In this document: one piece after another, positions 1-43,882 of the stretch
How positions within the stretch are numbered: position 1 is the stretch's first letter
Layout of the letters: each line of letters begins with the position of its first letter
DNA from: Bacillota bacterium
GTDB taxonomy: Bacteria; Bacillota; Sulfobacillia; Sulfobacillales; Sulfobacillaceae
DNA: 43,882 nt
Direction of reading: 5' to 3'
Assembly: GCA_021797675.1 (NCBI GenBank)
Contig: JAJZZH010000168.1
Span: 1-43,882 of the forward strand
The notes under the pieces: generated by a model
What the model saw: only the letters and a program-made list of their open reading frames with translations
Told to the model about the DNA's origin: nothing
Database searches by the model: none
Program-made: the position numbers and the translations under genes

Positions 1-110
1 TCCCGGCGGCTAAGGCTGGTCATAGCGCCCTTGCGGGCTTTCCGGCGAAAGCTAGAGACTCTCGGGAATGCATCCCGACAAGCCCCCGGCTTTAGCCGTG
101 GGGTCTGTGA
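1..110 (+). mobile_element. Right end of an IS200/IS605-type element (omegaRNA-like tail)
   Basis: Two adjacent hairpins stand here: TCGGGA-ATGCA-TCCCGA at 62-79 and CCCCCGGC-TTTA-GCCGTGGGG at 83-103. GC-rich foldable sequence (AGCGCCC/CGGGCT) lies just upstream. A terminal hairpin of the form CCCCCGGCTTTAGCCG followed by TGGGG is typical of the right end of IS605-family elements, where the 3' end of tnpB overlaps the guide (omega) RNA scaffold. The tnpB body would lie left of the window. No transposase domain is visible inside the window, so the call rests on the hairpin pattern alone. Confidence 0.5.
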
Positions 111-230
111 CTCTCCTTGGAGACGCATGCATGCAACGGAGACCGGGTGCCCGCGATGCCAATCCGCGTTGCTGGGCCGACTCTTTCCGCCATACGCCAT
201 CATCATGCTCTACGGTATCACGCTCCGCTA

Positions 231-283
231 CAGGCTGAAAGACGGATCCATATTGAACAGGCTGAAAGACGGATTCATATTGA
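231..283. repeat. Tandem direct repeat, two 26-bp copies
   Basis: The sequence CAGGCTGAAAGACGGAT-C/T-CATATTGA occurs at 231-256 and again at 258-283, with one mismatch (C versus T) and one spacer base. The pair ends about 45 bp before the start of the histidine phosphatase gene. The second copy overlaps a weak promoter-like arrangement (TTGAAC, 17 bp, CATATT). It could be a paired operator or a simple duplication; nothing in the sequence decides. Confidence 0.85.
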
Positions 284-329
284 CGATAGCTTTCGATGAG
301 GCGACGATGGTCAGCAGGGGGAGCGACGC

Positions 330-887
330 ATGGCCAAACTGTTGGTGGTCCGTCACGCGGCGGTTCACATTGATTACGCCGTCCCGCCGGCCTGGTGGGA
401 ACTTTCCGACCTCGGCAGACGCCGAGCCCAGGATCTGGCAAGAGACGGACCTTGGCAAGGCATTGCCCGCATCTATCACAGTGCCGAATTGAAGGCCGTG
501 GCGACGGCCGAAATCATCAGCCGCGAGACCGGGATCCCGACTGCCTGCGCCAGGGCTCTCGGCGAGTTGGGCATGCCCTTCATCCCATCCCGGGACGAAT
601 ACATCCGTCGATGGGAAAGGTATTTGGCGGGCGCCGACGAGGAGGCATTTGAACCCTGGACGGCGGCCACCCAGCGCATCGTCCATGGTATACAGGATCT
701 TGTGGCGCGGTGGCCAGGCCAATCGGTGGCCATCGTTTCCCACGGCCGCATTTTAACCGTATTCTTTAGTCACCTGCTGCGTCGGCGCCTAACCGTGGCG
801 GATTGGCAGTCCATCGATCTGCCCGATTGGTCCGTCGTCGATGCGCAAACGTGGACGGTGGAAAACGGATTCTTTGCCGATCGCTAG
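330..887 (+). CDS. Histidine phosphatase family protein (phosphoglycerate-mutase-like)
   Basis: This 185-aa cytoplasmic protein belongs to the histidine phosphatase superfamily, which forms a phospho-histidine intermediate to hydrolyse small phosphate esters. The N-terminal LLVVRHA carries the nucleophile (R8, H9), E79 in GELGMP sits where the acid/base glutamate is expected, and VSHGR holds the second histidine (H138). The usual RHG is RHA, and the second arginine of the SxLxRAxxTA motif is replaced by lysine (SAELKAVATA). Both changes occur in divergent members, so the substrate cannot be named. The start is supported by AGGGGGAG about 6 bp before the ATG. It stands alone: the next gene begins after a separate promoter and riboswitch. 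Confidence 0.85.
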   Translation: MAKLLVVRHAAVHIDYAVPPAWWELSDLGRRRAQDLARDGPWQGIARIYHSAELKAVATAEIISRETGIPTACARALGELGMPFIPSRDEYIRRWERYLAGADEEAFEPWTAATQRIVHGIQDLVARWPGQSVAIVSHGRILTVFFSHLLRRRLTVADWQSIDLPDWSVVDAQTWTVENGFFADR

Positions 888-1083
888 AGGGCAACCGGTG
901 GGTTCCCGGCAGGGTTCGGCAAAGCTTGGCTGGGGCCGGCTCTTGCCCTGGCTTTGTAGAGCCCCAAGCCCTTGAAGCAACGCGATAACTTTAGATAGCA
1001 ATCGGCAGGCGTAGAAATTGCGATGCCATGGGTTCACCATCGCCGGTGGGGGTTAAATTTTCGGACAGGCTGCCTGAAACGGG

Positions 1084-1112
1084 TTGCACAATGCCGACTT
1101 ATAGAATACAAT
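1084..1112 (+). promoter_or_regulatory. Sigma-A type promoter of the M-box leader
   Basis: TTGCAC (1084-1089) and TACAAT (1107-1112) are separated by exactly 17 bp. Transcription would start near 1119-1121, immediately before the first conserved base-paired segment of the M-box. It is the best promoter in the window, and its fit to the riboswitch start supports it independently. Confidence 0.8.
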
Positions 1113-1120
1113 GAAACCAC

Positions 1121-1296
1121 CTAAGGTACATCCTCGTTAGGCGAGGCGACCATGTCAATACAGGCCACTGCTCTGACCCGTCCAAAGACGCTCAAGGGTA
1201 AAAAGGGGTTGCCGGATTAAGGCTTCCCCAAGGTGGCTGAATCTTGGAAGCGGAAGGTTCTTACGTGACATGGCGCTGAAGCTCCACCAGGAGGAT
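1121..1296 (+). promoter_or_regulatory. M-box (ykoK leader) Mg2+ riboswitch aptamer
   Basis: The conserved core segments appear in order: CGTTAGGCGAGGC (1135-1147), GTCCAAAGACGC (1180-1191), GCCGGATTAAGGC near 1210-1222, and GCTGAAGCTCC (1275-1285). The closing P1 helix is ATCCTC (1130-1135) paired with GAGGAT (1291-1296). M-box RNAs bind several Mg2+ ions and switch off Mg2+ transporter genes. Here the 3' strand of P1 overlaps AGGAGGA (1289-1295), which can instead pair with TCCTCCT (1317-1323) as an antiterminator. Low Mg2+ would therefore allow read-through into the NRAMP-related gene, and high Mg2+ would allow the terminator to form. Confidence 0.93.
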
Positions 1297-1315
1297 CGGG
1301 GTGAAGTATGACCGA

Positions 1316-1352
1316 GTCCTCCTATGACAATCAGGAGGACTTTTGGTTTTTT
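1316..1352 (+). terminator. Intrinsic terminator of the M-box expression platform
   Basis: GTCCTCC (1316-1322) pairs with GGAGGAC (1334-1340) around an 11-base loop and is followed by TTTTGGTTTTTT (1341-1352). The 5' arm is the same segment that the antiterminator strand 1289-1295 would capture. This gives the standard mutually exclusive fold for an OFF switch. Confidence 0.88.
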
Positions 1353-1359
1353 GAACTCA

Positions 1360-1453
1360 AAAGGGGGGAGCAGGAAATGGGATCCGATCCCGGAGGCCAT
1401 AAACGTCGTTTCCAGGATTGGTATGTGGTGTCGATGATTTCTGCTGCCCCTTT
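1360..1453 (+). other. Long-range stem in the leader after the terminator
   Basis: AAAGGGG..AGCAGGAAAT at 1360-1378 is largely complementary to ATTTCTGCTGCCCCTTT at 1437-1453. Read-through leader RNA would therefore carry a second extended stem between the M-box terminator and the start codon. No known RNA family is recognised in it. Confidence 0.5.
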
Positions 1454-1475
1454 GGACCGCATGCGCTAAGCCAGG

Positions 1476-1504
1476 CATCCTCCTCGGGGTAGCCGAGGAG
1501 GATG
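1476..1504 (+). promoter_or_regulatory. Perfect 12-bp hairpin sequestering the ribosome binding site
   Basis: CATCCTCCTCGG (1476-1487) and CCGAGGAGGATG (1493-1504) are perfect inverted repeats with a 5-base loop. The right arm contains the AGGAGG ribosome binding site of the gene starting at 1510. The left arm is also complementary to the AGGAGGAT strand of the M-box P1/antiterminator (1289-1296). This suggests a second, translational layer of control. Confidence 0.7.
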
Positions 1505-1509
1505 GCAAC

Positions 1510-2853
1510 ATGGCGGTAAAGACGCGCGCCGCAATGCTCAGCGAAGACGAACATTCCATACGCGCCCTGGACCAAGAGCGAGTCCAAGCATTGAGACAGG
1601 GTTCTACCAGCTGGAGAAAGCGGCTGGCTTTGCTGTTGACTTTGATTGGTCCAGGCATCTTAGTGATGATTGCCGATAACGACGCGGGCGGGGTTGTGAC
1701 TTACGCTCAGACCGGCGCCATGTATGGTATCGGATTTTTTGTTCCCGCACTTATCTTGGGCGGATTGATTGCCTTTTCGGTCCAGGAGATGACGGTGCGC
1801 TTAGGCGCGGTAACCCGCCGCGGCCACGCGGAAATGATTTGGGGACGTTATGGTCCGTTTTGGGGCTGGTTTTCTCTGGTTGATCTGGTGGCCGCCAACG
1901 TCTTGACCCTGATTACCGAATTCATCGGGATTACCGTCGGGATGTCCGTGTTTGGGGTGCCGCCGATCTTCAGCCTCGGCGGGGCTTTGACGCTCGACGC
2001 GGCGATCCTGCTCTTTCTTCGGTACTACGCTTGGGAGCGAGTTTCTCTGTGGATAGCGCTCGGTAACCTGGTGTTTGTTCCCTTGTGCCTGATGGCGCAT
2101 CCCCAGTGGGGCGCGGTAGCCGGGGCGCTGGGACACTGGACGATTCCCGGAGGGTTTCAGGCCGCCTTTCTGTTTGTGGTCTTGGCCAATTTCGGCACCA
2201 CGATCGCGCCTTGGATGTTATTTTTCCAGCAGTCTTCGGTGGTTGACAAGGGCTTGATGGTGGCTGACGTCCGGCAGGGCCAGTGGGATACGGCGATAGG
2301 TACCTTGGCCATGGTGGTGGTGGCAATCGCCATCGTCGTGATGACGGGGACTTTGCTGCATGGCCATGGAGGCGCCGGCCAGGACCGCATAGCCGGGATC
2401 ATTGGAACCATAGGGCGAAGGCTGGGGTCGACGGGCCAGGATCTCTTCGCTTTGGGCCTGGTGGAAGCAGGAACCATTGCCACCATTGCGTTGACTGCGA
2501 GCACTTCGTGGGCCATGGGCGAGGCGTTTCACTGGCCGAAGAGCATTAATCTGCCGGTGCGCCAGGCGTGGAAGTTTTATCTGCCTGGCATTCTAGGTGC
2601 CGCGATGGCTGCTGGCGTGGTGATGATTCCCCATGCTCCGCTCGGGTTTCTCAACCTGACGGTGCAGGTCGTGGCCTCGATCTTTATGCCGGCTGCGCTG
2701 CTGTTTCTCCTGCTCTTGTTGAATGATCGCGAGATCATGGGTCGATATGTGAATCGACCCTGGCAGAACGCGGTGGCCTTGGCCATTGTGGGACTCTTGG
2801 TGGTCTTAAACGGATTGTATGGAATTTCGGTGATGTTCCCCGGGGGATGGTGA
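1510..2853 (+). CDS. NRAMP-related transporter, probable Mg2+ importer (NRMT type)
   Basis: This 447-aa polytopic membrane protein has about eleven hydrophobic segments and the fold signatures of the NRAMP family. The first helix reads GPGILVMIADNDAGG (residues 47-61), so the canonical DPGN metal motif is DAGG here. The sixth helix reads GTTIAPWM (229-236), where the conserved methionine of MPHN is alanine (A233). NRAMP-related proteins with altered sites of this kind have been described as Mg2+ rather than Mn2+/Fe2+ transporters, and some are controlled by M-box RNAs. The M-box leader here is independent support for Mg2+. The start follows AGGAGG by 8 bp, inside a hairpin. A small membrane protein gene follows closely. 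Confidence 0.88.
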   Translation: MAVKTRAAMLSEDEHSIRALDQERVQALRQGSTSWRKRLALLLTLIGPGILVMIADNDAGGVVTYAQTGAMYGIGFFVPALILGGLIAFSVQEMTVRLGAVTRRGHAEMIWGRYGPFWGWFSLVDLVAANVLTLITEFIGITVGMSVFGVPPIFSLGGALTLDAAILLFLRYYAWERVSLWIALGNLVFVPLCLMAHPQWGAVAGALGHWTIPGGFQAAFLFVVLANFGTTIAPWMLFFQQSSVVDKGLMVADVRQGQWDTAIGTLAMVVVAIAIVVMTGTLLHGHGGAGQDRIAGIIGTIGRRLGSTGQDLFALGLVEAGTIATIALTASTSWAMGEAFHWPKSINLPVRQAWKFYLPGILGAAMAAGVVMIPHAPLGFLNLTVQVVASIFMPAALLFLLLLLNDREIMGRYVNRPWQNAVALAIVGLLVVLNGLYGISVMFPGGW

Positions 2854-2942
2854 GGATTGCCGCGGGCACCCCGCGAAGGCTAGGAGCGAGTCGTGCCAAA
2901 GCGCGGACGGGCAGCACAGTGACGACAAGGAGGGAACAGGCA

Positions 2943-3125
2943 ATGATGGAGGAGGAGAAAAATTCGGAGCGTTTGAAGGTCGTGCCGACTCTTGGCCAGG
3001 CTCCGGTCGAGCTGACTCGCGTCCTTCCGCGGGGGCTGGTGCGGTGGGCGTTTTGGGGGCTGCGCCTATATATCGCGGCGATGCTGGTCTTGGTGGGGAT
3101 TGGATTCAGCCGGGGGATGCACTGA
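2943..3125 (+). CDS. Small single-helix membrane protein
   Basis: This 60-aa protein begins at an ATG preceded by AAGGAGGG (2928-2935). An upstream in-frame codon would give 92 aa but lacks a ribosome site and overlaps the previous gene. The product has a charged N-terminus (MMEEEKNSERLK), a proline-containing linker, and one hydrophobic helix at about residues 36-55 (ending MLVLVGIGF) followed by a short tail. It lies 89 bp after the NRAMP-related gene with no terminator between, so it is probably co-transcribed under the M-box. No family is recognised. A regulatory or accessory subunit of the transporter is a reasonable but untested idea. Confidence 0.6.
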   Translation: MMEEEKNSERLKVVPTLGQAPVELTRVLPRGLVRWAFWGLRLYIAAMLVLVGIGFSRGMH

Positions 3126-3681
3126 GCGCGTCAGTTAATGAACGGTGTGCCCGCGTGGTGGTCGGGCCAGAGATCGTCATGAGTGGTGACGTAGGGAGTG
3201 CCCAAGCGACCGACCACATCCGCCGCCAAGTGGGTGAGACGCATGGCGCATGGGTGACAAACCGAGACGTTGACTGGGGAGCGTTGCGAGGGAGAATCGA
3301 TGGGCAGCAAATCAGGTAGTGGTCTTTGACCCCATGCACCACCGATCCACCGATCCACCGAGGGACTTGCGATCCTCGCGCTCGTTCCTACGTACCGCGC
3401 TTCGGTTTCGCTTGGATTTTGGTTGACCCAAGGTCATGGTCGAATGTGGGTGGATTCGGAGAAGCGAAAAGTTGGGTTGATCTGCTGTCGAACGGATGCT
3501 CCGATACCCCAAGGGGTGGTAGGATGAGCACAAACCCATTTCCGTCAGGGGGCGGCGTGATGCCGCAAGGCTGGCCTTCGCGGGCCAATGGATGGTCGGA
3601 TGGACGGATGGCTGGTTGATCTGGATGGAAGCGCTTAGGTCGGCCTTGGTGGTCAGAGCGCGAATTCGAGGAGGCGCAGAC
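3126..3681. other. Non-coding stretch with short degenerate repeats
   Basis: No gene is supported. The stretch has short reiterations of CACCGATC near 3346-3360 and of GGATGG/CGGATGG at about 3588-3626. The latter lies just before the racemase gene and could be read through as an N-terminal extension, but without a ribosome binding site. No terminator with a T-run was seen after the small membrane protein gene. Confidence 0.6.
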
Positions 3682-4965
3682 ATGCTGAACGTTCAGTTGG
3701 CGTATGGTTCCGGTGTGGTCACGGCGTCAGTCCCGGACTCGACCACGATCCTTACGCCACGCTACGTGGCCACGCTGCCGGACGAAGCGGCGGCAATTTA
3801 CCAGGCTCTGGCGGCGCCGCGGGGAACCCGCCCGCTGGCAGACATGGTGCGAGGGCGGGGCTCCGTGGCGATTGTGACCCCGGACATTACGCGGCCGCTG
3901 CCCACGGCGCGCATCCTGAAAGTGTTGCTGCCGTATTTGGAAGCGGCCGGAGCCGGACCCGAGCGGGTGACGTTGATCAATGGGACTGGCTCGCACCGAG
4001 GAAACACGCCCGAAGAGCTCTCCGGGATGTACGGGCCCGAGGTGGTGCGGCGGTACCCCATTGTCAACCACGATGCCGAGCGAGCGGACAGCCTGACGCG
4101 CGTAGGAAGAACTCGAAACGGCGTCGATGCATGGTTAAACCGTGATTTTGTGCGAGCAGACGTGAAGATTGTATTGGGATTAATCGAACCGCATTTCTTT
4201 GCCGGATTCTCGGGCGGAGCCAAGGGCGTCTATCCAGCCTTGGCCGGCATGGACTCTATCCTGGCCTTTCATAACGCTCAACAGATCGATGATCCTCGCT
4301 CGACGTGGGGCGTTATCGACGGTAATCCGCATCAGAGCGAGTGTCAATCGGTTTGGAACCTGGTCCACCCAGATTTTCTCCTTAACTGCACCGTCAATCG
4401 TGACCACGGCCTGACGGGAATTTTCGCGGGAACGCTTGAGGAAGCCTTCCCCGCCGGTTGCGCCTACTGCAAAGAGGTCGCCATGACGCCGGTGGATCCT
4501 CCGGCGTTTGACGTGGTGCTGACATCCAATAGCGGGTATCCGCTTGACCAAAACCTCTACCAAACGGTGAAAGGCCTGTCGGCCGCAGCCCAAATCGTGC
4601 GGCCGGGCGGGACGATTCTTTGTGCTGCCGAATGCCGCGAAGGCTTTCCCGATCACGGCGAGTTTCATGAATTGATGGTAAACGCCGAGTCTCCTAAAGC
4701 CCTCCTTAAGCACATTTTCCAGCCGGGGTTTCAACGGCCGGATCAATGGGAGGCGCAGACCCTGGCCAAGATCTTGACGCGGGCGGAGGTGTGGTTATAT
4801 TCGACGATTCCTGCCCACGCAGTGAGTGAGGCGATGCTGAAACCGATAGCCTCGCTGGCTGAGGGGTTGACGGCCGTGCTCCACCGGTATCCCGGTGAGC
4901 CGCGTATTGCTGCGCTGCCGGAAGGCCCGATGACCATTCCGTATGTTGCTGAGCGAGTCAATTAG
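3682..4965 (+). CDS. larA: LarA-family nickel-dependent 2-hydroxyacid racemase
   Basis: This 427-aa protein has the length and motifs of lactate racemase LarA, which interconverts L- and D-lactate using a nickel-pincer cofactor. Visible motifs are D68-x-TRP (68-72), GTGSH with H105, EPH with H171, GGAKG with K181, and H197. They match the positions of the L. plantarum residues H108, H174, K184 and H200, with a constant offset of three. The start is the ATG at 3682 with GAGGAGG 7 bp upstream; an upstream in-frame codon has no such site. LarA homologues act on several 2-hydroxyacids, so lactate is not certain. Cofactor makers LarB, LarC and LarE are not in the window. The nearby sugar-acid genes, which could release lactate or lactaldehyde, make the placement sensible. 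Confidence 0.88.
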   Translation: MLNVQLAYGSGVVTASVPDSTTILTPRYVATLPDEAAAIYQALAAPRGTRPLADMVRGRGSVAIVTPDITRPLPTARILKVLLPYLEAAGAGPERVTLINGTGSHRGNTPEELSGMYGPEVVRRYPIVNHDAERADSLTRVGRTRNGVDAWLNRDFVRADVKIVLGLIEPHFFAGFSGGAKGVYPALAGMDSILAFHNAQQIDDPRSTWGVIDGNPHQSECQSVWNLVHPDFLLNCTVNRDHGLTGIFAGTLEEAFPAGCAYCKEVAMTPVDPPAFDVVLTSNSGYPLDQNLYQTVKGLSAAAQIVRPGGTILCAAECREGFPDHGEFHELMVNAESPKALLKHIFQPGFQRPDQWEAQTLAKILTRAEVWLYSTIPAHAVSEAMLKPIASLAEGLTAVLHRYPGEPRIAALPEGPMTIPYVAERVN

Positions 4966-5372
4966 AAGATCGCCGTAACCCCGGTGGCTATTCGTAGGAG
5001 GTTGTACCGGCTTCACTAGTTGCCGGTGAAATTTGTTGAGGTAGTTGAGCGCACACCGTCTGATGCGGAGCTCATACGCCATGGGCTTGGCTTCCGGATC
5101 CCAGGATACCAACTCGGGATCCCGCAATGGATCGGCTTCCTCCGGGATCAATGGTTCGGAATCCGATTTTTGTGCATCGATGTCGCGCCATGCCTTGACC
5201 ACGGTCTGATGGCGGACGCGGAGAAATTGGGCCAGACCGTACACCGTCTTGCGATCAGTCGGCGACAGCTGCAATCAAGCGGGTCCTCGTTATCCAAAGC
5301 TAAAAACTCCTGGTGCGCTAACGCCCCCAACTGGCTCTGTTTGATGCGGCAAACTACTACGATCCATGCCAT
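4966..5372 (-). pseudogene. Possible frameshifted remnant, unknown family
   Basis: On the minus strand one frame from 5372 reads MAWIVVVCRIKQSQLG...LDNEDPLD. The adjacent frame continues from about 5274 as LQLSPTDRKTVYGLAQFLRV...VVKAWRDIDAQ and runs as plausible protein down to about 5010. The join near 5278 would need a frameshift. The second part resembles a helix-turn-helix region, but I do not recognise the family. It then runs on into the 3' end of the racemase gene, which argues for decay or chance. No intact gene is visible. Confidence 0.25.
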
Positions 5373-5644
5373 TTCGAGACACCTCGAGAATCATGTGCAG
5401 TGCTGTGCAGCTTTGCGCTGCGCCATAATCCGGCCCCTGGCCAGCTCAGCGTGAGGTAGTCGACGTGCTCGCAGGTAGCTTATTTTGCCCAGACGCCGTG
5501 TTGTTGGTGTAGTTCTTGAACATGTTCATAGCCCACGCTGCATGCATCCCCCCAAGTCCAGCTGCGACAATCGTAATAGGCTCATTCTCAAACCGTCGAA
5601 TGGTCGCTGGTCATTCGTACAGAGGTTCAAAAGACCACTAGGCA

Positions 5645-5678
5645 GAGACAGCGTCCGCCGGGGGGCGGACGCTGTCTC
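5645..5678 (-). terminator. Terminator-like 15-bp hairpin after the beta-helix gene
   Basis: GAGACAGCGTCCGCC (5645-5659) and GGCGGACGCTGTCTC (5664-5678) form a perfect 15-bp stem with a GGGG loop. It lies 26 bp beyond the stop of the minus-strand gene at 5705. Only a short TTTT occurs some 12 bases later in the minus direction, so it may act as a terminator or as a 3' stabiliser. Confidence 0.6.
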
Positions 5679-5704
5679 CTGGTGCTGGTTGCCTCCGGCA
5701 GCTA

Positions 5705-8700
5705 TTACCCGGTACCCGAGGCAGCACTGCTACTGGTCGACGGGGTCGACGGCTCTACATACACGGACATCACAGGGGGATTAACGCCTGTGACATAGAC
5801 ATAATTTCCGATCACCGCCACCGATTGGTTCCAAAAAACCGTGAGATACGGCGACGGGGAGTTCAGCAGCTTGCTGGTCAGCGTCATCTGGGCGGGATTG
5901 GATATGTCGATATTGTACAGCCCCCGTTCACTGTTCGGCGTTTGCACCGCCACGAAGAGGTGGTTTCCCGCACCGTTCAGTCCGGTGATGCCGGTCGTAT
6001 TGCTCGGCGGTGCAGCGCCCAGACTGATTGCACTGGACAGCGTGAGATTGGCCGGATTGGACACATCGATCGCCAACACGCCCATGAACGAGGTGGTTCG
6101 ACCGGTGACGCCGACGTACAGGTTGTTTCCCGACTTATAGAGCTGAGAACTGGGCAGGAAGCTCGACCATGTGGTGCTGCCTCCCGAATACTGCGGATAT
6201 TTGGCCAAATCGAACGTACCGACCGTCTGCCCGAATCCGCTCCCATAGACGTCATTGATTACGGTCAGCTTCGACGAATCCCAAGGGATCTCGTAGAGGT
6301 GATGCATACCTGCGTAGAATGGGCCAGGGGGAACTCCAATGGTGCCGAGCAGTTGAGGAAGCGCCGGGTTCGCAAGACTAAACACCGCGACGCCTGAGAC
6401 CGTGGTCACGTAGAGATCGGTCCCCGCTACCTGAGCTGCGAACGTGAGTGAGTTGCTGGTCAACGGGATACGATTAACCACTTTCGGGTCGGCCGGGTTC
6501 GATACATTCACCACTTGCAATCCCGCATGGTTTACGGGCCAGTACACGTAATTGCCGTAGGCTGCTGGCGCTCCGTCAGGATACGCGCCGGGCATATAGA
6601 CGGAACCCACCACGGCCAGCGACGTCGGATTTAGCACCGATAACTGGGAGGCCGTTGAGGATATCCGACCACCGACAAACAGATTGTTGCCGCTCAGCGC
6701 CAGCGCCCCTCCCGGCAGGCTGGAGACGCTCTGGGCCGCGACCCGCATGGTCCCGGGAGGAAGGCTGACGGTTACCGCTACCTTCGCACTCAACCCGTCT
6801 ACCGCCGCGGTGATGGTGGTGGAGCCCGCGGAGACGCCCGTTACCGTTCCAGTGGCATTTACCGTGGCGATTTTGGAATTGGCGCTCGACCACGTGATCG
6901 TCTGTCCCGTCATCGGCTGACCGCTTTGGTCATACACGGTGGCGGTCACGGTGTGGCTTGCGTTTGGCGCAAGGGTGAGGCTTTGCGGGGAGACGGTCAA
7001 CGTCGTCGGCTGCGGTGCGCTATTTGCCGGCGACTGAATGATAGTGTTCTGGGTGATGATGCTCTGGTGGGTGGAGTCCAAGATCCCGGTATAGGCGGGG
7101 TAGACAATCTGATTACGGCGGACGACATTGCCCGCGCCGCTTCCGGTGATCCAAATCCCGGTGGGGAGGCCCACCACGTCATTATTTTCGACGATGTTAT
7201 CCTGCCCGTTGACATCGATGCCGGCAGCGCGGTTAACCAGATCGTAGGGTCCGCAATACAAGCTCAGCGGGCAACTACGGCCGTCCCAATATGGCGAGTA
7301 CTGATTAATGGCCTGCGAGGGTTGGATGGACCCCACCCCTCCGGTCACCAGGTTTTGGGTGATCAGGTTGGCGAACCGGATGGGAAAGATTTTGGCTCCG
7401 GCTGGTTTAATGGTTCCCCGGATCCCCTCATCGATGCCGCCCGAATAGCGCAGATCGGACCCGATGATCGTGTTCCAGGCGTTCAGCGTGATTTGGCCGA
7501 GCGGCATGGGTCCATATTGGGTCGGGTACGTTCTGCCTTGCCAGGCCAGCATGCCGCCGCTCATCGTGGCCTGAGTCATGGCAAACACCTGACCGAGTCC
7601 GGCGGTGGTGAGAAAGTCTCCGTTGGTGTTGGTCGATGCGTTGCGCAGGTAAATGTTGTGGGTGGGCTCCTGGGTGAGCACGAACTCAGAGGTCGCATTG
7701 GGCGTAATGTTCCAGGGGCGGTTGAGCTTGATGGTGTCGTTGCTCACCGAAGCAACGCGACGGTATTCGCCAAATCCTGGTCCGCCGACGATGACCGCAT
7801 AAATCGGTAAACCTGCTTTCAGGGTGGCAGCGGCGGAGCCAGCCCAGGAGTTGGCTTCAACGCTGGCCAAGGTCTGGTTCTGATAGCTGGCGCTGGTCAG
7901 CGTCGTCGCCGTGGCGCTTGCCACCGGGGCGTACCAGAACGTGGTGTGCAATTGGTCAAATAACTGCTCGCTTGAGTTTTGTTCACCGCCGATGCCGGTA
8001 AACACGTTGTTGTAAAACCAGTTGTCGCTTTGACCATACCACTGCAGCCCCGTGGTTCCGTTGTTCACCGTGTTGTCGGCGAACATTGCGTGCTGGAATG
8101 AGGGGAACGTGGCCGATTCGTCGCCCGATTGGCGCGGGGTGTAATTGAAGGTGTCGTTCAGTATCCGTGCGTAGCGGGCGATTTCCCCTCCAGCGTTCAT
8201 AAAGGCTAGCACCGGGTACGGTGCTGCGATGGTGGAATTCCAGATGCCAAGACCGTTGGAACTCGACCCAAAGGCGATGCCGATCGCCCCGGTGGCCTGC
8301 ACCTGACGCGTGGCCAACATTTGGGAGCTCTTGAGCGAAACCGTGACGCGGTTGAGGAAGACATGGGTGGCCACCTGGCCATAGATGGGCGGTTCGATGA
8401 GGACGCCGGCGCCGGCGCCGGGGCCGCCGCGGACGGTGAGATTGGCAATGCCGTCTTCCGTTTGCAGCCAGATCAACGGGGCGGTGTTGCCAAAGCTCTG
8501 GCCCCATTCGTTGAGGACCGGTGCGGAGCTCGACGGGGACTTAAGATACGATCCGTTCAACACGGTGATGGTGGTGGCACCGGCCCCCGCGCCGTGCAAC
8601 TCCACACCCGGCGGAATCACCAAGGTGCGGCTAATCCCGAAGAGTCCGGGGGGCAGGGCGACGATTCCGCCGCCGGCCTTAGCCGCAGCATCGAGCGCGT

Positions 8701-10243
8701 GTTGAATCGCCGAGGTGGCGTTGACCAGCCCGGTGTCCATGTGTCGGAACGTCTCGGCGGGGACCACCGGCGACGGGGCGGGCGAGGGAGCGGCCACCGG
8801 CGCATCGGCCGGGTGCTTGTCCCCAGCATGGCGGGAGGAGGGGCCGGATGGCGCCGGGGTCAGGGTGCCGTTGGTGCCGATAGCAAACACGTGCAGATTG
8901 CTATTCTGCGGGAGCGTGATTGACGCGATGGTCTTGCCCGCTGCGAGCGGCACCGTCGCCAGGTAGACGCCGACTTGGTTTCCGGTGAGGCCTGCCGAAC
9001 TCGTCTCGGCCACGCTGGCGACCAGGGTATCGGACGTACCGGCGGCGCTGTCTGCCAGCCAGTTGGGAAACATGAGAGAGAACGACTGCATGGTCCCGTC
9101 GGTATACGTTATCATGCCCGTGCCCGACTGATTGCCATAGGTGGCGGCGCCTAAGAATCCGAGCGTCGTTCCCGATCCCGAAAACGGGATGCGTTGGCCG
9201 CCCGCATCCACCGTGTCGCGGCTGCCGGCTGGCACATTGGGCCAGGTAAAGTGGACGCCGTCGAAGGTCAGGGCCGCACCCGGCGCAAACCCGGCGGTTT
9301 GCAGCGATTCGGCGGAATAGCTGTAAGGCACGCCGAGCCCTCCGAAAATATCCCCCGCCCCGGGGTTGGACGCGCTCGAAATGGCGATGGCATTGAAGGC
9401 ATCGGCAAATGACGTGTAGATGGGGATCGCATTGGTGGTCTGGAAGTTCCAGGCGGTGGCTGTGGTTTGAATCCAGGGTAGGGATTTGACCACGCTTAGA
9501 TCGAGTGCGTTCGAAAGGCCGTATGCTCCGCCGGTTCCGTTGGCCACCTGGACGGTGTAGGAGCCGGGAGGGACGTACGGAGGCACCTGAAAACTGAAGT
9601 AATAGGCGTGGGACCAACTGATCGTGAAGCTGGTCTGCCGGCGATGCGGCTCTGAGATGGCGGTGAACACCTGGCCCGACTGCGTGTTCTTCAGATAGGC
9701 GACATCATTGTACCAAGGGTGGGATTGGTTGCCATTCCACAGATTGGTGCCGAACACCCGCAGCTGTTCGCCAGGGACAACGGTCTGCAACGACTGCGAG
9801 AACAGATCGGGCGTATTGGCCAAGAACGGCGGAGAATAGCCAGCCTGGGTCTTCACCCACACCACCTCGGGACCGCCATTGTCCGCCGGGGCGACCGTGG
9901 TCAAGATCTGGCCGCTTTGGTATTCGGGGGTTGCGGTCATCGATCCGGCGGGAGGGGTGGTGGGCAGACTGGGGATGGTGGAGGGACTGGCCGCCTCGGC
10001 CATGAGCGTGTCGGTAGTGGCGGCGGGAGGCTGCCATATATAGACCGTTCCCCCCATCAAGTTGTCGCCGGTAATTTCAAACGAGTCATTTCCTCCCAGG
10101 ATGGGCCCGACATTGCTGATGGCCGGTGGGGCGGTAGCCTGCGGCGTGCTTTGGGCGAACACGGAGGCTTGCTGTGCCAACGGTGCGCACAGCAAGCCGA
10201 TGGGGAGCAAGACAGCCAGGGTTATGCGGGAAAGCCGTTTCAT
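5705..10243 (-). CDS. Secreted pectate-lyase-like beta-helix protein with Ig-like and LVIVD-type repeats
   Basis: This 1512-aa protein starts with a clear signal peptide (MKRLSRITLAVLLPIGLLCA..., probable cleavage near SVFAQ). A beta-rich N-terminal part opens with a TIG/IPT-like stretch at about residues 40-75. From about 500 to 1075 it matches pectate-lyase superfamily right-handed beta-helices, opening with TSAIQHALDAAAKAGGG and IVALPPGLFG. Residues about 1080-1160 form a bacterial Ig-like (BIG2) domain (VTATVYDQSG...). The remainder has beta-propeller-like LVIVD repeats (VVNVSNPADP, IDVSNPANL, IDISNPAQM) and ends in a Ser/Thr-rich tail. It probably binds or cuts polysaccharide outside the cell; no catalytic residues could be assigned. 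AGGAGGAGA precedes the ATG by about 7 bp. Confidence 0.85.
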   Translation of the reverse strand: MKRLSRITLAVLLPIGLLCAPLAQQASVFAQSTPQATAPPAISNVGPILGGNDSFEITGDNLMGGTVYIWQPPAATTDTLMAEAASPSTIPSLPTTPPAGSMTATPEYQSGQILTTVAPADNGGPEVVWVKTQAGYSPPFLANTPDLFSQSLQTVVPGEQLRVFGTNLWNGNQSHPWYNDVAYLKNTQSGQVFTAISEPHRRQTSFTISWSHAYYFSFQVPPYVPPGSYTVQVANGTGGAYGLSNALDLSVVKSLPWIQTTATAWNFQTTNAIPIYTSFADAFNAIAISSASNPGAGDIFGGLGVPYSYSAESLQTAGFAPGAALTFDGVHFTWPNVPAGSRDTVDAGGQRIPFSGSGTTLGFLGAATYGNQSGTGMITYTDGTMQSFSLMFPNWLADSAAGTSDTLVASVAETSSAGLTGNQVGVYLATVPLAAGKTIASITLPQNSNLHVFAIGTNGTLTPAPSGPSSRHAGDKHPADAPVAAPSPAPSPVVPAETFRHMDTGLVNATSAIQHALDAAAKAGGGIVALPPGLFGISRTLVIPPGVELHGAGAGATTITVLNGSYLKSPSSSAPVLNEWGQSFGNTAPLIWLQTEDGIANLTVRGGPGAGAGVLIEPPIYGQVATHVFLNRVTVSLKSSQMLATRQVQATGAIGIAFGSSSNGLGIWNSTIAAPYPVLAFMNAGGEIARYARILNDTFNYTPRQSGDESATFPSFQHAMFADNTVNNGTTGLQWYGQSDNWFYNNVFTGIGGEQNSSEQLFDQLHTTFWYAPVASATATTLTSASYQNQTLASVEANSWAGSAAATLKAGLPIYAVIVGGPGFGEYRRVASVSNDTIKLNRPWNITPNATSEFVLTQEPTHNIYLRNASTNTNGDFLTTAGLGQVFAMTQATMSGGMLAWQGRTYPTQYGPMPLGQITLNAWNTIIGSDLRYSGGIDEGIRGTIKPAGAKIFPIRFANLITQNLVTGGVGSIQPSQAINQYSPYWDGRSCPLSLYCGPYDLVNRAAGIDVNGQDNIVENNDVVGLPTGIWITGSGAGNVVRRNQIVYPAYTGILDSTHQSIITQNTIIQSPANSAPQPTTLTVSPQSLTLAPNASHTVTATVYDQSGQPMTGQTITWSSANSKIATVNATGTVTGVSAGSTTITAAVDGLSAKVAVTVSLPPGTMRVAAQSVSSLPGGALALSGNNLFVGGRISSTASQLSVLNPTSLAVVGSVYMPGAYPDGAPAAYGNYVYWPVNHAGLQVVNVSNPADPKVVNRIPLTSNSLTFAAQVAGTDLYVTTVSGVAVFSLANPALPQLLGTIGVPPGPFYAGMHHLYEIPWDSSKLTVINDVYGSGFGQTVGTFDLAKYPQYSGGSTTWSSFLPSSQLYKSGNNLYVGVTGRTTSFMGVLAIDVSNPANLTLSSAISLGAAPPSNTTGITGLNGAGNHLFVAVQTPNSERGLYNIDISNPAQMTLTSKLLNSPSPYLTVFWNQSVAVIGNYVYVTGVNPPVMSVYVEPSTPSTSSSAASGTG

Positions 10244-11529
10244 TCTTTATCTCTCCTCCTGACAATGAAATTTCACAAATAAGAGAGCGTCGCATTAGCA
10301 TTCTGGCATGCCCATATTTTCCTTCCACCCCACAGATGTTGTGAGTATTCATACAAAAGTTGTTTCTGGGGACGCGGGAGGGACGTTCGTGATATCTGCG
10401 CCGGGAAACCGCCTTGGAGCGGAGGGGGATGGCCGCTGGGCACGTTCGGCGTTCATCACCTAGGAGCTTGTCCATAAATCCCCATGAGCACGTGCAAAAC
10501 TACAATATATTCCGCAGTTTCTGGAAACGATACCATATATTGTGGATACGGTTGGCATGATTCGAATTAATGGACATGCTCCTAGGGTTTTTGGTGGATT
10601 CACCTAGCGCGCTGCGGGCGCACGGCCGCTGACCAGGTCGCTGCATGGGCGTGGTGCCGTGGGGCCTCGATAATCGGTCTTGCCTGATGCCGTCCCCCTC
10701 GCGTTCGACCTCACGTATTCTTCCTGGTCCGTTTGACATCTTCGTCCGTTTTCCTAAAGGGCTGCATTGAGTGTCGGGTCGTGGTTACGGGAATCAGATG
10801 AAATGTTTCATCCGTTGTGTTGGATGGATGATTTCGTGTATCGTAAGGGATAGAAAATTGGTTGCCTTCGCAAGAAAATTGTGATTGATTGCCATCAACT
10901 CTGTCAGGTGGTCACGACCCCGGTGGGCGGTCGCATCCTGGAGATGGGCGGCGTCTGGCGCGGCAGCGATGGTGCGGGGCGCTTCGGTCCGGTGCATGTT
11001 TGCGGGAAGTCGCGGTATTTGACGGCAGTGCGAAGTGGTCTTAAGCGTCTAGCGCCATGCGAAAATGGTGGCCTAATCGCCTCGCAAGCGTTACCCAAAG
11101 AAATAAGGGCAGTGCTGAAGCGTGCCTGCCATATAGATCAGCGTTGCCCGTTGGGGAGTCGGTGGTAAGTCGATGCATCGCCGGACGGCTGACCTCCGGT
11201 GCTGATCAAAGGAATTGACGAGCCTGCTTAGGCTCGGTTGGCCGATGCTGAAGGCTTGCGATGACGGAACCCCAGGCTTCGCTTCAAGTGGCTTCACGAC
11301 AAACTCGGCGGTCCATCGTGCACTCACAAGCCGTAGGGTTGCCTTGAGCAAGGCGGCACAGACACGACCGTAGCTCCAGCAGGGCCCCAGAATGGTGTCC
11401 TGCGGGGGGAGCCAATGAAACGCTGGGCAGGAAGTTTGCGGCCTCTGCTTTGGGTGCACGTGACCCAGGATTTGAGCAACTGACGCTGAACGATTTTAAC
11501 GATGATTCCTGCGAAAGGAGAGGTTGCCC
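10244..11529. other. Long intergenic region holding a MITE-like element
   Basis: Apart from the element at 10460-10585, no gene is supported here. Open frames at 10881-11168 (plus) and 11091-11459 (minus) have no ribosome binding site and no recognisable domain. The part beside 10243 must hold the promoter of the beta-helix gene, but no convincing -35/-10 pair was found. The part beside 11530 holds the promoter of the AraC gene. Confidence 0.55.
10460..10585 (+). mobile_element. MITE-like element, copy 1 (118 bp plus CTAG flanks)
   Basis: The ends are GAGCTTGTCCAT (10464-10475) and ATGGACATGCTC (10570-10581), a 12-bp inverted repeat with one mismatch. The element is flanked on both sides by CTAG (10460-10463 and 10582-10585), consistent with a target duplication. 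The interior is AT-rich and non-coding. The reverse complement of the element at 36527-36646 aligns along its length with conserved blocks, so these are two copies of one family. The parent transposase is not in the window. Confidence 0.82.
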
Positions 11530-12405
11530 ATGCGAGACAATCAACTGTGGCCGGCCTTGGATTATTTCGGGGTTGATGAGTTGATGACTGGTAACCCGCT
11601 GTTCGGCGTGCGATGGGGTTCTCTGTCGCATCCCACAGCCTGCCACCAACACGCAGGATACGCGTTTTATCATTGCATTTCGGGGGCTGGAGAGCTTATC
11701 TTAGATGGCCAACCCTACACCGTGCAAGGAGGAGACGTGGTCGTATTTGATGGCACTATGCCCCATACCTTTCGATACTTTCAGTGGACGGCGCGGCAAA
11801 TTATCCATTTTCGACCGGAGTGGTTGCCTCTCAGCGCTTCGGAGGAGATTGCCGGACTACTGCGAATCCTGAACCAGCGGGGTCTCGTGGCGTTCCATGT
11901 GAACACGAGTGCGTCGTGCGAACTGGAGGAACTAGGGCAAAAGATTATTCGAGAGCAATTAAGTCAACGCTACGGGTACGTGGCATATTGCGCCGCCATG
12001 CTGGAACAAACGTTGATCTTGCTGGCGAGGGAAATGAAGGAGGCTGAGCAGCCTAATTCGAGGGGGAAGCTACGCCATCCGATTGTGGTTCAGGTGCAGG
12101 AATATATTGACGATCATTTTGCTACTGATCTCAACATTAGTCAGATATCAGAGACATTTCATGTCAATCGGTCGTATCTGAGCACGTTGTTCAAGCGCAA
12201 TACCGGGATGACCCTGATCGACTACATCCACCACAAAAGGGTTGCCGTAGCGGCAGAATTGCTAGCCGATACCTCGGACCCAGTGTGGAAGATTGCGCAG
12301 GAAGTGGGATTTGCCGACGTCACCTACTTTGCTCGGATATTCCGACGGCATACGGGGACGCTGCCCCACGTAGCGCGCGCAGGCGGTCCGGAACCCTCGG
12401 CGTGA
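11530..12405 (+). CDS. AraC-family transcriptional regulator with cupin sensor domain
   Basis: This 291-aa regulator has an N-terminal cupin-type sugar-sensing domain (about residues 20-150, with HQHAGYAFYHCISG and ILDGQPYTVQGGDVVVF). Its C-terminal double helix-turn-helix (about 190-285) carries HVNRSYLSTLFKRNTGMT and VGFADVTYFARIFRRHTG, the hallmark AraC/XylS signature. The ATG at 11530 follows AAAGGAGAG by 7 bp; a TTG two codons upstream is less well placed. Such proteins usually activate sugar uptake and degradation genes, and the transporter operon about 1.7 kb downstream is the obvious target. A decayed paralogue lies at 35611-36503 at the other end of the cluster. Confidence 0.92.
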   Translation: MRDNQLWPALDYFGVDELMTGNPLFGVRWGSLSHPTACHQHAGYAFYHCISGAGELILDGQPYTVQGGDVVVFDGTMPHTFRYFQWTARQIIHFRPEWLPLSASEEIAGLLRILNQRGLVAFHVNTSASCELEELGQKIIREQLSQRYGYVAYCAAMLEQTLILLAREMKEAEQPNSRGKLRHPIVVQVQEYIDDHFATDLNISQISETFHVNRSYLSTLFKRNTGMTLIDYIHHKRVAVAAELLADTSDPVWKIAQEVGFADVTYFARIFRRHTGTLPHVARAGGPEPSA

Positions 12406-12803
12406 TATTCGCTCGGGTTCTGACCCCGCGGCGTCAAGACCGGTTCGAGGTGCAATAACGGGTCGCAGCGCATCTGCCTAAACAGTCACCCCTAATCGAA
12501 GAGTTTGCCTGCATTCTCGTCGACTGGCGGCCTCAACGCGTTGACCGTCGGCTGCCGGTGCAGTGCTTCCTTGCGTAACATCCAGCACAAACGTGGGGAT
12601 GCCGTGTTAACGTCCGAAGAGCGTAATGCGGGTCGACTGCGTGGGGTAATTTCCATTACATTGTGACCTTTGTCGGGTTCTGGTGCCAGATGGATAGTGG
12701 CATCGAGCGTGATCATGGCCGATGTCAAGAAAACCCGGACTACGGGGTAAAGCCCCCAAAGTGCTATTTGACCCAAACGGCCAGGGTTGAGCAGATGACT
12801 GAG
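12406..12803. other. Convergent intergenic region, no gene seen
   Basis: This region separates the plus-strand AraC gene from the minus-strand RraA-like gene. Short open frames on both strands have no ribosome binding site or recognisable domain. No strong terminator with a T-run was found for either gene. Confidence 0.5.
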
Positions 12804-13529
12804 TTACTTTTGGGACTGGCGAGCCTTCCATTGAACCAGCTCAATTTTGGCCTCGTCGTTGAGTGGATAGTATTTGCTGAGTTCGCCCCCAGCGCGGAGC
12901 CGTTCCCGCGTAAAAGCCTCCCAGCCTTCTTTGTCCGCTGCCGCGTCGATAACCTGGTGGATCGCGCTTTCGGGGACCACCACCGCCCCATCGTCATCGG
13001 CAATTATCATGTCGCCGGGTCTGACCAGAACGCCGCCACAGGCAATATCCACGTTGTGGGCATAAGGGAAGAGCGTTGCTTGGTCGGCGAAATTCGGGGT
13101 GGTGTAGGTGGACCAAATCGGTAAATCGAGTCCCCGAAGACTTGGCATGTCGCGTACGCCGCCATCCGCTACGATTCCCACCCCTCCCTGGCGCATAAAG
13201 TAGGTAACTAGCATTTCTCCGACGCATCCCGTGTGCGGATCCCCCATCGCATCGATCACCATAAAATCATGCGGGGTGACAGCATCCAGGGCCGCCCACA
13301 AGGCCGTCCGACGCTCCGCATACTCTTGACCAGCGGGATTAAACACATCCTCTCGTCGCGGAAGGAATTTGAGGGTGCGGGCGAATCCAATGGCGCGTGC
13401 CCCGGGATGTCGACTGACCGGTCCGCAAATGGTAACCCCGTGAAATTCCAAGTGGTGTAGCATGCCGGTTGCCATCGCGCTGCTCACCTCTAACTCGGTC
13501 AGCCTCTGAATAATGTCCGCTTTATCCAC
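12804..13529 (-). CDS. RraA-like protein (HMG/CHA aldolase or oxaloacetate decarboxylase family), copy 1
   Basis: This 241-aa protein has the RraA / 4-hydroxy-4-methyl-2-oxoglutarate aldolase fold. Signs are the GEMLVTYFMRQGGVG segment, the metal-site signature ADGGVRDM and the late ADDDGAVVVPE strand. True aldolases of this family cleave hydroxylated 2-keto acids to pyruvate plus a partner, and many members decarboxylate oxaloacetate. The GTG at 13529 is chosen because AAGGGAG lies 8 bp upstream; a TTG seven codons earlier lacks a site. It is transcribed away from the transporter operon, leaving a 565-bp shared upstream region. Aldol cleavage of a 2-keto-3-deoxy sugar acid is a plausible local role. 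Confidence 0.85.
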   Translation of the reverse strand: MDKADIIQRLTELEVSSAMATGMLHHLEFHGVTICGPVSRHPGARAIGFARTLKFLPRREDVFNPAGQEYAERRTALWAALDAVTPHDFMVIDAMGDPHTGCVGEMLVTYFMRQGGVGIVADGGVRDMPSLRGLDLPIWSTYTTPNFADQATLFPYAHNVDIACGGVLVRPGDMIIADDDGAVVVPESAIHQVIDAAADKEGWEAFTRERLRAGGELSKYYPLNDEAKIELVQWKARQSQK

Positions 13530-14094
13530 GCGGCGGCTCCCTTCAATCAACCTTTGGCACCATCTTCGTCATATCCGTTCCCGAAAGCGACAACTTGCAA
13601 CGCCTATTGAGACATTTGGTCACGATCCGCGAGCTGAGCGTATTCTGTGCGTCCGAGAAATTCATCGTCCCGCTCGTCTGCACAAAGTACTAACAAATCT
13701 CCGATTGTCTCCAACAATCGTTTGATGTTGGGACGAACAATGCGTCTTATCATAAATTATACCGTTCGGGTTTGATAATGGCTATGGTCCGCGCAGCCGG
13801 AGGCTTTCTAGAGAAGGTCACAGCGGACGCCAGCGTTTTTGTGCGGGAAATACTAAGGCCTGCGATCGGTGTATGCCGCGAGGAATAAAATAAGGAGGTT
13901 ATTTCGGAGATTCCGGCGGCGCATGAGGGCATTGCGGCGAGCGTCTGTTGCAAATTCGGAAACAGTGGCCATTACGTAACGCGTACGGAAATCGTTGACG
14001 CGTTGCTATGCCCCCGTTGAAGGCATAGGTCCCCTACCTCCGTGCGACACGGGCGAGGACGTTCTGGCGGGCGGAGAATTCAGGGGGAGAGGCA
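13530..14094. other. Divergent regulatory region between RraA-like gene and transporter operon
   Basis: Promoters for both divergent transcripts must lie here. An AT-rich patch at 13726-13771 is the most promoter-like stretch, but the spacing of candidate -35 and -10 boxes is poor. No gene and no clear operator repeat were found. Confidence 0.5.
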
Positions 14095-15081
14095 ATGATC
14101 CGGGAAGTTGCAAATACGCGCTCTGGTGCGACCGGAGCGCAACCGCATCCAAAGCAAGAGAGTTTGGCGAAACGCCAGTGGACAACCTTTCGCAAAAATA
14201 AGGAACTGTTCATTCTGTCGCTCCCGGCCCTCATCTACATTTTGGTGATGTCGTACTTGCCGATGGTAGGCGTTATCATCGCGTTCAAGCAGTATTACGA
14301 CATCTCGGGAATTTTCGGCAGCCCGTGGGTGGGCTTGCAGAATTTTGCGTTCTTCTTTCAGAGTCAGGATGCATGGATCGTGACCCGGAACACGGTGTTA
14401 TACAATGCCGCGTTTATTGTCTTTGGAACGGTGTGTGCGGTGGGCTTGGCGCTCGTGATGCATCAGGTGAAAACGTCCAAGCTGCTCATCGTCTACCAGA
14501 CCGTGATGCTCTTGCCGTACTTCGTATCCTGGATCGTGGTGGCCTATATCGTGTATGGATTTTTGAGTCAGCAATACGGCATGTTGAATTCTGTGGTCGC
14601 ATTTTTGGGGCTAAAACCCATTAACTGGTATCAAGCGCCCCAATACTGGCCGGTCATTTTGGTGTTTTGTGACTTGTGGCGCCGGGTAGGATTTTCGACC
14701 CTGGTGTATTTCGCCGGCATTATGGGCTTGGATCCGACCTATTTTGAAGCCGCGATTATGGATGGCGCCACACGGTGGCAGATTGCGCGGTCGATCACCG
14801 TGCCGATGATCAGCAATCTGATTGTGATCCTGTTTATTCTGGCGGTCGGGACCATCTTTAATGCCGATTTTGGACTGTTCTATTTCGTGCCGAACAGTTC
14901 GCCCTTCTTGTCCTCGGTCACCGATGTGATTAACGTGTTCGTCTACAACGCACTCATCAACACCGGGAGCATCGGCATGGCGGCGGCGGTCGGCCTCTAT
15001 CAATCGGCCGTGGGGTTCGTGTTGGTCATTTTGACCAATTGGATCGTACGGCGAATCAGCCCGGAACATTCGCTCTTTTAG
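14095..15081 (+). CDS. Sugar ABC transporter permease, LplB type
   Basis: This 328-aa membrane protein has six predicted helices after a cytoplasmic N-terminal tail. It carries the EAA loop that docks the ATPase (EAAIMDGATRWQIARSITVP). The opening helix LFILSLPALIYILVMSYLPM and the GVIIAFKQY segment are typical of LplB-like CUT1 permeases for oligosaccharides or uronides. GGGGGAGAG precedes the ATG. It is the first gene of the transporter operon, followed directly by the second permease and the binding protein. No ATP-binding subunit is encoded in the window, as is usual for Gram-positive CUT1 systems that share an MsmX-like ATPase. Confidence 0.93.
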   Translation: MIREVANTRSGATGAQPHPKQESLAKRQWTTFRKNKELFILSLPALIYILVMSYLPMVGVIIAFKQYYDISGIFGSPWVGLQNFAFFFQSQDAWIVTRNTVLYNAAFIVFGTVCAVGLALVMHQVKTSKLLIVYQTVMLLPYFVSWIVVAYIVYGFLSQQYGMLNSVVAFLGLKPINWYQAPQYWPVILVFCDLWRRVGFSTLVYFAGIMGLDPTYFEAAIMDGATRWQIARSITVPMISNLIVILFILAVGTIFNADFGLFYFVPNSSPFLSSVTDVINVFVYNALINTGSIGMAAAVGLYQSAVGFVLVILTNWIVRRISPEHSLF

Positions 15082-15107
15082 TCACTCAGGAATCGGGGGG
15101 ACGTGTC

Positions 15108-15995
15108 GTGCCAAGCGGCGGGATTAGTATTATTCGAGTGGCCTTTCACACCTTGCTGGGGTGCCTGACGGCGATGTTTGTCATCCCCTTTGTCTTGGTG
15201 ATTTCCATCTCACTGAGCAACCAAGGGTGGTTGAACGCGCATGGATTTTCATTGTGGCCCCATGGCCTCACTTTGCTCGCATATCGCTTTATCCTGCAAG
15301 AGCCCGGGATCATCTTGCGGGCCTACGGCGTGACCATCTTTGTCACCGTGGTGGGCACCACCTGCAGCATATTTCTGACCACCTTGATTGGCTATGTCAT
15401 TTCTCGCCCCGACTATGCCTACCGCAGAGTCACCACGTTATACATTTTCTTTACCATGCTGTTTAGCGGAGGGTTGGTGCCGTTTTACCTCTTGATGACC
15501 AAGTATCTCCATTTGGGCGACACGATTTGGGCCATGATCGTGCCAGGCCTGTTGAGTCCCTTTTATATTCTGGTGATGAAAGGGTTCTTGTCGAAAATCC
15601 CGGTGGAGATTATCGAGTCGGCCAAGATCGACGGAGCCAGCGAATGGCGCATATTCTTCCGTCTGGTGCTGCCCCTGGCCACTCCCGCCTTAGCCACCGT
15701 CGGGGTCTTCGCCGCCTTTGGGTTTTGGTCGGAATGGTTCAATGCGCTGCTGTTTATCACGAATCAAAATCTGGTGCCGATCCAATTGTTGTTATATCGC
15801 ATTTTCGAGAATATCCAAATGATTACTTCCAATCCCCAAGCAGCGAGTGCACTCGGAATTAACATGAATGCGGTCCCCACGACCGCCGCGATGATGGCCC
15901 TGGTGGTGTTTGTGGCGGGGCCGACTTTGCTGCTGTTTCCGTTATTGCGGCGGTTCTATGTGCAAGGGTTGACCGTCGGTTCCCTGAAGGGGTGA
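15108..15995 (+). CDS. Sugar ABC transporter permease, LplC/YtcP type
   Basis: This 295-aa membrane protein has six helices and the CUT1 EAA loop (ESAKIDGASEWRIFFRLVLP). The C-terminal RRFYVQGLTVGSLKG is the standard ending of LplC-like permeases. The GTG at 15108 is chosen because a GGGGGGAC site precedes it by about 8 bp and it clears the upstream stop by 26 bp. A TTG at 15039 would overlap the first permease and lacks a site. It forms the heterodimeric channel with the preceding permease. Confidence 0.92.
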   Translation: MPSGGISIIRVAFHTLLGCLTAMFVIPFVLVISISLSNQGWLNAHGFSLWPHGLTLLAYRFILQEPGIILRAYGVTIFVTVVGTTCSIFLTTLIGYVISRPDYAYRRVTTLYIFFTMLFSGGLVPFYLLMTKYLHLGDTIWAMIVPGLLSPFYILVMKGFLSKIPVEIIESAKIDGASEWRIFFRLVLPLATPALATVGVFAAFGFWSEWFNALLFITNQNLVPIQLLLYRIFENIQMITSNPQAASALGINMNAVPTTAAMMALVVFVAGPTLLLFPLLRRFYVQGLTVGSLKG

Positions 15996-16096
15996 TGCCT
16001 ATGTAAGATGGGCGATGGTTTCACGGTGTGCAGGGTCTAATGCAGAGCGGACGGCGACTTCGAGCGCTGCCGACGACCACAGAAAGGATGAATGTC

Positions 16097-17662
16097 GTGA
16101 AGATGACGACGATCAGTAAGGCGGTGATCGGGGCGGCTCTATTAGGGAGCTGCAGCCTCATCGGCACCGGGATAATCCAAGCCGCCCCGGCCCCCGTGTC
16201 GGTGAATTGGTACTATCCGGAATTTAATACGGCGGTTCCGCCGAATCAGAATCAAGTGCAAGCGGCCGTCAACCGCATCACCGAAAAGGCGATTGGGGTC
16301 AAGGTTCACTTGATCCCCATTCCTGGCGGTGGCGCCGCCTATCCGCAAAAACTCAGCGTCATGTTGGAAACCGGGCAGGCGACCGGTATCGTGTGGACAT
16401 CGAGTTGGTCCCTGCCCTGGACGAACGAGGTCGCCGCCAAGGCGTTTTTGCCGCTCAATAGCTTGATCGCCAAGTACGGCAGGGGTCTGACCCGCACGCT
16501 GGGTACCAAGTTCCTCAAAGGGATGGCGTATAACGGTACGATCTATGCGATTCCGAACCTGCAGATAGAAGCGTACCAACCGCAACTGGATGGGGAGATC
16601 ACAGCCAGCGAGGCCAAGGCCCTCAATCTGCAACTGGCCAAACTGCCGGGCGGTGCTTACGAACCGACCAAGATTCACACGTTTCCGGCTTTGCACGCGT
16701 TCTTGGTTAACCTGCACAAAAAGTATCCGAAGCAGATTCCGTTAGTAACGGGGCAGTTCGGCACCGTATTATTTCCGGAAACGTACGGATACTGGGCGGT
16801 GCTTACGGGCACTACAAATCCGTTTTTCGTTAAAATGCAGCCTAGTTACGGGAAGAACCCACCCAAAATCACGTTAGCGCTCAATATGTTCCGACAATAC
16901 ATTGCCATGCTGCATAACTGGTACCAGCAAGGCCTCATTAACCAGGATGCGGGCGACATCACGGCCACCGAGGCGCACGCCCTGCAGGCCACCGGGACAG
17001 AAGTGCTCGAATCGTGCAATGGCGTGCCTGCCTGGAATCCCGGCAACGAGGCGTCCGGCGTGCCGAAGGGGTACCTGCCGATTAACCTCCGCATCACGGA
17101 GGGGCCGCTACACGGTGCCCCCATCTATACGGGTGACGCCAGTACGGCCAATGCGATTGCGGCGGCGACGCCAGCCCCCCAGCGGATGGCGGCGATGAAG
17201 CTGCTCAATCTGGTAAACACCGATTCGCAACTGTACAACCTGATCGCGTTTGGGTTTCCCAAGGTGGATTACAAGAAGATCGGACCGAACAGTATCGTGT
17301 TTACTGCAGCCGGTGCCAAGTATTTTGCCAACGACAACTGGGCGTTTGGGAATGTGACGCGCGGCTACACCCCCACCTCGCCTGCGTATCCGAAGTTCTC
17401 GTGGAAGGTTATGGAAAACATCAACCACCACGCGGTGGCTTCGCCGCTGGTAGGCTTTAACTTCAATACCACGCCGGTGCAGACCCAGTTAGCCGATATG
17501 GCGGCGGTCGAGGCGCAGTGGAACCAGCCCTTGTTGGCCGGGGTGTATCCGGTCAGCAAGTTGAGTAAATTCGAAGCCGCGATGAACGCAGCCGGGCAGC
17601 AGGTCGTGCTCAAAGCGCTCACCCGGCAATTCGACGCGTGGTGGAAGGCCACGCATAAATAG
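16097..17662 (+). CDS. Extracellular sugar-binding protein of the ABC transporter (LplA-like)
   Basis: This 521-aa family-1 solute-binding protein belongs to the LplA-like group of long CUT1 binding proteins. It has a secretion signal, with LLGSC resembling a lipobox at about residues 15-19. An AxA-type site (IIQAAPAP) lies further on, so lipoprotein versus secreted form is unresolved. The mature part shows the usual SBP pattern (NWYYPEFNT, GVKVHLIPIPGG, MAAMKLLNLVNTDSQLYNLIAFG). The GTG at 16097 follows AGAAAGGA by 8 bp; earlier ATGs in frame (for example 16088) overlap that site. It is third in the transporter operon. A stem-loop after the stop may protect its mRNA and raise its level relative to the permeases. 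Confidence 0.9.
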   Translation: MKMTTISKAVIGAALLGSCSLIGTGIIQAAPAPVSVNWYYPEFNTAVPPNQNQVQAAVNRITEKAIGVKVHLIPIPGGGAAYPQKLSVMLETGQATGIVWTSSWSLPWTNEVAAKAFLPLNSLIAKYGRGLTRTLGTKFLKGMAYNGTIYAIPNLQIEAYQPQLDGEITASEAKALNLQLAKLPGGAYEPTKIHTFPALHAFLVNLHKKYPKQIPLVTGQFGTVLFPETYGYWAVLTGTTNPFFVKMQPSYGKNPPKITLALNMFRQYIAMLHNWYQQGLINQDAGDITATEAHALQATGTEVLESCNGVPAWNPGNEASGVPKGYLPINLRITEGPLHGAPIYTGDASTANAIAAATPAPQRMAAMKLLNLVNTDSQLYNLIAFGFPKVDYKKIGPNSIVFTAAGAKYFANDNWAFGNVTRGYTPTSPAYPKFSWKVMENINHHAVASPLVGFNFNTTPVQTQLADMAAVEAQWNQPLLAGVYPVSKLSKFEAAMNAAGQQVVLKALTRQFDAWWKATHK

Positions 17663-17755
17663 CCCGGACCCGGAAGGGTAGCATTCCGGGCCCTAATCCG
17701 GAAACGAACGGCGGCTTGGAGCCAACCTACCAGAAGACAAGCGCTCCGAGCCGCC
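17662..17755 (+). terminator. Two successive stem-loops after the binding-protein gene
   Basis: GCCCGGA (17662-17668) pairs with TCCGGGC (17685-17691). Further on, GGCGGCTTGGAGC (17710-17722) pairs with GCTCCGAGCCGCC (17743-17755), a 13-bp stem with one G-U pair. Neither is followed by a run of T, so partial termination or 3'-end stabilisation is more likely than full termination. Confidence 0.5.
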
Positions 17756-17849
17756 TTCATCGAAGACAGTACGAAGACATAGACGTCCGCCGACAAACGC
17801 GTGGCGGCATTGGGGCGACGCATCCAATAACGCAGACGGGAGTTACGCA

Positions 17850-18782
17850 ATGAAGGCCGTAGAAAAAGACATTCAAGACCGTATTCGCGCCCATGGGCTA
17901 AACCTGGACGGACGGCGCCTCCCCTATGGGTTTGGCGCCGCTTGGCTGAGGACACCCGATAAGGTGGCGGTGTTGGAGGCCGCGTATACTAAGGGGTTTC
18001 GCTACTTTGACACCTCGCGCGATTATGGAGAGAGTGAGCGGATCGTGGGAAGGTTCCTCAAGCAGGTGCCGAGAGGATCACTGTTTTTGGCCACCAAATC
18101 CCACATATTTGAGGCGGCGGTGATCGATTCGACGGATCCTGCGGTGTCGCAGCGTTCGGTTGCGCAGTGGATTTTAAAGAGTTTTGAGGAGAGTCTCGAG
18201 CGGCTGGGTACCGACTATGTGGATTTGTATCAGATTCACGATGTGGATTCGCTGGCCCATTTAGATCTCGCCCTTGAGGAACTGAAACGGCTTCAGGCGG
18301 AGGGGCAGATCCGGTGGATAGGGCTGGCGACGCGTGATCTCGGCCTGCTCGAGCAAGGGCTTGACCGCGGAGCGTTCGACACCATCCTAACCTATTCGGA
18401 TTTTACGCCGCTTCGGCAAACGGCGGCTTCGGTGCTGCGGCGGGCGGCGAAGACGTCTTGTGGGCGGATAAACGCGAGTCCCTTGGGCGGCTGGGGGCTC
18501 ATGCGCGGCGTCGACCCGCGAACCCTTCGCTTTCCTCGGGCGACGGGCGAAAAATTTGCCCGAGAAATGGAACTGGCCGCCAGTTTCTATGATCTGTGCC
18601 AGGCCATTGGGGCCTCACCGCTGACCTTTGCCCTGCAGTTTCCCATCATGAATTCCGATATCGACATCACGTTAACCGGTCCCGAAACCCTGGAGCAGTT
18701 GACGGGTACGCTCAACAACTTAACCCAGCCGATCGACCCGTTGCGCTGGCGGGCATGGGATCGATGGCGCAAGGCCTTGTAA
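17850..18782 (+). CDS. Aldo/keto reductase, possible L-fucose / D-threo-aldose 1-dehydrogenase (copy 1)
   Basis: This 310-aa TIM-barrel oxidoreductase carries the aldo/keto reductase tetrad: D54 and Y59 in YFDTSRDYGESE, K83 in FLATKS, and H130 in DLYQIHD. The DTSRDYGESE form is typical of the D-threo-aldose / L-fucose 1-dehydrogenase branch, which oxidises an aldose to the 1,5-lactone with NAD(P)+. GGGAG precedes the ATG. The next gene encodes a lactonase-type amidohydrolase, and a GH29 fucosidase lies in the same region. Both support sugar oxidation, but the exact substrate is inference. Confidence 0.88.
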   Translation: MKAVEKDIQDRIRAHGLNLDGRRLPYGFGAAWLRTPDKVAVLEAAYTKGFRYFDTSRDYGESERIVGRFLKQVPRGSLFLATKSHIFEAAVIDSTDPAVSQRSVAQWILKSFEESLERLGTDYVDLYQIHDVDSLAHLDLALEELKRLQAEGQIRWIGLATRDLGLLEQGLDRGAFDTILTYSDFTPLRQTAASVLRRAAKTSCGRINASPLGGWGLMRGVDPRTLRFPRATGEKFAREMELAASFYDLCQAIGASPLTFALQFPIMNSDIDITLTGPETLEQLTGTLNNLTQPIDPLRWRAWDRWRKAL

Positions 18783-19057
18783 GCGATTGCGTCCTGAGGA
18801 AGGGAACCAACGCCCTGTTCAGGGCCATGGCGTTCGACGCGTGGGAACCGGCGCTCCCGGCCAGGATGGCCACGGTCAGCAATGGCGCTTTGGTCGGCAT
18901 CGCAGCCGGGTCTCTGCCTTAAGCAAATATTCGGGGTGCTCGCTGGAAAGCGGGGACGCGTCGGCACCGTCGTTTCGACGTTGGCTGGGAAGGCATTGCG
19001 CTACCGGTCTTGGACGTATCGTGGCGTAGACGCGGGACGAAAAGGGGGAAACCCGCC

Positions 19058-19891
19058 ATGTATGTTGATACCCACATCCATTTCATCCAGCCCCCGGTAG
19101 CGAACGGGCAAGACGGCAGCGAGCCAGTGGCCGCGACGAAATCGCCTCGGCGTCTTTTTGCCGACGTGGCCGGGAGCTTGGCTGAGCACGGGGTAAGCGC
19201 CTGCGTCGCCGTGCAGGCCGCGCCGACTATTGAGGAGACGCGCTTTTTGCTCGGCTTGGCCGATGCGCATCCGACGATTGCCGCCGTGATCGGGTGGCTT
19301 AACGTGCGCTCGCCGGAATTTGCCGACGATCTCGCACACTTTGTGGGGGATCCGCGGCTTAAAGGCATTCGGGTGACGGTGCCGGAGCTCTGCGACGAGA
19401 CGGGCCAGCCCTGGGCTGGGGTGGAGCACCATCTCGATCGGCTCAGCAGCGCCGGGCTGTCCCTCGAGTTGTTAGTGTGGCCGGGATTTTTCGAACGGGT
19501 CTTGCCGCTGCTCCGACGGCACGCAGAGCTGCCCATGGTGGTGGGCCATCTGGCGTTTGACGGCCAGTCGCATGCCCGGTGGCACCGGGGGATGACGGAA
19601 TTTGCCGCCCTGCCGAAGGCGCGCACCAAGATTTCGGGCCTGATCACGCAGGCTGAGGGCTTAAGCCGTGAGCGGATTCGCGCGTACGTCGCGGATACCA
19701 TCGACCTCTTTGGCGTTGAGCGGGTCAGTTTCGGCAGCGACTGGCCGGTGGCGCTTCGGGGCGGCACTTACGCGGACGTGGTGGAATTGTTTGAGGACAC
19801 GCTGCCTGCCCGGTTGGGGGAGGACGACCGCGAGCGCGTGCGGGCGAACAACGCCGCAACGTTTTACGGCCTCACCGTGAATCCGGCTTAG
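19058..19891 (+). CDS. Amidohydrolase-2 family sugar lactonase (L-fucono-1,5-lactonase-like)
   Basis: This 277-aa TIM-barrel metal hydrolase starts MYVDTHIHF with the metal-binding H6 and H8. VVGHLAFD holds a further histidine, and FGSDWPV carries the catalytic aspartate of the amidohydrolase-2 family (COG3618). Members include L-fucono-1,5-lactonase and L-rhamnono-lactonase, which open sugar lactones to aldonates. The ATG at 19058 follows AAAGGGGG by about 10 bp and places HxH at the very N-terminus, as in the family. It follows the aldo/keto reductase whose lactone product would be its substrate. Confidence 0.85.
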   Translation: MYVDTHIHFIQPPVANGQDGSEPVAATKSPRRLFADVAGSLAEHGVSACVAVQAAPTIEETRFLLGLADAHPTIAAVIGWLNVRSPEFADDLAHFVGDPRLKGIRVTVPELCDETGQPWAGVEHHLDRLSSAGLSLELLVWPGFFERVLPLLRRHAELPMVVGHLAFDGQSHARWHRGMTEFAALPKARTKISGLITQAEGLSRERIRAYVADTIDLFGVERVSFGSDWPVALRGGTYADVVELFEDTLPARLGEDDRERVRANNAATFYGLTVNPA

Positions 19892-20167
19892 GCGGAAGGG
19901 ACCAAAACCTTCCACAGAATTTTGCACGACCGATACGCCTTAACGACGCCGCGCCGTCGGGACGTCTCGGCGTGTTGGTCGTGAAATCAGCAGGCTGGCG
20001 GCCGAGCGACCGCGGGATGGCGATGATCTGGAGCCACGGCGGAGGCTTCACCAGCGGCTTGCAGGCACCGCAGGATATGGCCGCAGGCCTGGCAATCCCG
20101 TGGAGCCGGATCTCAGAGGGGCAGAGGGCGTCTTGGCGGCCGATGTAGGACGGGAAGGGGAAGCAGC

Positions 20168-22165
20168 ATGCAAGTGATCGCAGCCAATGTGCCATTGATT
20201 GAGCCGCCCGAGTGGGCGATTTTAGAGCGGCAACTGATCGCGTTGATGAATCAGGCGGTGGATCCGGTTGTAGCTCGGTATATCAAAGAAGACGGTTCCG
20301 TGATGTGGCCGCCGGCTGACGATCATACCGGAGTGGACGCCTTGGATGACGCCTATGAAAGTTTTTTCAGCTGGCCGCTGTTTTACCTTTTGGGCGGCGA
20401 CGACAAATTCCTGCAGTTGGCTCAGCGCGAATTTGACGCGGTCACCCGGCAATATGCCCGCTATGCCACCGGATTCGGCCATCCGATGGTGGTCAAAGAA
20501 TATGAACAAGGGTACGACTGGTTTCATCAGGGCGAGGGCTATCTCTTCTTTTACCTATTAAATCTGGCGGCACCGACCAACCAAAGAAACCAGGAGCGGT
20601 CCCGGCGCTTCGCGGGATTTTTCGTAAACGAAGATTCCGACGCGTTGAATTATGACCCCGAACACCAGTTAATGAAATGCTCGCTCATTGGCAGCATGGG
20701 ACCGGGGCATCAGCTGTTTGCCGGTGCGGACTTCGGATATCGGCCCTATATGGAATATTACGGACTCGCTTTTCAGGATATCGAAGGCATTGACAGCCTC
20801 GAAGATTTACACGATCCGGCCAAAGCCGCACGATTTCTAGCGGTTGTGCAACAACGCTGGGCGTACGGCGATGCGGTGATGAACCTCGCCGTCACCAGCA
20901 TGATCGCCAATGCCTATCTGCATACAGCGGAGGAAAAATATCGGCAATTTGTCCAAGACTATGTCGGGGCGTGGATTGAGCGCGCCCAGCAAAACGGCGG
21001 CATTGTGCCGGATAATGTGGGCCTTACCGGGCAAATCGGGGAGTATTTCAATGGCAAATGGTACGGGAGCCGCTATGGCTGGACGTTTCCTCACGGGTGG
21101 TCCAGTGTGGGCGCCGGGGTGGTGGTGGCCAGCGAAAATGCCATGTTGTTGTGCCAAGACGCCGGTTGGCTCGAATTTGCCCGCTCCCAGATTGATATCT
21201 TGATGAGCCAAGGGATAATGCACGAAGGGACGTTGCACGTTCCGCACAAGTACGGTGACCGGGGGAATTACACATATACGCTCTGGATAGCCGATGTGCT
21301 GTTTGAGGATGGCACGGTCTCGCTAGGAGAGGATAATCTAGCTGAGGGCGAATCGTTGTCGAAGAACACGGTGTTATGGCAAGACGGATGGTTTGAATTT
21401 TACCCGATGGATCCCAAATTCATGACCCACGTGTGGTACCTGTCGATGGATGCGGGCGATAAGACGCGGTTAAAGCAACTGCGCAACCACCGCCGCAGGG
21501 ATTGGGAACACGTGATATTCGAGCCCCATTCGAAAAAAGACCTGGGCGGCAACGATCAGGCCTGGGTGGCCTTCCTCGATGGCGAGTTCCCCGACTATCC
21601 CGAGCAGATTTTGCAGCATAATCTGGCCCAAGTCTACCACCGTCTGGATTTCATGGGTCAGGACCGCCAAGACCCGCGTACTTACGGCGACGCCTACTTG
21701 CAGCTTCGCAACCCGATCAGTCTGGAAGGCCTCATTCAACTGACGATGGGCGGTCCTCGGCCGATCTATAACGGGGGGCTGTTGATGGTCCGGGTGCGGT
21801 ATTACGATGGCGATCGCCGTCGGCCGGGACTGCCGGAGGACGTCGCCGCCCTGGTCACCGCGGTCGAGGCAGATCGCACCGTGCTTGAGCTGGTGAACTT
21901 AAGCGCTGCCCAGGAGCGGAGCGTGATTGTCCAAGCAGGCGGGTTCGGCGAGCATCAATTTACCGAGGTGCACTATGCGGTGCGACAGAGCGGGGAAACC
22001 GTTTCGCCTCATTACCAAGGCCGGGTCGCCCCAAGGACGGTGGAGCACAGCCGGACGGTGAACGGCCAATGGTTCGAGGTGCGGTTGCAGCCAGCCTCGC
22101 AGATCACGCTGGATATCGGAACGAAGCGGTTTGTGCACGATCCGTCGTATGCCGAGCCGTGGTAG
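20168..22165 (+). CDS. Uncharacterised 665-aa protein, possible (alpha/alpha)-toroid carbohydrate enzyme
   Basis: This 665-aa protein has no signal peptide or membrane helix, so it should be cytoplasmic. The first 450 residues are helix-rich and full of aromatic and acidic residues (WPPADDHTGVDALDDAYESF, EYEQGYDWFHQGEG, SLIGSMGPGHQLFAGADFGY, FPHGWSSVGAGVV). This pattern is common in (alpha/alpha)6 glycoside hydrolases and lyases. The last 100 residues look like a beta-sandwich (VTAVEADRTVLELVNLSA). I do not recognise a named family. It lies between the lactonase and the second aldo/keto reductase, and the stop is 13 bp from the next start, so it belongs to the sugar operon. GAAGGGG precedes the ATG. 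A role in opening the imported oligosaccharide is a guess. Confidence 0.75.
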   Translation: MQVIAANVPLIEPPEWAILERQLIALMNQAVDPVVARYIKEDGSVMWPPADDHTGVDALDDAYESFFSWPLFYLLGGDDKFLQLAQREFDAVTRQYARYATGFGHPMVVKEYEQGYDWFHQGEGYLFFYLLNLAAPTNQRNQERSRRFAGFFVNEDSDALNYDPEHQLMKCSLIGSMGPGHQLFAGADFGYRPYMEYYGLAFQDIEGIDSLEDLHDPAKAARFLAVVQQRWAYGDAVMNLAVTSMIANAYLHTAEEKYRQFVQDYVGAWIERAQQNGGIVPDNVGLTGQIGEYFNGKWYGSRYGWTFPHGWSSVGAGVVVASENAMLLCQDAGWLEFARSQIDILMSQGIMHEGTLHVPHKYGDRGNYTYTLWIADVLFEDGTVSLGEDNLAEGESLSKNTVLWQDGWFEFYPMDPKFMTHVWYLSMDAGDKTRLKQLRNHRRRDWEHVIFEPHSKKDLGGNDQAWVAFLDGEFPDYPEQILQHNLAQVYHRLDFMGQDRQDPRTYGDAYLQLRNPISLEGLIQLTMGGPRPIYNGGLLMVRVRYYDGDRRRPGLPEDVAALVTAVEADRTVLELVNLSAAQERSVIVQAGGFGEHQFTEVHYAVRQSGETVSPHYQGRVAPRTVEHSRTVNGQWFEVRLQPASQITLDIGTKRFVHDPSYAEPW

Positions 22166-22178
22166 GGAGGTGCCCATC

Positions 22179-23135
22179 ATGCTCAGAGAACCCTTTAAAC
22201 AAGCGGTCAAAGCGTATTATCTCCGGCAGTCTGGTAAAGTCCTCCCGTATGGTATGGGGTGTGCCTGGCTGGGAAGAGAGGAATTGAATGATCGCAATAT
22301 CCGGCAGGATACCGCCGTCTTGTTGAACGCCTATCGCAACGGGTATCGATTCTTCGACACCTCGATGAACTATGGGGAAAGTGAGGTGATCGTCGGTCAT
22401 TTTTTGCAAAAGGTACCAAGGGATGCGGTATTCCTGGCCACCAAATCGGCCTACATTCCGGAGGACGCGTCCTCCAAAGCGGCCGCGGAATTGGTGCAAG
22501 CAAGCCTTCAGGACAGTTTGCGGAGGCTTCGCACCCCGCGCATCGATCTGTTCCAGTTGCACGAGATCGTGACCCTCTCCAATATTCTCGATCAAAATGG
22601 GGTGGTGCAAGTGTTGAATGAAGCCAAGCGGCAGGGGCTCATTCGCTATGCGGGCGTGACCACCCGATTCGTGGAATTGCTCAAAGATGCTGCCCGATCG
22701 GGGGAATTTGATTCCGTTCAATCCTATGGGCGATATAACCCGGTGGACCAATCCGCGACGGCGTTGTACGCGGTTGCGGACTGCCTGGGGGTTGGCACCA
22801 TCAATGCCGGTCCTCTGGCCGGATTCTTTACCGGCGCCAACCCCCGCGATATGCAGTTTCCATATTTCAACGAACGACGAGAACGGCAAAGGTCAGCTGC
22901 CATTCAATTGTACGATCAGTGTCAAACATGGGGCGTCTCGATGCGTGCTTTGGCGCTGCAGTTCCCATTGCGCAACCCCCACATCGACCTGACCTTAACC
23001 GGACCGGCCAATTCGGAGCAGGTCGCGTCCGGCTTGGCCTCATTGCTGGATGAACTCGATCCGGTCACCTGGGACCGGTGGGAGGCCTGGAAAGACATGA
23101 ACATTGGCCCGAGTGCCTATGACGGATGCGAATAA
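22179..23135 (+). CDS. Aldo/keto reductase, sugar dehydrogenase type (copy 2)
   Basis: This 318-aa paralogue of the protein at 17850 has the same tetrad: D60 and Y65 in FFDTSMNYGESE, K89 in FLATKS, and H128 in LFQLHE. Both copies share LPYG at the N-terminus, the ESExIVGxFLxxVPR block, the ALQFPxxNxxIDxTLTGP block and the DRWxxW end. They therefore arose by duplication rather than from different branches. The ATG at 22179 follows GGGAGGTG and lies 13 bp after the previous stop. Two diverged copies in one cluster suggest either two sugars, such as L-fucose and D-arabinose or D-galactose, or opposite anomers. Confidence 0.88.
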   Translation: MLREPFKQAVKAYYLRQSGKVLPYGMGCAWLGREELNDRNIRQDTAVLLNAYRNGYRFFDTSMNYGESEVIVGHFLQKVPRDAVFLATKSAYIPEDASSKAAAELVQASLQDSLRRLRTPRIDLFQLHEIVTLSNILDQNGVVQVLNEAKRQGLIRYAGVTTRFVELLKDAARSGEFDSVQSYGRYNPVDQSATALYAVADCLGVGTINAGPLAGFFTGANPRDMQFPYFNERRERQRSAAIQLYDQCQTWGVSMRALALQFPLRNPHIDLTLTGPANSEQVASGLASLLDELDPVTWDRWEAWKDMNIGPSAYDGCE

Positions 23136-23256
23136 TGCATCCCCGGATCCGGGTTGGGCCGGACAGGTTCTAAGCTGGACCCAATAACGGAGGGAGCGGA
23201 GTGGGGATGGTGTGACGGGTGAGGTATCTAACGAAATCAACGAGTAGGGGGACGCA

Positions 23257-24450
23257 ATGACTACATACTTACGTGGTATCACCTGGGATCATACTCGGGG
23301 ATATGTACCCCTGGTCGCAACGGCCCAGCGGTTTCATGAACGCCATCAGGATGTCGATGTTCTGTGGGATAGGCGTTCCCTGCAAGGGTTTGCACACAAT
23401 ATTGACACGCTGATCGATCACTATGATTTGTTGGTCATTGACCATCCGTGCGTGGGAGATGCGAGTAGCCAGCAATGGTTGTTGCCCTTGGACCAATACG
23501 TCGCCCCCAAATACTTGGCGGAATTGGCTGACCAGTCCGTTGGGCGCTCACACGCGAGCTACCAGGCTGACGGGCACCCATGGGCCCTGGCAATCGATGC
23601 CGCAGCTCCCGTCGCAGTCAGCCGGCCTGATCTCTTTGAACGCATGGGGGTCGATAAGCCAAGGGATTGGAGCGATGTCGTGGCCTTGGCGCGAAGAGGA
23701 TGCGTGATTGTTCCGGCGAAGAAAATTGACCTGTTGATGCACTTCTATATGGTCGTCAATGCGATGGACGGCGAGCTATTTGAAGACGGTCGGGTTGCCC
23801 CGAGAGACATCGGTATTTTAGCACTCGAAAGCCTCCGGGAACTGTTGCAGTGGTGTCCGAGAGAATCTCTCGATTTCAGTCCCATTCAGGTCTATGAGGC
23901 GATGGCCGATCAGGATCATTATGCATATTGTCCCTTCATCTATGGTTACGTGAATTACAGTCAGCGGGGATATGCCCGTAACCCCTTGGATTTCGGAGAT
24001 TTGGTGACGTGGCGCCATCAAGCCCCGTTGGCGGGGGTGTTAGGAGGAACGGGTTTGGCGATTTCGTCCCGCACGAAATACATCGCTCAAGCGGTTTCGT
24101 ACGTCGAATATGTGGCGAGCGTAGCGACCCAAGGTACGCTCTACCCCGCGGCTGGAGGTCAACCCGCGATTAAAAGCGTATGGCTTGACGACGAGGTCAA
24201 CCGATCGACCCATCAGTTCTATCGAAATACTCTGCCGGCCTTAGAACGATCCTACTTGCGTCCCACATACCCTGGATATCTCCTCTTCCAGGATCGGGCA
24301 GGCGATCTCATTCACTCATATTTCCGTAATGGTGGAACCCCGCAAGAGGTTGTGGAACGGTTAGATAAGCTGTACCGGGGCTCCTTAGAAGGTGACATCC
24401 GAGGAGACGCCGGGAGTTCGTGGGATGCCCTGGGAAACCGAAAGCGGTGA
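23257..24450 (+). CDS. Solute-binding-protein-like protein lacking a signal peptide
   Basis: This 397-aa protein resembles family-1 sugar-binding proteins throughout: RGITWDHTRGYVPLVATAQRFHERHQDVDV at the start, DLLVIDHP, LPLDQYV, and GGTGLAISSRT near the hinge region. It begins MTTYLRGITWDHTRG, with no hydrophobic signal or lipobox. The start is firm, because AGGGGGAC lies 6 bp before the ATG and no upstream in-frame extension adds a signal. It should therefore stay in the cytoplasm. Possible roles are a cytosolic ligand sensor or carrier; export without a signal seems unlikely. Confidence 0.8.
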   Translation: MTTYLRGITWDHTRGYVPLVATAQRFHERHQDVDVLWDRRSLQGFAHNIDTLIDHYDLLVIDHPCVGDASSQQWLLPLDQYVAPKYLAELADQSVGRSHASYQADGHPWALAIDAAAPVAVSRPDLFERMGVDKPRDWSDVVALARRGCVIVPAKKIDLLMHFYMVVNAMDGELFEDGRVAPRDIGILALESLRELLQWCPRESLDFSPIQVYEAMADQDHYAYCPFIYGYVNYSQRGYARNPLDFGDLVTWRHQAPLAGVLGGTGLAISSRTKYIAQAVSYVEYVASVATQGTLYPAAGGQPAIKSVWLDDEVNRSTHQFYRNTLPALERSYLRPTYPGYLLFQDRAGDLIHSYFRNGGTPQEVVERLDKLYRGSLEGDIRGDAGSSWDALGNRKR

Positions 24451-24804
24451 AGAACGATCTCAGCCGAGGACAGCACGGTTTAGGACCACAGGCAAGGGAA
24501 ACATTATGAGAGTCCTGGAGGCGGATGTTCCCGTTCATGAGCCAGGGTGGCGATTTTGGAGCGGCAACCGATCGACTGCATTGGCAGGCAGCACCCGGGT
24601 TGACCCGGCCGATTAAGGAGCCTGGTCCGCCTATGGCGACACCTCCCCCCGGGGGGAACGTGCGGTCTTCAATCTACCCGCGGGCATATCAATTTACAGC
24701 AAGGTCGGTAACATTGGGCCAGGTTTTCTGCGACGAACCGCAAAAGTCGCGCCGCGGTACGCGAGCGGCCGACATGGCCAATTTTGTCATGGGAGACGAA
24801 CACT
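24451..24804 (+). pseudogene. Probable degenerate coding remnant
   Basis: Protein-like pieces occur in different frames: MRVLEADVPVHEPGWRF from 24506, and later AYGDTSPRGERAVFNLPAGISIYSKVGNIG at about 24630-24720 in another frame. No continuous frame joins them and no family is recognised. It may be the decayed remains of a gene once between the binding-like protein and the second RraA-like protein. Confidence 0.3.
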
Positions 24805-25686
24805 GTGGAAAAATTTTGCCCGCTAAATCTCACGTCGGAAGAATTGATCGAGTACACGTATGAGTGGAAAGGGGAACGTTTTCCCGATGGCCGGCCGAAG
24901 GTGCCAGATGATCTGCTCGAAGAATTGCAGCAAGTGACGATTACCCAGGCCTGGGCGGTGCTCACCAACGCCGGGTACGCGTGGCAATACGAAGACGGCT
25001 TTATCTGCACGCACCCTGGTCAGGTGTTGGTAGGGCGCGCCTTGACCGCGGTCTACATGCCGCGTCGTCCCGATATGCGAAAGCTGATGGAGGAGAAGGG
25101 TGCAAAATATGGATGCATTGGTGACCAGATCTCCTGGCCGATCGATAAATTGTCGACAGGGGATGTCTACGTGGCCGATGTGTTCGGAAAAATCGAGCAG
25201 GGAGCGGTAATCGGAGACAATTTGTCGACCGCTATTTACAGTAAATCGGGAAGAGGGGTGGTCCATGACGCGGCAGTGCGGGACATTGACGGTATTAAAG
25301 CAATGAAGGGATTTACCAGTTTTGTCAGAGGGGTCCATCCGTCCTATGCTTCGCCGACTATCATGTTAACCGGCATCAATGCGCCCGTACGCATCGGCAG
25401 GGTGACGGTAATGCCGGGAGATGCCGTATTGGGCCGAAACGATGGGGTCATCTTTATTCCGCCCCATCTGGTGGCGAAAGTGGTCAGAACGTCACAGCTG
25501 GTGCGGCTTCGCGATGCGTTCGGAAAGCTGCGCCTGCAGGAAGGAAAGTATGCTCCGGGTCAAATCGATGATCGCTGGACGCGTGAAATCGAGGATGACT
25601 TTTCTGGGTGGGTGGAAGATCATAGCGAGCAGTTTTCTTTTTCGAAAGAAGCCATTGAGGAAATGTTAAAAGGCCGCACATGGTGA
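24805..25686 (+). CDS. RraA-like protein, copy 2
   Basis: This 293-aa protein has an N-terminal extension of about 45 residues before the RraA-like core. The core shows ITQAWAVL, a GDVYVADVFGK strand, the metal-site segment VVHDAAVRDIDG (the equivalent of GGVRD) and GDAVLGRNDGVIFIPP. A helical tail follows. It is about 50 residues longer than the copy at 12804 and only distantly similar, so they are not recent duplicates. The GTG at 24805 follows GGGAG by about 9 bp; a TTG seven codons upstream is less likely. Family activities are aldol cleavage or decarboxylation of 2-keto acids. It lies upstream of the fucosidase gene. Confidence 0.83.
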   Translation: MEKFCPLNLTSEELIEYTYEWKGERFPDGRPKVPDDLLEELQQVTITQAWAVLTNAGYAWQYEDGFICTHPGQVLVGRALTAVYMPRRPDMRKLMEEKGAKYGCIGDQISWPIDKLSTGDVYVADVFGKIEQGAVIGDNLSTAIYSKSGRGVVHDAAVRDIDGIKAMKGFTSFVRGVHPSYASPTIMLTGINAPVRIGRVTVMPGDAVLGRNDGVIFIPPHLVAKVVRTSQLVRLRDAFGKLRLQEGKYAPGQIDDRWTREIEDDFSGWVEDHSEQFSFSKEAIEEMLKGRTW

Positions 25687-26109
25687 ATCTGCCAAATTGC
25701 GCCGCCGTGCAAAGGGCACCCAACTTTTTATGATGATTAATCCGCGGCCGCCCAATGCGGAATTGCGGGATATCGCCGAACAACGGCATATCTGGCATAG
25801 AACGGGAGGGCTCGGCCGACGGGGAGGACCCGTCCTGCTGCCGCGAACGTAGCGTATAACCGCGTTTGTCACATTGCAGCGGCCCTAAGATCGCCCCCCA
25901 CGGATTTGTGAGCGTTTCCGCAGGAGCACCGTCGGCCTATGGCGGACGCGGTTCGCCGCACAGTCAATCACACGCCGGCTCACGACCGGCCGCCGCCAAG
26001 GCATCTCGGGCAAAGCCAGCGTGGCTTGCCCGATGGTCCGAAACACGTTAAACGCTGACAACCCGATTTTACCTAATTCGGCTGAACCACGCGAGGAGGA
26101 GACGACAAA
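25687..26109. other. Intergenic region with a possible transposase remnant
   Basis: On the minus strand a frame between about 26075 and 25890 reads like the C-terminal end of a DDE transposase (FNVFRTIGQATLALP, PWRRPVVSRRVIDCAA), but no catalytic part is present. The bases just before 26110 carry the GAGGAGGAGA ribosome site of the fucosidase gene. No promoter was recognised. Confidence 0.35.
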
Positions 26110-27354
26110 ATGGAACTTACCACTCAGCGAGCATCGTTGCAATGGTTTACCGACGCCAAATTCGGCCTATTTGTCCATTGGGGTCCGTACTCGCTACGCG
26201 GGCTCGAGGCGTCCTGGCCTTTGCAACCGCATAGTCAGCAACACACCCCTGTAAACGAATATGAGGCTTTGGCCGATGAATTTAACCCGATTCGGTATGA
26301 TCCGGAAGCGTGGGTGCGAATGGCCAAGGATGCCGGAGCTGGCTACATGGTGCTGACCTGCAAGCACCACGACGGGTACTGCCTGTTTAGCACCAAGACT
26401 ACGACGTATTCCGCTCCAAATACCGGTCCCCGCCGGGACCTGGTCGCGCCGTTTGCCGACGCGGCCCGACAAGCGGGACTCAAAGTCGGATTCTACTTTA
26501 GTTTGATTGACTGGTACGATCCGGATTTTGCGACGATACCGATCGCTGACTTCATCCGTTCTCCTCGGCCTTTCCAATACGACCCCGTTCGATGGTACGC
26601 CTTTTATCGCCGGTTTGTGACTCAGATTCAGGAATTGTTAACCGATTACGGCTCGGTGGACATCATGTGGTTTGATGTGCCGGGGTTCGCGGCCGAGCGG
26701 TGGTGCAGCCAAGAACTGAAGACGATGATGCGTTCCCTGCAACCGCGTCTGTTGGTCAATGACCGATTGCCTGGGGCAGGAGATTACGGAACTCCGGAAC
26801 AGTTCATTCCAACGGTTCCACCCGACGGGGTCTGGGAGACCTGTATGACGATGAATAATCAGTGGGCCTACCACCCGGACGGCAGCCAATACAAGAGCGT
26901 CGGACAACTGATTCGAAATTTGGCGACCGTGGTCGGCAAAGGCGGCAATTTTTTGTTGAATGTCGGTCCCAAGCCGGACGGCACCTGGCCAGAAGAGGCA
27001 GAGGAGCGGCTGGCGGGACTAGGGGAGTGGATGCGGCAAAACGGGGCGGCGATCTACGGAACGTCTCGCGGTCCTCATCCTGCGTGTTTCGGTGGGCCGA
27101 TAACCCGAAAGGGTGCAACGCTGTACCTTCATGTCTTTAATGTGCCACCGTTTCCGTTGGAACTGCGCGGGGTGTACGGAGAAGTGGCGGGCGTCCGCGT
27201 GCTGCATAGCGGTGAACTGCTAACCTATCGCTATTATGGTGGTGTTCGCCGTCCCGACAAACTGGAGATCGACCTGCCGCAAGCCTCGGCCGATCCGTGG
27301 GATACGGTGGTGGCTGTAGAATTCGCCGAACCCCCGACCTGCATCGAATGGTAA
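26110..27354 (+). CDS. GH29 alpha-L-fucosidase, cytoplasmic
   Basis: This 414-aa protein matches glycoside hydrolase family 29, retaining alpha-L-fucosidases. Key signs are WFTDAKFGLFVHWGPYS (12-28), LTCKHHDGYCLF with H86-H87-D88, VDIMWFD with the nucleophile D189, and GGNFLLNVGPKPDGTWP near the end of the barrel. The C-terminal 100 residues form the usual small beta-domain. There is no signal peptide, so it must act on imported oligosaccharides. That fits the CUT1 transporter upstream. GAGGAGGAGA precedes the ATG by 6-8 bp. Some GH29 enzymes act on 3,4-linked fucose or on beta-galactosides, so linkage is open. It is the strongest pointer to fucose as a substrate of this region. Confidence 0.92.
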   Translation: MELTTQRASLQWFTDAKFGLFVHWGPYSLRGLEASWPLQPHSQQHTPVNEYEALADEFNPIRYDPEAWVRMAKDAGAGYMVLTCKHHDGYCLFSTKTTTYSAPNTGPRRDLVAPFADAARQAGLKVGFYFSLIDWYDPDFATIPIADFIRSPRPFQYDPVRWYAFYRRFVTQIQELLTDYGSVDIMWFDVPGFAAERWCSQELKTMMRSLQPRLLVNDRLPGAGDYGTPEQFIPTVPPDGVWETCMTMNNQWAYHPDGSQYKSVGQLIRNLATVVGKGGNFLLNVGPKPDGTWPEEAEERLAGLGEWMRQNGAAIYGTSRGPHPACFGGPITRKGATLYLHVFNVPPFPLELRGVYGEVAGVRVLHSGELLTYRYYGGVRRPDKLEIDLPQASADPWDTVVAVEFAEPPTCIEW

Positions 27355-27593
27355 GGCTTTCCCGCGTGACGTCGGTCGCGGCGCCATCAGTGTCCGCGAC
27401 CCCAGCTCGTTGGTGGTCTCCGATGCCGCTGACATCGATGACCCAGTGCAAACAGTAGTTGCTCCCGCCTCCCCTGGCATCAAGCTGCCGACGGGGGCGT
27501 TGACGGTCCCTGAAGCTGGCGCTCTCGCCGGGGCACCGCCGTCCGCGCTTCCGGCCGCGTCAGCGTCGGGCGCGGTCGCCGAGACAGCGATGG

Positions 27594-28239
27594 GGTCCGC
27601 AAACTCTCGGCAATGGCAGGGGTAACGATAGCGTTGACGCTGCGTCACCAGGCGTTCGAGGCGGACCACGCAATCGATTTGTTCCGAGATCTCTTCGCCA
27701 CGATTTTGAGCAAGTATGCCGCAAATGGGGCACTGCAGCTCGTCGTCGGGCAACCGACGATATTCATGCCGAGTCGGCAAGTTCGCATACCGGCGGCGCC
27801 TGGGGGACGCACTGGGCTCTCCCGCTGCCGGCGGCAGGACGTGGACTCCGGCGCGGCAGCGGGGTCCGATGGGCTGACGGTTTCCGCAGAAAGCGCGGGG
27901 CGAGGGGGTCTGGCGCTCGGATTTGCGGCCAAAGAGGGATCGCGCCGAGTCTTTGGTCCGGATCACCGCTGTCTCCCCCGGCTCCCACAGGCGGCGATGC
28001 TCGGCGCTCAGTTGCACGACCTCTGCCTTGAGAACCGCGGGGGGCTGTTCGTATTCTTGCATCGTGGCCCGTAGAACCCTCACCTCGTGCCGCAATCTCT
28101 GCACGGTCGCAGCGGCCTCAATCGCGTTGGCCGACCGAATCTTCAGTTGTCGTGAAAGTTCCCTTTGTCCGCCTGTCATACGAACATGATACTCCGATAG
28201 CCTGGGATTGTCCATCCCTATTTCCATCAAACGCCACAT
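27594..28239 (-). pseudogene. IS66-family transposase (TnpC) fragment
   Basis: The minus-strand frame from 28239 shows a coiled-coil-like N-terminus and SLFGRKSER (residues 101-109). It also has the IS66 zinc-finger signature, CPICG (170-174) with GEEISEQ, and a later CHC (208-210). The following conserved TnpC region (the DDE catalytic core) is absent: the frame degenerates into low-complexity Ala/Gly/Ser sequence and runs into the 3' end of the fucosidase gene. tnpA and tnpB companions were not found. It is a truncated remnant. Confidence 0.8.
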
Positions 28240-28667
28240 ATTTATTGGCTACAATCGCGCTTGTTTTGTCAACGTGTTCAGCACCGAAATACCGGCTTAC
28301 CGAGTAGGAAGCTGGCGCCGTGGTGTAGGAGGTCTGGTCGCTCAGTTGGCCGTCCCTTTCGGTTGACGGTGCCTTAATACGCCCCCATGCTCGGTTTCCA
28401 GCAACCTCTCCAAAACTCCGTACATCGGGTCTTCCCACCGTACGGCTTCAAAGGTCCACTCCTCCCGGAGCCTACCTCGTCAGTCCCTCCCAGGTAAAGG
28501 CATCCGCCCATACTCCTGCATGAGCCCGAGTTTGCTTCAGCATACGGCACGAAATCACTAACACTGTAACACTGCCCCGACGACTTGGGCTAAGATAGCC
28601 CTCGTAAATCGGCCGTTGATAATGGGACTATTGCGGCATATCGACACCGTTTGTCTTCGCGATGCGC
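28240..28667. other. Intergenic region with possible group II intron debris
   Basis: No gene is seen. On the minus strand at about 28395-28440 the RNA would read AGCCGTACGG-TGGGAAGACCC-GATGTACGG, which resembles a group II intron domain V hairpin (AGC at the 5' strand, GTACGG on the 3' strand). A nearby CCGTC-AACCGAAAGG-GACGG stem follows. No reverse transcriptase is present. Confidence 0.3.
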
Positions 28668-29222
28668 TCATAACTCCGCCCGAAGGCGGGCAAGAAACTC
28701 CTTGGTGCATGCTCGCTGCTCGGCAGCCATTTGCTTTCCAACGGGCGTCTTAAACTCCACCGTGTCAAGGAACTGGTGCTCAAATATGTCCGCGGTTTCT
28801 TCATACGCCTGCCCCTCCGCCCCGCCTTTGGTGAAGGCTTTGGCAATTCCGAAGGCACCGAGCAACTCCACGTAATTCGCGTCGTGCACGATCTGTTCCT
28901 CCACCGTTAAAGGTGACTTTAGGTGGCGTTGAAGCCGACGAAATCCGTCACCGACTTCCTGCTCGGGCCACCCAAGTTGTCTCAGAAAATCGTGTGCCCG
29001 GTCCGAAAAATCGGGGGACGATGCGATCAGGTCGACCAGACCATGGAAACTCGCTAAAAAATACATCACATCCGAGCGCGGGGCAGGCATAACGTCCTCT
29101 GCCAAAGCCGCCAGACGACCGACGATGCGTTGAATGTGACGAAAGTCATGCGCAGCGTCTTTACCGACATAAAAAGGCTCGACAAACTGCAAATATGGAT
29201 CGACGGAATCCCGATTCACCAT
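28668..29222 (-). CDS. HD-domain-like protein with an altered metal site
   Basis: This 184-aa helical protein resembles small HD-domain phosphohydrolases. It has DAAHDFRHIQRIV (H25, H29) and a later VHDANYVELLGAFGIAKAF, with the aspartate that closes the metal site. The expected central HD doublet reads FHGL (H60-G61), so one metal ligand seems lost. The ATG at 29222 is chosen because GAGGTGA lies 5 bp upstream; an ATG four codons earlier overlaps that site. It stands alone on the minus strand between mobile-element remnants. A housekeeping or signalling nucleotide role is possible, and a weakened or changed activity is likely. Confidence 0.72.
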   Translation of the reverse strand: MVNRDSVDPYLQFVEPFYVGKDAAHDFRHIQRIVGRLAALAEDVMPAPRSDVMYFLASFHGLVDLIASSPDFSDRAHDFLRQLGWPEQEVGDGFRRLQRHLKSPLTVEEQIVHDANYVELLGAFGIAKAFTKGGAEGQAYEETADIFEHQFLDTVEFKTPVGKQMAAEQRACTKEFLARLRAEL

Positions 29223-29948
29223 GTCACCTCGCATTCTCGATTAACCGTAGAATTGGGGTCACCGAGATTATATCGAGAAAATTCCGCTAAGTCGTTCTCC
29301 GGCCCGAATACGCGTCAAGGCCCCCCAACTCAGCAGTTGGTTCAACCATGTTTTGCACCATACAGCGAATGATTCCGAAGGCCAAATCAACCAGATTTTG
29401 CACAAACCAGACCAAATCACTGGTGATGAGGCAGGAGACCGTCCAACCCTAGACGGCAAATAGCCGAACGATCAAGCCAGCGGTCGTTCCGATGTTCATT
29501 CTGCCACGCCTGTATGTTTCTCCAAGCGCACAGAAGTTATCATTGTGGATACAAATGTTGTCTGCTGGCCAAACGACCCGGTCACCAGGCGAAAACATTC
29601 GGAGCAGCAGCATGCAAAGGCACTACGCCATCGCTGGGGATTCGCCACCGGGTTGCGTAGCAGTGCCGTATCCTCATACTTGGCATAGGTTGATATTTTT
29701 TCATCCATGAAGCGCAGGCCAGGCTGCTTGGCGTTCAGCGGCATTGAGGCGGTGCTACGAATCGCATTGACGGTAGATCGTGACCCCGGGAGCGGGAGGG
29801 CAGGCTGAACGCCGATGCACTCCGTGGTCGTCGCAAGCCAGTGCCCTGCGAACGCTTCTTGTCTGCCCGGGTTGCGGGCTCATCGTTCCCGCTTTGCTTG
29901 CCAACCCATCTATCCTCGCGCTGTGCGTTTCGTTGAGGGCGCGCGCCG
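29223..29948. other. Intergenic region with decayed coding remnants
   Basis: No intact gene is supported. Protein-like patches occur on both strands, for example FNHVLHHTANDSEGQINQIL on the plus strand from about 29340, but they are short and broken by stops. A small hairpin CCAACT-CAGC-AGTTGG lies at 29327-29342. The composition suggests old insertion-sequence material; no family could be named. Confidence 0.4.
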
Positions 29949-30710
29949 TCAACCCTGCTTCGTCTTCGGCGCAGGGCCGCGGGGAGACAATTCGTCAACC
30001 CACCCCTGGATACAGAATTCCAGCCACTTTCGACCTTCCTCTTCGGTAGCCTGATTGGCGTCCGTGAGCCACCGGGGCAGCGGCCCGTCCCAAGTGTCGA
30101 GAAGGGGGAGGCGAACGGTGTCGGGATAGGCGGCCCAGATGAGTTGGGTCTCTCCTTTCCCGGCGTGGCCGATGGGGATTGGTCCTGGGAATGGACCCGG
30201 ATACTTCGAAAAGGTATCCACTTGGGCCACCTTGATCCATTGGAAAATGTTCGGCTGGGGCAGGGTATCCTTGAGCTTCCTCCCCCATCCTTCGCCGAAC
30301 GTTTTCGCCACCTCCCGGATCAGTTCGGACCCCGCCCGGCGCAGTGCCAGCGATTGCAAGCCCTCCAATCCCTGGTGGTGTTGCAGCACATAGATGCGGC
30401 CAAATCCCATGTTCATCATGCCCCTGAGGGACTCTTTGGCGTAGCCAAAGAACGCTTCAGGGTCGAAATCCATCTCCCCCTCGTCCGCACCGCCCGCCCA
30501 ACTCATGGTGGGTCCGAACGGGAGCGGCGGTGCCAGAACACACTCACAGCGCTGTTCGACTGCTTCACAGATGGCATTGGCGATGAGAAAATCGGTGCCA
30601 ATGGGTAAATGGGGACCGTGATATTCGACAACGCCTGCCGCCATCAACAATGGCACGTTGCGATAAACGGCGTCTTTTAACTCCTCTGGCCGCATCTGAA
30701 CCAGATGCAT
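29949..30710 (-). CDS. Creatininase-family amidohydrolase-like protein
   Basis: This 253-aa protein shows the creatininase fold signature VVEYHGPHLPIGTD (E29, H31, H34, D40) near the N-terminus. QHHQG (about 110-114) replaces the usual NGHGGN, and GHAGKGETQ lies in the second half. These residues place two metal ions in creatininase. The family also includes lactone or amide hydrolases in sugar and cofactor metabolism, so creatinine itself is unlikely. AAAGGAGG precedes the ATG by about 8 bp. It lies downstream of the SDR gene on the same strand, about 220 bp away. Co-occurrence with SDR, RraA and enolase genes suggests a hydrolase for a sugar-acid derivative such as a lactone. Confidence 0.85.
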   Translation of the reverse strand: MHLVQMRPEELKDAVYRNVPLLMAAGVVEYHGPHLPIGTDFLIANAICEAVEQRCECVLAPPLPFGPTMSWAGGADEGEMDFDPEAFFGYAKESLRGMMNMGFGRIYVLQHHQGLEGLQSLALRRAGSELIREVAKTFGEGWGRKLKDTLPQPNIFQWIKVAQVDTFSKYPGPFPGPIPIGHAGKGETQLIWAAYPDTVRLPLLDTWDGPLPRWLTDANQATEEEGRKWLEFCIQGWVDELSPRGPAPKTKQG

Positions 30711-30929
30711 GTGACAGGCCTCCTTTAGCGACTACCTATTACCTATATCCCTTCTTACCGATATCCTTTCGACGGGGGAAACTCCTTCAGCTTACGCAAT
30801 GCTTTCAGGCACGTCTATCGAACGGTTACCGGGCAGATCTGCCTTAACGGTCCTAACGCGGATGACCACCACCCACCGGATCGCGGTCGACGGCCCTGGC
30901 GTATTTGGGCGTCGTGCGACTGGGAGGAA

Positions 30930-31709
30930 TCACCCTATTTTTGGCAGCGAAGGCAGTGCGCTGGCCACGCCTCCGTCCACGCTGATGGCGGAGCCGGTCA
31001 TAAAGGAAGCCTCGTCGGAAGCCGCAAATACAATGACATTCGCGATTTCCTGAGGGTCGGCCACCCGCCCTATCGGTAGCCGCCGACCCATGGCGTTCAG
31101 GCCGTCCTCCAGGCTTTGAGCAGCCATCCGGGTCAGCGACTCTTCCATCATGGGGGTGTGGACGGCTCCAGGGAGAATGGCCACCGCGCGAATATGTTCT
31201 GGTGCATACTCCAACGCGATCGATTGGGTCAGCGAGACCAGCCCGCCTTTGCTGGCCGCATAGGCCGCATGTTGTCCCAGCGTTCTCAGCGCATGCACGG
31301 ACGCCACATTGATGATCACGCCGCTGCCGATTCGCCGCATTACCGGAATGGCGGCCCGGCTGGTCAGAAAGGCTGCCTTGAGATTGACGGCCAGGACACG
31401 GTCCCAATCCTCGTCGGAGGTTTCTTCGAGCCTGCGTTGGAACAGCACCCCGGCATTGTTGACCAAGGTGTGAATGCCGCCAAAGGTGGACACCACGCGG
31501 TCCACGGCCGCCTGCACGGCGTTTGACTGGGTAACGTCCGTGGGTAAGAAGAGGGCCTGGCCGAGCTCCTGGGCCAAGAATCGGCCCGCTTGGGCGTCTA
31601 GGTCCAAAATGGCGACCAAGGCTCCCTTGGCGGCAAAGGTGCGTGCCGTGGCTGCCCCAATCCCCTTGGCTCCACCGGTAATCACAACCACTCGTTGTTG
31701 GAATTCCAT
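30930..31709 (-). CDS. SDR-family dehydrogenase, candidate 2-keto-3-deoxy-aldonate dehydrogenase
   Basis: This 259-aa classical short-chain dehydrogenase has the cofactor motif TGGAKGIG (11-18), NNAG (84-87), catalytic S137, and Y150-x3-K154. D36 in ILDLD, just after the second strand, suggests NAD(H) rather than NADP(H). The ATG at 31709 follows AAAGGA by about 10 bp; a GTG three codons upstream almost abuts the site. In the non-phosphorylative L-fucose pathway an SDR oxidises 2-keto-3-deoxy-L-fuconate to the 2,4-diketo acid, and that role fits here. A sugar or polyol dehydrogenase is the main alternative. Confidence 0.88.
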   Translation of the reverse strand: MEFQQRVVVITGGAKGIGAATARTFAAKGALVAILDLDAQAGRFLAQELGQALFLPTDVTQSNAVQAAVDRVVSTFGGIHTLVNNAGVLFQRRLEETSDEDWDRVLAVNLKAAFLTSRAAIPVMRRIGSGVIINVASVHALRTLGQHAAYAASKGGLVSLTQSIALEYAPEHIRAVAILPGAVHTPMMEESLTRMAAQSLEDGLNAMGRRLPIGRVADPQEIANVIVFAASDEASFMTGSAISVDGGVASALPSLPKIG

Positions 31710-32218
31710 CGGTTCCACATCCTTTAGTTCTTTTGTGCATCATCGTCCGTCATCCTGCGGTACCCGCCCCATTATCGGTCAGGGGGCTTTGGCCCGCACA
31801 TCCTATCCAGGAATCCAGGGGGGCGTTGCCGGCGACTGCCAAACTAAGATCGCCGTTCTTGACCGTCGGGTTCAATAATAGCACCGTAAGACTAATCTAT
31901 GCGCAACAAGCTGAAAAGAGAAGACAATCCGACAAGCGACATGACCCTTTCGGCTGGCACACGATCCGCGGCTGAGCCATGAAACGCGATAAGAACCTGA
32001 AAGCGGCACTTTGTCATACTTAGAGGGGGGGATTATGGGTTGATGCTATCGTCAAGCAATTAGAGACGGTTTTGGGTCTTGCGTGCGTCGGATGAATTTG
32101 CTAAGATTTAGCCAACGATTAGATATGAGACCTTAGGTTGTAAAAGTGAACCTAGTAATTGTGAAGCGCCAGGGGTCAACGTCACCGTGGAACGGGAGCA
32201 CCTTCAGTTGAAGAAACG
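31710..32218. other. Divergent regulatory region between SDR and IclR genes
   Basis: No gene is seen. For the IclR gene a weak promoter is possible: TTGCTA (32098-32103), 16 bp, TAGATA (32120-32125). The right half is AT-rich, as expected for a divergent control region that the IclR protein may bind. No clear palindromic operator could be picked out. Confidence 0.4.
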
Positions 32219-33034
32219 ATGGGCAGGATTGCTATGAAAGTGAAGAATACGTCATTGCCGAAGGGCACATCAGCCCTTACCACACTCAAAACGTTGGAGA
32301 TCCTGCAATGCCTGGCGGAAAATGGACAACCGATGTCGCTCTTGGATATTCAACGGGCGACGAATTTAGGCAAGACCACCTGCCTGCGCGTCCTGCAGGC
32401 TTTGGAAACCAAGCATGTTGTGCAACGCGATCCGCAAACCAAAAAATACCGGATAGGCCTTCGCCTGTTGGAATGGGGCATGGCCGCCGTCAGTACCCTG
32501 GGGCTACAAGATGTGGGACGGAAATACCTGGCCCTGTTAAGCCAAGCCGCTGGCGAAACGGCGCACGTAGGCGTGCTGGACGCCTACGATGTGGTCTATG
32601 TGGGCCAACATCAACCGAGCAATCCCATTCGGTTTATTGCCCGCATTGGCTCCCGAGCTCCCAGCCACTGCACCGCGATGGGAAAAGTGCTCATCGCCCA
32701 CTTGGAAGGCTCGGAGCGAGGGCTGTACTTCCAGCAGCACCCGCTGACACCAATGACCCCCACCACCATCACCGAACGGCAGGCGTTTGTCAAAGAATTG
32801 GAGACCGTTCGACTCAACGGATTTAGTGTCGACATGGAGGAACATCGGATCGGCGTGCGGTGTATCGCGGCCCCGGTTAGAGGACAAACCGGCCAAGTCG
32901 TGGCCGCCATGAGCATTAGTGGTCCTACCGAACGATTTTCCAGCGACCGCCTGCCGGAGTTGGCGGATTTGGTTCGCCACTTTGCTCAGCAGGTTTCTGA
33001 AGAATTGGGGTACGTGGGCTCCCTGATCGATTGA
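32219..33034 (+). CDS. IclR-family transcriptional regulator
   Basis: This 271-aa regulator has an N-terminal winged helix-turn-helix (about residues 18-80: LKTLEILQCLAENGQPMSLLDIQRATNLGKTTCLRVLQALE). The C-terminal IclR effector domain carries AHVGVLDAYDVVYVGQ, SHCTAMGKVLIAHL and GFSVDMEEHRIGVRCIAAPVR. The last is the ligand-binding signature for small acids. IclR proteins often respond to pyruvate, sugar acids or their keto derivatives. It sits between the SDR/creatininase genes and the dehydratase/aldolase genes, so it likely controls both. The start could be the ATG at 32219 or the one at 32234, where AGGA lies 5 bp upstream. Confidence 0.93.
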   Translation: MGRIAMKVKNTSLPKGTSALTTLKTLEILQCLAENGQPMSLLDIQRATNLGKTTCLRVLQALETKHVVQRDPQTKKYRIGLRLLEWGMAAVSTLGLQDVGRKYLALLSQAAGETAHVGVLDAYDVVYVGQHQPSNPIRFIARIGSRAPSHCTAMGKVLIAHLEGSERGLYFQQHPLTPMTPTTITERQAFVKELETVRLNGFSVDMEEHRIGVRCIAAPVRGQTGQVVAAMSISGPTERFSSDRLPELADLVRHFAQQVSEELGYVGSLID

Positions 33035-33040
33035 CGGCTG

Positions 33041-33064
33041 GCGGACCGAGCGGCGGTCTGCCTG
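33041..33064 (+). terminator. Weak stem-loop after the IclR gene
   Basis: GGCGGACCG and CGGTCTGCC form a 9-bp stem with one wobble pair shortly after the IclR stop. No T-run follows, so the terminator call is tentative. Confidence 0.35.
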
Positions 33065-33254
33065 CCCGTGTGGAAGTCGGCCGCTAGGATGAAAGGGATT
33101 AGTGCTCGGATTTCATAAAGTTGGGTAGATGCTTTGGGTTGGCTGGGGGGTTGGTCATGCGTTTCGTGCACCGCAATGGATAGCAATCATCGGTTGAGGG
33201 CCATGGAAGGTATTCGATGACACGCCGCTGAAGTTCGGCAACAGGGGGATCGGG

Positions 33255-34415
33255 ATGAAGATTGAACGAATCCAAACGTTTTTGGTTGCTCCCCGATGGA
33301 TCTTCGTCAGGATTGACGCCGACGGTCTTACGGGATGGGGCGAATCGATCGTCCCCAAACGGGCACTGGCGGTGATCGGAGCGGTTCAGGACTTGGCGCG
33401 CAACATCGTGGGGGAAGACCCCCGACGCATCGAAGATCTAAGGCAGCGCATGTATCGCGGCAGCTTTTATCGCGGCGGGCCGGTCTTGGCCACGGCGATA
33501 GCCGGCATCGAACAGGCGCTGTGGGATATCAAAGGCAAAATGTTGGGCGTGCCCATTTATGAATTTTTGGGGGGGCTGGCCCGGGACCGGGTGCGAGCCT
33601 ACGCCTGGGTGGGAGGGGATCAGCCGGACCATGTCGTGGAGCAGGTCGCGGAGCGAATGGCTGACGGCTACACCGCAGTCAAGATGAACGTGTCGGGAGC
33701 GATGCATTATCTCGATTCCTTCGACAAGGTCAAAGCGGCGGCCGATCGGGTGAAGGCGGTGCGCGAAGCCTACGGCGACGCCGTGGATATTGCGGTGGAC
33801 TTTCATGGCCGGGTGCATCGCGCCATGGCCAAAATGCTGATTCAAGCCCTGGTGCCCTATCATTTGATGTTCATTGAAGAGCCATTGTTGGAGGAGTGTA
33901 ACGAGCTCGTTCACGGTGGGGTGTTTGACCGCTCGATTCCCATCGCCACTGGGGAACGGCTGTATACGCGGTGGGACTTCAAGACCTTGCTCGGGGAGAG
34001 CGCCGTCGACATCATCCAGCCCGACATCTCCTTCACCGGCATCCATGAGCTCGAAAAAATCGCGCGGATGGCCGAGGCCCATGATGTCGCCGTGGCTCCC
34101 CATTGTCCCAACGGTCCCATATCCCTGGCGGCCACCCTGCAGGCCGACGCCTGTCTCCCCAATGTCGTCATCCAAGAGCATAGTGCGGGCATGCATTATC
34201 ATACTGGCTACCATGGATTACCCTCAGCGGATCTTTGGGCTTACCTGACCGATCCGGATCTACTGAGGGTGAATGAAGGATTTCTCTATCCCCCCCAGGG
34301 TCCGGGCTTAGGCATTGGCCTCGACGAGGAACGGATTGGTAAGAGCGCTGAAACAGGTTGGGAACTGCGTGACGTAATTTGGCGAAACGCGGACGGAACG
34401 GTGGCCGAATGGTAA
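33255..34415 (+). CDS. dgoD: D-galactonate dehydratase-type enolase-superfamily enzyme
   Basis: This 386-aa protein matches E. coli DgoD over its whole length, from the N-terminal PPRWMF-like VAPRWIF to the shared C-terminal VAEW. Catalytic and metal residues line up: D182 and H184 in VDFHGRV, E208/E209 in FIEEP, E234 in GER, and H283 in APHCPNGPIS. DgoD uses Mg2+ to dehydrate D-galactonate to 2-keto-3-deoxy-D-galactonate. The whole-length match makes galactonate the first guess, although related enzymes act on fuconate and other aldonates. GGGGGAT lies before the ATG. The aldolase gene follows about 90 bp downstream, and the two would act in sequence. Confidence 0.9.
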   Translation: MKIERIQTFLVAPRWIFVRIDADGLTGWGESIVPKRALAVIGAVQDLARNIVGEDPRRIEDLRQRMYRGSFYRGGPVLATAIAGIEQALWDIKGKMLGVPIYEFLGGLARDRVRAYAWVGGDQPDHVVEQVAERMADGYTAVKMNVSGAMHYLDSFDKVKAAADRVKAVREAYGDAVDIAVDFHGRVHRAMAKMLIQALVPYHLMFIEEPLLEECNELVHGGVFDRSIPIATGERLYTRWDFKTLLGESAVDIIQPDISFTGIHELEKIARMAEAHDVAVAPHCPNGPISLAATLQADACLPNVVIQEHSAGMHYHTGYHGLPSADLWAYLTDPDLLRVNEGFLYPPQGPGLGIGLDEERIGKSAETGWELRDVIWRNADGTVAEW

Positions 34416-34502
34416 GGCGAGAATTCGACGGTGGTCCGGCGGGTTTCCTGCGCGGTCTTCTTAGAAGGGGCAGCAGGTTGCTCTAAGACAGGAGGCAGGT
34501 TG

Positions 34503-35384
34503 GTGCAAGTCACTCGGGGCGTGTATGCGGCGTTGGTGACGCCGCTGGATGAAAATGGCAACGTGGCGGATGCTGTGTTAGAACGGCTTTGTGTGCATTT
34601 GATTGACCAAGGGGTTAGCGGACTCGGGATTTTGGGAACCACCGGCGAAAGCGTCAGCTTATCGCAGGACTCGCGAAGGATTGTTCAGCGAGTTACCCGA
34701 GGGGCAGCGGAAAATCGCGCGCGCATCATCACTTGCGTGGGCAGTACCAGCGTGGTCACCGTGCTCGGGCAGATTGACGAGGCAGCCCAATATGGTGCCG
34801 ACGCCGTCTTAGTCCTCCCGCCCTTTTACTATCCGCTGACGGAACGTGAGTTGCTCCAGTTTTATTCCACGGTGGCCGAGCGGTCCAGTCTTCCACTACT
34901 CATTTACAACATTCCCGCGCTGACCAAGATTAGCGTCCCGCCGCGCGCAGCCATCGAGTTGGCGCAGCATCCCAGGGTGGTCGGGATGAAAGATAGCTCG
35001 CGCAACATGGAGTACTTCGTGCAAGTAGCGGCCAGCCTGCAACCGGATTTCTTGCTGTTCACCGGTTCCGATGATTTGCTGCTGCCCAGTTTGGTCTCGG
35101 GAGGTGCGGGAGGTATTTGTGCTAGCGCCAACGTGGCCCCCGAATTCGCGCAAGGACTGTTTTCGGCCTATGCAGAAAAGGACCTAGAAGTTGCTCAGCG
35201 GTGGCAGCGTAGCATTGTGCGCTTGGTCCATGCAGCCCGGGCTCACGGGATTCCGAAATCGTGGAAAGCGATGCTCGAACTGAAGGGGTTTAGCCCAATG
35301 GATATGGCACTGCCGTTTTTGGCGTTGGACCAGAACGGCCGGGCCGAATTACAGCACGTTTTGGAAGAGCTGAATCTGTTATAA
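34503..35384 (+). CDS. DapA-family aldolase, candidate 2-keto-3-deoxy-aldonate aldolase
   Basis: This 293-aa class I aldolase of the dihydrodipicolinate synthase superfamily has GTTGE (45-49), Y135 in LLIYNIP and the Schiff-base K163 in VVGMKDSS. Family members cleave 2-keto-3-deoxy sugar acids to pyruvate and an aldehyde, which fits the product of the dehydratase just upstream. L-lactaldehyde would arise from the fuconate series and glyceraldehyde from galactonate. The GTG at 34503 follows AGGAGG by 7 bp; the TTG at 34500 is too close. Synthesis of lysine precursor is unlikely in this setting. Confidence 0.88.
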   Translation: MQVTRGVYAALVTPLDENGNVADAVLERLCVHLIDQGVSGLGILGTTGESVSLSQDSRRIVQRVTRGAAENRARIITCVGSTSVVTVLGQIDEAAQYGADAVLVLPPFYYPLTERELLQFYSTVAERSSLPLLIYNIPALTKISVPPRAAIELAQHPRVVGMKDSSRNMEYFVQVAASLQPDFLLFTGSDDLLLPSLVSGGAGGICASANVAPEFAQGLFSAYAEKDLEVAQRWQRSIVRLVHAARAHGIPKSWKAMLELKGFSPMDMALPFLALDQNGRAELQHVLEELNLL

Positions 35385-35610
35385 CATTCGCCCTCTGCGG
35401 CCTGCGTCTGGGGTCGAAGTGCTGGCCGGGTTATCCCGGCACCGACTGGGGCCGGTTCGTCGCATCTTTTCAAATCCGGTGGTGAGGGTGTGAGCATGCG
35501 AAAAACGCGCCACGTCATCTGACGGCAAGGGTTGCCAGGCATTTGTCTCAAGGAGTGAGTGTAATCACCAATGGGCTTTCGAAGATGGTTGGAAGCGGAT
35601 GCCCCACGAA

Positions 35611-36503
35611 AGGAGGCGCTTGTCCACGCACGAAAATCACCTGTGGCCGGCCGTGCATTGCTTCGATGTCGCCGTTTTTTTGTCCGACACTCCGTTGCTC
35701 GGCCAGAGATCCGTTTCGTTGTCGCTCCGAAAGCGCGTCACCAACATGCAGGGTTTGAGTTTTACCACTGCATCGCGGGTTCGGGAGAGGTCATCCTAGA
35801 CGGCTAAGCCAATGCCGTACAGGGAGGGAAGGTGTTTGTCTTTGACGGCGGTAAACCCCATGCCTTTCGGTGCTTTGAGGGTACGACGCGTCAAGTCGTC
35901 TATTTCCGGCCGGAGCGATTGCCCATGAGTCATTGTGAGGAGACCGCCGAATTGCTGCAAGTTCTGAGCCAACGGGGGTTCATGACATTCGATGTGACCG
36001 CGAGTGTGTCGCGAGAACGGTAGCTGCTAGGGCATAAGATTGTTCAGGAACAACGGAGTCAACGCTACGGGTACATTGCGTATTGCACCGCCATGCTGGA
36101 ACAAGTGTTAATCATACTGCTAAGGGAAATGAAGGGAGTCGGGCAACCCCAAGCGGTCGCGAACCTGCGCCATCCGACTGTGGTTCGAGCGCAAGACTAC
36201 ATTGATAAGCACTTTGGGCACGATCTCAATGTAGGTGAATTGTCGGAGAGATTTCATGTAAACCGCTCGTATCTGAGCACCTTGTTCAAGCGCAGCACGG
36301 GGATGACCCTTACCGATTATATCCATCACAAACGCGTTGCCGCCGCCAGAGAACTATTAGTGGAAACCTCGGACCCGGTGTGGAAGATCGCCCAGCAGGT
36401 TGGATTTGCGGACGTTACGTACATTGCCCGCATATTCCGGCGGTATACCGGGACGTTGCCGCATGCGGTGCGCTCGAGCAGTTCGCGATCGTCCGTCGTT
36501 TAA
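35611..36503 (+). pseudogene. Decayed AraC-family regulator, paralogue of the gene at 11530
   Basis: The sequence parallels the intact AraC gene from its ribosome site to its C-terminus. The site AAGGAGG (35610-35616) remains, but the start codon is ACG at 35626 where the paralogue has ATG. A frameshift lies between LSDTPLLG and KARHQHAGFEFYHCI. Two in-frame stops follow: ILDG-stop (CAA to TAA, near 35805) and SRER-stop (near 36022). The DNA-binding half (36093-36503) is open and well preserved, with HVNRSYLSTLFKRSTGMT and VGFADVTYIARIFRRYTG. It could still be translated from an internal start as a bare DNA-binding domain. It ends just before the second MITE. Confidence 0.9.
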
Positions 36504-36522
36504 TTCGACACGGTTGCCATGA

Positions 36523-36650
36523 CCAGGAGTTTGTCCATTTATTCGACCGGGAACCGTATGCGTTTCAATAGTTATGGCACATGGTCAATCGCTGGTCCGA
36601 TATGTTGTATTGCAGATGGTCAGGATGTGAAGTTATGGACAGGCTCCTAG
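36523..36650 (-). mobile_element. MITE-like element, copy 2, inverted relative to copy 1
   Basis: The ends are GAGTTTGTCCAT (36527-36538) and ATGGACAGGCTC (36635-36646). CTAG follows on the right (36647-36650), and CCAG, one base off CTAG, stands on the left (36523-36526). At 120 bp it is nearly the same length as copy 1. Its reverse complement shares internal blocks with copy 1, such as TGCAA.ACAA.ATAT, CCATA..ATTG and ATACGGTT..C, in the same order. It begins 20 bp after the stop of the AraC pseudogene. Confidence 0.78.
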
Positions 36651-37501
36651 ACCGGATGGGAACAGTCGTTGGCTGCCCTCTTGCTTGGCGGCTGCGGGTT
36701 GGAACCCCGAAGGTGCATCGTGATCTCCAACGATCCAGAGCTTGTTCCTTCTTTATTTGACAGCAATGGCAATTAATTCATCCTTCAATTTCGAAAGGGG
36801 TTGTTCCTAGTTCGATAACTGAACAGATGAGTGCGGGAACGGATTTGTGGAACGCAGTACTGGAACCGCATAGTCTTCCAGGCTGGGACGAGCGGAATGA
36901 ATACGCAGCGACCCGAAATCCCTCCGAAGTCCCTCCATTCCGCCAGTGCTTACGGGGAACTCGATCGGCAGCGGCCAACTATTTCGAGACTTTCTCGGTC
37001 AAATAAACGGATGCGTGACAGTGGCGCGATGCGCGGTTGGGTTTTGCTTGTCTCGAAACCTTTTGTGCACGCCTTCGGCGTGCGGATTGTCGTAATGGAG
37101 CGCCCGGTGAGTACTGAACAACGGCGCGCCGTCATCATCGCCTTCGTTGAGGCCTGAAGATCCCATGCGATGGCCGATGTCAGGAGTATCGCCGGCAATT
37201 GAGGAGCTAGGCAGCGGTGTCCATGGGATGTTGCAGACAAGCATGGTAATCAGTATTCTTTAGGGCGGAAGCGCGCTGAATCGATGCAGGGGGGGCCATG
37301 TTGTTTCCGTACCCAATCGCGCGATGCAATCGTCGTGGAACCAGGGATCTCTGAGAGGGTTCCGGAACTTCTCAATCGACGGTAGGACATGCGACGGTAC
37401 AGCGGTAGGCGGGAATCTCCGCGCACACCCTGGAACATGGAGACAACCCCGCCAAGGCGACGAGAGAGCATACTTTAACGAAAAGAAGGTGCCGTGCCGA
37501 C
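36651..37501. other. Intergenic region, probable insertion-sequence debris
   Basis: No intact gene is seen. On the minus strand, from about 37150 to 37000, a frame reads ALHYDNPHAEGVHKRFRDK, faintly like the DNPxxE segment of IS3/IS481 integrase-type transposases, but nothing before or after supports it. The last 60 bp must include the promoter or read-through into the hydroxyacid dehydrogenase gene; no clear promoter was found. Confidence 0.35.
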
Positions 37502-38446
37502 GTGGTTGAGATTATTATTGCCGAAATGATGGACGGTATCGGCGTGGAGCGTTTGGCGTCCGCCGGAGCGGTGCATTACGACCCGAAACTCTGGCAGCGC
37601 CCGCAGGAACTGGCAGACCGACTTAAGAATGCGGCGGCTTTGGTGGTTCGTAATCAGACGCAAGTCACCGAAGATTTGCTCGCGCGTGCCCCTCAGCTGA
37701 AGGTGATCGGACGGTTGGGGGTGGGTCTCGACAATATTCAGGTTGCGGCAGCCAAGCGGCGCGGAATTTCGGTGGTGACGGCGCAGGGAGCCAATGCCGT
37801 GGCCGTCGCGGAATATGTATTTGCTTGCCTTCTGCGTTTTACGCGGGATTTGGACGCCGTCAACCAAAGTGTCCGCCGAGGAGAATGGAATCGCACCCTG
37901 GGGGGCTCGGAACTCTTTGGCAAGACATTGGGATTAATTGGACTCGGCGACATTGGGCAACGAATCGCCCTGCGCGCGCGTTGCTTTGGCATGGTGGTGA
38001 TCGCCTACGATCCGTGGCAACTGGCAACCCGCTTGGCCAGCGCAGAACTTGGGGTACGCTTGCTGCCTGTGGAAGACGTCTACCAATCCTCCGACTTTAT
38101 CAGTGTGCATGTGCCGTTGACCGAGGCGACGCGGAACCTGATTGACGCTACGGCTATTGCTCGCATGAAGGCAGGCGCCTATTTGATTAACACCGCCCGC
38201 GGCGGCGTCGTCGACGAAGGCGCCTTGTTGCATGCTATTCATCAGGGAAGGCTCGGCGGGGCGGCACTGGATGTTCGCCTGCAAGAACCTTCTGGGGAGG
38301 ATGACCCCCTCGCGGCCGAGCCCAAGATTCTGCGGACTCCCCATATTGCGGGGCTCACTGCGGAAGCTGGTGTGCGCACGGCGGAGATGGTCGCTGACGA
38401 TGTGGTACGCGTGCTCGCCGGTGAAAGTCCGTTAGCCTCGGTGTAG
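37502..38446 (+). CDS. D-isomer-specific 2-hydroxyacid dehydrogenase
   Basis: This 314-aa NAD-dependent dehydrogenase has the Rossmann motif GLGDIG (148-153 region) with D170 at the end of the second strand. Its catalytic trio is R233 in TARGGVVDE, E262 in LQEPSGEDDPL and H281 in TPHIAGLT. The best general match is the phosphoglycerate dehydrogenase / sulfolactate dehydrogenase branch, shorter than serA proteins that carry ACT domains. It would oxidise or reduce a D-2-hydroxyacid, such as D-lactate, glycerate or a sugar acid. The GTG at 37502 is used; the AGAAGGTG site is rather far upstream (about 11 bp). The role of a D-lactate-forming or -using enzyme would complement LarA, but this is inference. 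Confidence 0.88.
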   Translation: MVEIIIAEMMDGIGVERLASAGAVHYDPKLWQRPQELADRLKNAAALVVRNQTQVTEDLLARAPQLKVIGRLGVGLDNIQVAAAKRRGISVVTAQGANAVAVAEYVFACLLRFTRDLDAVNQSVRRGEWNRTLGGSELFGKTLGLIGLGDIGQRIALRARCFGMVVIAYDPWQLATRLASAELGVRLLPVEDVYQSSDFISVHVPLTEATRNLIDATAIARMKAGAYLINTARGGVVDEGALLHAIHQGRLGGAALDVRLQEPSGEDDPLAAEPKILRTPHIAGLTAEAGVRTAEMVADDVVRVLAGESPLASV

Positions 38447-38454
38447 GACTATCC

Positions 38455-38470
38455 CCTGCGTGGCCGCAGG
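38455..38470. terminator. Small hairpin between convergent genes
   Basis: CCTGCG-TGGC-CGCAGG stands between the plus-strand dehydrogenase stop (38446) and the minus-strand gene end (38489). It is symmetric, so it could serve either side. No T-run follows on either strand, so strength is doubtful. Confidence 0.35.
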
Positions 38471-38488
38471 ACGCTTCATACCCGACGA

Positions 38489-41400
38489 CTACGGACGGGG
38501 AACGACCGCGACCTTCAGGGTCTGGGTTTGCACTTGCTGGGGGTTTGCGGTAACCGTAACGATTACCGTGTACGAACCCGCACGGGTTGGAGTGCCCGTT
38601 ACCGTCCCATTTTGCGGGTTGAGCGACAAACCGGAGGGCAAGGCCGATCCCGAAGCAGGGGCCCACGACCATCGATACGTCCCGTCACCACCAATGGCAA
38701 ACAAATTGGCAAAATAGGGGGTGCCCTGGATGGCTGGGGGCACCACGGGTGTCACGATGTGCAAGGGCAGGGTGTTGGATGGTTGCAACGTCACGTTACT
38801 GAACCGAAGCAGGGCAGTGCCGCCCAAACCATCGGTCACCGCGACCTGACCGTTGTAAATTCCGGGAACCATCGGCGAGCTTCCCGTGCTGGCCACGAGT
38901 GTCGTGTGGTGAGATCCGGTGGCGAAGGTCGTGAACTTGACCGGATTGGCGGGACTTTGTACCACGGACCAGACGTCGTTCGACGCCGGATCACCTCCCA
39001 CCGCCACCAGATGCATGGTGATGGGCATGTTCGGCGTCAAAATGGCGGAGCTTACACGATTCGTCGGCGTGCTGGACACGGCCCCGCGCAGCGTGGCAGC
39101 CCGGGAATTCAGGCTTCCCGCCGTGGGCATACTGGTCAAAGACCACGAGAGAGTTCCCGAAATGTCCGGAACTATACGTAAACGCGGATAAAGCACAAAC
39201 GGCTTGGCGTCGTCTTGAGTTCCAGCAGCCAAAACGGCGTGCGCCCCCAATTGATCGGTGACCACCAAAGCCACGGTCTCCTGGCAAGGGTTGGCTCCCA
39301 ACCCATCGCATCCTGCCGCGCCGCTCGGGATGCCGGATATATGGCCGGTTTGAGGATTGACCGTGAGGCCGGACGGGAGCGGCGCCATGGGCAACACCCT
39401 CCAAACGTATGGCCCCACCCCGCCGCTGACGACCGGGCTGAAGGAATAGGGGACTCCGATCTCTGCAGGCGGGAACACGCCAGCACAAGCTTCAGCCGTA
39501 TATCCGTATAGCGTGACGGTTTTGCATCCGGGCGGCCTGAGAACTCCTTGGGTGAACGTCAACCGGCGAACCACATGCACCGTGACTCGAGTGTGCACCG
39601 TCTGACCCTCGCTATCGGTTGCCGTGAGGGTCAGGGACGACCATCGTGCCGTGGTGGGGGTGCCCCGTATCGACCCACTTGGGGTGAGGGACAGGCCGCG
39701 CGGGAGGGTTCCCCGCGTAATCGACCAGGCATAGGGCAGAATGCCGCCCGTCGCCGTCGCTTGGATATTCACCGGCGCCCCCTCTTCCGCGGATACCAGG
39801 GAAGGTCCGGTAATCCGCATGGCGGTCGCGACCATCAGGGTCAGGAAGCGCGTCGCGGTCTTCCCATGGGCATCCGTAACGGCCACGGGGGCACACCAGG
39901 AATGGCCGGCCGTTCTGGCTCCCGGCCTCCCTGACAAGACACCCTCGGGGCTCAGATTCAGCCACGCAGGAACGTTGCAACCGGAAACTGCGGTCCAATG
40001 ATAATGATAAGGGGGACTCCCGCCCCCGGCGACCAAGACTTGGTGGTACGTGGTGCCGGGATCCGCCAAGGGCAGGTGTTGCGTCACGATGGCCACGGCC
40101 ACGGGGAGCGTCAACGAGGCTGCTGGACTGGTTTCGCCCCAGCGATCGGTAGCCGCCACGGTGAAGGTGTGGGTCACAGCAGATGCCGTGGGCGTACCCG
40201 AAATGTTTCCGGTGGAGGGATTGAGCGAGATTCCCGCCGGCAATTTCCCGGCCACCACCGCCCAACGGTACGGGGCAGAGCCGTCGTGGGCCGACAAGGG
40301 TGCCTGGTATCCTTGACCGATGGTCGCGGAAGGCAGGGAGGTGGTCGTGACTCTGGGCGGAGGCGACACGACGATGGTCAAGACGGCCTGGCTTTGCGCC
40401 GGAACGGGAACACCAGCGCGATGAGAACGAGCCGCCACGGCAAGCGTGAACGTGTACCGGCGGGGCCTGGACCGATAGGCCCCCTGCGGAGCCGTGGGCG
40501 TTCCGGAAATCTGGCGTGTCTTGGGGTTAAAGTGCAACCCAGAGGGCAATGCTCCGGAGATCAGCGACACCGTATAGGGTCCCCCGTTCCCGCCGCCCGC
40601 TTGGACGTGATAGTGGTAAGGCACTCCCCAGTCCGCTCCGGGAGCCGGGCCGGACACCAAAGCCACCGGCACGCCGACTGCAAACCTGTGGGACCAGGTC
40701 CCGCCTGCGCCATCGGTCACGCGGACCGTGATGAACGCGCTGGTGGCCGTCGCAGTGGGGGTACCGGTAATGGCAATCTGACTTGCCCACGACTGCCCCG
40801 TGACCGCCACCGAATGCGTAGAAAGCCCAGTCGGCAACCTTCCGGTTACAGTCCAGTGAAAAGGGGGAACCCCCGTTTTTGCCGTTACCCCCAAGAGGCT
40901 CGAATAGGCCCGCCCGATGGGTGCCAGCGCAGGCACTGAGGTGTGGACGCAGAGGGCTGGATAGACCGTGAGGCTCAAGGCATGAGGTGGGAAGGACTCG
41001 GCGCCGACAGGCTGCAACGCGTCCGAAACCGCGAAAGTAGGCACATATTGCCAGTTCTCCCCGGCACTGGCGCATCCGGCGTGACCCGTAGGCACTCCAC
41101 GAATTACGCCCGTCACCGGATTAAGATGCAATCCTGGCGGCAGACTGGTGCTTTGTAAGGCCCAGGCATAGGGTTTAACCCCGTATTTAGCTTGTAAGAC
41201 GCCGTGATAGGGCGCACCGATTTCGGCGGGAGGGAGACTGGAGGTTACCCATGTCAGCGGGCGATGCACCACCAGGGTATAGTCGGGTGCGCTGATTAGT
41301 CCCGGCGATGTCCCCGTCACGCCGTTTCCATCCTTTGCCCAAACCGCGAAACAATATCTGCCGGGCTGCGCAGGGGTTCCTTCGAGCACACCGTTGGGCG

Positions 41401-43219
41401 AGAACGTGATGCCGCCCGGGAGCGTTCCGAAGCAAGCTCCCCAATGCCATTGGTAGGGAGCGACGCCACCGGATAAGTCAAATGTCACCGGATGATAATA
41501 TTGCCCTTGCTCAGCGGGGGGCAAGGTCGTGGTGTTGCCAGCAAGCGGTCCGGCACTGGTACCGGTCAGGGTTGGACGGGGCTTCACAATGATCTCCTGG
41601 TCATCCAGGTATCCTTGGCCTCCGACGCTGTCGGTGACCTGCAACGCATACCGGTAGGTACCGGCGTGGGTTGGGGTGCCCATAACCCAGGCCACGCCGC
41701 CGGGCCCAGGTTGCAATCGCATGCCAGGTGGAACCCGTCCCTGGGCGACGACCCACTGCGTGTACGGCGGCGTGCCGCCGATCGCGGTCACCGCCTGAAT
41801 ATAGGGAACGCCTACCTCCGCATAAGCCTGGGAAATCGGGTTCACCACATAAGTGGGGGCGGGATTCACCGAAGCCGTTACCGCAGCATCAAAGCGTTGA
41901 TTTTGGGTGTCGATAGCCTGCAACGTGAAATGATAGGGGCCCACGGTCGATGGGGTCCCCGTCAACAAAAATCCGGTGCCGGACGAATCCAGACTGAGTG
42001 ATAGACCTGGGGGGAGCTTTCCCTGGGTGACCTGGAGCCCGGTAATGGTCGTGTATCCGCTCCAGGGAAAGGAAGTATCGGACCGGCAAGCCTGGCCGAC
42101 GTCGCACGGTTTGGCGCTGACCGGCGCGGGAGACTGGTAAGATTCGGTGACTTGGACCGAAACCAGGGCATTCAGCGCATGCACCTCCGTGCCCGCTCCC
42201 GAATCGACCGCGTAAATTTTCGGATCGAATTCGATCAAAAGACTGTTACCCCCATCCAACGTGCCCGACCAGGTGATGGTTTCCGTATTGTGACTGGGCC
42301 ATTGCGACACGATGCCTTGGATGGAGCTGGCATTTCCCACTTGATCCATCAAGGTGGTAAAGGCACGGGCAGCCAAGGGATCGGCTTCCGTGGCATCCAC
42401 CACGGGAATCGACACCCCCAAACTGTTAAGGCACGAAGTGAGGGTTTGCCTCTTTTGCGTCGGCAGATTGGCCAACCCGACCGAGGAGTTGAGATAGGTC
42501 GGGGCACAACTGACCCCGACCCCACTCAGTCCACCAGCCATGTCTTCCAGGGAAATGGTCGCGCTCACCGACACGTGGGAAGCGACCCCCGGGGGAGCTT
42601 GGCTGGAATACAGTGTGCCCAGCCAGTCGTTGGCTTCCGCCGTGGCCACGCCGAAAGCCGCCGTCCCCAGCGATAATGCTCCCTCGGCGGGGTTGATTCC
42701 CCCGACTCCCGCCGAGGCTACTCCGGAGCAGACTGTCACTCCATACGAGGAGACACAAGGGACGTCAACATGGGTCGATAAAGGGCCCGCGATGTTGAAA
42801 GGATTGGCAAAGGCGCCATACGTGGTGATCACGTGGGGATCTGTCCCCACCTGATAAATACGGGATCGCAGCGGACGGATGTGCAACCCGGGGCGCGTCA
42901 TCTTCCTCACGTTTAGTGGATCAAAATGGCGTTGGGGAACGATTTTGGCGGTGAAATGATCTTCAGCGACCGCGAGCCTCCTCAACACGCGATCGCGTTG
43001 AGGAGCAGTTAAATGACGCCAAGCGAATCGGTTGCTGACCGCCAAGTGCGGGCCTATGATATGGAGTGACGGGCGAAGATAGTCTGCCCGAGACGCCACG
43101 GATGACACGCTAGGTGGCCATTCGAAGGCCAAAATGCCCGCCGTGATCGCTATCGTGAGAAGTACCCATGCCGTCCCAAGCTTTTTCATGGCCCGCAGAT
43201 AATCCCATGCCCGTTTCAT
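38489..43219 (-). CDS. Giant membrane-anchored or secreted protein with tandem Ig-like (He_PIG) repeats
   Basis: This protein of about 1576 aa has one N-terminal hydrophobic segment (KLGTAWVLLTIAITAGILAF), a signal peptide or anchor. An unrecognised beta-rich domain follows to about residue 390, with a few cysteines (VPCVSSYGVTVC, SCAPTYLN, TSCLNSLG). Then come about 11-12 putative Ig repeats of the form GGxxPYxWxV...LPxGLxLxPxTGxIxGTPT..G.Y.F.V.VTD. Such repeats build extended cell-surface stalks that often bind sugars or other cells. The ATG at 43219 is chosen; GGAGGAGG lies 12 bp upstream, while a TTG at 43228 would be only 3 bp from it. A promoter is seen at 43301-43329. Confidence 0.85.
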   Translation of the reverse strand: MKRAWDYLRAMKKLGTAWVLLTIAITAGILAFEWPPSVSSVASRADYLRPSLHIIGPHLAVSNRFAWRHLTAPQRDRVLRRLAVAEDHFTAKIVPQRHFDPLNVRKMTRPGLHIRPLRSRIYQVGTDPHVITTYGAFANPFNIAGPLSTHVDVPCVSSYGVTVCSGVASAGVGGINPAEGALSLGTAAFGVATAEANDWLGTLYSSQAPPGVASHVSVSATISLEDMAGGLSGVGVSCAPTYLNSSVGLANLPTQKRQTLTSCLNSLGVSIPVVDATEADPLAARAFTTLMDQVGNASSIQGIVSQWPSHNTETITWSGTLDGGNSLLIEFDPKIYAVDSGAGTEVHALNALVSVQVTESYQSPAPVSAKPCDVGQACRSDTSFPWSGYTTITGLQVTQGKLPPGLSLSLDSSGTGFLLTGTPSTVGPYHFTLQAIDTQNQRFDAAVTASVNPAPTYVVNPISQAYAEVGVPYIQAVTAIGGTPPYTQWVVAQGRVPPGMRLQPGPGGVAWVMGTPTHAGTYRYALQVTDSVGGQGYLDDQEIIVKPRPTLTGTSAGPLAGNTTTLPPAEQGQYYHPVTFDLSGGVAPYQWHWGACFGTLPGGITFSPNGVLEGTPAQPGRYCFAVWAKDGNGVTGTSPGLISAPDYTLVVHRPLTWVTSSLPPAEIGAPYHGVLQAKYGVKPYAWALQSTSLPPGLHLNPVTGVIRGVPTGHAGCASAGENWQYVPTFAVSDALQPVGAESFPPHALSLTVYPALCVHTSVPALAPIGRAYSSLLGVTAKTGVPPFHWTVTGRLPTGLSTHSVAVTGQSWASQIAITGTPTATATSAFITVRVTDGAGGTWSHRFAVGVPVALVSGPAPGADWGVPYHYHVQAGGGNGGPYTVSLISGALPSGLHFNPKTRQISGTPTAPQGAYRSRPRRYTFTLAVAARSHRAGVPVPAQSQAVLTIVVSPPPRVTTTSLPSATIGQGYQAPLSAHDGSAPYRWAVVAGKLPAGISLNPSTGNISGTPTASAVTHTFTVAATDRWGETSPAASLTLPVAVAIVTQHLPLADPGTTYHQVLVAGGGSPPYHYHWTAVSGCNVPAWLNLSPEGVLSGRPGARTAGHSWCAPVAVTDAHGKTATRFLTLMVATAMRITGPSLVSAEEGAPVNIQATATGGILPYAWSITRGTLPRGLSLTPSGSIRGTPTTARWSSLTLTATDSEGQTVHTRVTVHVVRRLTFTQGVLRPPGCKTVTLYGYTAEACAGVFPPAEIGVPYSFSPVVSGGVGPYVWRVLPMAPLPSGLTVNPQTGHISGIPSGAAGCDGLGANPCQETVALVVTDQLGAHAVLAAGTQDDAKPFVLYPRLRIVPDISGTLSWSLTSMPTAGSLNSRAATLRGAVSSTPTNRVSSAILTPNMPITMHLVAVGGDPASNDVWSVVQSPANPVKFTTFATGSHHTTLVASTGSSPMVPGIYNGQVAVTDGLGGTALLRFSNVTLQPSNTLPLHIVTPVVPPAIQGTPYFANLFAIGGDGTYRWSWAPASGSALPSGLSLNPQNGTVTGTPTRAGSYTVIVTVTANPQQVQTQTLKVAVVPRP

Positions 43220-43300
43220 ACTCTGCAACGGCCTCCTCCGTCACGCTCTGTAAAGTCCGCCATGTCCGACAATTCCGTCTAGTACATCTATTAAAATAAC

Positions 43301-43329
43301 AGTATACTCGAAACAAACGATGCCAACAA
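43301..43329 (-). promoter_or_regulatory. Probable sigma-A promoter of the Ig-repeat gene
   Basis: Read on the minus strand, TTGTTG (43329-43324) and TATACT (43306-43301) are 17 bp apart and lie about 80 bp before the chosen start. The -10 box is close to consensus. Confidence 0.5.
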
Positions 43330-43794
43330 TAGCGTTAAACGACTTTTGGCTAGAAGTGCAGGAACAACGAATTGCCGAATGGAAGGGACCCCAGGACGAT
43401 TTGGAACGGGTTTTCCAGGACCGTCTTGAGCATGGTGTCAGCCGGCGCAAGGAGGTGGGGGTATTGGCGCTGGGCGCGTGGCCAAGAAAATCTTTCATGT
43501 AGGACAGCGGCCTTCTCAGCGCGGTACCGAGGTATCGCACGCGGGCGGCGAAGACGTTGGCGATGCCCCCGCAAGGGCACGTCCGGGCAATGTCTCGCGC
43601 CGTTGCGGCTCAGAAACCGGGCGACGGGATCGCTGTTCTCGCACCCACGAATTCAACCGGTGGGCGGAAAACTATGCCGGAAAAATCCCAACGTTTGGAG
43701 TTTATTTTGGATTTGGATAACGGGAATCGTGTCTGCGCACGCGGTTTTCGTAGATGGCGACCAACAGGGCACCGAGACATCCATCCGTCCCAGG
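43330..43794. other. Right-border intergenic stretch, no gene supported
   Basis: Short open frames occur on both strands, for example a 60-aa plus-strand frame from 43320 with FWLEVQEQRIAEWKGPQDDLE, but no ribosome site precedes it and its family is not recognised. It may be the remains of a gene or insertion sequence broken by frameshifts. Confidence 0.35.
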
Positions 43795-43882
43795 CTAGGA
43801 GCTTGTCCATTTATTACCTAGAGTGGATAAATATTCAAAGCTTGTGCAAGAATATCACCCGCTTGGTAGGCTGAACTCTGCG
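43795..43882 (+). mobile_element. Left end of a third MITE/IS-type element, cut by the window
   Basis: CTAG (43795-43798) followed by GAGCTTGTCCAT (43799-43810) is identical to the target site and left inverted repeat of the element at 10460. Beyond the first 12-15 bases the interior does not obviously match either MITE copy. It may therefore be a different-length derivative or the parent insertion sequence continuing past the window. Confidence 0.6.

Follow-up and report, generated by a model that had tools for sequence, protein, structure and literature searches.

An M-box riboswitch and a conserved acidic leader peptide: a candidate two-layer, Mg2+-controlled leader ahead of an NRMT-type transporter gene in a Sulfobacillaceae bacterium

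As a textbook riboswitch, the M-box is assumed to work through termination and on its own. A locus in which a complete M-box stands ahead of a gene of the NRAMP family raises the question of which metal the encoded transporter carries, and whether the riboswitch accounts for the whole of its control. One such locus lies in the window analysed here, a 43,882-nt stretch of DNA (GenBank assembly GCA_021797675.1, contig JAJZZH010000168.1) that constitutes contig 151 of a 4.06-Mb genome, belonging to an acid-loving bacterium with a probable Mg2+ importer under the control of a Mg2+-sensing RNA. The reading favoured here, with a probability of roughly 0.7 and based on sequence comparison, is that of a two-layer Mg2+-controlled leader ahead of an NRMT-type Mg2+ importer, in which termination at the M-box would be followed by a leader-peptide-dependent release of translation.

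The 447-aa product is matched by the Pfam Nramp profile at 200 bits. Its metal site is formed by D58-A59-G60-G61 and by G-T230-T-I-A233-P-W, with A233 at the position of the TM6 methionine, and the metal-site residues are invariant in 16 orthologues, confirming both the change from DPGN to DAGG and that from methionine to alanine, as claimed in a preliminary description of this DNA. D58..G61 and T230..A233 conform to the NRMT signature, DxxG in TM1 and TxxA/T in TM6, given by Ramanadane 2022 (PMC8806188). The best solved relative is EleNRMT from Eggerthella lenta (7QIA), which shares DAGG in TM1 and TTIA in TM6. It is remote in sequence; the match (E 9.5e-52, against 5e-11 at best for MntH) places the protein closer to a characterised NRMT than to MntH. 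In a phylogenetic tree, ten MntH proteins split off with support of 100/100, and the remaining group unites the window’s orthologues and several NRMT-like paralogues with EleNRMT; the rows for EleNRMT and ScaDMT in this tree consist of the aligned parts instead of full chains, and both sit on long branches. NCBIfam Mn models score far under their cut-offs (106 of 430 bits, and 42 of 272.5), so that a generic Nramp label alone would follow from the Pfam and NCBIfam libraries, a nuance to the earlier warning against an automatic label of manganese transporter.

That the transporter carries Mn2+ or Fe2+ instead is a reading with some precedent: Mn2+ transport was rescued by the NrmT of Acidobacterium, which has no M-box and behaved as a Mn2+ transporter (Shin 2014, PMC4072509), and NRMT-type site changes by themselves conferred no Mg2+ transport on EcoDMT (PMC8806188). 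Since Mn2+ can thus be the substrate of an NrmT that is not under M-box control, the argument for Mg2+ depends to a large extent on the M-box. The M-box occurs as a single copy in the genome, stands ahead of the orthologue in some 30 genomes across family and order, with synteny kept, and is retained on this orthologue only; two NRMT-like paralogues of the same genome, on contigs 15 and 85 (sites E-N-D-A-P-S with T-I-T, and D-T-D-A-G-S), have neither an M-box nor a strongly led short ORF upstream. Set beside the NRMT signature, the similarity to EleNRMT and the separate position of MntH, this makes Mn2+ or Fe2+ improbable as the substrate and suggests that the transporter very probably moves Mg2+, in agreement with the preliminary description, which had argued from two lines for Mg2+ rather than Mn2+/Fe2+ import.

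The identity of the M-box is unambiguous, the covariance model RF00380 matching at full length (1-169/169) with 121.1 bits, against a gathering score of 44, and an E-value of 9.8e-27. Downstream, the 3' strand of P1 (1287-1299) is able to pair with 1312-1323, in competition with a terminator stem (1315-1341) that is followed by TTTGGTTTTTT, forming an expression platform in which P1 competes with the antiterminator over the shared strand 1287-1299. A pattern scan for terminators did not include this stem among those listed. The complete M-box core and the antiterminator/terminator pair noticed earlier are thus borne out (folds of -16.6 and -13.9 kcal/mol), whereas the promoter stands on a lesser footing: the boxes TTGCAC (1084-1089) and TACAAT (1107-1112), with a spacing of 17, are present and plausible, but matches to this pattern only slightly outnumber those due to chance (2, with 0.9 expected).

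An NRAMP-related Mg2+ transporter under an M-box was already described by Shin 2014 (PMC4072509), and the combination found here is a further example of that arrangement. The NrmT of Clostridium acetobutylicum (Ca_c0685) is likewise preceded by an M-box and an intrinsic terminator, and the M-box NrmTs of that study were mostly from Clostridia and Deltaproteobacteria. Searched for leader peptides or small ORFs, the same study yielded only the MgtE-domain gene, a partner which the window’s gene does not have; such a gene is common with NRMT but not universal, and examination of the gene neighbours found no MgtE cytoplasmic-domain partner adjacent to the transporter.

Table 1. Features of the transporter locus, in positions of the window
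Feature	Coordinates	Strand	Evidence
Putative sigma-A promoter, TTGCAC-17-TACAAT	1084..1112	+	Sequence; pattern match weakly above chance
M-box (ykoK) Mg2+ riboswitch aptamer	1126..1300	+	RF00380, 121.1 bits
Antiterminator: P1 3' strand (CCAGGAGGATCGG) pairing with CCGAGTCCTCCT	1287..1323	+	Fold -16.6 kcal/mol
Intrinsic terminator, AGTCCTCCT..AGGAGGACT and T-rich tract	1315..1352	+	Fold -13.9 kcal/mol; counterparts in relatives
Leader-ORF Shine-Dalgarno, strong; with the ORF start it makes up region 1	1363..1370	+	Sequence
Leader ORF, 30 aa, MGSDPGGHKRRFQDWYVVSMISAAPLDRMR	1377..1469	+	Predicted translation; homologues of the leader in 30 relatives; codon-level conservation
Conserved Asp-Pro-Gly-Gly at codons 4-7 of the leader	1386..1397	+	Codon conservation, 30 leaders
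Region 2, within the leader ORF; can form a strong pairing with region 1 or, less strongly in this species, one with region 3	1436..1455	+	Folds; covariation in relatives
Hairpin 3:4 (CATCCTCCTCGG-GGTAG-CCGAGGAGGATG) sequestering the transporter Shine-Dalgarno 1497-1505	1476..1504	+	Fold about -25 kcal/mol
NRMT-type NRAMP-related Mg2+ transporter (predicted), 447 aa, site DAGG / TTIA	1510..2853	+	Profile, structure, alignment, tree

Between the terminator and the gene lie about 150 nt that contain a strong Shine-Dalgarno, a 30-codon ORF and a hairpin. The earlier reading had taken the M-box as the whole control region, missing both the leader ORF and the hairpin over the Shine-Dalgarno. Searched against Rfam with lax filters, the spacer (1290-1560) gave no match to any described RNA family with an E-value of 1 or less. 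The predicted peptide starts MGSDPGGHKRR.., and its stop (1467-1469) is situated 40 nt ahead of the transporter gene. The ORF occupies the equivalent position in 30 relatives. Across these 30 Sulfobacillaceae-type leaders, Asp4 is present in all 30, Pro5 in 29, Gly6 in 28 and Gly7 in 24, with the first two bases of codons 4-7 nearly invariant and the third varying freely. Single-base differences in codons 2-9 are synonymous in 803 cases in the ORF frame, against 321 expected, compared with 155 against 337 in the +1 frame and 371 against 302 in the +2 frame, the counts being taken from pairs of related sequences and so non-independent. With this codon-phased pattern, the leader ORF is very probably translated. 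An out-of-frame UAG in or near the motif, seemingly conserved, was considered as a sign of frameshifting; there was no start codon or consistent frame, and it was taken as codon bias.

Judged by its distribution, the leader module can occur independently of the M-box. In four relatives (G004, G006, G010 and G014) the family search found no M-box, yet the leader is still there, with a TTGACA/TACAAT-like promoter close upstream of it where inspected. Uncultured acidophile lineages bear MRSEPDSS.. leaders on their orthologues, and Acidithiobacillus LDSDPS.., with an Rfam-level M-box absent from the loci of this type that were tested (L104, L108, L115 and L119). Alicyclobacillus orthologues have M-box cores by sequence, together with the leaders MDSPSSS.., MDSSPS.. 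and MESGPS... Within the same class, one locus (L040) combines an M-box with the leader MDPGDSS.. ahead of an mgtA-type ATPase, and two further M-boxes are followed by leaders starting MNPGDPAESP.. and VNGDPEPAPS...

The RNA around the leader ORF can adopt alternative stems. Region 3 comprises the 5' arm and loop of the hairpin over the Shine-Dalgarno, the 3' arm of which is the transporter’s own Shine-Dalgarno, and some pairing in this hairpin is to be expected for that reason. All 8 of its inner pairs show changes on both sides among relatives. When each species’ own partner strand was compared with those swapped from others, own pairing was stronger for 1:2 (-26.0 vs -21.8 kcal/mol), for 2:3 (-19.4 vs -14.9 kcal/mol, 24 species) and for the arms of 3:4 (-17.2 vs -12.7 kcal/mol, 22 species), with 0/5000 permutations as low in each case, in a test that ignores the relatedness of the species. 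All three pairings covary in the relatives, and in the window 1:2 and 3:4 are strong (-25.4 and about -25 kcal/mol) and 2:3 weak (-15.2 kcal/mol). Since 2:3 in the window does not outdo shuffled sequences (z -1.13, 32/200 shuffles), this step leans here on the relatives, of which two close ones without an M-box (L062 and L065) do not show it.

A sequence of events compatible with this anatomy can be outlined. In its first part, which follows the established behaviour of the M-box family, ample Mg2+ would fold the M-box and retain the 3' strand within P1, so that a terminator can form and end transcription at about 1350; at low Mg2+ the 3' strand would instead pair into the antiterminator, and RNA polymerase would continue. 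The read-through RNA then presents a strongly initiated 30-codon leader and the hairpin 3:4 that hides the Shine-Dalgarno. Were a ribosome to pause or drop off near Asp-Pro, region 1 would be covered or open and region 2 free to pair with region 3, opening 3:4 and allowing translation of the transporter, whereas 3:4 would remain closed if the leader were read to its end or left untranslated. Low Mg2+ may favour such pausing or drop-off, as with the acid/proline motifs of MgtL and MgtQ. That translation of the leader controls the transporter is considered likely from the comparative data; that the trigger is Mg2+-dependent ribosome destabilisation is a more tentative suggestion by analogy, put at somewhat short of even odds.

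Several known systems bear comparison. The Salmonella mgtQ-mgtB attenuator (PMC8092293) has a short ORF with early acidic codons and stems 1:2 and 3:4 opposed to 2:3, and frees the transporter’s ribosome site when leader translation falters, an arrangement that the window’s leader may share; mgtQ encodes 8 aa, is intergenic and has no M-box, whereas the window’s leader follows an M-box and starts with another motif. E. coli MgtL (EPDP, acting through intrinsic ribosome destabilisation; PMC11282234) also places an early acidic/proline leader before a Mg2+ transporter, a description that MGSDPGG.. fits. MgtL, however, acts on Rho-dependent termination, whereas in the window a hairpin sequestering a Shine-Dalgarno follows, and the destabilising motifs given for E. 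coli, EPDP and DPEE, are richer in acidic residues than the window’s motif, which has one, the only acidic residue within the first 13. Small ORFs downstream of an M-box occur in Mycobacterium (pe20, PMC12810186; M. abscessus mgtE, PMC4974804), where they are translated and where the M-box controls a conserved small ORF via translation and Rho; the passages of these papers that were consulted describe no acidic-proline leader. In the open-access literature searched, acidic leaders after M-boxes were not found and M-box uORFs were found in mycobacteria only, a scope that leaves priority unproven.

The generality of the leader was surveyed at 69 M-box loci across the phylum, by a peptide-blind pick: among the short ORFs that precede the first long one, that with the best Shine-Dalgarno was taken. 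Of the 69 loci, 47 have such a strongly led ORF, as do 42 of the 51 with at least 150 nt of room. Asp or Glu occupied residue 2 in 38 of 46 distinct leaders (83%), compared with 7% of 294 control ORFs (Fisher 2e-27), an acid-proline pair fell within residues 2-8 in 61% (control 8%), and at least two acidic residues were found there in 76% (control 9%); the survey took mostly one locus per genome, and shared ancestry within families remains its main limitation. Examples include MDADPDDL, MESDDDYL, MDPDPGSS and METDPGRS, with MDxDP-like N-termini recurring across the phylum, and Asp and Pro are written with differing codons. The same procedure applied to SAM and TPP riboswitch leaders yielded an ORF in 3/30 and 2/28 loci, none with an acidic residue 2. 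In the wider set, the RNA between leader and gene is only moderately more structured than shuffles (mean z -1.9). There is perhaps an even chance that Bacillota M-boxes with sufficient room are normally followed by a nascent-peptide Mg2+ sensor, a strongly initiated leader ORF starting M-[D/E]-x-[D/G]-P that ribosomes abort at low Mg2+, giving mgtE, corA, mgtA or nrmT a second control, with the window as one instance of a module that can also stand alone without an M-box.

The strongest rival to two-layer control is plain translational coupling, in which a constitutively translated leader brings a terminating ribosome to melt the hairpin, the transporter is made whenever its RNA is, and Mg2+ is sensed by the M-box alone. 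Among relatives, nearly all leader stops fall some 23-56 nt ahead of the transporter gene, and in the wider set 27/47 M-box loci have theirs at -1 to 45 nt; such nearness would suit coupling, as would the very strong Shine-Dalgarnos of the leaders. Coupling leaves unexplained, however, why peptide-level conservation is confined to the N-terminal Asp-Pro motif, why leaders of unrelated transporter genes have acidic N-termini in common, and why 1:2 and 2:3 exist as covarying alternatives, and is judged unlikely. Comparably unlikely is that the leader adds to the M-box an attenuator or arrest peptide responding to some other signal, such as proline charging, polyamines, pH or general translation stress. 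Pro5 is nearly invariant, AGU and CGA, possibly slow codons, are over-represented early in the leader, and the Salmonella mgtM and mgtP leaders sense ATP and charged tRNA-Pro (PMC8092293); yet a single Pro codon makes a weak sensor of tRNA charging, the most conserved residue is the acidic one, and the leaders go with Mg2+ riboswitches and Mg2+ transporters and are absent from SAM and TPP leaders.

Two further readings deny the peptide a role in cis. If the ORF were incidental, with the RNA sequence alone conserved and the M-box as sole regulator, the AGU/CGA bias and the pairing regions that overlap the ORF’s start and end would reflect RNA-level constraints that do exist; this is made very improbable by the excess of synonymous differences in the ORF frame and by acidic N-termini that recur, in different codons, across dozens of families. 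Small regulators of Mg2+ transporters exist, and Mycobacterium M-box uORFs may encode small proteins with a function (PMC12810186); the leader, too, could specify a small protein that works in trans, the transporter being one possible target. Beyond about codon 10, however, the sequence drifts even among close relatives, and lengths range from 24 to 48 aa; that conservation stops there favours an N-terminal motif working in cis over a functional microprotein, which is the least probable of the readings considered.

Under the two-layer reading, a conserved leader peptide that accompanies the M-box across much of the Bacillota may be an overlooked second layer of Mg2+ control. Should a translated acidic peptide be present in most M-box leaders of the Bacillota, reporters built on whole leaders have measured two controls at once, and the idea exemplified by MgtL, that the ribosome senses Mg2+ via the nascent chain, would be a general strategy extending far beyond the enterics. 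Where an M-box is missing, as in the NRMT genes of acidophiles, the leader could also mark Mg2+ transporters at the sequence level and so help to tell them from the Mn2+ transporters of the NRAMP superfamily.

A small ORF of 60 codons located 3' of the transporter (2943-3122) had no Pfam match and was dropped from consideration. The genes neighbouring that of the transporter encode a histidine phosphatase and a homologue of lactate racemase, and the nearest named relatives of the genome are Sulfobacillus and Bacillota MAGs from acid mine drainage.

The leader peptide upstream of the NRMT-type (NRAMP-related Mg2+ transporter) gene is found both with and without the riboswitch. At four loci from relatives of the window's genome (L062, L063, L065 and L028), the M-box is not detectable, the leader peptide and the transporter are both retained, and promoter-like sequence lies shortly 5' of the leader; together, these loci constitute a natural deletion experiment for the M-box. 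In uncultured acidophile lineages, an almost invariant leader, MRSEPDSS, stands 5' of the NRMT orthologue (L108, L115-L120, L123, L129 and L133), and the M-box was absent from all three of the loci tested with this leader (L108, L115 and L119).

In the short leaders at M-box loci surveyed across the Bacillota (L148-L217), codon usage is skewed. Within leader codons 3-10, AGU accounts for 25 of the 40 serine codons, compared with a main-gene frequency of 21% (p = 4e-7). Of the 20 arginine codons, 13 are CGA, against 5% in the main genes (p = 3e-10). This bias may reflect slow codons or a motif acting at the RNA level.

Two M-boxes within the same taxonomic class (L145 and L032) precede large genes that are membrane-permease-like, not a known Mg2+ transporter; the leader peptide at L145 reads VNGDPEPAPST.

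The genome containing the window (G000) also encodes an NRMT-like paralogue (L218), which, together with its relatives, is without an M-box and carries an altered site, with E-N-D-A-P-S in TM1 and G-A-T-I-T-P in TM6, that differs from those of the manganese-type MntH and NRMT alike.

Positions of the paralogue and of further genes in the window
Feature	Location	Strand	Remarks
NRMT-like paralogue (L218)	G000 contig 15, 18481-19797		Conserved among relatives in the family
Lactate racemase (LarA) homologue	Window, 3685-4965	+	Downstream; NCBIfam equivalog score 435 bits, slightly under the 460-bit cut-off
665-aa ORF	Window, 20168-22165	+	Zero matches in Pfam search
1579-aa protein	Window, 38489-43228	-	About ten He_PIG/Ig-like repeats

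Follow-up and report, generated by a model that had tools for sequence, protein, structure and literature searches.

What reaction is catalyzed by the 665-residue protein that sits, without a name, in the middle of a bacterial sugar operon? The window, which is the whole stretch of 43,882 nucleotides that was analyzed, carries this protein (hereafter T) among genes for sugar uptake and turnover. The original prediction, made from the letters of the DNA, had described T as seemingly a helical toroid followed by a C-terminal beta-sandwich, had assigned it to no named family, and had regarded it as a candidate for a new enzyme activity that is tied to the surrounding pathway by a dehydrogenase gene 13 bp downstream. 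T is a real gene, since it is conserved over its full length across hundreds of genomes. Its reading frame opens with an ATG that is preceded by a purine-rich stretch, runs for 665 codons, and spans 20168-22165 exactly, with the stop ending at 22165. The next plausible ATG, at 22179, is preceded by GGGAGG and leaves an intergenic gap of 13 bp. The predicted spacing was therefore right, and the gene that follows encodes an aldo/keto reductase (AKR; Pfam Aldo_ket_red, E 4.5e-43). No signal peptide was seen by eye at the N-terminus of T; by the same inspection, Tat-like leaders start both alphaproteobacterial copies.

The features of the locus are collected in Table 1. The amidohydrolase upstream of T also matches PDB 4dlf, which we take to be the fuconolactonase of Burkholderia. 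Elsewhere in the window, positions 32219-35384 encode an IclR regulator, an MR/MLE dehydratase that scores 380 bits against the putative D-galactonate dehydratase 3rr1, and a DHDPS-family gene, and look like a second sugar-acid unit. Very large open reading frames on the minus strand flank the sugar genes at 5705-10243 (1512 aa, with beta-helix, LVIVD, and Big_2 matches) and 38489-43228 (1579 aa), and an Nramp-type transporter adjoins a LarA-type lactate racemase family protein at 1510-4965. The same genome (G000) also carries, on contigs C155, C79, C53, and C61, four GH76-like stretches above the Pfam cut-off, three of them within reading frames of more than 900 aa.

Table 1. Coordinates of T, its conserved segments, and neighboring genes in the window.
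Feature	Position	Strand	Remark
ABC sugar transporter permease	14095..15081	+	Pfam BPD_transp_1
ABC sugar transporter permease	15039..15995	+	Pfam BPD_transp_1
Solute-binding-type protein with DUF3502	16028..17662	+	Pfam DUF3502
Aldo/keto reductase	17850..18782	+	Best PDB match L-galactose dehydrogenase
Amidohydrolase_2, nearest L-fucono-1,5-lactonase	19010..19891	+	NCBIfam 140 bits, below equivalog cut-off 400
Protein T, 665 aa	20168..22165	+	Toroid residues 1 to about 540, C-terminal beta-sandwich about 541-665
T residues 57-64, D-A-L-D60-D-A-Y-E64	20336..20359	+	D60, E64 invariant, helix start
T residues 117-123, D117-W-F-H120-Q-G-E123	20516..20536	+	D117, H120, E123 invariant, start of helix 118-134
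T residues 235-239, D235-xxx-N239	20870..20884	+	Both invariant, start of helix 237-253
T residues 298-309, W298-YGSR-Y303-G-W305-TFP-H309	21059..21094	+	Highly conserved motif
T residues 545-563, YYDGDRRRPGLPEDVAALV	21800..21856	+	Conserved motif entering beta-sandwich; D547, R552, G554, P556 invariant
Second aldo/keto reductase, 13 bp after T	22179..23135	+	Best PDB matches L-galactose dehydrogenases
ABC solute-binding protein	23257..24450	+	Pfam SBP_bac_1
RraA-like aldolase-family protein	24784..25686	+	
GH29-type alpha-L-fucosidase	26110..27354	+	Pfam Alpha_L_fucos 7.1e-90

The profile search proposed in the original prediction left T unmatched in Pfam at E <= 1, and no family was matched in NCBIfam at E <= 0.1. 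PDB sequences yielded no meaningful match to T and nothing credible to a profile built from 74 homologs, and the claim that T has no named family thus holds for these three sources. Individual families with related folds gave the same picture. T was unmatched at E <= 1 by the GH88/GH105 family (PF07470), to which one of the 74 homologs matched at E 0.022; by GH76 (PF03663), with none of the 74 at E <= 1; and by GH127 (PF07944), with one at E 0.014. Neither T nor any of the 74 homologs matched the AGE epimerases (PF07221) or DUF2264 (PF10022; hhalign 0.1%, a weak test), the latter being possibly linked to GH154. Profile-profile comparison with the GH88, GH76, GH127, AGE, and DUF2264 sets returned probabilities below 3% for each, a weak test given mixed controls (AGE/GH76 90%, GH127/GH105-like 20%, AGE/GH88 21%, and GH105-like/GH88 only 1.2%).

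Homologs of T were identified in a broad range of taxa. Species-representative genomes contain at least 596 candidate stretches, at least 575 of which encode a relative of T. The best 80 of these relatives were retained, and they include homologs from Paenibacillus and Cohnella (at most 53% identity), Latescibacterota, Poribacteria, Gemmatimonadetes, Chloroflexi, Armatimonadetes, Treponema, and haloarchaea. A plasmid collection added 17 records with a match at >= 80% coverage, from 12 haloarchaea (about 41-44% identical to T), 2 Streptomyces, Nonomuraea, Asticcacaulis, and Sphingobium. G409, which belongs to the same family as the window's genome, encodes two copies with nearly full-length matches. 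T is rare in the sampled part of its own phylum: among 398 genomes including its own, 1 of the 397 others yielded a match, a weak one (G160, E 5.9e-4), and a profile search of 299 phylum genomes recovered the window's own copy, one chance-like fragment, and nothing else. In the set of relatives, 1 of 60 other genomes had a match, and no relatives were found in phages or viral contigs. Of the 80 genome loci, L066 and L077 had a matched stretch that was not a multiple of three and were left out of all counts; near-duplicates and a few other rows were left out of the alignments (A3/A4) and kept in the neighbor counts. Contig C47 of G160 (locus L002) encodes at 40-1995 a 651-aa protein in which the order of domains appears by eye to be reversed. 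It has W-[YF]-G followed by Y-G-x-T-F-P-H in common with T (35% identity over 77 residues) and had no Pfam match above the cut-off.

Collectively, these searches show a widespread and apparently unnamed family, one that has no name in Pfam, NCBIfam, or the PDB sequence data. Whether the family is also new is a separate question, compatible with any mechanism. T could fall within an already defined CAZy family that is missing from the copies of Pfam, NCBIfam, and PDB used here, in which case it would be merely unannotated. New CAZy families may precede their Pfam models. Against this, the annotated homologs that were seen carry the label "hypothetical protein", and no literature on the family was found, in papers that are not searchable by sequence. 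We consider this possibility appreciable, if rather unlikely.

The guess of a helical toroid with a C-terminal beta-sandwich was matched by a confident AlphaFold model based on 66 sequences (mean pLDDT 94.4, pTM 0.94), in which mostly paired helices make up the region between residues 15 and about 527 and strands the region 543-653. The toroid modeled alone was confident too (pLDDT 93.1). Fold comparison, also proposed at the outset, indicated a carbohydrate-enzyme toroid with no close family. A Foldseek search with the full model placed GH127 enzymes first (best E 2.1e-4, TM about 0.3), and a search with the toroid alone placed AGE/YihS-type enzymes on top (E about 7e-4, TM about 0.4). VIA-align ranked GH76 first (Z 14.6 over 287 residues, rmsd 4.8), with GH47 (13.9), UGL/GH88 (13.5), GH105 (12.8), AGE epimerases, and AprG all within about 2 units. 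In a separate comparison the PL2 pectate lyase had a Z of 11.9, as one toroid among many. Overall, Z values of 12-15 for GH76, GH47, GH88/105, and sugar epimerases make T similar to all and close to none, and for mostly helical models scores of this size need not mean that proteins are clearly related. Of the 50 structural matches listed, nearly all are carbohydrate-active toroids; GH154 and GH15 were not recognized among these 50, an absence that excludes nothing. A consistent reading of the model is that T would be a carbohydrate-enzyme toroid that, by sequence, lies outside GH76, GH47, GH88, GH105, AGE, and PL2. The toroid fold is common to hydrolases, lyases, dehydratases, and epimerases, and the predicted "new enzyme activity" may for that reason be a familiar activity in a new family.

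Alignment of 74 homologs revealed invariant residues, among them D60, E64, D117, H120, E123, D163, D235, N239, R272, W298, Y303, and W305; others, including D547, R552, G554, P556, N577, and H596, belong to the C-terminal part. H309 is missing from the haloarchaeal rows, and residues 366-406 form a variable loop. As placed by the model, the invariant groups that start helices 59-64, 118-134, and 237-253 probably line the cleft of T. There, D60/E64, D117/H120/E123, and D235 would be candidates for the acid/base residues, although which of them are catalytic is something that we only infer.

To evaluate the genomic setting of T beyond the window, neighboring reading frames in 86 homologous loci were clustered, profiled, and counted by their distance from T. 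The resulting p values treat related loci as independent, and the mechanical calling of reading frames means that part of the neighbors are spurious. AKR homologs of the L-galactose/L-fucose dehydrogenase type accounted for 12 of 256 reading frames within 1.5 kb of T and for none of 808 beyond (p 3.1e-8); they were present in 12 of the 86 loci, absent from the other 74, and in all 12 cases oriented in the same direction as T. RraA (11 of 256 versus 3 of 808, p 2.4e-5) and amidohydrolase_2 (4 of 256 versus 0 of 808, p 3.3e-3) were likewise enriched. RhaM-type mutarotases occurred three times within 1.5 kb and not beyond, following T in three Paenibacillus loci, and relatives of the DUF3502 binding protein were found within 3 kb in 9 of the 86 loci and twice further out. 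MR/MLE and Gfo/Idh genes showed no significant enrichment near T in the 86 loci. A separate Pfam count compared 113 near reading frames (trimmed by hand from 162, mainly longer ones) with 92 far ones and yielded 9 Aldo_ket_red and 8 RraA matches in the near set; both were absent among the 25 far-set families listed (counts 2 to 1), where a single far match is possible.

Mapped onto a phylogeny of 87 proteins, the presence of an AKR calls for a minimum of 6 changes; it is found in each of the two large clades, and in Bacillota as well as in Chloroflexi/Latescibacterota. The window's T groups with AKR-carrying Paenibacillus and Cohnella copies (support 91). The Paenibacillus locus L081 has the order MR/MLE, amidohydrolase_2, AKR, T, two permease relatives, and binding protein. 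In Nonomuraea (L012) a further AKR, outside the count of 12, directly follows T in a frame that overlaps it, and in Streptomyces (L010) a frame that by eye resembles L-rhamnose mutarotase follows T. The proposed tie between T and a sugar pathway is thus borne out, because the dehydrogenase neighbor recurs beside T in distant phyla. PhyH-family dioxygenase genes are also found no more than 3 kb from T in 14 of the 86 loci (e.g., L017, L042, L045, and L090), and in two Chloroflexi loci the gene immediately after T encodes a DUF5107/TPR protein (L053, 3422-5650, and L090, 10966-12996).

Other copies of T reside in settings of pectin and uronate use. A pectate lyase is annotated nearby in 7 of 10 haloarchaeal records examined (12 haloarchaeal matches in total), several of which also have MR/MLE, DHDPS, uxaC, or IclR genes, and in Asticcacaulis T adjoins an MFS transporter with kdgD near. 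Pectin genes of the haloarchaeon Haloterrigena turkmenica are described in a genome survey (PMC3102087). Rhamnogalacturonan I, as described, joins uronate and rhamnose (PMC4454575), and the fucose-type and uronate contexts of T could therefore meet in one substrate.

The explanation that we favor, tentatively and at somewhat less than an even chance, is that T is an intracellular glycosidase that frees an L-fucose-, L-rhamnose-, or L-galactose-type sugar from an imported oligosaccharide into a non-phosphorylating pathway. Since several operons encode sugar-type ABC importers, T can be placed as the enzyme that makes free sugar from the import. The transporter would bring in a short oligosaccharide, which T would cut in its toroid cleft; the freed sugar would be oxidized by the neighboring AKR, delactonized by the fuconolactonase-like amidohydrolase, dehydrated, and finally split by the RraA-like aldolase. 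The confident toroid and beta-sandwich, the carbohydrate-active structural neighbors, the linkage to AKR, RraA, and amidohydrolase_2 genes, the match of the AKRs to L-galactose dehydrogenases, and the GH29 fucosidase on the same strand all argue for glycosidic hydrolysis. Against it, sequence comparison ties T to no glycosidase family (Pfam; profile comparisons), most loci lack an AKR, MR/MLE and Gfo/Idh genes are not significantly enriched near T, the haloarchaeal and alphaproteobacterial copies accompany pectin/uronate genes and not the AKR set, and the nearby GH29 gene could by itself act as the fucosidase. It is improbable that T is instead an AGE-like toroid epimerase or isomerase that converts a sugar, either free or at a chain end, into the epimer oxidized by the AKR. 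Such a role would suit a sugar catabolic operon, and Foldseek run with the toroid alone ranks AGE-type epimerases and YihS isomerases first, but those have a TM near 0.4 and Z values tied with glycosidases. AGE enzymes use several histidines and are not known to carry such an extra beta-sandwich, whereas H120 is the sole invariant toroid histidine of T in 74 homologs.

The main rival to a glycosidase is a uronide dehydratase or lyase. On oligosaccharides that come from pectin or otherwise contain uronate, such an enzyme would generate a 4,5-unsaturated uronosyl terminus or cleave by beta-elimination, with the released product passing to the neighboring pathway. The toroid fold does not prove hydrolysis, since the one-time GH154 family turned out, as reported, to comprise uronate dehydratases (PMC12269599), and an RraA-family protein is described as working in a uronate pathway (PMC8563752). 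The pectate lyases and uronate genes beside haloarchaeal T and the Asticcacaulis arrangement point the same way. However, neither the NNW motif reported for the dehydratase BcGDH nor its tyrosine/arginine residues are evident among the invariant residues of T, the set of AKR, lactonase, and mutarotase suggests a neutral aldose, and no unsaturated-uronyl hydrolase was seen beside T in the window, nor was the GH88 profile matched in the genome assembly. We judge this alternative unlikely, albeit clearly less so than an epimerase. In a more far-reaching reading, plausible though less likely than not, T founds a new toroid/beta-sandwich family, spread across haloarchaea and numerous bacterial phyla, whose activity would be new to the fold, for example cleavage of L-fucosyl, L-galactosyl, or uronosyl-rhamnose linkages in imported oligosaccharides. 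It would feed a variant of the non-phosphorylating deoxy-sugar pathway that relies on AKR and RraA. With hundreds of members, a sugar-enzyme fold, and a repeated link to deoxy-sugar genes, the family is a concrete target for new carbohydrate activity. Its function could explain the use of plant or algal oligosaccharides by Paenibacillus, Chloroflexi, Latescibacterota, and pectin-degrading haloarchaea, and would let databases name a protein now called hypothetical.

Among known enzymes, GH88/GH105 share the paired-helix toroid with T (UGL 1vd5, 305 residues, Z 13.0, rmsd 5.0; 4xuv, Z 12.8), tied with other toroids. A D-xxx-N stretch in one GH88 sequence resembles D235-xxx-N239 of T and is a lead only. 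The families differ in that no sequence-profile link was found and T is about 290 residues longer, with an added beta-sandwich; the catalytic Asp pair of GH88/GH105, sought in T by profile alignment, gave a probability below 3% in what is a weak test. GH76 alpha-1,6-mannanases and GH47 mannosidases have the top Z values but only 7-12% identity at rmsd 4-5 A and no profile match for T. GH127 beta-L-arabinofuranosidases resemble T in length and in having a toroid with beta domains, and they rank highest when the full model is searched with Foldseek, but the rmsd is about 14 A and T lacks a Pfam match; AGE/YihS enzymes likewise differ in their low TM and have no sequence link. GH154 presumably has the same fold class as T. 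It also shares a sugar-processing setting, and its member BT_3677, some 640 residues long, likewise carries a second domain, but the BcGDH active site (E, R, NNW, F, Y, R, Y, Y), compared by its reported residues, is unseen among the invariants of T (PMC12269599). The closest parallel to the operon is the non-phosphorylating L-fucose route of FucM, FucA, FucB, FucC, and FucH (mutarotase, dehydrogenase, lactonase, dehydratase, and aldolase; PMC11199699), with a related operon described in PMC6946681. The route as described there has no counterpart of T (PMC11199699), and the T loci differ from it in that the dehydrogenase is an AKR and the candidate aldolase is RraA-like, but they share with it a mutarotase, an aldose dehydrogenase, a lactonase, an MR/MLE dehydratase, and an aldolase-family gene, found around T in various loci.
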